The translations under genes and the position numbers were made by a program. Positions 1 through 64,000 of a stretch of DNA of 64,000 bases are shown piece after piece. The notes beneath the pieces were generated by a model. It was not told the DNA's origin and did no database searches. It worked only from the letters and a program-made list of their open reading frames with translations. How positions within the stretch are numbered: the stretch's first letter is position 1; the number at the start of each line of letters is the position of its first letter. This stretch comes from Elmis aenea (taxonomy: Eukaryota > Arthropoda > Insecta > Coleoptera > Elmidae): the NCBI GenBank assembly GCA_947652605.1, contig OX393576.1, forward strand, positions 52,800,966 to 52,864,965. Reading direction: 5' to 3'.

Positions 1-448
1 GTAAACCTATGAACAAAAACGGCAATTTAGCTCCACAGAAAACACAGGTGAGTAGAGTCCGCAGCGGTTGTCATGCGCCCTAGGTCGTTGTATCACGATA
101 CAGCAACACAAGTCACAAATGCGCGAGTGGTATTATCAGGTGGTCGTGTAACGTGTACAGTGCTTTGTGAACGTAACGAATAGGCGGACTCCACACAGGT
201 AACTCACCTTCAATTTAATCCTTTCGGAAACTGTAATAATCTATGAAGCTGTGCTAAGCTAAAACCGATACATTTTTAGTGAACCATCTGAGGAATCATC
301 AAATTTTAAGTTACAGTAAATACTTATTGCAACTTTACAAGGTAAAGGGCGATAATGATTTTTACAACCATCAGCAACATCTCGGATATATCGCTTTGAA
401 CAAACCGTTATTACTTTAAGCGCGGTGTAAAAAATATATAGGTTCACA
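1..448. other. No gene; weak inverted repeat
   Basis: GGTGAGTAGAGTCCGC at 47-62 is mirrored, with a gap, by GCGGACTCC...AACTCACC ending near 209. This may be an old MITE. CACAG|GTGAGT at 44-53 also looks like a splice donor, so an untranslated exon ending there cannot be ruled out. Confidence 0.25.
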
Positions 449-615
449 CAGGGGCGGACTGGGTGCTCAAAACGGGCGCTATATTATTTATAAAACAAAT
501 AAACTCGAAAACAGTTTTTAGGATAATACAATTTTTAAAACGTGACTAAAACCCATCAAGTTGCTAAAGGGTTTCCTGAAAATTTCCATTGGATCGTTGG
601 GCTAGTCCGGCCTTG
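449..615. mobile_element. hAT-like MITE relic
   Basis: The left end CAGGGGCGGACTGG pairs with CTAGTCCGGCCTTG at the right. This is a typical hAT terminal pattern, but no clean 8-bp target duplication remains. Confidence 0.4.
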
Positions 616-3600
616 CGTTTAAAGTTAAATTCTCTGTGAACAACGATTTTTCAACCCATTAGTACATAAAAAAACAAAATTTATCTAAATTAATCAAAAT
701 TATCTTTTACTACACGACACGTTCTTGCGACCGTCGTTATCTAACAAAACCTTGCTCAACCTACACCGTCTATTGTCCTTATGTCGTCATAATTATCGCA
801 AATTAACTTCAATGTTTATTCTTCAAATTTATCATGACAAAACCAGTTTAAAAAATTTAACATTTTCGTATAATTGTGTTTATTTCTTCTATAAATAAAC
901 ACTGTACTGTTGATCAGTGTTTTGCTTTAGTTCCGGTGGATCTTTTGTTGTTGCACCCTCATTTCCGGTAGTACTAGAATTACCGGAACTACACATCCAT
1001 AACGTCACGAATTTACAAATAGTGTTGCTGTCGTTTATCCCAAACTGCTTTCGTTCCATATTATAAAGCTTAAAACAAAAGAAATCCAATTTACTTAAAC
1101 CGCAGCTTTTATCAGTGATCTCATTATTTTACCTAACACTAGACCAAATGATAAGAATTTATAGTTTATTGCGATAAACGTTTATTGGCTCTTTAATAAT
1201 AATAGCTTATGTTTTAAATTTTAATTTTCTTAAATATTGTTCAATCGAATACAGGGTGACCAAAATATCATTCCGAGCTTCATTATTTCCTTTGTTTTTG
1301 GAAAAAATCTTGCATACAGGGTGGACCAAATTCTAATGTTTTACGGGGTATCTCAGTTACCGTAATAAATAGTTAGCGAAAATCTGATATCGGTCTATTA
1401 GGCTTTTTTTGAGAAAAGAAAGCTTATGTACCTAATCAAATTATTTACATCGCTTTCCTTTTTGGCACTATAAACGACAAATAAAATTTCATCGTTTTCG
1501 GAAATGTACTATAACTTCTTTATTTATTAAAATAGAACAAAATATTGTCAAGTTTTTTATGCAGATTTTCATGCTTAATTTAAAAACTTAATTTTCTTTT
1601 AGCTTTTCGAGATATGAAGTTAACTTATATTTTTTTATAGAAACCCTAGTTGGACATGACTTTATATGAAAGAGATTTTTTTTAGCTTTTTAATAATATG
1701 TAGTTTTACATATTTGTTGCAAAAAATAACCGAGATATGGCTAATTTTGTAAAAATTTCCTTATCAAAGCTGCCATGTTTCGAAGAAAGTGACTGGAGTT
1801 CCTCCAGGCAATAATTCTATTTAACTTTTTTCTTAAAATTGTAGTTAACAGCTTCCATTCGAATATGTATCTAAAAAATATTGCTTCGTTCGGTATTCTA
1901 CGTTTATGCTAAGAACTCCTTAGTTTTTAGAAATCGTAAGGTTAATTATCAGATCAAGATAGACTGCAGTACATAGATTGCGAAATTCCTCTGAAAAGCC
2001 AATTTCTTAATGCTGAATAAGTTAACTTCACTTACCAGGAAATTCTAAAAAAAACTTGCGAAAAAGTATTACAATACGTGCCGATTCCTAAAAATGATCT
2101 CAATTGCAGTATTGAAATAAAAATGCTGCTTGGTACAGTTTTAATCTTTGTTAGCGTGCACCCCAGAAGGTTTTTAAACTCTCTTTATCTGTGGTAGGTT
2201 AATTAACACTAGGCAAGCGTGTAGAACACGTGTCACACATCGCTAGCTTGCACAACAATGGTAAAACACGAACGAGCAGGCAGAATGAAAAAGTAGGATT
2301 CTTACTTGATCGGGTATATATGTAAAAAATAACGATTCCATAGTTGCGGTATACATTCATTTATATTATTTTTAGTACACAACACTGGAGCGTGGTCCAT
2401 ATAAAAGAAACTTGATCTTGATCGTAAATTTGTTCTTTATCGATACGATTTTTTGCTTTAATTTTTATCAATACCAGCTATTAAGACATTGTTATTTGCA
2501 CTTAAGTTTAATAGTTCAAAATTACTTATCTTATTATCTATGAAAATCGTATAAAAATCTAGACCTGTTTCGAGACTCCCGCCTCTTTGCGATAAGCTTT
2601 CATATTTATTTATTTATTTGCTTACGGGCAGCTGTCGTGGCAACGATAATCATTGGAAACTACGTTATTCTAAAATTGTAACTGTAACAATCCTCCATAT
2701 TGTTACAAGACCATTTGTATTAAGTGTCTCATAAAAAAAATATATAACTCTCCTTTATTTATTGCCTTCACTTCATTAATAGTTATTTATGTATCAAGGC
2801 CAAAAAGTGTAACTTTTTCGGCCGCGTCTGGTTTGCTGGCCGGTAATGCAGTACTTTATGGTTGCTAACGCGTCCGTCAAACAGCTGTTTCTAGTACGAT
2901 CGCACAAAAAATCCATTAAATGTCTTGTGTTGTAAAAGTGTTTCACGAGTACTGATTTGTTTGTTTAGTGTAATTTAGTAGATATATCTATTGTCATTCT
3001 TCGCGAGAGTTCTGTTGTTTCGGTTAGTTTTTCCTGTATAGCACCAACCACAAGTACAATTAACTTAGTAAATTTCTTCACATTCGTAACGAATTTTGTA
3101 TTTAACACTATTCATGAAGTCATGTTAGTTATAGCATTTTGTGTTTTGTAGCATGTTTCATTGTCATATTATTTAAGTACTGTTTTTATTTTATTTCCTG
3201 TACTTCGATGTAAGTTAAACAAAACAGCTTTATGTGGGGAAACTTGGTTTAATAGGCAACGTGAAGCTATTTATGAAAAGGGCCGTAATGTGTTAACTTT
3301 ATGTCTTTATGACCTGACTTGCCGTTTTATTTGTGAGCCAAAATATTTAAAGGGGGCAGTTGGTTGTGCTTTTCAACCTCTACTGTGATTATCGTTGATG
3401 CTATGACACCTGCATGTTAATAAATATTTAAGGAAGCTAGTTACGAAGAGACGAGATTCTCCAAATCGTTATAGATGTTCCATAACAGAGATTCTTGATA
3501 GTAAGTAAGATAAGTGTAATGATGTAGTGTTTTGCTGAGCCTTTTTAAGCCCATTTTTTTAATTATCCGTGTAATGTGTGCAGAAACTAATTTTTGTATA

Positions 3601-6600
3601 TCTTTGAAACACCCAAACCTTTGGTTTTTTGTAATCGAATAATGAAAATTGTTACTTTTTGAGAAGAGTTTATATTTCAAGTTAAAATCTTGACAATAAA
3701 ATTTAAAAAATTGTAAACTACATTTTAATATTAATAATGACTAAATCATTGATTATGAAACACCTAAAACCAATATTTTACCTTTAACGGTATTTTTAAA
3801 TATCCTTCCTTATAAAAAGCCGATTAACTCGTTTCGCAACGAATTATTTCTGTAACACCCATGGATTAGAACAATTTTTCTGCTTATTGCTTACTCTTTA
3901 CAGTTTAATTCCACTATTCAATGCATAAAACAAAAAACCAACAGCTTAAACGGGAATGAACAAAATAAAAATCAGCTATATCCTCAAGTTTTTCGTAAGA
4001 CAATGTATCCGCAATTCTATTGTAATAGAACTCGCGTCTGTGTGACAAAATGTGTAACAACTCAAATACCGTTTTAATTCCAGTTTGTAGTTGATGAAAT
4101 GTCACAGCTAAAGGCTATGATAGTGCATTCGAGATACTTTTACTGTAATGTTGTCTGTTCATTCAGAAACTGCAGTAATTAAAATGAAAAATCATGGTTA
4201 ACAGGAGAATAAGATGCCGATAAACTAAACGGTAAAGTCATGCAAATATTAGTGACGGTTAACCGTTTCTAGATCAAACAAATTGAGAGAGTGTGCAATG
4301 TACACCGACAGCCGCATCTAATGATTGTTTAAACATCTTCCAAACAACGTAAAAATGTTCCTTCTGGGTCAATAATTAAGAAATAGCTCATTCTTTCATG
4401 AAATCGTGACTGCTTGATCACGCAATCATTATTAGATAGAAAATAATAGTAAATTTATACTCAACATGCAAACTTTACTTCGCCATGCTTTTAAGTTTCT
4501 TAGTTACAGAAATTGCTCATTACTCCTTATCATTGTCATTCAAGTACCAAAAATATTGGTTATTAAAATCATATATCATTGTCGGTCGATCTGTCTATCC
4601 AAAACACTTCGTCTCTATAGGGATTTCAGAAACTACTAACATTTAAGCTACATTCAAATATAATTTCCAGTTTTAGATTAATCTACTCTGAAAAGAAATA
4701 AATATGATTTTTATTTTCCTCAATATCTTTTTTGTTTTTGGAGATAAACGAACAAAAATGATCATTTATTTGTAATAGAATACCTAGCAACTGAAAAGAA
4801 GATTTGTTTTATTATAAACGTATCTTCAAATATTTTTAAGAGATGGTCTTTTTCTCTTTGCTTCTGGAACAATTCGAGTTATCTGAAATTTAAAAACACA
4901 TGAAATCAGCTTAAAATTATCTAAATATGGGTTTCATGAACCAAACTTCGTTATTTCATAGATCACCGTGGCGGCCAAATCATTTTGGACACCTTGTTTA
5001 TACGTTTCGTTCGATATGGCCTTGCAGTTATTTTAAACATTTCAAAATTTGTATAACAATTTTACAACGATTTCAAAGTGTGAACATAAGCAAAAACATA
5101 TTTTTTTTTTACTTTTCTGTATTATCGGTTTATCACGATCAATTAGTCATATGTTAAATTTAATAACAAATTATCATTAAGCACTTATGTATGTATTTGA
5201 ATGTGACAAAATAATTTTTATATGTACAGGTAAAAGGTACTAAAAATTAACGTAATAATGCATAAACTCGTGAGTGTTCAAATGAAGAGCTTATGATAAT
5301 ACCATTAATTGGACTGATATTGTTATAAGAACAACTTACAAACTATTGATTAAAAAGAGAAAATATATTGAGTGGTGATAAAATCAAACTGTACTTAACT
5401 TTTTTTTTTTTTAAATGCTGATATTATTTTATGATAAAACGGGAATATATTTATTTAGCAATTCTAGTTTTAAAACCATACTGAATGTAGTGTTAGTGTT
5501 TGTAAATGAAAAGCTTCGTTTTAAGTATTAGATTTTTTGTAGATAAACTCATTTAGCTGTTATAATCATAAGGAAAGTCGACGTGTACGTTACAAAGTAC
5601 ATAAAACTTCAAGAATGTTACAAATTATTTGTTATATTCTTCCAAGATTTAAAATTGTTGGTTGAAGGTGCCTTATAGAATGCTAATTGTATCTAATATT
5701 TACAATGTTGAATTTTCGGCATTCAAATAATTAAAATATCAAAGTTACTAGTTTTATAACGTAAAAAAAAAACTTCCATTTATAGAACGATGCACGAAAA
5801 GTAAGAGGCAGTATGTAAAATAAGTAGTTGTATAACTACAGCAATTTAGAAGGAACTCATAAAGAATCACATTTTGTCTATCAAAAAAGTTGAAAATTTG
5901 AATTCAAAGAGAAGGTTGATGGCCTAAAATGCAATCTTTAATGCCTAAAAAAACTTTACGTTCGAAATACATCAATTCTTTTGTGCTGAATTTAAATCTG
6001 AAAAAAAATTATCGTAACCCTCTTAATACAAAAGCTTTTAAAAGAATCTAAAAAAAAAAGATTTTGGTTTTTTGTTCTATTTCCTTTATTTTAGAGATTC
6101 TAAAAAGGTAAAAATTCTTTCTTGAAACAACTTTCGATTCTCTATAAATTTTATGTCGGACGAAAATCTTTTTTTATTTTAGATTCTAGACGAAGAAGCT
6201 ATATTACTTTTTCAGAATTGAATTTAGCACGAAATTTCGCAAAATTATCTCTTAATTGGGACACCCTGTATGGAGGGCGCTATTTAATTCGAATGTAGCA
6301 CGTTCATTTTTTATGCGATGTGACAGTGCCTTTATTATTATTATTGTCATTAGCATAAGAGACATTTATTACCGTATCACTTTGCCCTAGACCTTATGCT
6401 AAGTCTGCAGGATGATTAATTTCAGTCAAGGCCTTTCCCAACTCTGGCCATATTAAACTCCCACTAATAATCGTAACAGCCAGCACCCACTTAATGTCCA
6501 AACGTATATGTAAACACATGTATATAGCCTCAGGATACTGCATAAATCGTTCATTGTTCTGGGCACAATTTCTTGGTAACAATTATACTAAATTTGATGC

Positions 6601-7792
6601 AATTTCCGTTTAAATAAATTACATATATAAGAATATCGCATGCAACTGCAGGGGTTTAGAAAAATCATCCTAATTTTCAAACATACTTACGAGGTGTGTC
6701 CAAAAATAAAGTCGATGCGTCACCTACGTAGTTTCTCGTGCTATTTTTCTTTTACTCAGGACTCCATATTCGCGGAGGTTACATGTTAGCACTTTTCGCT
6801 AAAGCCTTAAACTCTGCGAAAATCTGGACGATCACCCAAATAGCTCAAAATTTTTACACGCCTTTTCTGTTCCTAGGTTCTTGTTTCGTTATCTACCGTA
6901 CGGTTCTTTCGTTAATACCAACTAGGAAATCGGAAACGGGAAATCGTATTTTACGACAATTTACGGGAATTTCCTGTATGTTCTTGATTTAAGTTTCGTA
7001 GAACACCGGAAATAAAAATTTCATAATTTGATTTAGCAGAGGAAAATTAGCTGGTACTGTGAAAGCTTATGTTTGGCGGCGTTGTTTAAAACTATTCCAG
7101 GTAGATTTCCCTTTGTTGGATCGCGATAATTAGGAAACATTTTTTATAGAGGCAATTGGTACATTTATTTCCCGTTGTGAGCAGGTACTGATAGGTATAA
7201 AGAGCGATTCTCCAATTTTTAAGATTTCCCGATTGTTTTCCGGGAACGGGAAATCGTAAGAAATTTTTGAGAACGGGCGAAAATGAAGACCCGAATATGA
7301 TCGGAAATCCGGCAGTTGTAAAATACTTTTAGTGGTCATGTTATTTTACATAAATACGTTCGCCGGGACTAAATTAAATCCCTACTTTATGAAATTCATA
7401 GAAAAATGTAGTAAGCAATGGAAATGAACGAAAAACGAATGTGCGTGATGAAAACGGAAGAGGCGTGGACCCATCATTGGTCATGGCTAATTTGCTTCAT
7501 CAGGTACGAACACGGGGTGCAACATTTCCTGCAAATTTTCTGTTCGCAATTACACACAATTAATTCGAAATATTGACAACATAATAACGTGATCAGCGCA
7601 TACACAAGGCAGTACAAAATCCTGTGTGTGTGACAAATTGTGTTCAGAAATCGCTTAAAGTGTGCGAAACTTCTTATGCGTTTTTTAGATTTTGTTTGTT
7701 TTGTCAGAGTATCTTAGGTAGTCTTTCTGAATTTTGCTTCTCTACAGGAGATAAGCACTTCACTATTTTTACGTCTTGTATTGTTCACTCTT
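616..7792. other. Seven kilobases without a recognisable gene
   Basis: AT-rich sequence. Isolated mariner-type ends occur near 1252 and 1316 (TACAGGGTG) and near 6262 (CACCCTGTA). A possible unpaired terminus (ACGAGGTGTGTCCAAAAA) lies near 6690. A slightly CpG-richer stretch at about 2815-3060 is followed by a 75-codon open frame (3161-3388) and an AATAAA near 3420; this could be transcribed, but no homology is recognised. It may be the upstream region of the myosin VI gene. Confidence 0.3.
889..1060 (-). other. Possible coding exon, unrecognised
   Basis: Read on the minus strand, ATG near 1060 opens a frame starting MERKQFGINDSNTICKFV and running through a Ser/Thr/Gly-rich piece and PPELKQNTDQQ to a stop near 889. 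Composition is more codon-like than its surroundings, and the ATG context (AATATGG) is acceptable. I do not recognise the protein. It could be the first exon of a minus-strand gene leaving the window on the left, or chance. Confidence 0.2.
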
Positions 7793-7800
7793 GTTCCATT

Positions 7801-8165
7801 TAGGAATGGAGAGTCGGAGGCTGGAGTCGAGGCTTTTTGGGGAAGTCGGGAGTCGGAAAGACTGTCGACTCTTGACTCTTTGATTCAGTCTTTATCAAGG
7901 ATGAGAACTAAACGAAAACGAAAACAAAATAAGATATTAACCGATTTTTTTTTTAACGAAACCTAACGACGTGTTTTTTTTTTTTTATTCAACTACGAAA
8001 GCGAAATGAAAATTATCAATAAATACCGATTTCAACCACTTTTCCCTACTATACCTACTCCAGTGTAGGGCAATAATGAAGGAAGTCGGGAGTCGCAGTC
8101 GATTTTAAAAATTACCGACTCAGGAGTCGCGAGTCCTTAATTTATCTATCGACTCCCCATTCCTG
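7801..8165. mobile_element. hAT MITE, GGAATGGAGAGTCGG ends
   Basis: 365 bp. The left end TAGGAATGGAGAGTCGG pairs with the right end CGACTCCCCATTCCTG. It is flanked by the 8-bp duplication GTTCCATT (7793-7800 and 8166-8173). The interior is rich in repeated AGTCG/GACTC motifs. Confidence 0.8.
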
Positions 8166-8676
8166 GTTCCATTATTATTTTCTGTTTTCAATTCATATCC
8201 CTAATTGTTCTATTTTGCATTGCTATATTATTATTCCAGTTTCAATGTGGTCATATTTGCTTTTGGCTACTGTTTTTCTCGGTGTATTCATTTCCGTGTG
8301 TTTGGTCTTCACTTTGGGACTTATTTTTACTGTATACATCAATTTTAATCCAACCACACATTTTAATATCATTTAAGTTCACTTTTCAAGCATGTGCTTT
8401 TCACATATTTCGATTTTCCTTCAGTAAACTTGTGGAGCCGCATGAAAAGTTGGAACATTTAAATATGGAATGTTCAAATCTGCAAAATGCACCGGTAGAA
8501 TCATTCAAATCGTGAATCGTTCAACGCTGGAATCATGCAACATGGGGACCGCTCATCACAAGAACGCTCAAATCTGGAATCCAGAAATTAAAAATTTTTG
8601 CTGCCCTCTATATTACAACAGCCAAAGTATGATATTATTACCGAACACTTCGTTTTATATTTTGATTGAACTATTG

Positions 8677-9773
8677 CAGAGGTTCTCAATCGGTGGTCCG
8701 CGGAACACTGGTGCTCCGTGAAGCCGTTTCAAGTGTTCCGCGAAAAATCAAATACATATTTAAAAATGTTTAGAAAAGAAAAATGAATACAATGTAAAAT
8801 AATTTTTGTTTGGGCTTATAATCAGCAAAAGCGAAAACAATCAATCCAAACATAATAAAAAATCACTGATTTTTGCACCGAAAAGTACTTGTCATAAAGA
8901 GAATGTCTAAGAAACTAAACGAACAAATTATGTGCAATGAAAAAAAAACTTTTACCATGAAAGAGACACGTAAGAGAGAAAAAACACAGAAATGTTCCCC
9001 TCTGTGCAGGATACAAACGAGGCATTTATTTCTTTAATAATCGAACATTTAACAACAATAAAAGAAAAATTTAAAAAAATATTTTTCAATATAAAACACT
9101 GAACAATTCGATTGTATAAGAAATCCGTTTGCTTGTTACGACTTCTCCAGTTTTACTATGAACGAAGAAGAAGAACCGACGTGGCTCTCATCAGATCGTG
9201 GATTAAAATTGAAGTTCATTGAAAATACTACTGAAAAATTCTGGATCTGTGTTAAAGATGAATACCCGGGTCTAGCAAAAAGAGCTCTAAACACATTATT
9301 ACTTATTTCCACGTCATATCTTTGCGAAAAAGGATTTTCAACGATGGTTAATATTAAAACAAAGAAACGCGAGAGACTGGGAAATTTAGAAGAGGAGAGG
9401 CGAGTGGCTTTATCATTTATTCGTCTCAATATTGCTGAAATCTCCAAAGATCACCAACGCTTATTTTAAATGATTTTTAAATAAATATGTTTGTATCAAT
9501 TAATATTGGTATATAATTGTTTTATAAAAGTATCACTTTGAAGCAGGGTTGTACAACCCCGCGCCCACAATGCTCCAGCGACACGATTCCGTTTTTTCTC
9601 TCTTCAATAATAGAGTTATTTTTGCGAGCTATGTCCTATTCTTTTTCATTGCGCCCACTATTTCAAAAAGGTCACACCTGCTTTAAAGCTTTTGTTGTAC
9701 CTATTGTAAGTGTTCCGCAAAAAAAAAGTCAGAGTTTAGTGTTCCCCGACTTCAAAAAGATTGAGAACGAATG
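8677..9773 (+). mobile_element. hAT transposon nested in the foldback arm
   Basis: 1097 bp. Ends are CAGAGGTTCTCAATC and GATTGAGAACGAATG. An exact 8-bp duplication AACTATTG lies at 8669-8676 and 9774-9781. It contains the C-terminal part of a ZBED-like hAT transposase, so it is an internally deleted copy. Confidence 0.85.
9158..9469 (+). pseudogene. hAT transposase C-terminal (dimerisation) fragment
   Basis: The open frame reads FWICVKDEYPGLAKRALNTL, STSYLCEKGFSTMVNIKTKK and RLGNLEEERRVALS, the conserved hAT C-terminal dimerisation region as in ZBED5/SCAND3-like proteins. The N-terminal zinc finger and catalytic core are absent, so it cannot transpose by itself. Confidence 0.85.
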
Positions 9774-10140
9774 AACTATTGTATAGTGGGAAAAAAAACA
9801 TCGTGTCAATGTTAATGTAACCGAAGGGCTACAAATTGGGACAAAGTTGCGTAATTAACATTGACACGATGTTTTTTTTTCCACTATACAATAGTTTAAT
9901 CAAAATATAAAACAAAGTGTTCTGTAATTATATCGTACTTTGGCTGTTGTAATATAGAGGGCAGCAAAAATTCTTAATTTCTGGATTCCAGATTTAAGCG
10001 TTCTTGTGATGAGCGGTTCCCGTGTTGCATGATTCCAGCGTTGAATGATTCACGATTTGAATTATTCTACCGGTGCGTTTTCCAGACTTGAACATTCCAT
10101 TTTTAAATGTTCCAGATATGAATGGCTTACCTAAACTTGT

Positions 10141-13085
10141 GACCAATTGTAATGATAAAAAATAAATTATGCTTTAATTAACAGTAATCGGTTTTTACTT
10201 TTTGGAAGCGCCTTGTGTTGACTTTTACTTTATTGTTTATCTTATCTTACTTTAAACAATAAAATTATCGTGCATATAGAGTAATAAGAGACATAAAACT
10301 TTATTCATATTTTTTTCTAAGAAAACTCGCAGCTGCAGATGATCGGCCATTGTTAATGATGACACAATGTATTTTCTAATACTTGGACGCCAGCGAATTT
10401 TAAAACGCTGACAAAAACGCATGAAGCTTAAAGTAAAATTAGTTGCACAAATGTCAATATTATTTTTTTTCTTTAATTGTATCTAACAAATTAATGATAA
10501 GGGCTCGTGTCCAATAAGCATGTAATTTGGCATATTATTTAAATTTATGAAATACAACTGACCTACTGATATTCTAGCTTGCTTTTACATTATTTTTTTT
10601 ACGGTACACTTCCAGTAACTTCAGTATTTAATAATAAAACTACTCGAATGTGAAAATAACGTAGTTACACCACTTTCTTTTTGTTTTGCTACATAAAATA
10701 CGTGTTATTAAAAAAAAAACACGTACTTACAATTAAGTATAACAAACTTCAAAAGAAATCTAATAGGACGTTTTTGTCTCGTTTATTTTAATTTTAAAGA
10801 AGTTTTAATTTGCTTTAATATGAAATTTTGTTTTATTTTAGCAAAAATCATGAGTGTGTTACTGTGTATGTTAGTTTATTTATTTATTAGAACCAGACAA
10901 GTCTTACAATTCAAGCACATATTTATCATCTCAAAATTCTGATGAGAGAATTAGGAAATACTACAATAAAAATATTTTTTTCGATGCAGCTCAGAAAATA
11001 AGGTTTGAAGATTAATGTAAAGTCAAAATAATAATTTAAAGTTCGTTTTATTACATATTTTTTACCAAATATTACCCCCATCCATAATCCCAAATATCCT
11101 ACGAAGTGCTCACAATAAGCAGCAGAAATTAAAACTATTTTAAATTTTTGAGTTAAATTATTTCAATTTTTTTATGTAATTTTAATTCACCACATAGTAC
11201 CTACTAAAGCGTTTTCTCCAAAAATATCAAAATAGATATTTATTTGAAAATTCTTTTATTGTTATATGTCAGTAACCTCAAACATATTTTTTTGAAAATA
11301 GATGTTCAAAACAAACTTAAAACTCACTGATTCTGTTGGAGGCAAAATCTCTTACAGATAAATTAAGCATTTGTAACATTAAATGAGCCATTTTTTATTA
11401 AAGTGTTGTAACTCTTATTGTTCTTTGTTTCGAAATATTTAAGCATTTGCATTTCAGTCCATTTAAAAATGCCGATAGATAAAGCATATTAAGACTGCCC
11501 ACGTTTCTATGAGTTTAAATATATGGAGATACATTTATTAATCCTTAAACTGGCAATTTAATTTATCATGTTTTTCACCAAAAAATGACATTTATTCAAA
11601 AGGGCGGATCTCTTAAACCGTTAGGGATGTCTGTTCTGTTTGTTGCAAAAACTTTTTTAATAGTTTGTTACAATTTCATCTTGATAAAAAAGTTACCCAT
11701 TTATAAAAATAAAAAAGTTCCCCCATGTGACAGTTTACGCTGCACGCGCTTTCCAAAATTTACGAGGTCGCGCTTTAAACTTATTTGACAAGATTTATTA
11801 AATCTTGTGAAGTATAATTTTTTACACAGTGCGATACGGCCAATCGAAAAGAACGATTTAGTAAAAATTCGCCGAGATAGGATAATAAAAAAATAAGAGA
11901 GTTAAGTTTTACGCAAAAAAAAACGCATATTCAAATTTCACAAAATTACGTGTTTGATTATTTTGGCAACACTGCGCTACTTCGTGCATCTGAAATTCGG
12001 ATTCGGAGGATCATTCTGCTATGAGAACCATCAGTTTAAGATGCATAATTTCGGGTTGCATAAAAAACCAGACGTTTTGGTGACCAGTTTCGGCACACAA
12101 AACCCTTGACAAACTGAGCTCTTTATTACCAGTTAAAGGGTTAAACAATTTTGTTTTAGGATTCACCAAACCAATATTTTTGTTTTTGGGGCGTGAATGG
12201 ACTAATACTATTTTCGTAATTGTTTTATTCTTAAATTTTAATTATTTCAAAATCTATCAACGATAACATTACACAACCTACAGAGTAATGTAAATTAGGT
12301 ATAAGTACTTTTAAAATGAAAAAGAACACGTTTTCTAAATACATGCATTGATTTTTTGTATTATGTAGAAACTAAGCCAAGGAGGATGTGAAAATTTTGT
12401 GAAACAAATGCATCATAATAGATCCAAACAGAATTCATTCTTTTATTTCACAGCCAAATCGCCATTACCGTCACAAATATGCAGCAGCTATTGTGTTTTA
12501 ACAAGATTCATGAAAAATACTTTTACGCTAAGACCCACGATAATAAAAATCTTATAATTAATAAATTTTGTTTCCTCTAAATTTATTCAAAATTCATTGC
12601 AACACGACCACTTGATGTAATTAAAATTAAATAAAATTGTACATTAAATCTACACAGTAATTAGCAAGAATGTGTTTCGTGTGTGTTTCTATTTGTGAAG
12701 TAACGAACGATTAACACATTGTTTTCACTGTTCCCCAATGGGAAATTACATCACATGAAGCTGTTTGTATTGTTTCTACTATTGTATGTACAAGTAAACG
12801 AATTAATTTTGAAAATAAGGTAAAGTAAATAGAGCGTTTTGTTGCTTTAATCGTTGTTATTTATTGAATTCAAATCCGTTGCTGAAGATTAATAACTTAT
12901 TTTAGGTATTTAACCGCTTAAAAGTGTAAAAATATTGCCAATTTTGTACTGATAAAAAAAATTCAATAAAAATTCCCACAGCTGTATTGGAGCAAAGGAT
13001 TACTAATTTTGACAAAATAAAACTACTCACAATCAGTGGTGGATTTATAATTTTTCCGCCTGTAGTTGGTTGTAAGAGCTTTTTG
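10141..13085. other. No gene recognised
   Basis: AT-rich sequence with homopolymer runs and no long open frame. Nothing confidently assignable was seen. Confidence 0.4.
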
Positions 13086-13989
13086 CAGGGGGATTCGGTT
13101 TGACAGTCGCGCCCCTATAACTTTGTTATTTTAAGTGGAAACCCCCATTAACCTTATATTTTTGTAAACCGTGAAAAATGCCCCATCGAATGACATTCAA
13201 CCTTTTTTCTACGATGAAATATGTTGGACTGGCTATAGCCAACTTTTTTTTTTTTTTAATCACATGCTATACTTTTTATTATTGACTGTGATAGAAAATT
13301 AAATTCTAAACCCGAAAGTGCATCGAAAAAATAAGCATAGGTACATGGAAATTTTTTTGAGAAAAAACAGTTTAAAAGGTATTTATCATTTTTCACAAAA
13401 TCATATTTGACTAAACAAAACACGATCGCTGTAGTAATTGACAGTTTATGACTTGTCTAATTGTGTTTTATTATTTTTCGACGAAAAATCATTATTTCGT
13501 GAGCATTAAATTAAAACACCTTAAGTACACGCTAAACAGAAGAAAATTGACTAAAGGGTCCATTTTTTATTTAATACTTACAAAATAATGATTTTTCGTC
13601 GAAAAATAACAAAACACATTTAGACAAATTATAAACTTGTCAATTACTACAGCGATTGTGTTTTGTCTATTCAAATACAACTATTTTGTCAAAAATAATA
13701 AATAACATTTTAAATCATTTGCTCAAAAAATTTCCCATAATGCTAATTTTTTTATTGCACTATCGGTTTTAGAATTTCATTTTCTATCACAATCAATAAT
13801 AAAAAGTATACCATGAGATTTAAAAAAAAAGTTGGCCGTCTCCAATCTAAAATATTTCATCGTAGAAAAAACATTTGAACGTCATTCGATAGAGAACTTT
13901 CCGCGATTTACAAAAATATGAGTTTTATAGGGACTTCTCTTTAAAATATCAAAGTTATAGGGTTGCGACAGTCAAACTGAATCACCCTG
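13086..13989. mobile_element. Foldback (long-TIR) element, CAGGG-GATTC ends
   Basis: About 900 bp, almost wholly palindromic. CAGGGGGATTCGGTTTGAC at the left mirrors GTCAAACTGAATCACCCTG at the right. Internal blocks (for example ATTTTTCGACGAAAAATCATT and the poly-T block before AATCACATG) are mirrored too. No coding remnant was seen. A partial relative occurs near 42.75-43.04 kb. Confidence 0.75.
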
Positions 13990-14757
13990 TATAAACTATG
14001 TAAAAACCTTTTTGTTTAATTCCTACTTTTTATTTAAAAAAAATAGTTTTTAATATACATAATATAATAGATTTCAAAAATAAATACATCTTCTTTGTAA
14101 ACAAAAACAATTTTTTAAATAAACTATTAACTCTGAAAGCTATTTTTGGATAATCCTCGAAATTTAGAAAGCACGATTCCCCTAAAAATTGCCGCCCGGG
14201 TAGGATTCCTTTGTATCAAATTTAATTTTTTTTTTTTTTTTTAATGGATTTAACCTAAATTTGCCGCCCTAGGTAGGCTATAGCCTATAGCCTACTTAGC
14301 CTACAGGTAAATCCACCACAAAAACTACTGTTTTCATCTTATAAATGTCAAATTATTTAATCTATTCCTTTATTAATATAAATAATATTAATTTAATTAA
14401 AACCGATTATTTATTTTCGAACAATCTTGTCGAAACGCTAAAAATTTTCTCGTCTTTTCATCAGTAGCGATCTTTTTATTTATCTTATATTGATCACACG
14501 TTTTTATGGTGGCATCCCAAATTTTGTCTGAAAGATTTATACTTTAACAGGTTATTAGTAATATTCTAATAAAAATTTTGATGATCAGTTTATTAAATGT
14601 ATTCATTCGTGCAGTTTTCTGTTTGTATCAAACTTTTTCGACAATATTTAAATTGTCCTAAATTGGCCAAGTTGTTTTGGACTTATTGTATATTTCTATA
14701 ACACTCTATTTAGGTTTAATGCATTTTGTTTACAAAAGACAAACTTGCTCTAAATCA

Positions 14758-15145
14758 CAGGTTCTCAACCGCAGGGCCGCGTACTTTGAAAGGTACCTAC
14801 AATATTGCATATAAAATGAAGGATTTTCACCTATTCAGCTTTTAATAGAATAATAAACATCTAATTGTGAATTAATTTGCTCTGGGCCATCTAGAATGTT
14901 GCATATAAAATGGAGGAATTTCACGTATTTACCTTTTTTTTTGTCACTTTGTCCCGCAACTTTTTTTTAAATCTGGTAACCTTCATTCAGAACTAACAAA
15001 ATATTTATTGTTTTTAATCCCTGGTTACTATTTTTTAGCTTCAGTTTGTATGTACTGTGCTGGGCGTGTAAAAATCTAATAGGGTTCCGCATTGTTTAAA
15101 AAACTGTAAGAGGGTTCCATGGCTAAAATAGATTGAACAACACTG
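14758..15145. mobile_element. Possible hAT MITE relic
   Basis: CAGGTTCTCAACC at the left and GATTGAACAACACTG at the right form imperfect terminal repeats of the same type as the hAT copy at 8.7 kb. No target duplication was found. Confidence 0.35.
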
Positions 15146-16301
15146 CAGTAGAAAAATTTACGTCTAACTTGAGAACTCGTTTGTCTGGAGCCTTTTATAA
15201 TACATTTTTGTTTAAAAATTTAAGTGTAGTTATTGTTTGTTGATTATTAAAATTATTAAAATCGACAAATACTCCTCTTTTAGTGTGTCTACGGTAATCT
15301 CAAGGGGTTCCGACCCTATTACACCACAAATTTACAATCTACCATTGTATAGTTGTGTTCTCAACCAACTTCTTGGTTATGTGGTCAAACGCGTTGTTAA
15401 TATCTTAGCGGCAGTTTTGCGATTCTTTAGAATGTAAGAAACCTTATTAACAAATAACTAACTGAATAATTAACTGTGGTAATGTTTCAAAATAGCTCTG
15501 ATAAGTTAAGATATTCACTTACTTTTACCTAAATTTAAGAATGTTCGACTAGCTATAACAGTAAAGATCGTTCGGCAAGGAAAATATAATGCGGAACTGT
15601 ACCACAAGTTTTTGTTGGAGAGTCACAGACCGCAACATGATGGTAACTGTACTAGAAACAGATGGTTTGTTGCGGATCCTTTATCCATTTAAGATACAGT
15701 TCCGTTTTAAAATGTTCGTAAGCAGTTCTTAAGACGCTTGTTGTGTCGGTGTTTCCGTTTTACTGTGATATAGATTATAAATAACTTACTGGACCGCTAC
15801 TAATAACCTGTCGTTGAAAATGTAAAGTATACACATGTACTTAACGTTATTATAGAATCTTCATATAAGTATTTATTGTCGTGAAACATATTGATTGCAT
15901 GCTTTACTGAAACCTTATACATACTTTACGTTTAAGCTTTTTCCAGTGCCGGATTATTAAATTTTGTGCATCTAGTCAATATGCGCTTTTATTTTTATTT
16001 ATTGTTTTTTTGAGTTATATAACTTGAGGTTCCAAATGCAAAAATTGTCGGACTGCAAAGCACTGCCTTTTTTCACTAATAAATGCTTATTAAAAGTCGT
16101 CTTTAACTTATTTATCATTTGAGCCATTTATTTTTAAAGTGGCATAAGTCACTTTTCTCGAAAAATGAGTTAAAGCTGTTTACAATTACGAAAATGTATG
16201 GTATTTTTATCTTTAAACATTTTACTTGCAATTTCTTTGAATTTGTCACCAAAACGAAGAAGACCCAAACATTATTCACAAATAGAAATGAATCCTTTAT
16301 A
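15146..16301. other. No gene recognised
   Basis: Mixed-composition sequence with a 66-codon frame at 15237-15437 that resembles nothing known to me. The stretch around 15.55-15.76 kb is less AT-rich and might be regulatory. Confidence 0.3.
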
Positions 16302-17061
16302 CAGGGTGACTTGTGGGAAACGGACGTTTTTTGAATGAACAGAACTCGGTTGATTTTCAAGTCTTTTTTTTGTTTTTTTTTGCAAAATGAAGAATAACAT
16401 CTGCCATTTGCTATAACAAAGTCAAGTATCCTCTTGAACGAAAAGCATACTGCAAACGCATCCATGGAAGTTCGAAGTTGTTAGAAATACGTTCCCTGGC
16501 CGCGTCATTTCGCGTTTCGGTGACTTGCCGTGGCCCCCAAGATCACCAGACTTATTTTCCTGCGACTTTTTCTTTTGGGGGCACTTAAAAGAACGTGTTT
16601 TTGCCCACAAACCGCGTACACTAAGGGAGTTGAAAGATGTCATTACAGAAGAGACGCAGTTAATTGACGCACAGCTGCTAGACCGAGTCATGAATTACTT
16701 CAGGCAGAGACTTGAAACTTGCATTCAGGAGGGTGGCCGCCACCTGATGGATATAATTTTCCATAACTAAATAATTATGGTAAATCAAATAGCATATGTT
16801 GTTTCACAATTTGTTATAAATAATTTTGCTTTTTCTTGAAAATCAACCGAGTTCTGTTCATTCATTTGTATACTTGATTGAAAACAAACAAAAAAAAACA
16901 ACTTTTCGTTCAAGAGGATACTTGACTTTATTATATCAAATGGCAGATGTTATTCTTCACTTTGCAAAAAAAAAACAAAAAAAAAAAAAAAAAAAAAAAA
17001 ACTTGAAAATCAACCGAGTTCTGTTCATTCAAAAAACGTCCGTTTCCCACAAGTCACCCTG
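16302..17061. mobile_element. Tc1/mariner-type element, CAGGGTGACTTGTGGG ends
   Basis: 760 bp between TA dinucleotides. The left CAGGGTGACTTGTGGGAAAC mirrors the right end near 17061. The mirrored arms continue inward (CAACCGAGTTCTGTTCATT, and the CTGCCATTTG/CAAATGGCAG blocks). The loop contains a transposase C-terminal fragment. Confidence 0.8.
16466..16770 (+). pseudogene. Mariner-type transposase C-terminal fragment
   Basis: It reads LPWPPRSPDLFSCDFFFWGH and then KERVFAHKPRTLRELKDVI to a stop at 16770. WPPRSPDL..CDFF.WG.LK is the conserved block holding the third catalytic Asp of insect mariner/IS630-type transposases. The HTH and first two Asp motifs are missing. Confidence 0.85.
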
Positions 17062-20000
17062 TACATAGGTGCTCGTTCTGTTACTACAGCAAAATAAACT
17101 ATATGATCGATTTGCTTCGCTATACATCCCCCAATTTACCAGTTATTTAAAAAATTTAAAACAAAGTGAAATGCCCGAAGATTTCATCACTCCTATTAAT
17201 GACAATGCTTAATGACGATGATTCAATACATGAATTAACTTTTTTATTAAATACATTATATAAGTTACTTATACTTTTGTAAATATATTTTGCAGTTTTA
17301 TCTTTATCAGTGTTTTAATTCGGTTTTGAGTGTAGTTTTGAATGTAATTTCAAAATTGTGACGAAAAGATTAAGTTATTAAAGTGATCACATTTTGAGAA
17401 TAAGGGACGTAGATGATAGCAAATACAGATATTTTAAAAAACAGTTTTTTTACTCAATACTCTTTTTTACATAATTATTAAATAAACAAATACTGTTGTC
17501 TAGATCATGTGGGCTTATGTATATCAATCTTAGTGCCCAAAAGTCGCAAATGACCTAGATAGATGCTGGTGCACTTTTAAATAAAAACATCTTTAAAAAA
17601 ATAAAACAATAATTTAAAAAATGTTCCTAAAAAATTTTATTTCCTAGGATATTTTTCAACTGACTGAATTTGTGTTCGTTTGTATGGTTTTTCTTTATTT
17701 TGCATTACAATTTTTTTCGCAGAAAATATGTTATTGGAAAACTCTTTTCGTTTTTTTTTATAAGGTGAATTACACTTTCAATTTTATTACGATTAATCTA
17801 TATTTACAACTGTACTAATTACACCTATGTAATAAGTGTAATATAGAAGTGGCATAATTATCCAATAATTTATGTAGATGAGTTCAAGGCTGGGAAACCA
17901 GTCGGCGTACAAGAATAATTTGTTGGATGATTCAGTTGCTACTCTTTTATATTTTGTAATAATATTTAATAATTACAAATAAATATCGTAAATTATTATT
18001 GCTAAATAGTTGTAGAACATAAAAGTGAATTGTGTTTAGCAACCTATTATGTAAAACAAATGAACTTATTAACTAGGTACATTTTTGAAAGATGTGTACT
18101 TTTTTCTTTAAATTTCTACGAGTTTAGAAATGAAATAATGTATTATTAAAAGATTAAAACATACAATAACATACTTGTTCAACTAGCAAAACAAATAAGT
18201 TTAGAATAAAATCGAGTTTGTAAATATCTAAGTGTTTTTCAGACGAGTTATATTCGTAAAAGAATTTTAACCTTAAAGCTGTTTTTGTTTCTAGCCCTTA
18301 CGCTGCGGCACTCGTTTGAGAAGTTCGTGCCTTCAGTGCGGCGTTTTTCGGGTCTTATGGAGTTTGTGGGTTACGCTCGCGTAATAATGCGACTCCCGCA
18401 CATGGGACACGAAAAATAAATGCTGAATATTATGGTTCCCGAAGTGAAAGGGCTAGTCATGTTTTTTAATTGGTATTTTAATGTAATTAGTGTATATTAT
18501 ATAGGTACTATTTTTCTTAGTGTGACTAGGGTTTCCAGATGTCCCGGTTTTGCGGAATTGTCCCGATTTAAGAATAACATCTGTCAATTAACTCTATTAT
18601 TTATGAAGATAAATAAACCATGGTAACCACCAAAATGAATTGTTTTATATTGGAATATTTAATGGTGCATTTACTTATTTTATTTTTTACTCAAAAACGA
18701 TAGGTTTTACGAGAAATATTGAAGAATAAAAAAAGTTTTTAAAGAAACAGAGCTTTCAAAAAGAATTTTTTTAAATTGTGCAAAATTCTAAATCACCAAA
18801 AAGTTCTAAAAACCAACAAGGATCGCACTTTTGAGTCCCCTGTGAAGATGGGAGATGATTGAAAATATTACTATGGGAAACTTTTTAAAGTATAAAACAT
18901 CTACCGAATTCATCCAAATTTGAGAAATAAAATAAAATCGATTGTCATTCAAAATTATTTTTGTATTTGAAATACTTTTGCTTGGTGCTTTGACAGCTCT
19001 GATTTTTTTTATGAATGTTTACACCTTATAAAAAAAAACAAGAAATGTGTATATTTGAAATCATGAAGTTTTTCCACCTACATACACTTAAAAAAATGTT
19101 CGGACCCCCTCCGAATAAAGATCCTGGCTACGTCACTGTAGAGCACCCTGTATATTTTTACATCTTTGGAAAGAAAAACAAATTTTTAATACAACTAGGT
19201 ACATTATTTTGAAAACTTAAAAACCTCAATATCTTTTTGTAAATTGTAATAGACATCTTGATTACTTAAATTGACTTTAAATGTTGCAAAATCCATGAAA
19301 ACTAAAGAAAATCGGGTTATCCTGATTTCATTTACACCCAGTGTATATTTATATACTTTTAAAGACATTTTATCAGCAAGTTTTTAAACCCATGTCGAAT
19401 TCTAAGTAATTCGTTTTTAAATGTCGCGTTAAAAAATACGGGAACTAACAAAATATATCATAGCAATATATAGGTATCTGTTCCGCTTACAGCAATTATT
19501 AACACCTCACGCTTTCAAAATAATAACATTATTGTAAACACGATATTAAAGTAATTTATGCAAGTAGCAACCTACACTAAGAGAAGATCAGAAATAAGAC
19601 CATAAAAAGATGAAAAACGTTACTAGAGCGTGTTATAACTAAAAATTTCTTATAATTATTAAACGTTTCAAACTTCACACGTTCATATACTTGTAGGTTG
19701 ATATTTTATGTAAATATTATTAGTTAAAACATTTTCTTAACTGTTCAAATTCAAATTACTAGCTATTAACTGTTCTTCGTGCTAAAACTGAGAATAATTT
19801 TAAAAATATATTAAGTCGATTTTGTAACGTTTGTACTATAAAGCAACTAAAAATGAATACAAAATAATTAAGTAACAATTTCCGTTACGATTTCTAATTA
19901 TTGCATGTACTTGACTTTTTTTTTATCTGAGACAGATATGAAAACCCGAAAGAGAATGTAACAAATAGTTGATAGGTTCATTACTTGCAAGTAACGTGCA

Positions 20001-20488
20001 CATAAAATACACCACTTACAATTAGAACCGATATTTTCCCAAAGTCGTTCCACGGCTATACTTACGTTAAATTGTTATTTCCTAAACCGTATTTACTACA
20101 AAGCGCAGATGCTATTAAAAATAATTAATTAACATCAGTTTGTGGTGTCGTTGGCAAATACGTTTAGTTTTTATTTAATAATGTTATACAGCCAACTGGA
20201 CAGACTTATAGCGAAGCTATTATTATTGGAAGTGACAAAATTTTGTTTTTATGTGTTTTTGACCAGTATTTTTACCGCAAATATTAAGTGGAAGCGGTTT
20301 TTAAAAGTTGTCAGTGATAATTGTGGTGCTTTTTCATTTAATTAGTTTACCTTCTGGTTTTTTAACACAATAAAAAAAGACTTTGATCAGGTCAATACAC
20401 CTAAAAGAATATTAGGCATTTGTTCAATTTTAATCCTTTGTAGAAGAATGCCTTAAAAAAATAACATGTTCCACATTTATTAAAGAGG
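17062..20488. other. No gene recognised; one small candidate MITE
   Basis: AT-rich. At 18291-18456 a GC-richer block is bounded by CTAGCCCTTACGCTGCGG and CCCGAAGTGAAAGGGCTAG, possibly a 166-bp MITE without a clear target duplication. CTAGGGTTTCCAGATGTCCC near 18530 looks like a lone hAT end. Confidence 0.3.
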
Positions 20489-20496
20489 CGCATAGG

Positions 20497-21016
20497 CAGG
20501 GCCATGCCGTGCTATGATGCAGAGAGGCGGCCGCATCAGGCGGCGCCGTAAAGGGGCGGCATAAGCAGCGAAATCAAAATTCAATAATTAAAAATCTTTA
20601 CGCGACGCTTTTCTATGTTGGTCTATCTATGTTATTCCGATATTGATGTACACGATTTATGATTTATGATATTTTCCAAATTAAAATTAATAGAACACTA
20701 CTTAAGAACTTCAAACAAAACTTAAAAATATGTCATTAATTTCTATTGAATCTACATTGGCTGCCACTGTAGACTACACATCACTAATTAATGAATTTGC
20801 TAAAGTTAGTTAGAAGGGTAAAACTGTAGTAGAGTGTTGTAGTAGATAGATATCATTATTTTAAAGTAGTTTATATTTTCAAAATTAAAATAGTATTCGT
20901 ACAATTTGTGCAGTTTTTTTTTAATCACTATCGAAGGTTATTTTAAAGAAAAAACATGTAGGGGCCGGCATTTCGAAGACTTGCATTATACTGAGAAAAT
21001 CTACCGCACGGCCCTG
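20497..21016. mobile_element. hAT MITE, CAGGGCCATGCCGTG ends
   Basis: 520 bp. Ends CAGGGCCATGCCGTG and CTACCGCACGGCCCTG. Flanks CGCATAGG and CGCATAGA match at 7 of 8 bases (20489-20496, 21017-21024). The left part is GC-rich. Confidence 0.7.
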
Positions 21017-21024
21017 CGCATAGA

Positions 21025-22479
21025 TGGTCAAATTGTGCCATTCATAACAATCAAAAAGCAAGACATCACAGACAATTAATTAAATTATTACTTTTTGATG
21101 ACCTTTGAACAATTCTATTATATATATTTATTTTTTCTTTGATTTTTACAAATTCTGATGTGATGACTTCCTTGCGATTAGCTGGTATTCTGATTTAGTT
21201 GACATAAGTAACCTATATTTGATGTGATCCATAAGAAATAATGTAAAGGAAAAAAAATTAGAGGTTTAGTTGACCATTTAATGGGCTTGGAAATATTCCT
21301 TGCAAAATGTGGTGAAGCCCTATTTTGCTCAAACAAGCCATTTCTAAAAATGGGATGTCATTCAATTCAGACATTAAGGCATTAGAAATGTTTGCAGCAT
21401 ATGAAGATTAATTTCACCTGTTACAGTGTTAGAAAGGAAATAAAGACTGATTAATGTGTCTCCCCAAAAAGCGACCTATACCCTAATTCATGGATCATTT
21501 TGCACATGACCTTTTGCTACCCAACCCCTCCCTTCTGGTTTTCTAAGGCCCAATATCATGTATTATTTTTATTGGGTGAACCATTAAGGTGAAACACTGC
21601 TTCATTGCTAAATATTGATAAATAAAAATTTAATAAACTACCTGGGACCTGACTTTTGGCACACCCTGTACGTTAGTTCTATAAAATTTAGTTCAGAAAA
21701 TGGTTCATTATTGTCTAGCTGGATTTGCTGGTAAAAAGTATCAATCTATTGCAAGTTATTCAAATGTACATAAATGTTCCTCTGTTTAAATTACACAAAA
21801 TATTGAATTAATCATTTTATAATTCGTATTATTAAAAATTTATATACCTAACCATAGTAAAGTATTATCAAATGTGATAATTCTAAGATTATCACTAATC
21901 TTATCAATCTGGAATGGCTGCAAAATTGCTCTATTTTTAATTATGAATCACATACCTATGTGTAAGTATTATATGTATAGTATACTTTGTATACACTTGT
22001 TAATAGTTACGTACTTAATACAAATTTTTACAAAGTGTCCAAAATAACTTATTTTACTATTAGTATCTCCCTTAACTATAACTGAGAGTTACAAGGTTGG
22101 TTAACAAAGTTAAAAGTTGTGCAATTTCCTATTTAATGTTAATCTAAAATAAAAATGTTCTAAACTTTTTTTGACTTTTTTTGACTCAAAAGTTATTAAA
22201 AAAAACTTAGTTTTTCAATTTTTGTTTCTTTGATTTTAATGATATCTTATTTGTAACTAAAAGCTCTTCTTCAAAAAAACATCTTATTGGCTGCAGGCTG
22301 ATCAAATTGAATCTGTGTTCGACCTTTATTAATATTTTTTATGGTATTTTTGCACCTTATTCTATCGATTTTACATTATAAAAATGTTATTATATTTTCT
22401 AATAGGTATACATTAGAGTATAATGTTTTGTTACACCGATAATTAAACCTCATTTTAATTATTGTTACTTTTTTTATAG
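21025..22479 (+). other. Intron or 5' flank before the myosin VI start exon
   Basis: AT-rich. It ends in a pyrimidine tract and TATAG acceptor at 22479. A lone CACCCTGTAC transposon end occurs near 21660. The untranslated first exon(s) of myosin VI were not located. Confidence 0.5.
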
Positions 22480-22488
22480 TAATACAAG

Positions 22489-25400
22489 ATGATGGATACT
22501 GTGTGGGCACGTGACCCCGATGAGGGGTTCGTGATTAGCCGCATCATTGAATTGCTACAAGATGGAGCTGAAGTTATACCACTGGATTCGAAACTTCCCA
22601 AACGTTTATGTACTTTCGATGACTTATATCAGGCTGGTGACTATAATAAAGAATACGATGACAATTGTAAGTGTTTTCAGTCGTATACTGGATAATTATT
22701 ACCAAAGAAATGTTTTAGGTGAAATGATATATTTGAATGAAGCTAGTCTGTTGAATAACGTTCGTAGAAGATACTATAGAAATAAAATATATGTGAGTAT
22801 AGGTTTATCATGTTAAGCGGCCCCCCCTACATGATCAATATTATTGCGGCAATATATTGCAAAATATTTTTTCTTGATGCTCCAAACAGTGCAATATTAT
22901 TGTCCAATTTTTAGTTGAAGTTTGAATTTTGTGCAGTTAACATGTTGAGCGATACCGAAGCTAGTTGTGTGGCTGTTTGCTTAAGAAAAAAAAATCGAGG
23001 AAAAGACGCAAATGGATGAAGCAGTGGTTTTAGTAAAGAAAGCAGTACACTCATGAAAATTTATTAAACTAAGATTAAGTGAACCAAGTGATTTTCGAAA
23101 CTTTTTGCGATTAGACGGTTCCTCATATTGTTAATTTTTTTAAAATTCTATTGCTGTAATCCTTGCACTTAACATCCCACAGAGCTGGTAAACTATGATA
23201 AACTTCAATAGACTCTAAAATAAATTTTCTGTTCTCTTCCTTTAACTTGGACATTTTTGACGATGTTTACTCTACAAAGTTTTGGTTAAAACTGAATCAA
23301 TATTGCACAATGTTGCACACAGACGATGCAATATATTTCATATTGCGCAATAAATATCTAAAAATTTTGAATTCACTCAATATATTGTGCAACCTTTCAA
23401 TACGATCCACAAACGGCCAATATTATTGTGCAAAGAGCAATATTGCACAATAATATTAATGGTGTAGGGGTCGCTTTAAGTAAACTGCTGAAATTCAAAA
23501 GAATAACTATTTTTAGTACTTATTTATAATTCTGAAGGATTTTTATAACTCGTAAATGATAAAATTGCATTTATCTCGGGACTTGGGTGATAAACAAATG
23601 AGTAGATAAAATCATTTTACTATGGACAAAAAAATTTACGTTGATGACAACTACATCTAACAATAAGATTTTTTAAATTTTGTTATTTTAGGTTTTCGTC
23701 CGTACTTAATATTTAAAAGATTTTTTTTAATTAAAATTTTTCAGTATCTTAATTATCTCATTTTGTTCAGGTATTAGCTCTAAATGTTAACAAACTCTCA
23801 AGGGTTGCGTAAATAATTGGACCACCCTGAATATTTAGTAGCTTAAAATATAAATTAAATTTTTATAGTTGAGTAAATGTTATTACATTTCTAGTGGGAG
23901 TCAATTAATTTTTTTTATGTATGTATACTTAGTGGCCGTAGCTAAATTCACAATAACAATGACCTGTCAATTTTGGTCAATTTTAGTCAAGTCATGTAGG
24001 CGAATCTCTTTTGCATATTACACCAAAGTAATAACTATATACAGAGTGTACAAAAAGTAACGTAACGGATCAATATCTCGTCTTGTGGCAACTTTACAAA
24101 AAAAAGTTTCGAATAAAAGTTGTTTGTGGTAATTTACTACATAACCTAAAATTATTTTCAACTATACACAGTGTTTTGTTTATGCATACCGATACGTCAC
24201 TTTGTTTTCTTAAATAGAACACCCTGTATATTTTGCACTTTTTAGATGCAGAATTAAATTGTCTTTCAAAATGTATAGGGTTTTATGTGTCTAAAATCAA
24301 TCGTTTTTGAGTTAAGTTTTTATGAAAATTTTGACAGAAACTGGAGTAAAAAAATATTGATATTTCACAACATAGCAATTTCAAAACGAATTCCTTTGAA
24401 ATTTTGTTCGACAATAGTATCACAATGACTGCTGACTAGTTAAAATTTTAAAATATTACACAGGGTGTTTTTTATGCTCGGTCCAATTGGTTAAACTTCA
24501 AACACGGATAAGTCAATTTTTTTAAATAAAACACCCTATATATTTTTACATGTTCTTATCGATAATTTAATTATCTTTAAAATTTGTTAAAGGTCTATTA
24601 TGTCTAAAATTAATATTTCTGGAGTTATTGCGGTTTTCAAGATAATTAATGGGCACAAACAAAATATTTAATAGAAACGTTTGCGTTTGAAATGTTTGAA
24701 GATATAAAACGCTGCAGTTTTTGTTAATAAATGGTTTATTATTACTTAGAAAGTTAATAAATATTGCTAAAAATATATTTAAGAGTTTAACTGTAGAGCA
24801 AAACCCAAAACTTTTATAACTTTACTTTAAAAAATGCACTTGGAAATAATTAGAAATTTGTAGAGCTCTAACGAAATTTATAAACGACATTTGACCGTAC
24901 AAAATGTTAATATTAATCTCAAAAAAATTATCCTAGTAACTAAAATAATATCCCAGCAACTATTCACTTTTTGTAATCGATCAATATACTTAATGAGTGA
25001 GGCTTTATTTGCTTTAATTAAAGAACAATTTATGTTGTTTTTTTATAATGAAAGGACCAGGTGTTGCCAGTATCATGTACGTAAATAAATAAGTGATGTG
25101 ATAAGTTTGACTATCAGCATAAAATTACGATGCAGAACAATTTTATCTAGATATAACATATTTCAACTAAGGAAATGGCACTCAAACTCTTATACCAAAC
25201 TAGTTTTAAGTAATAAACCATGTGGTCAATGAGTGAATAATAAAAATTGTTATTCAAAATTGAAAGACACATCTTCTTTCATTTTGAAACATTACTCTTA
25301 ATACTATATTAATTGATTACATGAACAATATTGTATTTATCTAATAATACATATATTTCTAAATAAAATTTCCCTAATATTCATATATATTGTACAACAC

Positions 25401-28400
25401 TTCAGAAAATAATATTTCCAAGATAATATTTTGTAATACATATTATTAAGCTACATACCTAAATCATTAAAACCCAGCTAATTAAATAGCATATATAGCA
25501 TATAGCTAAATTTCCAAGAGACATAGGTACTCAAAATCATTATTTATTGTTACTTGTACATTCTTATGTTGATTCACATTTTAAAAAAATTGGATGTTCA
25601 ATTTTAAAATTCTCTAATCAGTAGACTTTGGATGAGTTAGCTTTGCTGTCAATTTATAAATGATGATCTGTGGCATTATAAAGTGAAAGGAGTTTAACTT
25701 TAAAAGTATGTAACAGTTATGTTGGCTAATTAAATTTACAGTGATCATCTGCATATAAGATGCATTTAATGTACTTATTTGCAATTCAAATTTATTTTAA
25801 GGAGTAAATGTAAATAAAATTTTAAAAAAATATATGTGAAGCTCGAAGAACAAGTATTGTTAAAAGTATATATCAGGGTGTCCCAAACACGAGGCCTAAC
25901 AAGAAAATTGTTGATATTAAGAGCTTGGTTAAATTAGGGAAAAGTTGTACAATTTAGTTCTTCATCTGATAGAAAAATTCTTTTAACTCTTTTAATTTAA
26001 AAGTTACTTGGGAAAAAATAGTACCCAAAATTTTTGATGCATACAGTCACATTACACATTATTCATGGAATTTATAAAATTGTTTTTAAAGCGGGCTTCA
26101 GACGATCAGTATATATTGTCAATAAATAAATATTGACAAACTGCATTTGCCTCACACGATCAATATTTATTGACAATACATTTAGTTTAAGTTTGACAGT
26201 CAACGATGTTGTATCGAAAGAAAGCTTGTGTTGCTATTATGGTGGTTATCGGTAAAAACCCAAACAAAATTATGAGCAAAGAAATGGTTAAATGAAGTTC
26301 ATACTACCACCCCAAAAGATTTTCAAAATTATTTTCGCATGACTAGCACGTCTTTCAAGTAACTATTTATTTAGTAGAACCAGCTATCGTGGAACAAGAT
26401 TAGTTGTGTTTATGGAAAAGTATGATTTTGATACTTTTAAAAACGATTAGCATACTTGTTGACTGTAGCTCTTCTCGATGCAAAGCGAGGTATTGTCAAT
26501 AATCGCTGTCAAATGGTCAATATTTATTGTCAATGTTAAAAATATTTTGCTTTTCATTAAACCACCCCATCAATATTTGAAATATTGACAATATGTCAAT
26601 ATATACCATCAAACGTTCAATAATATTGACAATACTGAAATATTGACAATATATATTGATCGTCTGAAGCCCGCTTAAGATAAATAGGATGGCCATGCCA
26701 TATTTAGCCTGGAATTTTAGACACCCTGTATATATTCTTAATATATGATTTAAAAGTTATTTGAGACTACCTGAAATACAGACATAGAAATACTAACATA
26801 AACAAAATGGAAGTTGAAAATAGCTTTGTGTATAGCAGTTCATTAATGATATACCAAATTTATTGAAAAGCAACCTGAATATTCTGTTTTGTTGCTTATT
26901 TTTGATATAATGCTGTGTGGAGGATAAAGAATAAGTTTAAATATCACTTAAGTTATCAGTATTCTCTCGCCGGTTTCTAACAGTTTTAAAAACCCATGTT
27001 CCATGTTATTTTAAAATTAAGAAATCCACATAATTAATTACGAAATAATAATTGATTTTGATGTAATTAATTAATAATAAAGCTTAAATTCATTAAATGT
27101 TGGTAAATTAATTGATAATTGAAAAGTTATTAGGCCTTATCTTCATCATCCATTTTTATGTAATAATTTTTTAGTATATTAAATAATGCGATGTTTTTTT
27201 TTTCAGTCTTATGTTGCAAACATCTTAATAGCAGTAAATCCTTATACAGAAATTCCGGAAATGTACTCTTCAGCAACAATACGTAATTATCAGGGCAAGT
27301 CCTTGGGCGAAAGACCACCACATGTATTTGCAATGGCAGATAAAGCGTTTAGGGACATGAAAGTTTTCAAACAATCACAATCGATCATTGTATCTGGAGA
27401 ATCTGGAGCTGGAAAGACTGAATCAACCAAACATTTGTTAAGATTTTTATGTCACAATTGGGGCACAAGCGCTGGCCCAATAGAACAAAAAATTTTAGAT
27501 GCTAATCCAGTACTGGAAGCATTTGGAAATGCTAAAACTACTCGTAATAATAATAGCTCTAGATTTGGGAAATTCATAGAAGTGCATTTTGATAATAAAT
27601 TTCATGTGGTTGGTGGACATATTTCGCACTACCTATTAGAAAAATCGAGAATATGTTGTGCTACTGGAGATGAAAGAGGATATCATGTATTTTACTTGCT
27701 TATGGCTGGTGCTCCAGATAATCTTCGACAAAAACTGCATCTTACACAACCAGATCATTTTAGTGTAAGTACTGAACATATTATGTAAACATAGCTTTAG
27801 CAGTTTAATTAGCTTTTGTTATTGGTAAATGTTTCTGAGATCTTCATGGCAGTAAAATTATTTTGGGCAAACTGTATATTAATATGTATATTTATATATT
27901 TCAAGTATCTGAAAAATGGATGTACAAGATATTTTGCCACCCCTGCAAGTGCTAAAAAGTTGTCTGCTGATCAAAAAAGTGCTGCTCATTCGAAACAAGA
28001 ACACCTCAAAGATTCCATTGTGGATGACATCGAAGATTTTAGTGTTTTGGATAAAGCCTTGTCAACTTTGGGATTAAATGATGCTGAACGACTGCAAATC
28101 TACTCCATGGTAGCTGCAACATTACACTTGGGTAACGTAGAATTTGAAGATAATCCTGAAGATACAAGAGGAGGATGCAGAGTTTCACAAGGTAGTGAAA
28201 AGTCACTTATTATTGCCTCAAAGTTATTAGAAATAGATGGAACTGAACTTCGACAAGCTCTTGTTTCCCGTGTTATGCAAAGTGCCAGAGGAGGTGCAAA
28301 AGGAACAGTCATTATGTAAGTATTTTGCTTCAGAAATACACAATATTCACTCTTTATTTTCTTAAGTGGGTCCTCTTGTACTTTTCAGTGTTGAAGTATA

Positions 28401-31400
28401 TTTTCCCAATTCTTAATTATACTTTTCCACCTTTTTCTATTGTTGACTAACTGTGACACATCTCTGAAACTGACTGTTTTTTTTTTGTTATTGCCTCCCT
28501 TCATTTTCCCCATTTAGTTCTTCATCACCTTCTCTCTTTTCAATCTTCATTTTTCATCTCATTTTTACGTACCTACTTCTAGCTAGTGTAATAAATATCC
28601 ATCCTGGCCATCTAAGTTGGTTTGAATCCACATTTTCTTTATATCTTTCACTCTTAAACTTTTTAATTTTGTAATTACTGAGCTTTTTAATATTCATATT
28701 AATAGGTAAAGCATTATAAAAGTGTTTGTAAAAAAAAAACAAATTTAATGAACATTTTTATTTGATTTTTTTTTTCAATACAAAAAAAGCCACAGTAATT
28801 TTTTCTCCATTTAGGGTGCCTTTAAAAGTGTATGAAGCCAACAATGCCAGAGATGCCTTAGCTAAAGCAATTTATAGTAAATTATTCGACTACATTGTAA
28901 AACGTATTAACGAAAGCATTCCATTTCAAGCATCTAGTTATTATATTGGTGTTCTAGATATTGCAGGATTTGGTACGATACAATATATATTTATTGCAAA
29001 CTTCTTAAGTGCTTTAACATTTTTTTGCAGAATTTTTTACCGTCAATAGTTTTGAACAGTTTTGTATAAATTATTGTAATGAAAAATTACAGCAATTCTT
29101 TAATGAAACTATTCTAAAATTTGAGCAAGAATTATATAAGAGAGAAGGTTTGAATGTTCCAGAAATTAAATTTGTTGATAATCAAGATTGTATTGGTATG
29201 TGTATTAAATATTGTAATCTAAATAGATTAATGTTATTTTTTCAAATTTTACCAAATAGATCTTATTGAAACTAAAAATAATGGCATCCTTACACTCTTG
29301 GATGAAGAATCTAAACTTCCTAAGCCATCATATGTACACTTCACCACAGAAATACATTCCCATTGGCCAAATCATTTCCGTCTAAACTTGCCAAGATCAT
29401 CAAGACTGAAGGCACATCGTAGTATTAGAGATGATGAAGGTTTTTTAATAAGACATTTTGCAGGAGGCGTTTGTTACCAAACTGTACGTCTTTGACAAAA
29501 TTACACACTTTTAGTGCTTTGTTACCTATTATAATTGTAGGTACAATTTATTGAAAAAAATAATGATGCTTTACATGCATCCCTTGAAGGAATTATTCAG
29601 GAAAGTTCTAACAAACTTATACAATCGCTTTTTTCCATAGCCAATACTCAAAAAGGAAAACTTACATTCATTAGTGTTGGAAATAAATTTAAAACACAAC
29701 TTGGTGAACTTATGGAAAAACTAAGAAGTAACGTACGTTAATTCAAACAATAATTTTGTAGTTAAATGTTTAAAGCAGTGTTTCTCAAGGTGTGGTCCGG
29801 GGACTCCTGGGGGTCCTCTGAGCCTTTTATTATGTTTAAAATCATTCAGCTTTAGTTACCAAACTAATTAAAAACAAAATATTGTCTACTAACAGCCGTA
29901 TTCATAGTCCTTCCTTATCTTAAGGATTGAGGAAGCTTCAAGAAAGCTCGCAACCTCCATTGAGATAAGGTAGCCAATGAGGTTCCTTGTTCGGTCAAGG
30001 TAGATTTATGAAACATGAAACGAGGAATAAGGAATCCTTATTCCTCAAGGAAGGACTATGAATACGGCTGGAAGCAATTCTTTGGGATCCTCTGTAAGCT
30101 TTTAATTTCGGAAGGGGTCCTCAGAGTAAAAAGTTTGAGAAACACTGATTTAAAGCATCATTTTTTAACGTAGTTATAGTAATCATTCGTATAAAACACA
30201 CTCAGCAAATTAAGTTTGATTGAAATGTTGCATGCGGCTTTGTCCTTATATTGACCAAAATTATTGCAAATTTTATTTACAGGGTACAAATTTTATACGA
30301 TGTATTAAACCTAACAATAAAATGATTGACCAAAAGTTTGACGGTGCATTGAGTTTAATGCAACTGAAATGTTCAGGCATGAACCACGTCCTAGGACTTA
30401 TGGAACATGGATATCCAAGTAGGGCCCCTTTTAATGAACTGTATCAAATGTATCAAGAATATTTGCCCAAAGAGTTGCGTCAATTACCAGCAAGAACATT
30501 TTGTGAAGTAAGTTATAAATTTTTATGTAGTCAAAAGTTCTAAACAATGATTTTCAGGCAATGCTGCATAGTTTGAAACTTCACGAAAAAGAATTTAAAT
30601 TTGGTGTTTCCAAAGTATTTTTCCGTCCAGGGAAATTTGCAGAGTTCGATAAAATCATGAGGTCTGATCCGGAAAATCTAAAAGCTATAGTAGCGAATGT
30701 TCAGAAATGGTTAATTAAATCTAGATGGATTAAGTCTGCTTTTTGTGCTCTGACTGTGATTAAATGTAAGTATTTCGGTTGCAGACCAGTCCATGATTTA
30801 ATCTGTAATTAACACGTTAACTGCCAAATGAGTGATCCGGGCGCCTCGTGAGTTACATACAGGGTGAGTCATTAGTGGCGGATCGGTCGATTGTGGCTAA
30901 ACGCTTTGAGATAGAAAGTTGATTCTAACGGTATTCCATACAGTTTTTTCTTCCGAACACGATAAAAATATTTTGAAATATACAGGGTGAGTCACCTCTC
31001 TGGAACCAATAGCAACTTTTATATTTCAAACAACACCTCATTTTTTATTTAATATTCTTGACCACCTTCATTTAAGCTTTACATCGATATAAAATAGTAC
31101 AGGTTTTTATGAGGCCTTGTCACTAAAAAAAAAAAAAAAAAAAATTTTCAAGGTTTTAAGTCTATTAAAAATATTCACCTGAAGTCATTTTTCGAAGCAC
31201 AGAGTTGTAATTTGGTAAGGACATGCAGAAAACATTGCTCTATTCGCTCGATATGAAAAAGTTTGAATCACGCGTACAGGTGTTCATAAATAGGTGGCAA
31301 CTTTCCTGATTTTCAAAAGCTCGTAATTCAACTTTTTCAAATGCAAACCCCTGTATTTTCTTATGTCATCGAATTCGTCTTTAAGAGAGCTTCTTTTTTT

Positions 31401-34400
31401 GTTAAGTATGTCCTATACCCAAAACTCATACTTTTCGAGATATTCGACTTTTTTTTTTTTCTAATCGTTATTAAAGCAAATAGGATGCCATGGAAATCGA
31501 AAAAGCTGACTATTCACTTCACTAACGTCAAAAACTTGTCATTTATTTCTTGAATTATAGCATTTCCACAATTAATTTCACTTTACAAGAGCAAATTAAT
31601 ATGGTTTATTGCTTCAGAGAAGGCGAAAGATATCCTTTGCTGGCGGCAAGGATTTACGCACATTTTGATTAATATGCACTTATAGGCTAACTAGTTTATT
31701 CAATTTCATATAGTAATGATTTTTTTATGTTCTATTATTTTATTTACAGAATTTATTTAATGTTTTTTTTTGTTGTTTCAACAAATAATTTGTCTTTCAT
31801 TTTCCATTTTTCTTCGCGCTCCCTTTAAGGTTTAGAAACACTAGTAAAGTTCATAACAATAATAAAATTGATTTGGTTGCCAATTTATTTATTGCTTATA
31901 AGTGAATCCACAAGACTAAAGTATCTACCTACTATTAGTAATTAAATACACGAAACAGTGAATAAACCATGTCAATTTGCTCTTGTAAAGTGAAATTAAT
32001 TGTGGAAATGCTATAATTCAAGAAATAAATGACAAGTTTTTGACTTTAGTGAAGTGAATAGTCAGCTTTTTCGATTTCCACGGCATCCTATTTGCTTTAA
32101 TAACGATTAGAGAAAAAAAAGTCGAATATCTCGAAAATTACGAGTTTTGGGTATAGGACATACTTAACAAAAAATGAAGCTCTCTTAAAGACGAATTCGA
32201 TGACATAAGAAAATACAGGGGTTTGCATTTGAAAAAATTGAATTACGAGCTTTTGAAAATCAGGAAAGTTGCCACCTATTTATGAACACCTGTACGCGTG
32301 ATTCAAACTTTTTCATATCGAGCTAATAGAGCAATGTTTCTGCATGTCCTTACCAAATCACAACTCTGTGCTTCGAAAAATGACTTCAGCAGAATATTTT
32401 TAATAAAGACTTAAAACCTTGAAAAATTTTGAATTTTTTTTTTTTTTTTAGTGACAAGGCCTCATAAAAACCTGTACTATTTTATATCGATGTAAAGCTT
32501 AAATGAAGGCGGTCAAGAATATTAAATAAAAAATGGGGTGTTGTATTTGAAATATAAAAGTTGCTATTGGTTCCAGAGAGGTGACTCACCCTGTATATTT
32601 CAAAATATTTTTATCGTGTTCGGAAAAAAAACTGAATGGAAAACCGTTTAGATCAACTTTCTATCTCAAAGCGTTTAGCCACAATCGACCGATCCGCCAC
32701 TAATGACTTACCCTGTATAACTCCATGCTGTTTGGTTCAGAAGCCATGTGCATTGTATAAACTTGAGGCTGTTTGCTAAGGCATTGCCAAAAAACAAGTG
32801 TGGCATAGGGGACTATTTTATGCATTTTGGTGTGTCCCCAGGGACCCACTCATTTTTTCCAACGTAGCAGTGAACGTGTTAAAAAATTAAAAACATTTTT
32901 AAAAGTAATTTCTGTTTGTAGTAAAAAACAAAATTATATATCGCCGTCAAGCTTTAATTATTATGCAAAAAACTGTACGAGGCTATCTAGTAAAAAAGAA
33001 GAATGAACCAAGAATAAAAGGCTTAAAAAATATAAGAGGACTAGATGGAAAACTAAAGCAATTGAAAAGTGTGGCAAGCCAACTTAAAAAAGATAAAGAA
33101 AGCAGCACAAATGAAATTAATCATATAGAAAGTGAAGTTGCAACTGCCATCGATAAAATTAAGGTATTTTTTCTCCCTATTCTTAATAGCATTTTGTATT
33201 ATTTGAATTACATGTAATATTTTTTCATAGAAACAAAATAATATCACTGCTGCAGCAGTCGATCAGATGTACAAACAGCTTTTAGACAAAGTTGACAAAC
33301 AAATGACAATCTTACAAAAACGTGTGCAAGACCAAAAGAATGCCGAAGAACAAGAGCGTCTACGCAAAATTCAAGAAGAAATGGATCGAGAACGTAGGCG
33401 CAAAGAAGAAGAGGAAAGGAGAATTAAAGAAGAAGAAGAAATCAAGAGGCAAAAAGCTGAAATTGAATCACGTAGAAAACAAGAAGAAGAAGTACGAAGA
33501 AAACAGGTATTTGAATGTCTTTGTAGTTTTTTCAGAATTATGTTTGTTTTTGTGTAGGAAGAAGCTGATAAGAGAGCAGCGCTGCAAATTCAAGCACAAC
33601 AAGAAAAGGAAGCACTTGAAGAACGCAAGTACCAACAGCAACTGGAACAAGAGAGACAAGATCATGAACTGGCTGTCCGATTAGCTCAAGAAAGTAACGG
33701 GCAGCTGGAAGAAAGTCCACCACAAAATCGAAAGTACGTAGAAAAATGTAAATTACATGTAGTTTGTGTATTTTGCACAGTTTTCTTTGTGTTAGTGTAG
33801 TATACATGTGAAAAGCTTAAGACTTTAGTTTTAAAAAGCCTTTGGAGTATTTAGAAAAATAAAGCTAACGAAATACAAAAAACTTATTGATATCGTCCAA
33901 ATTTAAAAATGCTTCTGTAGAATAATAATTTAATAAATTGTCTGATTATATTTACAAAACTAATGTCTAAAGCTGTATATAAATGTACATATTTTGGTGG
34001 CAGCTCACTGTCAATGCTTGTTGTTTCCATGATTCAGCGGTGGAATCGACTACACAGGTCACTCCCAGAGACTCAACAGGTATTATATAAGTACTTTGAC
34101 AGCATTTATTAAACTAACAATTCATACCACATATTAACGACAACATTCTGTATGAAAAACATTTATTACAAGGAAATTTTGAAAGTAATTAGTCACTGAA
34201 CAACATTAATTTTTTAGAATCATTAATTGTGTCTAATTTTACTTATCTTAATTTGTTTTTCACAAAGATTAAACTAAAATTCCTAATTTTCGATTTTTTT
34301 TATAATTTCCGGAAATGATTTGAAAAACTTTAAATATACAGGGTGGTGCTTTTTTCGATGCTCACCATTGCTATCTTGGAAACGGTAAGAGATACAAGGT

Positions 34401-37400
34401 CGGTTAAATTAGAGAAAAGTTGCACATTTTTATGGCGATTGAGAATCTGAAAAGAAATCCTGGATATTTTGATTCGTTTTAGATTTATTACAAAAAAACT
34501 GAAAAATGTGATTTTAGAAAAATATTATTATCTTCCCTACCGTTGACGCTATTTCATTTAAACTTGGTAACTTTATGTTTTTGACCGTCCTGGGTTTGAT
34601 GACGTCAACAGAAATTTTCTAAGCCTTCTAGATTTCAAGTTGCGATAGTCAACTTTTTTATTTCTTATGGCCGCCATATTGGATTTTTACACCATCAGAC
34701 AGACAAAAAAATTTGCTTTTCAGATTGGTAACCAACATACCTTTTTTCTTTCAAAAAACTTGTTGAAATTTTAAAATTTGTGTAAATAATTCATAAAATC
34801 GAGAATGCTCTGAAAAACAATTGAAATTATAATATAAATCAAAGTTACACAACATTTTATAGGTCTAATNNNNNNNNNNNNNNNNNNNNNNNNNNNNNNN
34901 NNNNNNNNNNNNNNNNNNNNNNNNNNNNNNNNNNNNNNNNNNNNNNNNNNNNNNNNNNNNNNNNNNNNNNNNNNNNNNNNNNNNNNNNNNNNNNNNNNNN
35001 NNNNNNNNNNNNNNNNNNNNNNNNNNNNNNNNNNNNNNNNNNNNNNNNNNNNNNNNNNNNNNNNNNNNNATTTCAAGTTGCGATAGTCAACTTTTTTATT
35101 TCTTATGGCCGCCATATTGGATTTTTACACCATCAGACAGACAAAAAAATTTGCTTTTCAGATTGGTAACCAACATACCTTTTTTCTTTCAAAAAACTTG
35201 TTGAAATTTTAAAATTTGTGTAAATAATTCATAAATCGAGAATGCTCTGAAAAACAATTGAAATTATAATATAAATCAAAGTTACACAACATTTTATAGG
35301 TCTAATGATAACGAAATTAAGATTGTTGGAAACATATTTAGAAGATATGTTAGGCGAATTGCCATTATTAACAATTCAAAATCATCAGTAGTTTCAGCAT
35401 GAAGGAGCTGGTCCTCACAACGCCCGCATTGTAAAAGGATATTAATTTAGATGTACGGTTTCAAAATGCATGACTTGGTACGTTTGGTCCTGTTCATTGG
35501 CCTCCGCGATCGCCATGTTTAATGCCTATGGATTACTTTTACATTGATGTTGTTTATGCAACCCCAACGGAAAATATTGAACTTCTTCGCCATAAAATCA
35601 AAAATGCTTTCGACTCTATTTCGAGACAAACTATCCTAAAGGCAGTGGATGAAATGAATCTGAGGACTAACCAATACATCATACATAACGGCGCGCACTT
35701 TTAACAATTTAAATAATTATTTATCTGGTGTTTTAAATTTATTGTCCTTTCGTTATTTTGTTAGACCTATAAAATGTTGTGTCACTTTGATTTATATTAT
35801 AATTTCAATTGTTTTTCAGAGCATTCTCGATTTTATAAATTATTTACACAAATTTTAAAATTTCAACAAGTTTTTTGAAAGAAAAAAGGTATGTTGGTTA
35901 CCAATCTGAAAAGCAAATTTTTTTGTCTGTCTGATGGTGTAAAAATCCAATATGGCGGCCATAAGAAATAAAAAAGTTGACTATCGCAACTTGAAATCTA
36001 GAAGGCTTAGAAAATTTCTGTTGACGTCATCAAACCCAGAACGGTCAAAAACATAAAGTTACCAAGTTTAAATGAAATAGCGTCAACGGTAGGGAAGATA
36101 ATAATATTTTTCTAAAATCACATTTTTCAGTTTTTTTGTAATAAATCAAAAACGAATAAAAATATCCAGGATTTCTTTCAGATTCTCAATCGCCATAAAA
36201 ATGTGCAACTTTTCTCTAATTTAACCGACCTTGTATCTCTTACCGTTTCCAAGATAGCAATGGTGAGCATCGAAAAAAGCACCACCCTGTATATTGTTCT
36301 TCATAAATTTATATAAACAATAATGCTAATAGCTATTGATTACACGTAAACAGATTAGTTGCTTTTTATTGCACAACTTCTTTAGCAACCATAGTTACAT
36401 AATAACAAAAGGTTGTGGCTATTTGCACCTACAGTAGGTACGAATAATTGGCTATTTGCGCCTACTGTAGATAGATACGAATAATTGGCTATTTGCACCT
36501 ACTGTATGGGCATATACCGCTTGTAACTGAGTTCTGGTACACTAGGGTGACCATTCGTCCCCGATTTTCGGGGACAGTCCCCGAAACAAGACTTAAGTCC
36601 CGGATTATTCTTGTCCCCGATTTTCATAATTTTCCCATACACATTTAAAATAACGAATGTATGGTACTTTCACTGTTGCCAAATTATGCAAATCTGTTAG
36701 TCTGGCAACATTGTAACAGTGTAACCGCTTATTGGCCACGAAAACTGGAGTGGGGAGGAGTTTGTGCACGTAGCTCTCATCCACCACCGATAAATAAAGT
36801 GTTAAGTCCGATTAGGTTATGTTAGGTTAGGTTACTTAAGGATACCATACGTCCTTTCTCCTGGACATATCCTCTTCTTTTTGAAAGGTGCAAAAATGCG
36901 TGGGATTTAATTCCCGCTCTTTTAATTTGAACTTCGTTTATTAAAATAAAAATTGTGGTTTGTAGTGTACGGGAAACGGGAAAATAGATTTTACGAAAGT
37001 TGGTTGGACCTTTGTAAGCCTAGCTTAGTGTCCCCGAAAGTCCGGGGAAAAAAATGGTCACCTTATGGTACACCCCCTTTTTTACTTTAGTTTTAATTTT
37101 TCATAAATAAACTTTTATACAGATGATATGTGTAAATACTGGGTTATATGAACACATGTACACTATTATTTCAATTCCGGTTTCGTCGGAAATTATCCTG
37201 TATATTTTATATTTTTGGAAAGAGGAGGCAACTTTGAATACAACTGCATCATTTTGATTAATTTTAATAACCTCAAATAATTTTTGGACAAATATTTATT
37301 TGCCGTTACCTGCATAAATTGAGTTTTATTATTTCAACAAGTGTCCGAAAAAGGTTTTTCGTACATTTTAATTAACATTTAGGTTACTTTAATTGGTTTT

Positions 37401-40400
37401 GAAGGTTGCAGACTATTTTTTGACCAATAACGTATATTTGTATTGAAAGGCTGCGTGCCTCAAAGACTTAAAATATTATAAAAACTTATTTAGATATTCT
37501 ATTAATCGTAGTATACTGTGCATAATTGCAACAATTTTCACTAATTTTTTTTATTAAATAACTATATTAGTTACAACTATAATTTGTTTTGTTGCACTTA
37601 GTCCACTTAGGCACAGTGTACTGCGATTAATAGGATATCTTAACAAGTTTTTATAATATTTTAAGTCTGTGAAGCAGCAATCCAACACAAATATAAGTTA
37701 TTGGTATTGTTAAATTCGTCAGGAAATACTCAATTTAAATAAGTGCATGTACTACTGCATTTGCATTTGTCAAAAAACTGATTTGCAATCTTCAAAGCCG
37801 ATTAAAGTAACCTAAATGGCAATTAAAATTTACAAAAATATTTGTCGGACACTTGTTGACAAAATAAAATTCTATGTATGCAGGTCACGGCTCACTTAAT
37901 AAAAAAATAAATTATTGTTCAAAAATTACTTAAGGTTATTTAAATTAACCAAAGTCCTACATGGTAGAGGGACTTAAGACTAAATAAAAATAAAAAAGTA
38001 ACCAAACCAGTGCAGTTGAATTCATAATTGCCTCTTTCTAAAAATGTAAATATACAGGGTGTCCCCGTTATCACCGCGAATATTTTAAGTGGTGATAGAG
38101 GACCTTTTTCTAAGAAAAAATGTCAAGTAAAATTTTTTCCTTAAATCAAATGCTAAGCTGATATTAACACTTACTTGATTTTTTTACACTTCTGCATTTA
38201 TAAGACTCTATAGCCGAAAATATCAATTTTATCGTAAAATACCTCAAAGCTTTTTAATAGAGCATGAAATTCTCTACAAAATTAGTTTTATTTATTTTTT
38301 GTCTACAGGCAATGGTTTGAGAGTTATAAAGCAGTTTGTACAAAAAAATGTAAAAAATTGACAAAATTTAATTGTTTCTTAGACTTTGCAACCGCTGTAT
38401 CTTTAAAACGAAAGGTTGTACAAAAAAACTGACGGCCCATTCTGGATAGCAAATTTTATGGGCTACAACTTTGGTCAAGTGAAATTTGTTGAAAACCAAA
38501 CCGATTTTCCGGAAAAGCTGAAAATAAGAAATAGAGTGCAAAAACAAAATTTCCTACAAATATTGTTTTGTATTTAAAAATGCTTTTAAAGAGAGTGCGA
38601 TTACGTAATTGAATGATGGAGGTCATTTTGAACACTTATTTTGTGGTTACATGTTAATTTTATTGTGTTAAGATGGATTTGCATTGTTTTGAATTTTATC
38701 GTTTTCGAAAAACAAAAACTCCCGGTTATTATGATATTTTGTATTTAAAAATTCCATAGCACCGGCAACATTCATAAAATTATGTATCTCATCAGTTTCA
38801 AAGCTTTTTATGAAGTTTGAAATTCTTCACAAAACCACCCCTTATCATTTTTTTTAAGGAGCTAACGAACAAATTTAACAAAAAATTGTAAAATTACATA
38901 TAAATGTTATGTAAATTTTTAAAAACGCCGCATCTTTTTAACGAAACGTCGTAGAGCAAAACGGATGCCTATTGCGGATAAGGCATTTAACGGACTACAA
39001 CTTCGGTAAATATGTTGTTCAATAAAACTAAATGTATCATAGAAATGTTTATAATAGTGAAAAAGGTGAAAAAAAAAACGATAAAATGCAAAACAATGCA
39101 AATCCATCTGGATGCAATAAAATTAACATGTAACCACAAAATTACTTCAATAAGTGTTCAAAATGACCTCCATCATTTTCAATCACATAATGGCACTCTC
39201 TTTAAAAGCATTTTTAAATACGAAACAATATTTGTAGGAAATTTTGTTTTTGCACTCTATTCCTTATTTTCAGCTTTTCCGGAAAATCGGTTTGATTTTC
39301 AAAAAATTTCACTTGACCAAAGTTGTAGACCATAAAATTTGCTATCCAGAATGGGCCGTCAGTTTTTTTGTACAACCTTTCGTTTTAAAGATACAGCGGT
39401 TGCAAAGTCTAAGAAACAATTAAATTTTGTAAATTTTTTATATTTTTTTGTACAAACTGCTTTATAACTCTCAAACCATTGCCTGTAGACAAAAAATAAA
39501 TAAAACTAATTTTGTAGAGAATTTCATGCTCTATTAAAAAGCTTTAAGGTATTTTACGATAAAATTTATATTTTCGGCTACAGAGTCTTGTAAATACAGA
39601 AGTGTAAAAAAATCAAATACGTGTTAATATCAGCTTAGCATTTGATTTAACAAAAAAAATTTACTGGAAATTTTTTCTTAGAAAAAGGTCCTTTATCACC
39701 ACTTAAAATATTCGCGGTGATAACGGGGACACCCTGTATATATAGGGTGTTCCATTTGAAATAACAAAGTTAGGGCAATTTCCTGCGATACCGAGAGTGA
39801 GATAATAGTGTACATATGTTCAAATATTTCGGTTATTTACACATATCATATGTATAAAAGTTTATTTATCTAAAATTAAAACTAAATTAAAAAAAAGTAC
39901 CAGAACTCAGTTACACCCAGTATATTTCTTTACAGTAGGTGCAAATAGCCAATTAATCGTACCTACTGTAGGTGCAAATAGCCAATTATTCGTACCTACT
40001 GTAGGTGCAAATAGCCAATTATTCGTACCTAGTGTAGGTGCAAATAGCCACAACCATAACAAAATTAGTCTCAGTGTACCTACCGGGTGTCCCAGTTTGG
40101 TATTCGCACCCCTATAGATGCTAAACCATTTAACTTTGGATGATGAAAATTGATAGGATTATATTACATACAATTTAACAACGTTTTGTACTATTGCGAT
40201 TATTCAATGACTGCGACATGTCTTTAGTCATTTGTTTTTCTATTGTGCTGCCATCTTTAATTTTTTTCAAACAGTACCATAGGTCGTGCGGGGCATCATT
40301 TTAAAAGGAATTTAATTTTTAATACAGCAGTGCATAAATGTTATTGTGTTACAAAGGAAAAGTTTTTTAAAAAAACTGTAAATTTCATTAGATGACTCCG

Positions 40401-42221
40401 TAGAGCGTAGACAAACTGTTAATTTGCTTTCAATCTTTTGTTTTGTCATTTATTAGTGAGATTGTTAAAAGTTCTTTTGTAATTTTTGTTTTGTGTTTTT
40501 TAAAAAATAAATTTTATTTATTTATCGTTTACTTGTACAATAAATTAAATGTATTGTTTAGACTATTTTTTAAATACTAAATACTTTTCTGTTTTTCAAA
40601 AAATTTCCTGGGTACCAACAAAACAAAACTTTGGAAGCAAATAAATAACCGTTTTTATCTATGGAGTCATCTAATGACATTTTGCATTTTTCAAAACTTT
40701 ACCCATGTAACATATTAACATTTTTGCACTGCTGTGTTAAGTATAAAATTGTCTAACCCATTGAGCTATTTGAAAAAATTTAAAATGGCAGTACAACAGA
40801 AAAACAAATGAATAAAAAAATGTCGCAGTAGTGCCAAAAGATGTTAAATTGTTTATAATACAAGCCTAACAATTTTCATTATCGCAAGTTTATGGTTTAG
40901 TACTTATAGGGGCGCGAACCCCAAACTGGGACACCCTGAATATTATGCACATCTATTTTATTTGTATTAGGCTCTCTCACGACCCTGTAATTCTATTATA
41001 CCTAATATTTATGGTATTTTCGCAGTTTCCTAAATTTTTAGCAGAAAGAATGCCAATTAAAGTTACGAATATATAGCTGCTTAATGCCTTAAAATATTTT
41101 TTAATTAAATTTCCAATTTTGGACAGTTTTTTTAAATAGAAAGTGCACTCTCTAAGAACCACAGCGTCCTAGAGAAGCTTACATAATATGAAATTGTAAT
41201 CAATAAGTGTGGCTTTTTAAATTTGCATTTGTGTCTGTATTTTCGTTTATAGATCTCTTTTATTTTTTTGTTACGACATTTTGTACGTAAATAAGCTTAT
41301 ATGTATATATAATTTTTTTATTTTTGTGTATACAATTAGCAGTCCTAATTAAAACTATTAACAGACCAAACTGTAGTACTAGAAATACATTTTATGATCT
41401 GTTCACATATCTCATCACTACTGCATGTAACTAAAGTTAACATAAAAATCTAATTTTCACTGTCACCATTAACCAAACTAAACATACCTTAAGATAAAAT
41501 TTACAATATTAATATATCTAGATCAGAAGCAGTCAAAAACCAACAAGCAGCTTTAAGCAAGAGCAAATACGATTTATCGAAGTGGAAATATTCAGAACTG
41601 AGAGATACAATCAATACATCATGTGACATTGACTTGCTTGAGGTGAGTTATAATTATGATCATATCCCAAGATTAATAAGGTTAATATGTAGGCATGCAG
41701 ACATGAATTCCATAGACGATTGAAAGTGTATCATGCTTGGAAAGCCAAGAATCGTAAACGTACTACGATGGATGAAAATGAACGAGCACCACGTTCAGTT
41801 ATGGATGCTGCAAACAAAGCACCCAGGATTGTGCAAAAGAATCCAGTTATAGAAAATAATCAACGCTTTTTCCGCATTCCATTTATTCGACCTAATGCTA
41901 ACAATGTGGAGCAAAACAAAAGAGGATGGTGGTTTGCTCATTTCGACGGACAATATGTTGCCAGACAAATGGAGCTGCATCCAGAAAAACAATCTGTTTT
42001 ATTGACAGCAGGTATAGTACAGTTTTAATATTTTCAAAATGTTTGATTTTATCATTTGATTAATTACAGGAAAAGACGACATGCAAATGTGTGAATTATC
42101 CTTAGAAGAAACAGGGCTGACACGAAAGAGAGGGGCCGAAATACTGGAAGTTGAATTTAATAAAGAATGGGAACGTAATGGTGGCAAACCATATGTACGC
42201 CCAGCTGATCGCAAGCGTTAA
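22489..42221 (+). CDS. jar: Myosin VI heavy chain (minus-end-directed actin motor), complete
   Basis: Unconventional myosin that moves toward actin minus ends in endocytosis and cell-shape changes. Coding exons: 22489-22666, 22719-22792, 27207-27764, 27906-28315, 28815-28972, 29031-29195, 29260-29483, 29541-29732, 30283-30507, 30558-30765, 32922-33163, 33231-33506, 33558-33733, 34038-34079 (cassette), 41522-41642, 41693-42011, 42070-42221. All junctions are GT-AG and phase-consistent, giving 1239 aa (1225 without the cassette), a normal size. Seen: P-loop GESGAGKT (about residues 148-155), switch [11 protein letters not shown], switch II DIAGFEFF, a Thr at the TEDS-rule position (KGTVIM), the myosin VI-type insert and one IQ motif ([12 protein letters not shown]), an E/R/K-rich single helix, then the cargo-binding domain with RRL and a WWF version of WWY. 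The start is MMDTVW, 9 nt after an acceptor at 22479, so at least one non-coding 5' exon lies upstream and was not located. jar is the Drosophila symbol. Confidence 0.96.
22816..23475. mobile_element. PIF/Harbinger-type MITE in myosin VI intron
   Basis: 660 bp. Ends AGCGGCCCC...GGGGTCGCT with TTA on each side (22813-22815, 23476-23478), the 3-bp site typical of PIF/Harbinger. Subterminal regions are full of CAATATTATTG/CAATATATTG motifs in both orientations. It lies 23 bp from the exon ending at 22792. Confidence 0.65.
23479..25873. other. Myosin VI intron sequence with transposon ends
   Basis: AT-rich. Mariner-type ends occur near 24222 (ACACCCTGTAT), 24460 (ACAGGGTG) and 24530. A block at 24370-24500 matches a block at 58750-58870 in the HAD-phosphatase intron, so it is a shared repeat. 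No coding sequence was seen. Confidence 0.45.
25874..26728. mobile_element. CAGGGTGTC-ended element interrupted by a Harbinger element
   Basis: CAGGGTGTCCCAAACACG at the left and GACACCCTG at 26720-26728 form terminal repeats. The interior is interrupted by the element at 26090-26675. Confidence 0.55.
26090..26675. mobile_element. PIF/Harbinger-type element, AGCGGGCTTCAGACGATC ends
   Basis: 586 bp. Perfect ends AGCGGGCTTCAGACGATC / GATCGTCTGAAGCCCGCT, with TAA on each side. Subterminal ATTGACAATA motifs recur many times. The interior (about 26300-26400) has a degraded piece of the same transposase fragment as the copy at 56.9 kb ([17 protein letters not shown]). Confidence 0.75.
29776..30147. 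mobile_element. hAT MITE in myosin VI intron
   Basis: 372 bp. Ends CAGTGTTTCTCAAGG and TTTGAGAAACACTG. Flanks GTTTAAAG and ATTTAAAG match at 7 of 8 bases. It contains another MITE. Confidence 0.75.
29893..30070. mobile_element. Small palindromic MITE nested in the hAT MITE
   Basis: 178 bp. CAGCCGTATTCATAGTCC and its exact complement form the ends, followed by mirrored TTCCTTATC/AAGGAA blocks. Superfamily not assigned. Confidence 0.65.
30813..32878. mobile_element. piggyBac-type MITE (TTAA site) hosting nested foldbacks
   Basis: Ends CACGTTAACTGCCAAATG and its partner near 32878 (CAGTGAACGTG), with TTAA on both sides (30809-30812, 32879-32882). A related TTAA element lies at 60545-60959. Most of the length is the inserted foldback pair. 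Confidence 0.7.
30860..32715. mobile_element. Double long-TIR foldback (mariner type)
   Basis: The outer unit has 123-bp arms with CAGGGTGAGTCATTAG ends at TA sites. At its exact dyad centre sits an inner 1.6-kb palindrome (30983-32593) with its own CAGGGTGAGTCACCTC ends and TA sites. The inner arms run about 620 bp to a loop near 31620-31960. The loop start carries a transposase N-terminal remnant ([20 protein letters not shown], about 31587-31670). Confidence 0.8.
32922..33733 (+). other. jar: Myosin VI IQ, three-helix-bundle and single-alpha-helix exons
   Basis: Exons 32922-33163, 33231-33506 and 33558-33733. The first gives the IQ motif ([17 protein letters not shown]) and the proximal tail. 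The second and third encode a run of about 90 residues rich in E, R and K (for example [16 protein letters not shown]), typical of the myosin VI single stable helix that extends the lever. The last exon ends in phase 2 (AA|gtacgt), so it can join either the 42-nt cassette or the tail exon at 41522 directly. Confidence 0.93.
34038..34079 (+). CDS. jar: Candidate 42-nt cassette exon of myosin VI
   Basis: The sequence ATTCAG|...|gtatta flanks a 42-nt open block. It enters and leaves in phase 2, so including or skipping it keeps the frame. Included, it adds [13 protein letters not shown] plus split codons between NRK and SEAVKNQQ, just before the cargo-binding domain. Vertebrate myosin VI carries alternatively spliced inserts in the same general part of the tail; treating this one as equivalent is inference. 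A nearer acceptor or complete skipping cannot be excluded. Confidence 0.6.
34870..35069. other. Assembly gap of exactly 200 N, probably spurious
   Basis: Two hundred Ns. The 238 bp before the gap (34632-34869) recurs after it (35070-35306) with a single-base length difference, so the flanking contig ends appear to overlap. The true sequence likely runs from 34869 straight to 35307. Confidence 0.9.
35500..35704 (+). pseudogene. Mariner-type transposase C-terminal fragment
   Basis: The frame reads [20 protein letters not shown] and on to [13 protein letters not shown]. The WPPRSP..L.P.D block matches the end of the mariner/IS630 catalytic domain. An upstream decayed piece ([12 protein letters not shown], about 35400) corresponds to the QDGAPxHN-type second motif. 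Confidence 0.8.
36543..37065. mobile_element. hAT element, TAGGGTGACCATTCGTCC end
   Basis: 523 bp. Ends TAGGGTGACCA and TGGTCACCTTA. Exact 8-bp duplication TGGTACAC (36535-36542, 37066-37073). GTCCCCG motifs sit near both ends. A short TTAGGTT run near 36820 lies inside it. Confidence 0.8.
38055..39735. mobile_element. Long-TIR foldback, CAGGGTGTCCCCGTTATC ends
   Basis: 1681 bp. The terminal CAGGGTGTCCCCGTTATC mirrors GATAACGGGGACACCCTG. Arms of about 650 bp include the ATTTGCATTGTTTTG block near 38680 and its complement near 39090. TA sits on both sides. No transposase remnant was found in the loop. Confidence 0.8.
40083..40938. mobile_element. Long-TIR foldback, CCGGGTGTCCCAGTTTGG ends
   Basis: 856 bp. 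CCGGGTGTCCCAGTTTGG at the left mirrors CCAAACTGGGACACCCTG at the right, with mirrored GATGACTCC/GGAGTCATC blocks near the centre. It lies 20 bp from the preceding compound palindrome. Confidence 0.75.
41522..42221 (+). other. jar: Myosin VI cargo-binding domain, copy 1 (exons A1, B1, C1)
   Basis: A1 41522-41642 encodes [18 protein letters not shown]1 41693-42011 carries [11 protein letters not shown] (the RRL adaptor-binding motif) and [17 protein letters not shown] (the WWY-type motif with F for Y). C1 42070-42221 encodes [18 protein letters not shown] and ends in ADRKR and TAA. Introns are 50 and 58 bp. This is the normal terminus, followed by its own 3' UTR, and it is the reference for the extra copies that follow. 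Confidence 0.95.
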
Positions 42222-42400
42222 TCAGTTTCTAAATATATTTAAATAGATACAATTCACAAGAGTTTGTTTAAGTTTTTACTACTAGAAGCTTCACTTTGAC
42301 AATTTTATATATTTTATTTAATTTTTATGTTTTGGGGGCTTGTTTGTAATATAGATAATACTGTTATTTATAATTTATTGCTAATAAAATCCTATTTCAG
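42222..42400 (+). terminator. Myosin VI 3' UTR with AATAAA signal
   Basis: The sequence after the TAA contains AATAAA at 42383-42388. The same UTR, recognisably diverged (an AAGTTTCACTTTG-like block, CTTGTTTGT, AATAAA, AGGAATATTTT), follows the fourth last-exon copy near 46.53-46.66 kb, which supports it as the ancestral UTR. Confidence 0.7.
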
Positions 42401-44072
42401 GAATATTTTGTTTCTATTAGAAAAAAATCACTGCACATCAGTATATACAGGGTAGGCCAAAAGTATGGAAGTGTTGCTGTAACAGCGTAAATACAAGTTT
42501 TATAAAAAAATCTTTTTTACAAAAAGTGTATGAACAATTACTGTTAGCTATACATTTTGACGTAATTCAAATATATTTTTTTCGGCCAACCGTGTGCAAC
42601 TGACGAGCGATTGTCAAGTTTTTTTAAATGACAACCTGTATGTTTTAACTGTAATTGATAAACAATGTTTTTCTCTATTAAACAGTATAAGGTTTTCTAA
42701 GTGTTACATAATACAATTTTTAAGAAAAACGGGTTTCAAAATTATTTATTATTTTTAACAAAATCGTTTTACTTAACTATACAAAACACGATCACTATAG
42801 TACCTACTTGACAGTCTATAACTTGTGTAATTGTGTTTTATTAATTTTCAATAAACTAACATTATTCTGTGAGCATTAAATTGAAACCCCCTGAATACAT
42901 TTTCACAGAAGTAATTCGACAGAAGGTTCATTTTCAATTTAAAACTCACAAAATAATGGTTTTTCGTTGAAAAATTATAAAACACATATAGACAAGTACT
43001 AAACTGTCCATTACTACAGCGATTGTTTTCTTTTCAATTTTAAATGCAAAAATCTCTATTTAATTTAAAATTTCACAATTAATTAAAAATATTAAGGTTT
43101 TTGATGCAGCTAATTAAAACATTAACCCTTACAAGAAATGTTTTCCCTTAACATGGGTTAACGACAACTATTAAATAATTGTGTCTTACTCGAACACAAA
43201 AGCAATGTTCAATGTAATAATAAGTTAAAGTTATTAAATTAATTACATGTATTACTTAATTATTGCTCAATCCAATGTGATATTAAGGCCAATATTTTTT
43301 AGCCATGGGCACTTAAATTTGTTAAGGCGGCCCTGGCAAAAGTAAATAATACACCAGATTTGTAGATAGTGAGGGTAGAATATCAAACCAAAAATTTGCT
43401 TTGAATGGATAGGAAAATTTCTAAAACTGTCAGATTCCAAAAAAAATTGTGGTCCAACATTGAATGGATAACAACAAAACTTTGAACCAAAAGTCTACAA
43501 CAAAGTACAGCTCTACTTTATGTGGACATGCGTTAGTTACTATCTAAACGGATCCTAGTGTTCAAAATTATTGTAAAGAACATTTTTTGTTTTTAATTTT
43601 ACATTTTGAGTATTAAACATTTTGTTGAAGTTTATTGTGACCATTTTTTTTTTTAGATTCTGCAAATGTTTTATTTTGTTCATGTTCATCCTAGCTGCAA
43701 CATTTTTTTAAAAGCAAAATACCTAAGTGAACCACCTCACCCCATTCAGGGTAAACTGTCTGTCGGTGTATATTATTTTATTAAGCACACATAACATTGT
43801 ATTGACAATTTATAATACTTTGGTCAAAGTACCCATAATATAACATTAAAAAATTTGTAATGTAATTTATGTTGTTTTTCAATAAATTTTGTACCTACAT
43901 GATAACAATCATTTCAAAACTTCAAAAGTAAAGTACAATTACATCATATGAATAATACACCATATCTTATCACTGTGGCTTTTAACAAAGTTATATCAGT
44001 TATTGATTTTTACCCATTAATCTATACACAAACTATTAGGAGTATAATTTAGCATTGTTTAATATTATTAAA
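42401..44072. other. Spacer between myosin VI and its extra tail copies
   Basis: It holds a lone CAGGGTAGGCCAAAAG end near 42447 and a partial copy of the 13-kb foldback (about 42750-43040). A hAT-like end (GCGGCCCTG) lies near 43330. No gene was seen. Confidence 0.4.
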
Positions 44073-44536
44073 ATGGATAGATCGGAAGCCGACACAAACC
44101 AACAAGTACCTTTAAACAAGTTTAAATATGATTTGTCAAAATGGAAATATTCAGATCTACAAGAAATACTGAATACATCTAGTAGCATCGAGTTACAAGA
44201 AGTGAGTATTAAATGTCTGCCCACATATTCTACTGTTACTAAGAATAATATTTAGGCATGTAAATATGAATTACATCGACGACTGAAAGGATATCATTCT
44301 TGGAAAGCCAATGATCATAAACGGATAATGGAAGAAAGTAAACAAGCACCGAAGATAATGCAGAAAAACCCAGTTGTAGAAAATAATCAACGCTATTTCC
44401 GCATTCCGTTTATTCCACCTAATGACAACTATGTGCAGCAAAACAAAAGAGGATGGTGGTTTGCTCATTTCGACGGACAATATGTTGCCAGACAAATGGA
44501 GCTGCATCCAGAAAAACAATGTTTTATTGACAGCAG
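44073..44536 (+). pseudogene. Myosin VI cargo-binding domain copy 2, exons A2 and B2 (frameshifted)
   Basis: A2 is 44081-44201 if spliced in; an in-frame ATG at 44073 could also start it. It encodes [17 protein letters not shown], clearly homologous to A1 but diverged. B2 is 44256-44536 and keeps HRRLKGYHSWK and [17 protein letters not shown]. Compared with B1 it lacks 12 codons in its variable middle and has lost 2 nt (CT) near 44520, in the stretch reading GAAAAACAATGTTTT. This shifts the frame before the donor, and splicing on to the next exon would reach a stop within a few codons. The 5' part is diverged while the last 140 bp nearly match copies 1 and 3, which suggests gene conversion. 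A sequencing error for the 2-nt loss is possible. Confidence 0.75.
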
Positions 44537-44584
44537 GTATAGTACAGTTTTAATATTTTTAAAATGTTTGATTTTATCATTTGA

Positions 44585-45148
<564 letters not shown>

Positions 45149-45206
45149 GTATAGTACAGTTTTAATATTTTTAAAATGTTTGATTTTATCATTTGATTAA
45201 TTACAG

Positions 45207-45418
45207 GAAAAGACGACATGCAAATGTGTGAATTATCCTTAGAAGAAACAGGGCTGACACAAAAGAGAGAGGCCGAAATACTGGAAGTTGAATTTAATAA
45301 AGAATGGGAACATAATGGTGGCAAACCATATGTACAACTTGCTGATCGCAAAAAATATATTACCAGACTGGAACTGCATTCTGAAAAGCAACCTGTTTCA
45401 TTTATAGCAGGTAAATAG
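45207..45418 (+). CDS. Chimeric myosin VI tail exon C3/B4
   Basis: It starts as a last exon ([18 protein letters not shown], through [14 protein letters not shown]). Instead of stopping as C1 does, it continues as the end of a B exon: [20 protein letters not shown] aligns with [21 protein letters not shown]. It can end at TAG 45416-45418, or splice at the donor after 45410 (phase 1) into the last-exon copy at 46390. This is a second exon-internal, in-frame fusion in the array. Confidence 0.65.
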
Positions 45419-46389
45419 AGTGATACAGAAAAATAAGGAGCTCTTAACTACACAACACACGTGTACATTGATTCAAAAAAAATTAAACAATTATCCTTTA
45501 AAGTACTCTCCATTCTACCCAATTTTTGTTCTATTGCTTTATCTTCTTTATATAGACATCTAAAAATTTATTTTTGAAGTCTGTTGAGTATACCTAATGC
45601 AGTATTGTTGAGCTCAGAATCTGACTCGAATAGCTGACCTTTTATTTCTTTTTTTACTTTAGGAAACAAATGAGTCACATGGAGCTAAGTCAGGACTGGG
45701 TGGTTCAAACTCGATATTATTTTTAAAAAATAGTTAAATTACCAAAAACATGCAGCTTTTTAAAATTAATCCAGAACTGTTTACAAAAACTTCTAACCAC
45801 ATTTGGTTTTTGAGTTATTTTTAAGTGTTTTTTTTAGTTATTTAAACAATGTTTAAATATCTGTTTATTATCGTTTGAAAAAAATTTTACAGGCTTTTTT
45901 GCAAAGTTTTTTGTGCAGAATGTAGGGTGGTCACTATTTTTTAAATTTTACAGTTATAAGAGTTTTAACATAAATTTGTGTTTTCTTAAATAGCTTATAA
46001 GGTTTTCAAATTTCTTTTTTTTCTGATATCAAATATATATTGATTAGCACAGCTATTTTAAAACACCAGAAGTGACAACTATTCATTTGTTTCAGACAAT
46101 ATCAGTATTTACAACAATTGTTAAAATCGGTGTTTTAAATTCACGTTAAATTGTTGGATAGGCACAAATAACAAATATGGACCATATTGATGGTTTCCTT
46201 AATTACAAAACTTATCTCTGCTCAACTGATACATGATATTTTAATTAAAACCAATTAGAATTTAAGAATATTAAGCAATTAAGAAAGCAAACAAAAAATA
46301 AGCTCATGTAATTCAATCGAATTTGAACCACGCTGTTGGACTTCAATATTTTCAATGGGTGTTTGATTTAATTATTTGTTTGATTACAG
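45419..46389 (+). other. Possible intron between tail exons C3/B4 and C4
   Basis: AT-rich. It ends with about 60 bp that align with the B-C introns of the other copies (TTTAATTATTTGTTTGATTACAG). No other feature was seen. Confidence 0.4.
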
Positions 46390-46532
46390 GAGAAAATGAA
46401 ATAAAAATATGTGAAGTGTCTTTGGAAAAAATAGAACTGACGCGGAAGAAGAGAACCGAAATAAAATTTGATATAGTGGCAGAACAAAATGATGACAAGC
46501 AAGAAGCAGTTGTAATAAAAATATTTAAATAG
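46390..46532 (+). CDS. Diverged fourth copy of the myosin VI last exon (C4)
   Basis: An acceptor GATTACAG precedes GENEIKICEVSLEKIELTRKKR, matching [22 protein letters not shown], and the frame stays open to TAG 46530-46532. The end has changed (EQNDDKQEAVVIKIFK). Phase-1 entry is retained, and the upstream intron segment resembles the other B-C introns. AATAAA lies at 46625-46630 in a UTR related to that of copy 1, so this exon can still end a transcript. Confidence 0.65.
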
Positions 46533-46624
46533 TTGCAATTCGCCAAAGTTTCACTTTGGTCTTTATATAATTTATTTTTCATCTCTTGGGGATCTTGTTT
46601 GTGTTTATGTTACATAAAATTTGC

Positions 46625-46630
46625 AATAAA
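46625..46630 (+). terminator. AATAAA after the last tail copy
   Basis: Polyadenylation signal 93 bp after the C4 stop, in a UTR segment related to that at 42.2-42.4 kb. Confidence 0.55.
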
Positions 46631-47007
46631 AAATATTTTCCAAGGAATATTTTTGGAATAAATTAGATTCACAGACCGTTATTGAAATAATAATTTCAAA
46701 TTAATGTTTTGATGTGTAATTAATTAGTTTCCGTCTTTAGAATTTCTAGTTTTAAAATTTTATTTTTTTTTTATAAAGCACTTATCAAGTACAGTTGATT
46801 GGATACATGAGCTTATTACTGAAGATAAAAAAAATGGTTAAACTATCAAAAATCTGCTGAAAAATATTTTTTTCTACCATTTTTAGGCTTAACAATCATA
46901 TTCTTATCCAACTCAAAATAAATTTACTACTTTTAAACCAATATTAATTTATTACTACAAAAGTATGCACATTCATTCATAAAAATATTATACTACTTAA
47001 TAAATAA

Positions 47008-47385
47008 TTACTTCATACTGCGTATTTTCTTTTTCTCTTTATATAAGCTATCTTGCTGAACTGTAAAATCAAGATCTCAGAATATAATTCATATTAATCC
47101 ATCATATTAACTTACTATAAGGATCAAATCGTATTACTTCTAGCTTATCAGCCAATCGTTCTCTAATTTTATTAAATGTATGTCCAGACACCATGCTTTC
47201 CATTTGAACCATAATTCGCCTAAAATTTAAATAACTCGTTACGTTGTTTAAATAAGTGTGCTCTATTGTATATTATAATGTACAAGCTTTTTCTAAAGAA
47301 ATGTAACTCTCATTAAACATAGCATATTTACTTGCTATACTTACTTGCTTTTAACACGTTTGAATAAGACATTAGTTAAAAACAT
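47008..47385 (-). CDS. mRpL33: Mitochondrial ribosomal protein L33 (bL33m)
   Basis: Three short exons on the minus strand: 47345-47385, 47116-47219 and 47008-47060, all GT-AG and phase-consistent, 65 aa. It reads MFLTNVLFKRVKSKRIM, then MESMVSGHTFNKIRERLADK and LEVIRFDPYIQQDSLYKEKK, ending KKIRSMK. The core SGHxF...RERLADKLE.IRFDPYIQQ...LY.E.KKIRS is characteristic of animal mitochondrial L33, a small protein of the large mitoribosomal subunit; length fits the family. It was found by reading splice sites, because each exon is too short to stand out as an open frame. It is convergent with the myosin VI tail array and divergent from Sply. Confidence 0.93.
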
Positions 47386-47688
47386 TATAAATTTAAAATG
47401 TGTTATTCAATACTTCTGGCTTCTACCTCCTCTACTAACAAATTATAGGTTAGCAATTTGACAACCACATTGACAACACAATAAGTGTGAAGTCAGGTAG
47501 TGTGTCTGCTAGATAAGCGAGGAAATGTTTTAAATTACACTAGAATCACAATAGATAGATTAAGATAATTTTTTTATCTTAGTTATTTTGAAGTGTATGA
47601 TATTATGTCAGCACTGTGCAAGTGGTTGCAAGATATGAAATGACTTTGCACTTACAACTGCTTTGTCCTACAGTTGTTAAACATCACA
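47386..47688. promoter_or_regulatory. Shared upstream region of mRpL33 and Sply (candidate bidirectional promoter)
   Basis: Only about 300 bp separate the two start codons on opposite strands. Both promoters and 5' UTRs must therefore lie here unless an unseen non-coding exon is used. CTACAG just before the Sply ATG could be an acceptor. No TATA box or Inr was confidently picked. Confidence 0.5.
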
Positions 47689-50600
47689 ATGAATCCAGCT
47701 AAGGATATTTTAAATTCTGTTCGAACCGGAGTCAACAATAGTATGTCTTCTAAAGAACCTTGGCAAATTGTTACAATTACTGCATCAACTGTTCTTATAT
47801 CGGTATGGTTGTACGACTTCGTTTTTCAAAGCGAAAGTAAGTTGTTCTGACTATTAAAAGATGTATACTTAGTAATAAAATATACTTTTAGGTATAGCTG
47901 AACGTGTGAAAAAAAGATTCTTTAAATGGATCAAGTTCATTCCCAGTATCAGAAAAAAAATTGATAAAGAACTTAAAATAGTATTTGATAACTTGGATAA
48001 AGATGTTCGTGAAAGAACAAAAAATCTAAAGTATATCACATGTCTCCCTTCAAATGGACTGACCAGGGACGAGATTTTAAAATTAACAGATGAAAATCTA
48101 AGTTTTGGTAAAAGCATTATTATCAAAAATTTATTTTTGATCATATAATAATGGTATTATATTATAGCTGATTATAATTGGAAGGAAGGACGAGTATCTG
48201 GTGCAGTCTACTATATAGATCCGGAATTATCCCAACTTGTTACAGATGTATACGAAAAAACTGCATATACGAATCCTTTGCACGTAGATGTTTTTCCTGG
48301 ATTGTGTAAAATGGAAGCTGAAGTAGTAAGAATGGCATCAGAATTGTTTCATGGAGGTCCCGAATCTTGTGGTACTGTAAGTTAAAAGTTATTGTTCTAA
48401 AGCAGGGGTGTCAAACTCAATGGCTAACTTGGGCCATACAAACAAGGCTTAACTTTGGGTGGGCCGCAAAAAAAAATTTTTGTTGTTTAACCCCTTGAAC
48501 GTTACATTAAATTCCTCGGTTTATGCATTTGACAATGTCGCGGCGGCAGAGGCTAACCTTTTTTTATGTTGCTTCTGTAATGAAGCTGTGAGTTGAAAAA
48601 TACAACAATTAGGCTGTTCTCTATCAGCTTCGCAAAAAAATTAAATTTTTTGTTACAAACACACCCAAAAACCACGCCAACCCAACTTACCCAAATCTAC
48701 CTGCATAAGATTTTTGGGTCAAGAAAAAAGAAGACTTTTGGCGTCGGTGACAAAGACCAACCTACTTTTTGTCTTTTTCCAACTTATAGCTTCAACACAG
48801 AATGCACGTTAAAAAAAAAATCTACCTACGCCGCCTTGATACTGTCGCGTGCATAAAACCGGCTCTAACGCGCGATCAACCGAAGTTATCTGCTTTCGCG
48901 TGTACAAGGCCTCAAATCGTACAGCACGGCACAAACGCAATAAAACCGCTCGAAAACAGTTTGTAGAACAAGGTCAACGGTGCAAAAGCGGTAAAAATGC
49001 CCAAATTTAAATCGTAGAGCCTCGGCATTAGCGCGAAAAGAACGCCCGAACCCAGTTCGTAGAGCACAGTCAGGGGGTTAATAATAGCAAAAAAAGATTA
49101 TAATTAAAAAAACGTTAAGCGAATTCTACCTATCTTATTTTTATTCTGCGTCGGTTTGTTATCTATATATATAAAAATGAATGTATGTATGTATGTCCTT
49201 TATATTCCTATACCACTCATCCGATCCTGACCAAATTTGGCACAGACAATCTATAGGACCATGGGAAGAACATAGGCTATATGAGAATTCCCAAAAGTTC
49301 CAAAAATTCCCAAAAGAACCAAAATTCCCAAAAGATCCAAATATCACAAAAGTTTCAAAATTCTCAATAGATACAAAAATTCTCAATAGATACAAAAATT
49401 CCCAAAAGATCCAAAATTCTCAAAAGGTCAAAAACGTCCACCGAGCGCGAAGCGCGAGTAGTCTGTGATTGATAAAAAAATTCACCGAGCGAAGCCGGGT
49501 CACTACGCTAGTTTTATTATATATTATTGTGCGCCGATAATTATATTGGCCGGGCGGCAAAATGTTCGTTGCGGTCCGCATGCGGCAAGTTTGACACCCC
49601 TGTTCTAAAGCATTACACAAGCCAAAAAAAAAATTATTGAAACAATAAAATTACATAACTCAAAAATTAACAGAAATAAATTAAATCTGATTATGCTATT
49701 GTTATTTACGTAAGAAATTGCATCCTGCAATTGAATAAAGATATTTAATTTTTAGTTTAACCATCAGATGCTCTTAAAAATTCACCCAATAAACAGTAAT
49801 TCGTTTTTTTGTATCGATACTATAAACTGAAATATTTCGAATTTGGGACACCCTTAAAAACATTGTTTATGTAAAGCTTTCTAATTAATAGATGACAAGT
49901 GGTGGAACAGAGTCAATTTTGATGGCTTGTAAGGCTTATCGAGATTATGCCCGAGAAGTACGTGGCATAAATAAACCTGAAATTGTAATCCCTACAACTG
50001 CTCATACTGCATTCGATAAAGCTGCTCAATATTTAGGACTATATGTGAGAACTATTCCAATTGATCCATACACTACACAAGTAAACTTGAAGGCCATGAA
50101 GTCAGCAATTAATTGTAATACAGTAATGGTAAGTATGTAATGATAATTTGCTACAATTTAGGCAGAAAACAAAAGTGGTTGTGTGCAAGAAAGGAATAAT
50201 AAACGTTAAATTTAATTTTTTGTTAATATTTTCATTAAAATGTTACTGATCCTTTACTTAGCAAAAACTAAATACCATAAGAGTGCACCTAGTCCTGGAT
50301 TCAGCCCTGACCAATTTAATATACAGGGTGGACCAAATTCGATTGGATTACATGGGTATCTTGCTTAATATTTAAAATAGAGAAATAGTTAAATTACCAA
50401 AAATTATTTGAGACGAACTCAAAACCGTCTTTATGACAATAACAGAGATACGACACTTTATTAAAATGGCAAAAAAAGTTTTTCGTTAATAACTGAAAAA
50501 CTGGAAATGATACAATATTTCTGAAAACGGTTGTGAATTTGTCTCAAAAAACTGCAAATTTGTGGTATTTAACTTTCTCTATCATGAATATAAAGCAACA

Positions 50601-53600
50601 TACCCATTTGGTCCACCCTGTAAAGTGTATGCAAACGTAATGCCGTTTTTTTTTTTTTTTAAATCAACAACGATATTAAAAGTAGAACATAATGCAAGAT
50701 CACACAATACAAAAATCTTCAGTAACTCCCATAATCCTCGGATATTGCTCCAAATGATTATCACCAATCTAGATTTTACCAACATTGCTTTCACGAATTT
50801 TTTTTTGAGGGTTAGGATGACAAAATAGACAAATCCTTGCAGGTCGAAACCTACTTATTTTTTAAAAGCAATACATGAAATTTTAAAAAAGAAATGTGGA
50901 TAAAATAAAAGAATATGTTTTTTTAATTAACTGAAATGTATTATTCTATGAAAAACATTACTTGGTAGTTGATAAAAACTAATTTTTATTTTAAACCACT
51001 TAATTAATACACCTTTTTCAACTGGCAACAATATTTTAGCTGGTTGGTTCTGTACCAAATTATCCATATGGAACAATGGATGATATAGCAGCAATATCAG
51101 AACTTGGTATTAGATATAATGTACCAGTTCATGTTGATTCTTGCCTAGGAGGATTTTTAACTGCCTTTATGGAAGATGCAGGTCATCCACTTCCACTGCG
51201 TGACTTCCAGTTGCCTGGAGTAACTAGCATATCCGCAGATACTCATAAATATGGGTTTACTCCTAAAGGTTCTTCAGTTATCCTTTACAAAGAACCTAAG
51301 TACGGTCTATAAAATATTGCAAATTGTTCAATAGTTCATGTACTTATTTTAGATATCGCCATTATCAGTACACTGTAACAACAGATTGGCCTGGTGGTGT
51401 CTACGGCTCGCCAACTGTTGGTGGTTCTCGTGCTGGAGGATCGATTGCAACTTGCTGGGCCACAATGTTGAATTTCGGCAGACAGGGCTACGTTACCGCT
51501 ACAAGAGAAATTTTATACACATCGAAATATATTGAAAAAAAGTACGTACGACGTTTTTGTCGATAGCATTCACATCATCTTGATTCTAGATTGCGAGAAA
51601 TGAAGGGAATATTCATATTCGGTCAACCTATTACAAGTGTAGTTGCCATAGGATCTAATGACTTTGAGATCTATCGTTTGGCATCGGCCTTAATTAAACT
51701 GGGATGGAGTTTAAATGCTCTTCAGTTTCCTTCCGGGTAATTTCTTGATTTGTGAAGTTTTAATGTTGCTAAGTTATTTTCTATTTTTAGAATTCATATT
51801 TGTGTTACTCAAGTGCATACTCAACATGGTGTTGCAGACAAGTTTTTGGAAGATGTGCGAACTTCTTTAGTAGCTATTTTAAAGGAACCAGATGTAGCCG
51901 TAGAGGGAAAGGTGTGTTAAATTTTTTTTTTTTAATGTTCATGTATCCGTCTTATATTCCACCGACGATGCCAACGCTGGCATCAAAATTCACTTATATT
52001 CAGCTGGTTTAAGTGTGGTGGACACATCGTGTCTGTCTTATACGTTATACTACAGCGGTGGGAAATTTTTGGTGCCATCGGCAGCCATTTAATCCATTGA
52101 ACTTGAAGCTGGTGTTTCTGGTGGATTGTGAAAGGAGTAGTCAGTTATTATCAGGGCATGAAACCGGTTTTTTTAACCGGTTTAAAAAACCAGTTAACTT
52201 TTTGTCCGTAAAAGTGATTTTTAACTGAATCGTTATTTTTAATGGCAAAAAAACGGTAACCTTTAACCAAAATAATTAAAAACCTGTTTTTTTTACACCT
52301 TTTTTTAGTAAAAATTACTTTACAAAAATACAAAATCTGTATTAAATGCTATTAGTTTACCAGAAATCATTACTGAACGCTTGATTGTACATATATTATA
52401 AAATTATAAATAGATAGTATCTTTTCATACTTTGCATTCCTAATCTAAATAATATCAAAAATCGGTTTTTTAACCGGTTTATAAGTGAAATCGGTTTTTT
52501 ACAGAAAACCGTTTTTTTTTTTCCGTAAACAACAACCATTATAAAAATAAAGTTCTTGATTTCAGTTAACCATTAACCAACTTTTTTTTCGGTTTTGAGC
52601 CTTGGTTATTATTGTTTTCAATATTGTCTTTATATCTGTATTACACTATACAATTTCTTATGCAATTTCTTGTTCAAAAAATTTTATACTAGATTGTACA
52701 ACTGTTGCCAAGTTACAACACGTCTTATGTCGTAAACTGACACTTCGCGTATGTCAATTTACGACATTGTAACTTGGCAACAGCTGTACAATCTAGTATA
52801 CAATTTCTTGAACAAGAAATTGTATATATAGTGCACGGTCTACTACACAGGTTAGGAAGCCTGTCAAAAAATCTGGAACTTTTTGACATAAATTTCCGCT
52901 AGGTGGCGATAAGTCTAAGAACCATTCGCCATAAAAATCCGTTAGATGGCGATTAAGTTTAAGAATACAGTTTGAACAAAACTGACTTAAAAATTCGGTT
53001 AAAACATTTTTATATACATTATCTGATTGATTAAATTTGAATTTTTTAAGCGAAAGCTTATAAATATTGCTGACTGTCAAAATCTTGTGCACGAACCGGT
53101 TCTTAGACTTATCGCCATCTAGCGATAATTTATGGCGAACGGTTCTTAGACTTATCTCCATCTGTGGGATAATTTACGGAACTAGTTACCAGCCTCAGTC
53201 GGTTTTATATGGGAGTTTCCCAACCTGTGTAGTAGACCATGATATAGTGTAATACAGATTTTATATGACAACAGATCAGGTTAGGTTAAAAACAATTCTG
53301 GTTCCACCAGTTTTGTCTACATGCCGCTTTTTTTGAGCCATCACAAATTTACTGGTGAATGACATCATCTATCAACCGGTTGGGTTTTGGTGATATGTAA
53401 GACACACAGTGTGTTGTGTTGTTAACCATCCCGGCCATCTTAATTGTCCCTGTTGTATTGTTTTTTCTATCTGTAGAATCTTCAGTTGTTTTCTGTTTAA
53501 TTTCCTACTGAAACTCCTTTTGTTTTCCCAGAATTTTTGGCATGTTGCAAATTATGCATGTGAACCAATAAATTTTAACTACATGTCTGATTTTATTAGG

Positions 53601-55063
53601 TTGCATCATATTACTGTTTAATTTCATGTTAATACAATAATCTCTTATTCATTTCATTATAAGATAATGTCAGATCGTGACATTCTGTTGAACAAATAAT
53701 TGATTGTTGCCTGTAGTGTTTTGATGGTGACAGTAATAATCTATAATCAGACATAAGTTTAATCTCCAGCTTTTAAGTAAAGTATGCAAGTTTTGTAAAC
53801 ATAATGATATAAAAATTATTAGATAAAACATTAGCTACATTTTGACTTCAATTTGTTCTTCAGCTTATTAATGTAATTGATATAATTCTTTTATAGTTAA
53901 CTGAAAACAACTGAATTGTGACAAAAAGTACTTAGTAACTCACCAAAAACTTCTTATGCAACACTTTTTATCATAAAATCAGAAAATATTTAGTGATAAA
54001 CAATAAGAATGTGCTAACAAGCCATAAAACAGGACGTCTAGCGTTAAATAGAGTTAATGAAATTAAACATTTAGGTGTAATAATAGACGATAAGCTAAAT
54101 TTTAAGGTTTCTAAAAAAATTGGTTTCCTTGGTAGGTTAAGTAAACTCCCAATTCTTACTTAAATTCTAATGTACAAATGTATTATAGCACCCCATTTTA
54201 ATACAGCTGTAGTATTTTATTTTTGGCAAATACTAAAAATTTAAACTGACTTCAAAAACTGCCAAATGGGGCCATAAGAATTATTTTACTCTGTTCCACG
54301 TACACCAAAATTACTGTAATGCGTGATACTTTACAGCGGCTTAGTATCAAACAACAGATAATTGTTAATGTGATTATTTAATTTTTTTTAACCTGTGTAG
54401 TAGACCGTGCCCCAGACACATGAATCATCAAAATCAGTAAAATTTGGCTACAAACTGACAGTAGTTATATATATATCTTGATTTTGTGTTGTTTAAATTT
54501 TTTGATTATGTTATTCACTCAATTTTAAAATAAAACTCTTGATGATGATGTTTCTAAATGTACATTTTTATTTTGCATCTGAAAATGTAAAAATTTTTTC
54601 TGCTAAACCGGAAATGCAAAAATATTCAATATATCATCAATAAAATCTTTGTTTTTGACCATATTATTATATTCTAGCCAAATTTAAAAAAAAAAGGTTT
54701 GAAAATAACTAAGTTAATGAACCGTTCCGGGAATTTTTCCTAATCCTGTATAGGTAATTTTAAAATAGTTAGCCAACCGCTAAAGAAATGTCATTATTAT
54801 TAATATAATCGTAAAATTTATATTTAAGCCATTAAAGCAGCGTTTCCAAATTTGACCCACCCTATAAAATTAGGCACTTGTGCGTATTTTCATTAAATTG
54901 CCACCAATTTTTATTAATGTGTGCAGTTTTTGCAACTAAATAAACTTTGTTGTTACAGATGGCCTTATATGGTGCAGCTCAAGCCATACCCGATCGTTCA
55001 TTAGTCGGTGAATTTACAAAATACTTTCTAGACAACATGTATTACACAAGACCAGAAAAATAA
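47689..55063 (+). CDS. Sply: Sphingosine-1-phosphate lyase, complete
   Basis: PLP enzyme of the ER membrane that splits sphingosine 1-phosphate into phosphoethanolamine and a long-chain aldehyde, the exit step of sphingolipid breakdown. Exons: 47689-47836, 47892-48107, 48168-48376, 49892-50128, 51040-51299, 51353-51541, 51590-51736, 51791-51911, 54959-55063. All sites are GT-AG, the sum is 1632 nt, and the product is 543 aa, the family length. Seen: an N-terminal membrane segment ([20 protein letters not shown]), [25 protein letters not shown], and SADTHKYG with the PLP lysine near residue 340, followed by [15 protein letters not shown]. Intron 3 holds a 1.2-kb hAT element with a Helitron inside. 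Intron 4 holds a small TA-site MITE. Intron 8 (3 kb) holds several MITEs and a LINE relic. No damage was seen in the coding exons. Confidence 0.97.
48403..49602. mobile_element. hAT element in Sply intron 3
   Basis: 1200 bp. Ends CAGGGGTGTCAAACTCA and AGTTTGACACCCCTG. Exact 8-bp duplication TTCTAAAG (48395-48402, 49603-49610). GGGCCGCA/GCGGTCCGC motifs lie near the ends, as in ZBED-type hAT elements. No transposase frame was found; a Helitron-like insert lies inside. Confidence 0.85.
49162..49511 (+). mobile_element. Non-autonomous Helitron-like element nested in the hAT
   Basis: It starts TCTATATATATAAAAATGAA with a TGTATGTATGT run. It ends GAGCGAAGCCGGGTC...GCTAG, with a GC-rich hairpin region before CTAG, and sits between A and T. 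These are Helitron-type termini. The centre has repeats of CCCAAAAGATCCAAA-like units. Confidence 0.6.
50324..50620. mobile_element. Small TA-site MITE in Sply intron 4
   Basis: 297 bp. CAGGGTGGACCAAATT at the left mirrors AAATGGGTATG.../GGTCCACCCTG at the right (CATTTGGTCCACCCTG). Flanked by TA. Confidence 0.65.
52152..52604. mobile_element. hAT MITE with AACCGGTTT repeats, copy 1
   Basis: 453 bp. Ends CAGGGCATGAAACCGG and CGGTTTTGAGCCTTG. Exact duplication GTTATTAT (52144-52151, 52605-52612). Subterminal regions repeat AAACCGGTTT-like motifs. Confidence 0.8.
52636..53258. mobile_element. Palindromic MITE (CTGTATTACACTATAC ends), interrupted
   Basis: The outer palindrome has CTGTATTACACTATAC ends and mirrored ACTAGATTGTACA and TTGCCAAGTTAC blocks. 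Its right end is split by the 408-bp element at 52834-53241. An uninterrupted copy lies in opposite orientation at 59056-59247. Confidence 0.65.
52834..53241. mobile_element. MITE with CACGGTCTACTACACAGG ends
   Basis: 408 bp. CACGGTCTACTACACAGGTT mirrors AACCTGTGTAGTAGACCATG. Exact 8-bp duplication ATATAGTG (52826-52833, 53242-53249), suggesting a hAT-type insertion. Its interior repeats TTAGACTTATCGCCAT-like blocks in both orientations. A lone end of the same family lies near 54390-54412. Confidence 0.7.
54001..54370 (+). pseudogene. Non-LTR retrotransposon (LINE) reverse-transcriptase remnant
   Basis: The frame reads [20 protein letters not shown], then [20 protein letters not shown], and, after stops, [24 protein letters not shown]...KKIGFLGRL...Y...IAPHF is the C-terminal RT region of Jockey/CR1-like LINEs. 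Several stops show it is dead. Confidence 0.75.
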
Positions 55064-55238
55064 TTGAATATGATATTCGGTGTGATATTTTTTTAAAAAC
55101 CATATATTGTTATAAATTATATTTAGCTATTTGTACAATATCACAGAAATATGTGTAAAGAAAAATACATTTAATTTTCAAACAGTGGTGACTAAATTTC
55201 ATTAATAAGTTAATCTACTTTTAGTACAAGTTAGTATC

Positions 55239-58200
55239 TTAATTCTCAAAAGCTGGAAGGCCAAATAGCTCTGGTTTAAAATCAGCCAATGATTCCAAAA
55301 CTTGTGTGGCAGGTTTACGTAACTCTTCACCAACAATTGGATCAGGAACCATGACAACTTGCATTCCTGCATTAACTGCAGCTATGACCCCATTTGGTGC
55401 ATCTTCAATCACTAAGCACTAAAAAAAATATATGTATATCACTAACAATAAGTGCATTTGTAGAAATTACTTCAAATGTTTAAATATCGGATTTTCAGAT
55501 TACAAGCTCAATATCCTCGTATGTTAAAGTGACCAGATGTTTTTGGTACATTTATTAGTAAAAAAAAGCACACACAAGCAAAATATTTCATCATCGCAGA
55601 AAATGATGACACACCAAAACCAGCTAACTTGGCCACCAAATGATTGGCAATGTTGACATAGCACATGATAATGTTTAAAATTTTTAGAGATCTCTACCCA
55701 CTTCATGTCCGATTCTATACTAGCATTAATTCAATTCTGCACTTTTTCTTCTATGATATATTGTTTTTAATACGAAACCCTATCATAAAGTGCACTTTCA
55801 TTTGAATTTTAATGGCGGATATTTATGAGTGAGGGACAATAAGTTCAAATTTGGAACATTCCCCCTCAATGGGGACATCTGGTCACTTTATCATATGTCG
55901 TTGAAAATAACTAAAGCGGGGTACAGACGACCGATATACAGTGTGGCTGATTTTTCATTGTCTAGCTTATATCTGCTGAAATATTAAAGATACCAAAAAA
56001 AGTTAAATAAGAAACTTATTAAACAAAAGCTGGTCTACAAAATGGTGCTAAAAATTTTGTTCCATAGCCTACCTATTTTTTAGAAAAATATCCAACTTTT
56101 GTTTTTTAAATAGAACGCCCTGTATACTTTCACAGAATCACTTTCTAAATCAATTTCTCTTCACAATCATATATCATAAGTACCATTTTGCTTTTAAATT
56201 ATGCTCAATATTTCAAACAAAAAGAATTATTATAGTCGGCTGTGATATTGTTTTGTTTATAGCAAATACCTATCAAATTTGTTTACATTACCAAACACTT
56301 GTCAAATCAGACAGAAATAAGTGTAATTATAATTAAGAAAAATTTACTATACAAATAATGAAAAAGTTGATATGCTGTGCTGTTTCCACAGCCGACTATA
56401 ATAATTCTCTTTTTTTGAAATATTGAGCAGAATTTAAAAGAAAAATGGTACTTATGATATATCATTGTGAAGAGAAATTGATTTAGAATGTGATTCTGTG
56501 AAAATATACAGGGTGTTCTATTTAAAAAACAAAAGTTGGATATTTTTCTGAAAAACAGGTAGGCTATGGAACAAAATTTTTAGCACCATTTTGTAGACCA
56601 GCTTTTGTTTAATAAGTTTCTTATTTAACTTTTTTTGGTAACTTTAATATTTCAGCAGATATAAGCTGGACAATGAAAAATCAGCCACACTGTATATTGT
56701 CAATAAAATATAGTCAATACTGTCCATAAATATTGACAAACTGCATTTGCCTCACACGATCAATATTTATTGACAATATATTCAGTTTAACTTTGACAGA
56801 CAGTCAACAATGTCGTGTAGAACGAAAGCTTGTCTTGTTACTATTATAACATCGTTAAAACACAAAAAAAAAAAAATATGGACTAAGGAGTGGCTGTTAA
56901 GAAGAAACTTGTTTTCCCACATCAATTTGTGAAACGAAGTTTGTATTATCACCCCGAAAGATTTTGAAAATTATTATCGCATGACTAGCACGTCTTTCAA
57001 GGAACTGTTAAATCTAGTAGGACCGGCTATTGCGAAACAAGATACAGTCATGAGAAGCGCTATTTCGGTTAAGGAGAGTTTATTATTAATCTGCTCTTCT
57101 CGATGCAAAGTGAGATATTGTCAATAATTACTGTCAGACGATCAATATTTATTGTCAATACCAAAAATATTTTGCTTTTCATCAAACCTCCCCAATAGTT
57201 TAAATATTGACAATACGTCAATATACAGGGTTCTCGTTTTTCAAGGGCCACTATGGGGATCTCGTAAACGGTAAGAATTACGACTTCGGTTAAATTAGGG
57301 CAAAGTTGTATATTCAGGTGGTTAATAATTGGACGCAAACAGAACTCATCTAGCTTATTTAGTTTTTGAGATATAAGAAAAAAAGTAAATTTGGATTTTT
57401 GTTTTTTGCTCGTAACTTTTTTATTTGATGTCGAATTCACTTCTGTTTAAAGATTTTAATGACCACTTTTTGCAAGGAATCAAAATCCCCAATTATATTT
57501 TTCATGCGATGTTTTGCTTTTTTTAAACCATCATCAGGTCAATTTTTTCTTATGGACGCTATATCTGGTTTTAACGCCAATTTGTAAAGCATTTTATTCT
57601 GAATTCGACAATTCACTAAGCACTTTTTTGAAATAATTGTTAAAAATGGTAAAAACAAATATTTTATTTTGAAAAATACTTAATCGGCATGGTAAATAAT
57701 TATTTTTAATTACTATTAAAGGGATTTAGTTAAAGATTTAACACAAAACGAAAATAGGTACGTATTTATTTATTTATTGAAGAGAAAAAAACAGTTATGC
57801 CATGCATACACGGTCACCCAACCAAGAACTAACTTAAATTGTCAAACGAACGCTTTGGTTACATCTTAAACGAGTTATGCCCTTTATTATATTAATATTT
57901 ATGGCTTCTAATATTAAAACAGATTTTTGGACGTTTTTTAAAATCTATGAAAATTTATATTTGGTTACAAAAATTTTGTTGTACATTCTTGTATGCCAAA
58001 TAAGGGATTAAATGTATTAGTGTATTTTATTACTTAACCGAGGAAAATATTCCAATTTTTTTTTCATAAGTAAACAATGTTAATGCTTTCTCAACATATT
58101 TATTAATACCTATTTTTCTTAACGAAATGGCAATTTTATTCCATACAAAATGTTAACTGTTTAATTAAGCCTTTTCTTAATTACCATGAAACAGATAAGG

Positions 58201-61200
58201 TGGCTATGTTTTGTGACATTAAAAAAAAAAAAAGCGCGTGAAACGTCAAAACGGCTTGTGTGTGGTCTAAACTGTTGGCATTGTATGCATAATATATTTT
58301 GTCATCATTGTTCAAATCTTTAAAATGTGTTAAATCTTTCATTAAACCCCTTTAATAGTAATTTCATGCGCTTTACTTACATGCTTCCAAGGAAAAATAG
58401 ACAAAGACAATAATTGTTATCATATTTGCCATGCCGATTAGGAATTTTTCAAAATAAAATATTGGTTTTTACCATTTTTAACAATTATTTCAAAAAAGTG
58501 CTTAATGTTATACATTATCAAATTCAGAATAAAATGCTCTACAAATTGGCGTTAAAATCAGATATAGCGTCCATAAGAAAAAATTGACCTGATGATGGTT
58601 TAAAACAAGCGAAACGTCGCATGGAAAATTTAATCGGGGATTTTGATTCTTTGCAAAAAATGACCATGGAAAAGTTTTAACAGAAGTGAAATTCGACATC
58701 AAATGAAAAAGTTACGGACAAAAAACAAAAATCTACATTTTTACTTTTTCAATGTCAGAACGAATTCCTTTAAAAATGTATTCGACAATAGTGTCATAGT
58801 GATTACTGACTAGTTAAAATTTTAAAATAATACACAGAGTGTCTCCTATGCCCGGTACATTTGGCTGAACTTCAAATCGAATAAGTCAATTTTATTGAAT
58901 TGGACTTTCTATATATTTTTACATTTTCTTAACAATATTTATGTCTAAAATTCATATTTTTCGAGTTATTGCAGTTTTCTTAAACTAGTAGGCTTTGGAA
59001 ATATTTCGAAAATTAATTTTAAATGTAAAAGCTGTATTCTTGTACAATGTAATACAGCTTTTACACTATACAATTTCTTGTTCAAGAAATTTTATACTAG
59101 ATTGTACAGCTGTTGCCAAGTTACAATGTCGTAAATTGACATACACGAAGTGTCAGTTTACGACATAAGACGTGTTGTAACTTGGCAACAGCTGTACAAT
59201 CTAGTATAAAATTTTTTGAACAAGAAATTGTATAGTGTAATACAGCTATTTTAGAACTATCGAATAAATCATCTTGGCTAGGACACGCTGTATGTGTATA
59301 CAGTACCTGCTCAGGGTCTGGTTTGTCTGCAAAACGTGATGCACACACTAAAAATATATCTGGACTGGGTTTTCCATTCTTAACTTCTGGGTCTGAACTA
59401 CCCATGACTGCTTGATCGAATAAGGAATACAGTTCACGGCAGTTTTTTGTTTTTATTTCAACAGCTTCATTAGAAGATGATGTAGCAAGGCCTATAGGAA
59501 TGTTGTGTTTATGTAAATGTCTTATCAATCTATCAGCACCTGAAATTTTTAGCTTTTAGTTCAATATGGAACATTTACTGACTGAAAGCATACCGGGAAA
59601 TACCTGTACATGTTCCAAAGCAGCTCTGCATTTTGCTTTGTATTGCTTGAGGAAGTCTTCTGGAGTTATTGGTAGTTGCAATTCTTTAACAATCATATTG
59701 ACTACATCTGCTTCTACTCGGCCAAGAATCTTTAATCTGACCTCTTTTGTGTATTTTTTTCCATACTGTTCACAAATTTCGCTTATTATTTGATAGTATG
59801 TGCCTTCTGAATCTAAAATCGTAAAACATAGTTTTAATTATTAACAAATACAGTAGTAATAATGGAAGACTCTATGATGATATTAAAAGAAGTGTTTAGA
59901 AAATTGAAGAATAAAGTTAAAGAATTTGTTTCAGTCTGGAAATAAAAGAACAAAATATATAAAAATGAGTGGTTTATTATGTAGATAACTGATATTTTGA
60001 ATTTTAGTACGGTATTGAAGAATAAAGTGTCAACTGCTTTTTGTATTTGTTTTAAATTGCCTATACTCCTTGTAAATAAATAAAACATTTTTCCTAGATT
60101 AACTTTTGGTTAAAAAAAAAAGAATCATTAATAATGTTGCTTAATACGTTTTTTTTATTTAGTATTTATTTTATTAGTACCGTAATAATTAAATCATTTA
60201 ACTATTTTTCCTTAAATTTAAAATTATCCTTTTAACAAGAGAACTATATCTATTGGTTTTTGGTATTATTATAGAGATAAATCACAATTTTTGTACCTAT
60301 TTTATTGTTATATAATTTATTTGGTGACACAAATAATATTTTTGTGATGCTACTTTTTTTCCGTTAAAACTAAAATGTCATTCTTTCTGAATGCAGAAAA
60401 ATTAAATAACTTTTTATTAAAAATGTCCCAATTTTTTCTCTTATTTGATTGCACATTAGGAATTGATGAGGAAAGCATAAAGTATTAACATGAAATTATG
60501 TTATACTAACATAAATAAGTCAATATACTATTGTATTGCCTTAACACGTTAAGCGCCATTTGTATCCATATGTATACAAATCATTTTGGCCCAATGGGCC
60601 ACCTGTATCCATTTGGATACAACAGCCTACATTTAGATTCGGCTGCCTGTATTCTTAAACGCATGTCGTATGTATTACATATAACTATACCAGAAAAGGT
60701 TTAAGGATGCTCGCTGGACCAGAAAACCTTGGTGGTCAGCGATTGTTTTACCCACATTGATATAAAAAAAAAAAAAGTTTCATGATACAAATAATTTATT
60801 CACACAAAAAAAAATTTAAAACTGGTTAAAATGTTACTCCTATTATTTTGTTGTGAAATTTTTTTGTATTACTTAAGGGCCATTTAGAAACGTTTATTTA
60901 AAAAAAAAAATGGTGGCCAGAAAAACCTACTTTTTTTTAACATGATGGCGCTTAACGCGTTAAATTATTATACTAAAATAATTAACTTAATAAATTGAAT
61001 TTCTAGCAATCTTGGACAATAAAATTTTAAAACATTAGGCAATAATTTAATTGATCCAGTTCACTAAATGCGCTTATAACAACTTAAAGCTTTAAAATTG
61101 GTCTTGTATTTCTACAAAACATTTAATTAAACTTATTAGTATTGATAAATGCGAATCCCTCAAATGATTTAAGCATATACAGGGTGCCCATTTTTCTAAC

Positions 61201-62804
61201 CTGTTGTATGGGTAACTCCGTTAATATTAGAGATACAGAAACGTTTAAACTAGCAAATTTGTGAAGAATTTAAAGGAAAATCTGATGCCATTTTCAAATT
61301 TGACCTACGTCATCAACTTTTTGAAATATTTTGAAAAAACTGAAAAAAGTCGATTTTTTCAAACTTAAATAATTGCGGAACCATATGAGTTAAAACCAAA
61401 ATAAAAATTAGCTTTTATAGATGTTTCTACGTAGATTTCAAATATGTTAACGAAATTTTCATAACACTCTCGATTTCCGAGTTATAGCACAAACTTGCAT
61501 TTTTTTAAATAGAAGTCATAGTTGGCTATGGTCTTATTAAAAAGGTTATTTTTTTCTCGTTTCAATGATATAAGGGTTGTTATGCTTTACTTTTGTAGTT
61601 TTTCTTTAAATAAGCAAAAATCATTTTACATGTTCACTGCCTTACTAATAGATGGGAGTTATCCTGTGTCGATGTTCTTTTTTTTCCGATGTGACATTTA
61701 AGAGTTGTCTCTTATTGTTAGTGTAGCAGTTATTAGCCAGTTACAGCCTTTTCAGTTGACACCACATTCAAGGGACAACTCCCGGGTAGATTATGTTGGT
61801 TTATAATTTACGTATTCCAGGACTCTCTCTTCATCTTCTTGCTTAAATTTAATTTTCAAACCTTTGGATTTTGTAAATGACCTGTATTTTTTTTAAATTG
61901 GTTTCTAATAACGAAAATAATTTCTTTCTTGGTTGCCTCCTTTCCATAAATCTTTGCAAATACATATCACTTGAATTTCTACTATTTCTACCTATTAAAA
62001 GCCTAGTAATAAAAAAGCATGTCGTTTCTTTCTTCACTAGAAAACATTGTTTTTGAAATTTACAATAAAGTCAATCAAAAATTTTGATCAACACGAGAGA
62101 GATTTATACGTATAACAAACAATAAATGTTATTTGACAAATTATGAGGTTTTGTTTTTAAAATTTGTAACTGGCTAATAACTGCTACACTAACGATAAGA
62201 GACAACTCTTAAATGTCACATCGGAAAAAAAAGAACATCAACACAGGATAACTCCCATCTATTAGTAGGCAGTGAACATGTAAAATGATTTTTGCTTATT
62301 TAAAGAAAAACTACAAAAGTAAAGCATAACAACCCTTATATCATTGAAACGAGAAAAAAATAACCTTTTTAATAAGACCATAGCCAACTATGACTTCTAT
62401 TTAAAAAAATGCAAGTTTGTGCTATAACTCGGAAACCGAGAGTGCTATGAAAATTTCGTTAACATATTTGAAATCTACGTTAAAACATCTATAAAGGCAA
62501 ATTTTTATTTTGGTTCTAACTCATATGGTTACGGAATTATTCAAGTTTGAAAAAATCGACCTTTTTCAGTTTTTTCAAAATATTTCATAAAGTTGATGAC
62601 TTAGGTCAAATTTGAAAATGGCATCAGATTTTCCTTTAAATTCTGCACAAATTTGCTAATTTAAACGTTTCTGTATCTCTAATATTAACGGAGTTACCCA
62701 TACAACAGGTTAGAAAAATGGGCACCCTGTATTTATCAAATTTTTTACTTACCTAATACAACACCATCCATATCAAAAATTACGTGAGTTATTTTTTTGA
62801 ACAT
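55239..62804 (-). CDS. Gs1l: HAD-family phosphatase, GS1-like / pseudouridine-5'-phosphatase type
   Basis: Minus-strand exons in order: 62753-62804, 59594-59812, 59307-59539, 55239-55418. They join in frame to 684 nt, 227 aa, matching the usual length of the PUDP (HDHD1)/GS1-like family. Seen: HAD motif [12 protein letters not shown] (nucleophile Asp 11, acid/base Asp 13), motif II in [10 protein letters not shown], a Lys in [11 protein letters not shown] (motif III), and acidic motif IV in VIEDAPNGV. The human family member dephosphorylates pseudouridine 5'-phosphate; the fly genes are called GS1-like. Substrate here is inferred from family only. It is cytosolic, with no signal peptide. Intron 3 (3.9 kb) and intron 1 (2.9 kb) are largely transposon. 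The stop lies 175 bp from the Sply stop, convergent. Confidence 0.93.
55525..55890. mobile_element. hAT MITE in HAD-phosphatase intron 3
   Basis: 366 bp. Ends TAAAGTGACCAGATGT and ACATCTGGTCACTTTA. Flanks TCGTATGT and TCATATGT match at 7 of 8. The terminal motif resembles the hAT at 36.5 kb. Confidence 0.7.
55939..56692. mobile_element. Foldback MITE, CAGTGTGGCTGATTTTTC ends
   Basis: 754 bp, palindromic over nearly its whole length, flanked by TA. CAGTGTGGCTGATTTTTCAT mirrors ATGAAAAATCAGCCACACTG. Near the centre, TTATAGTCGGCTGTG mirrors CACAGCCGACTATAA. Confidence 0.8.
56880..57095 (+). pseudogene. PIF/Harbinger transposase N-terminal fragment
   Basis: It reads [20 protein letters not shown] and [20 protein letters not shown] with one upstream in-frame stop. 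RM....F.ELL.LV.P.I.KQDT.MR.AIS is the conserved N-terminal part of Harbinger transposases. The DDE core is missing. Confidence 0.8.
57226..58745. mobile_element. Long-TIR element with truncated right end and a nested palindrome
   Basis: The left end CAGGGTTCTCGTTTTTCAAG has no right-hand mirror, but the inner arm (about 57390-57615) mirrors 58525-58745. The loop contains another inverted pair, CTATTAAAGGGATTTAG near 57712 against 58350. Confidence 0.6.
59056..59247. mobile_element. Palindromic MITE, intact copy
   Basis: About 190 bp. ACACTATACAATTTCTTG... mirrors ...CAAGAAATTGTATAGTGT. The centre (GTCGTAAATTGACAT...) is the reverse complement of the copy at 52.6 kb. It is 60 bp from the exon at 59307. 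Confidence 0.7.
59813..60540 (-). other. HAD-phosphatase intron 1, proximal part
   Basis: AT-rich intron sequence with no recognised element. Confidence 0.4.
60545..60959. mobile_element. piggyBac-type MITE
   Basis: 415 bp between TTAA sites (60541-60544, 60960-60963). Ends CACGTTAAGCGCCAT and ATGGCGCTTAACGCG. TGTATCCATATGGATACA-like repeats lie just inside the left end. Confidence 0.75.
61180..62729. mobile_element. Long-TIR mariner-type foldback, CAGGGTGCCCATTTTTC ends
   Basis: 1550 bp at TA sites. Arms of about 570 bp mirror from CAGGGTGCCCATTTTTC to the CTGGCTAATAACTGC block. The loop (about 61745-62160) holds a minus-strand transposase N-terminal remnant. Confidence 0.85.
61849..62037 (-). 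pseudogene. Mariner/IS630-type transposase N-terminal (HTH) remnant
   Basis: It reads [20 protein letters not shown] and [14 protein letters not shown]. Insect transposases of this group have N....AA.LY..RYP.R..PS...F..LE.NLR at this place. The catalytic domain is absent. Confidence 0.55.
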
Positions 62805-63474
62805 GTTCCAGGTTCAATTAAAATTATTCACAAAAAAATTCGATTGTAGATTATTCACACCACAGTTGAACTTGGCCCACGTGTTAAAGTGACCTCTTTA
62901 ACCTGACCCGAAAATAATATCTATGTAGAGTATTATATAAGGCTTCACTCACATGGATTACGCGTTTTAAATAAACACTTACGTTTTTAAAACTGTATTA
63001 CATGCCAAATTATGTGCGTAATATTAAAAATTGTGGGCGTATTTTACCGTTTAATCGACATTTCGATTATTTACTAGGCAACTTAAATATCTTGATAGAA
63101 TATTGGGTACTGGTACAGTTAGCTAAATGAAAACGTCATCATGACGTCAATAGCAAGATTAAATATAATAATTTTAAAATGAATGAAGATTTTTGTGTTT
63201 CATTTTCATGGCCACCGACGACGCCGGCGTCCTAACGCATAGTGGGTTTTGCGCAATAATAAAAACAGTTTTCCTTGACATTAAATCATTGCCACGACGC
63301 GACAACAGTGATAATTCAAAAATTCAAGAATTGAAGTTTTCTCCATTCACTGTAAATAGGATTTTCTCTTGCATTCAAAATATACACTGGAAAACAAAAA
63401 AAAACGAACCAAATATATTTAATTATTTATTTTTCAATGAAATTCGTTTTAACCAATCAAATCAGAAGATGATA
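62805..63474. other. Upstream flank of the HAD phosphatase
   Basis: 5' UTR and promoter of the minus-strand gene must lie at its left side. A 99-codon plus-strand frame at 63193-63492 (starting MCFIFMATDDAGVLTHSG) is not recognised and runs into the following MITE, so it is probably chance. Confidence 0.4.
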
Positions 63475-63482
63475 ATTTTAAC

Positions 63483-63967
63483 CAGGGCATGAAACCGGTT
63501 TTTTAAACCGGTTTAAAAAACCGGTTTAAAAAACCGGTTTAAAAAACCGGTTAACCGTTATTTTTTATCAGAAAAAGTGATTTTTAACCGAAACCGAAAC
63601 CGTTACTTTTAAAGGCAAAAAAAACGGTAACCTTTAACCAAAATAATAAAAAACCGGTTTTTTTAACGTCTTTTTTTTAATAAAAATTACTATGAAAAAT
63701 ACAAAATCTGTAGTAAATGCGATTAGTTTACCAAAAGTCATTACTGAACTCTTGATTGTCCATTTATTATAAAATTATAAATAAATAATATCTTTTCATA
63801 CTTTGCATTCCTGATCTAAATAATTTTAAAAACCGGTTAATTTAACCGGTTTTTTCTAAACCGGTTTTTTACGAATAAAACCGGTTTTTCAACAAAAACC
63901 GTTATAAAAATAAAGTTCTCGATTTCGGTTAACCGTTAACCAAAAGTTTTTTCGGTTTCGAGCCCTG
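63483..63967. mobile_element. hAT MITE with AACCGGTTT repeats, copy 2
   Basis: 485 bp. Ends CAGGGCATGAAACCGG and CGGTTTCGAGCCCTG. Exact duplication ATTTTAAC (63475-63482, 63968-63975). It is the same family as 52152-52604, with a longer run of AAACCGGTTT units at the left. Confidence 0.85.
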
Positions 63968-64000
63968 ATTTTAACTATGCTAATGTTAAAAATACAAAAA

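Follow-up and report, generated by a model that had tools for sequence, protein, structure and literature searches.

The window, the whole 64,000-nucleotide stretch of DNA that was analysed, contains a myosin VI gene followed by a series of repeated tail exons (Table 1). The upstream exons of the gene were located by tblastn with residues 1–1030 of Agrilus myosin VI (P0002), and a Myosin_head Pfam match lies at 27183–27785. The last exon before the tail ends in ..QNRK near position 33734. The translation of A1-B1-C1 (copy 1) matches myosin VI chain 8w41 (E 8e-73), aligns with Agrilus myosin VI through its final residue and holds a complete Myosin-VI_CBD (PF16521; 147.6 bits, profile positions 1–90 of 90). 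Judged from its sequence, copy 1 is the true end of the myosin VI gene, and with its own stop codon and poly-A signal the motor gene could end normally at C1.

Table 1. Features of the myosin VI locus and its downstream exon array (positions within the window).
Feature	Position	Strand	Remarks
Myosin VI upstream exons (motor, lever, medial tail)	22492..33734	+	tblastn, Pfam, donor sequence
Exon A1, true gene	41522..41642	+	
Exon B1, true gene	41693..42011	+	RRL and WWF motifs
Exon C1, true gene	42070..42221	+	stop TAA; AATAAA at 42383
Dispersed repeat, ~590 bp	42443..43034	.	between copy 1 and array
Upstream flank of A2	43860..44080	+	resembles intron end before A1 (41300-41521)
Exon A2	44081..44201	+	old diverged copy
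Exon B2	44256..44536	+	old 5' part, young 3' part; frameshifted
Fused exon C2/A3, in frame	44595..44779	+	C part to ~44688, A part from ~44691
Exon B3	44830..45148	+	young, full length
Chimeric exon C3/B4, in frame	45207..45410	+	
Intron after C3/B4	45411-46389		979 bp
Exon C4	46390..46532	+	old diverged copy, stop TAG
3' flank of C4	46533..46680	+	resembles 3'UTR of C1; AATAAA at 46625, 46657

An earlier, sequence-only reading of this DNA had claimed that the last myosin VI exons (A, B and C) are repeated directly behind the gene, and all nine exon intervals that it gave were recovered. The underlying DNA repeats are far above chance: positions 41554–41853 match 44691–44990 at 99% over 300 nt (D4), positions 41995–42163 match copies at 44520 and 45132 at 98–99% over 169 nt (D3), and a further repeat reaches 91–93% over 182 nt (D2). 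AG is present at 9 of 9 acceptors and GT at 7 of 7 internal donors of the array exons, which with these intact splice sites are phase-compatible, except for the out-of-frame B2. The dispersed repeat has at least 97 matches on contigs C1–C7 (40 of 1637 candidates scored). Compared with the 516-Mb assembly, the DNA of copy 1 (779 nt) matches three places and its protein gives nine exon matches, all within the window; C4 is not among the matches listed for the protein search, so C4-like diverged copies elsewhere could be missed.

The copies differ in age, as had also been proposed, with diverged old pieces and a block nearly identical to copy 1. The old layer consists, in order, of A2, the 5' part of B2, the 3' part of B4, C4 and the 3' flank, all diverged from copy 1, and the young block within it comprises the 3' half of B2, C2/A3, B3 and most of C3. 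The old pieces are best explained as remnants of a single duplicate, now interrupted by the young block. The two fused exons that had been described, C2/A3 and C3/B4, are present and both fusions are in frame; in C3/B4 the stop codon of C is gone and a diverged B contributes its 3' end. C4 and C1 are alike in their first halves, in the end of the preceding intron and in the 3'UTR (score of the 3' flank –2, shuffle maximum –18), and at the DNA level no similarity to C1 is detectable in its second half (46467–46532; score –18, shuffle maximum –5). The similarity of the A2 flank to the intron end before A1 has a local score of 48, compared to a maximum of 39 in 200 shuffles. Comparisons of the intron after B1 with that after B4, of the sequences farther downstream of the 3'UTRs and of those farther upstream of A1 and A2 gave no similarity above the shuffled level.

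Three complete B exons, all with the RRL and WWF motifs, had been described. The motif letters are indeed kept in B1, B2 and B3, but B2 is not complete: besides an in-frame deletion of 36 nt it has lost another 2 nt, and its frame is broken just before the donor. The 2-nt deletion is a disabling mutation, which could be bypassed by splicing A2 to B3. It causes the A2-B2-C2A3 path to stop after 142 residues, which rejects an intact second tail through these exons. The A2-B2 path as spliced covers only positions 1–46 of 90 in the cargo-binding domain profile and stops after ..KRRHANV. Nine of the 82 exon orders are open, and none of the nine includes B2. One of them, A2-B3-C3B4-C4, skips B2 and has 262 residues; another, A1-B1-C2A3-B3-C3B4-C4, has 430 residues and would encode two nearly complete tails plus a part, the first tail being without the last ~19 residues of C. 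In copy 3 (B3-C3) Pfam finds the whole Myosin-VI_CBD (profile 1–90 of 90), with a second stretch in the end formed by B4-C4.

The downstream copies are changed at positions that are near-invariant in the family, defined as columns at least 95% conserved across 120 homologs. Changes at these columns amount to 5 of 12 in B3/C3, 16 of 35 in A2/B2 and 22 of 32 in B4/C4, compared to 6 of 128 in four orthologs (which belong to the 120 homologs), 201 of 5234 in the 120 homologs pooled and 14% in the top single homolog; the Fisher tests on these counts treat related changes as independent. When the columns of doubtful alignment are dropped (64–89 in A2/B2; beyond 172 in C4), 13 of 26 remain changed in A2/B2 and 16 of 21 in B4/C4. 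Leaving the orthologs out of the conservation columns results in 5/12, 16/35 and 20/32, respectively, against 2/128. B3 differs from B1 by the changes C>Y, V>E, R>P, A>D, N>Y and E>Q. The change R106P is common to copies 2 and 3. The sites that changed in copy 3 are somewhat more variable than would be expected at random (P 0.026). Relative to copy 1, B3+A3+C3 together carry 11.5 changes on 437 nonsynonymous sites and 3.5 on 109 synonymous sites, close to the expectation without selection.

The old pieces hold 54.7 nonsynonymous and 37.3 synonymous differences in 129 codons. Simulations for the old branch, run with branches of equal length, an AT mutation bias of 70% and an omega of 0.05 on copy 1, fit 0.5–1 of the neutral rate and reject 0.25, with P values for full neutrality of 0.25 at branch length 0.2, 0.10 at 0.3 and 0.04 at 0.4. 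There are no stops in the 129 aligned old codons. Without selection, stop-free codons were obtained in 9 of 300 simulations at branch length 0.2, 1 of 300 at 0.3 and 0 of 300 at 0.4, and a simpler scheme (133 codons, 40–110 substitutions) gives a stop-free chance of 0.2–5%. Pairwise dN/dS, which mixes in the constrained copy 1, is 0.19–0.23 for A, 5' B and the first 25 codons of C, and 0.79 for the 3' end of B4.

We collected 172 distinct homologs, some of them fragments, from the best 120 of 2945, the best 120 of 2914 and 21 from the search with the old pieces. Among these protein records, as distinct from genomes, no repeated tail was found save in one moth gene model, which has a ~54-residue repeat around WWY. 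No near-identical protein for the array was found among the best 120 of 2945, the top one having 75% over the searched region. Some one-tail proteins ranked higher in the search with the repeated query, which is probably a scoring effect of that query. The joined old pieces retrieved 21 proteins, the best with 49% identity over 79% of the query and the highest identity being 53% over 40%; no ortholog of the old copy is apparent among them. In a tree of 148 columns with 21 other species and the two copies, the old copy has a branch of 1.30; that of copy 1 is 0.10, and those of the other species are 0.01–0.21. Placement of the old duplicate is weak because of this long branch: it has no firm place, and its sisterhood to copy 1 is not rejected by the AU test (p 0.051). 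The grouping of copy 1 with Lamprigera is weak (support 57) and would suit an elateroid beetle; the best named hits of the homolog search likewise suggest a beetle. Nothing on a duplicated or tandem myosin VI tail was found in the open-access literature, judged largely by titles and abstracts.

The locus is probably a partial tandem duplication under relaxed selection, which recombined with its parent and is mostly a non-processed pseudogene. The 3' end of myosin VI, from the intron end through exons A-B-C to the 3'UTR, would have been duplicated in tandem, and the diverged pieces would all derive from that event. Other putative steps are a ~610-bp head-to-tail duplication between the middle of A and the middle of C and an exchange with copy 1 by gene conversion or unequal crossing-over. 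Two junctions lie within exons and made C2/A3 and C3/B4. The downstream copies would be under strongly relaxed or no selection with splice sites that are still usable, and some splicing into them is possible. They adjoin the parent and keep introns, as expected of a non-processed pseudogene; a retrocopy is ruled out, because the introns are kept. The stop-free old codons, the falling likelihood of full neutrality on longer branches, the in-frame 36-nt deletion and exon fusions, the intactness of all splice sites, the low dN/dS outside the 3' end of B4 and the copy 3 changes at more variable sites run counter to a relic. Extra cargo-binding domains as a working feature are not supported: near-invariant family residues are changed in the copies.

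Alternatively, splicing of the motor might lead either to A1-B1-C1 or beyond C1, to the array exons. The donor at 33734 would then be joined to A2-B3-C3B4-C4, giving a different tail, or the transcript would run through A1-B1-C2A3-B3-C3B4-C4, giving tandem tails with switchable or doubled cargo binding. The nine open exon orders, the Pfam matches in copy 3 and B4-C4, and the retention of open frames and splice sites by the old parts favor such tails, but near-invariant residues are lost in all copies, copy 3 has a neutral-like pattern, B2 is broken, C1 has a stop and a poly-A signal of its own, and the first tail of the tandem path is truncated in C; we regard them as unlikely. That splicing past C1 would produce a second kind of motor, with two nearly complete tails or with the fast-evolving A2-B3-C3B4-C4 swapped in, is unlikely; under it, exon fusion would have removed the internal stop codons.

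An assembly error, in which two haplotypes or a mis-joined repeat inflated a locus with one old duplicate, is quite improbable. The young copies are a few bases apart from copy 1, within the range that alleles may show, and the window has one 200-N gap (34870–35069), ~6.5 kb upstream of the array. However, an old duplicate exists in any case, given the divergence of A2, 5' B2, 3' B4 and C4 from copy 1; the junctions also fall inside exons, the array contains no N, and the window is part of a long contig, at 52.8 Mb. Most improbable is a separate small gene for a motor-less tail protein that would compete for cargo adaptors. Its start would be the in-frame ATG at 44072 (aaaATGg), just 5' of A2 in a frame open from 44040, but the sequence flanking A2 is similar to the intron preceding A1, which implies that A2 began as an internal exon. 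In addition, the reading frame stays open only if B2, which disrupts it, is skipped, and no ortholog-like protein is present among the 21 found with the joined old pieces.

Under the favored reading of a partial, recombined tandem duplication, the array copies resemble leftovers that evolve under relaxed constraint and are broken in part, not an established second tail for cargo binding. If the array is only a relic, it would show clearly how exon copies arise in tandem, fuse and are replaced through recombination with the parent gene. If it is transcribed, it would be a natural test of a myosin motor with two cargo-binding tails.

Duplicated exons in an arthropod myosin gene are described for insect muscle Mhc in passages of PMC2257972. 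That protein is a muscle myosin and not class VI, its mutually exclusive exon clusters are known across arthropods, and fused exons of the kind in the array do not appear in those passages; the paper also describes non-processed pseudogenes beside their parent as a general class. Gr39a of Drosophila is similar in having tandem exon copies of different age. According to PMC2204066, some of its exons are recent or converted and some are pseudo-exons, selection on the duplicates is weaker, and the duplicate exons are expressed and alternatively spliced to a shared 3' end. In our locus, by contrast, the copies are themselves the 3' end. Compared to myosin VI (Drosophila jaguar, or myosin heavy chain 95F), the gene, with copy 1 as its end, is a typical insect myosin VI. 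Passages of PMC11040104 place RRL and WWY-type adaptor motifs in the myosin VI tail, as in copy 1, and report that the inserts which alternative splicing adds to myosin VI in human and C. elegans are small and do not amount to whole tails. The difference from known myosin VI lies in the A-B-C exon copies behind the gene.

The assembly searched comprises 516 Mb in 302 contigs, with the window at 52.80-52.86 Mb of contig C1. Beetle myosin VI proteins are the best named matches listed, with at most 75% identity over the searched C-terminal region, which suggests a beetle that probably has no close relative among the listed proteins. The Agrilus myosin VI is placed on pieces of the window from its first through its last residue. 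The translation of exons A1-B1-C1 (copy 1) scores 247 bits against the myosin VI chain 8w41, and a stop and an AATAAA signal follow. A1-B1-C1 is the true 3' end of the myosin VI gene. Behind it, the sequence-only reading had placed a tandem array of cargo-binding-domain exons, and all nine exon intervals, those of copy 1 included, were found, with AG acceptors and GT donors at every expected place. The array is present in the assembly and is real beyond chance; its repeats are 91-99% identical across 169-300 nt, and no copy-1-like exons were found elsewhere in the 516-Mb assembly. A dispersed repeat sits between copy 1 and the array. It has matches on contigs C1-C7 (68-86% identity among the matches listed), many with both strands hit at a single site, which indicates internal inverted repeats.

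Features of the myosin VI locus and its surroundings (positions in the window)
Feature	Position	Remarks
hAT transposase fragment	9095-9466	Dimer_Tnp_hAT, E 1e-4
Agrilus myosin VI match	22492-42218	1225 aa
Gap	34870-35069	200 N
Second occurrence of translated gap flank	35664-35855	plus strand; flank itself 24 residues, minus strand
Inverted repeat, intron before A1	38047-38613 / 39178-39744	567 bp, 96% complementary
Tandem 33-bp units, intron before A1	39931-40050	inverted copies near 36411-36540
Exon array including copy 1	41522-46532	
Stop of copy 1	42221	
AATAAA of copy 1	42383	
Dispersed repeat	42443-43034	~590 bp
Old B exon, 5' part	44256 to ~44440	
Old B exon, 3' end	~45351-45410	
Sphingosine-1-phosphate lyase match	49892-50137	downstream; best 3mc6, E 4e-21
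Haloacid dehalogenase-like hydrolase frames	59124-59837	minus strand; 59559-59837 slightly under curated cut-off

The flank of the diverged A2 is similar to the intron before A1, and C4 is similar to C1 along the first exon half, the end of the preceding intron and the following 3'UTR; similarity of the second half of C4 to C1 is not above that of shuffles. These diverged pieces would represent a single old duplicate spanning the intron end, A, B, C and 3'UTR. The old B exon is now split, and between its two parts lies copy-1-like DNA, comprising the 3' half of B2, the C2/A3 fusion, B3 and the greater part of C3. Most of copies 1 and 3 is nearly identical including introns, as had been noticed (A-B intron identical, B-C intron one base different). 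B2 and B3 have five differences from B1 in common within ~25 nt, which we read as a remnant of old B in both, and several differences also occur in the last third of C3. Such mosaics of old and young sequence suggest gene conversion or unequal crossing-over. At the C2/A3 junction ...GAATTTAATAA is joined to TAAGCAAGAGC with about two extra bases, which would be consistent with a head-to-tail duplication of ~610 bp (repeat spacing 610-612). The C3/B4 junction runs from near the end of C onto diverged B at a CAA common to both. Both fusions are in frame and have lost the stop of C.

Of 82 ordered exon paths (start A1 or A2, end C1 or C4), 9 are open through the final stop. They include the ordinary tail A1-B1-C1 (197 residues), A2-B3-C3B4-C4 (262 residues) and A1-B1-C2A3-B3-C3B4-C4 (430 residues), which encodes two nearly complete tails, the first without the end of C and the second without the start of A. 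None of the nine includes B2, where an in-frame 36 nt and another 2 nt are missing, and the simplest second tail, A2-B2-C2A3, is ruled out by a stop after 142 residues. Of the 196 tail columns, 110 reach a conservation of 95% or more across 120 homologs, and copy 1 deviates at just one of these, at V142. These columns account for 6 of 128 differences between four orthologs and copy 1, and for 201 of 5234 in the pooled homologs (single-homolog maximum 14%). The corresponding fractions are 5/12 in copy 3, 16/35 in A2/B2 (13/26 without doubtful columns) and 22/32 in B4/C4 (16/21), with Fisher p values against the four orthologs of 7e-4, 2e-8 and 3e-14 that are indicative, as the changes are related. 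Compared with random placement, changes in copy 3 lean somewhat towards the more variable sites (P 0.026); those in A2/B2 and B4/C4 show no such preference (P 0.17 and 0.44). We consider a working double or switchable tail unlikely on this sequence evidence.

A3+B3+C3 differ from copy 1 by 11.5 nonsynonymous and 3.5 synonymous changes, a ratio close to expectation without selection. Over 129 codons the old pieces show 54.7 nonsynonymous and 37.3 synonymous differences from copy 1. In simulations allowing for a constrained copy 1, old-branch rates of 0.5-1 times neutral fit and 0.25 is rejected; full neutrality has P 0.25 to 0.01 at branch lengths 0.2 to 0.5. The 129 old codons contain no stops, which argues against a pure relic (simulated chance 9/300, 1/300 and 0/300 at branch lengths 0.2, 0.3 and 0.4). 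The old copy thus probably encoded protein during part of its history, under a weak constraint that does not track the sites kept by myosin VI. The array is most likely a relaxed, partly broken duplicate.

The array is instructive on mechanism, and in protein records of relatives none was seen (172 homologs compared, some fragmentary). The sole internal tail repeat among them is in P0149, a Plutella xylostella gene model of 1457 aa with ~54 residues around WWY repeated, a pattern that may reflect faulty annotation, misassembly or a minor exon duplication. The joined old pieces as query find 21 proteins, at best with 49% identity over 79%. None of the 172 homologs is closer to old B than to B1; six match A2 and one matches C4 better than the corresponding part of copy 1, the scores being low in every case. 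In the open-access literature, judged partly by title, we found no description of a myosin VI tail in duplicated or tandem form, and nothing on myosin VI isoforms in beetles. Parallels, in the parts of the sources consulted, are Drosophila Gr39a, with exon duplications, pseudo-exons and conversion (PMC2204066), and insect muscle Mhc, with alternative exons (PMC2257972).
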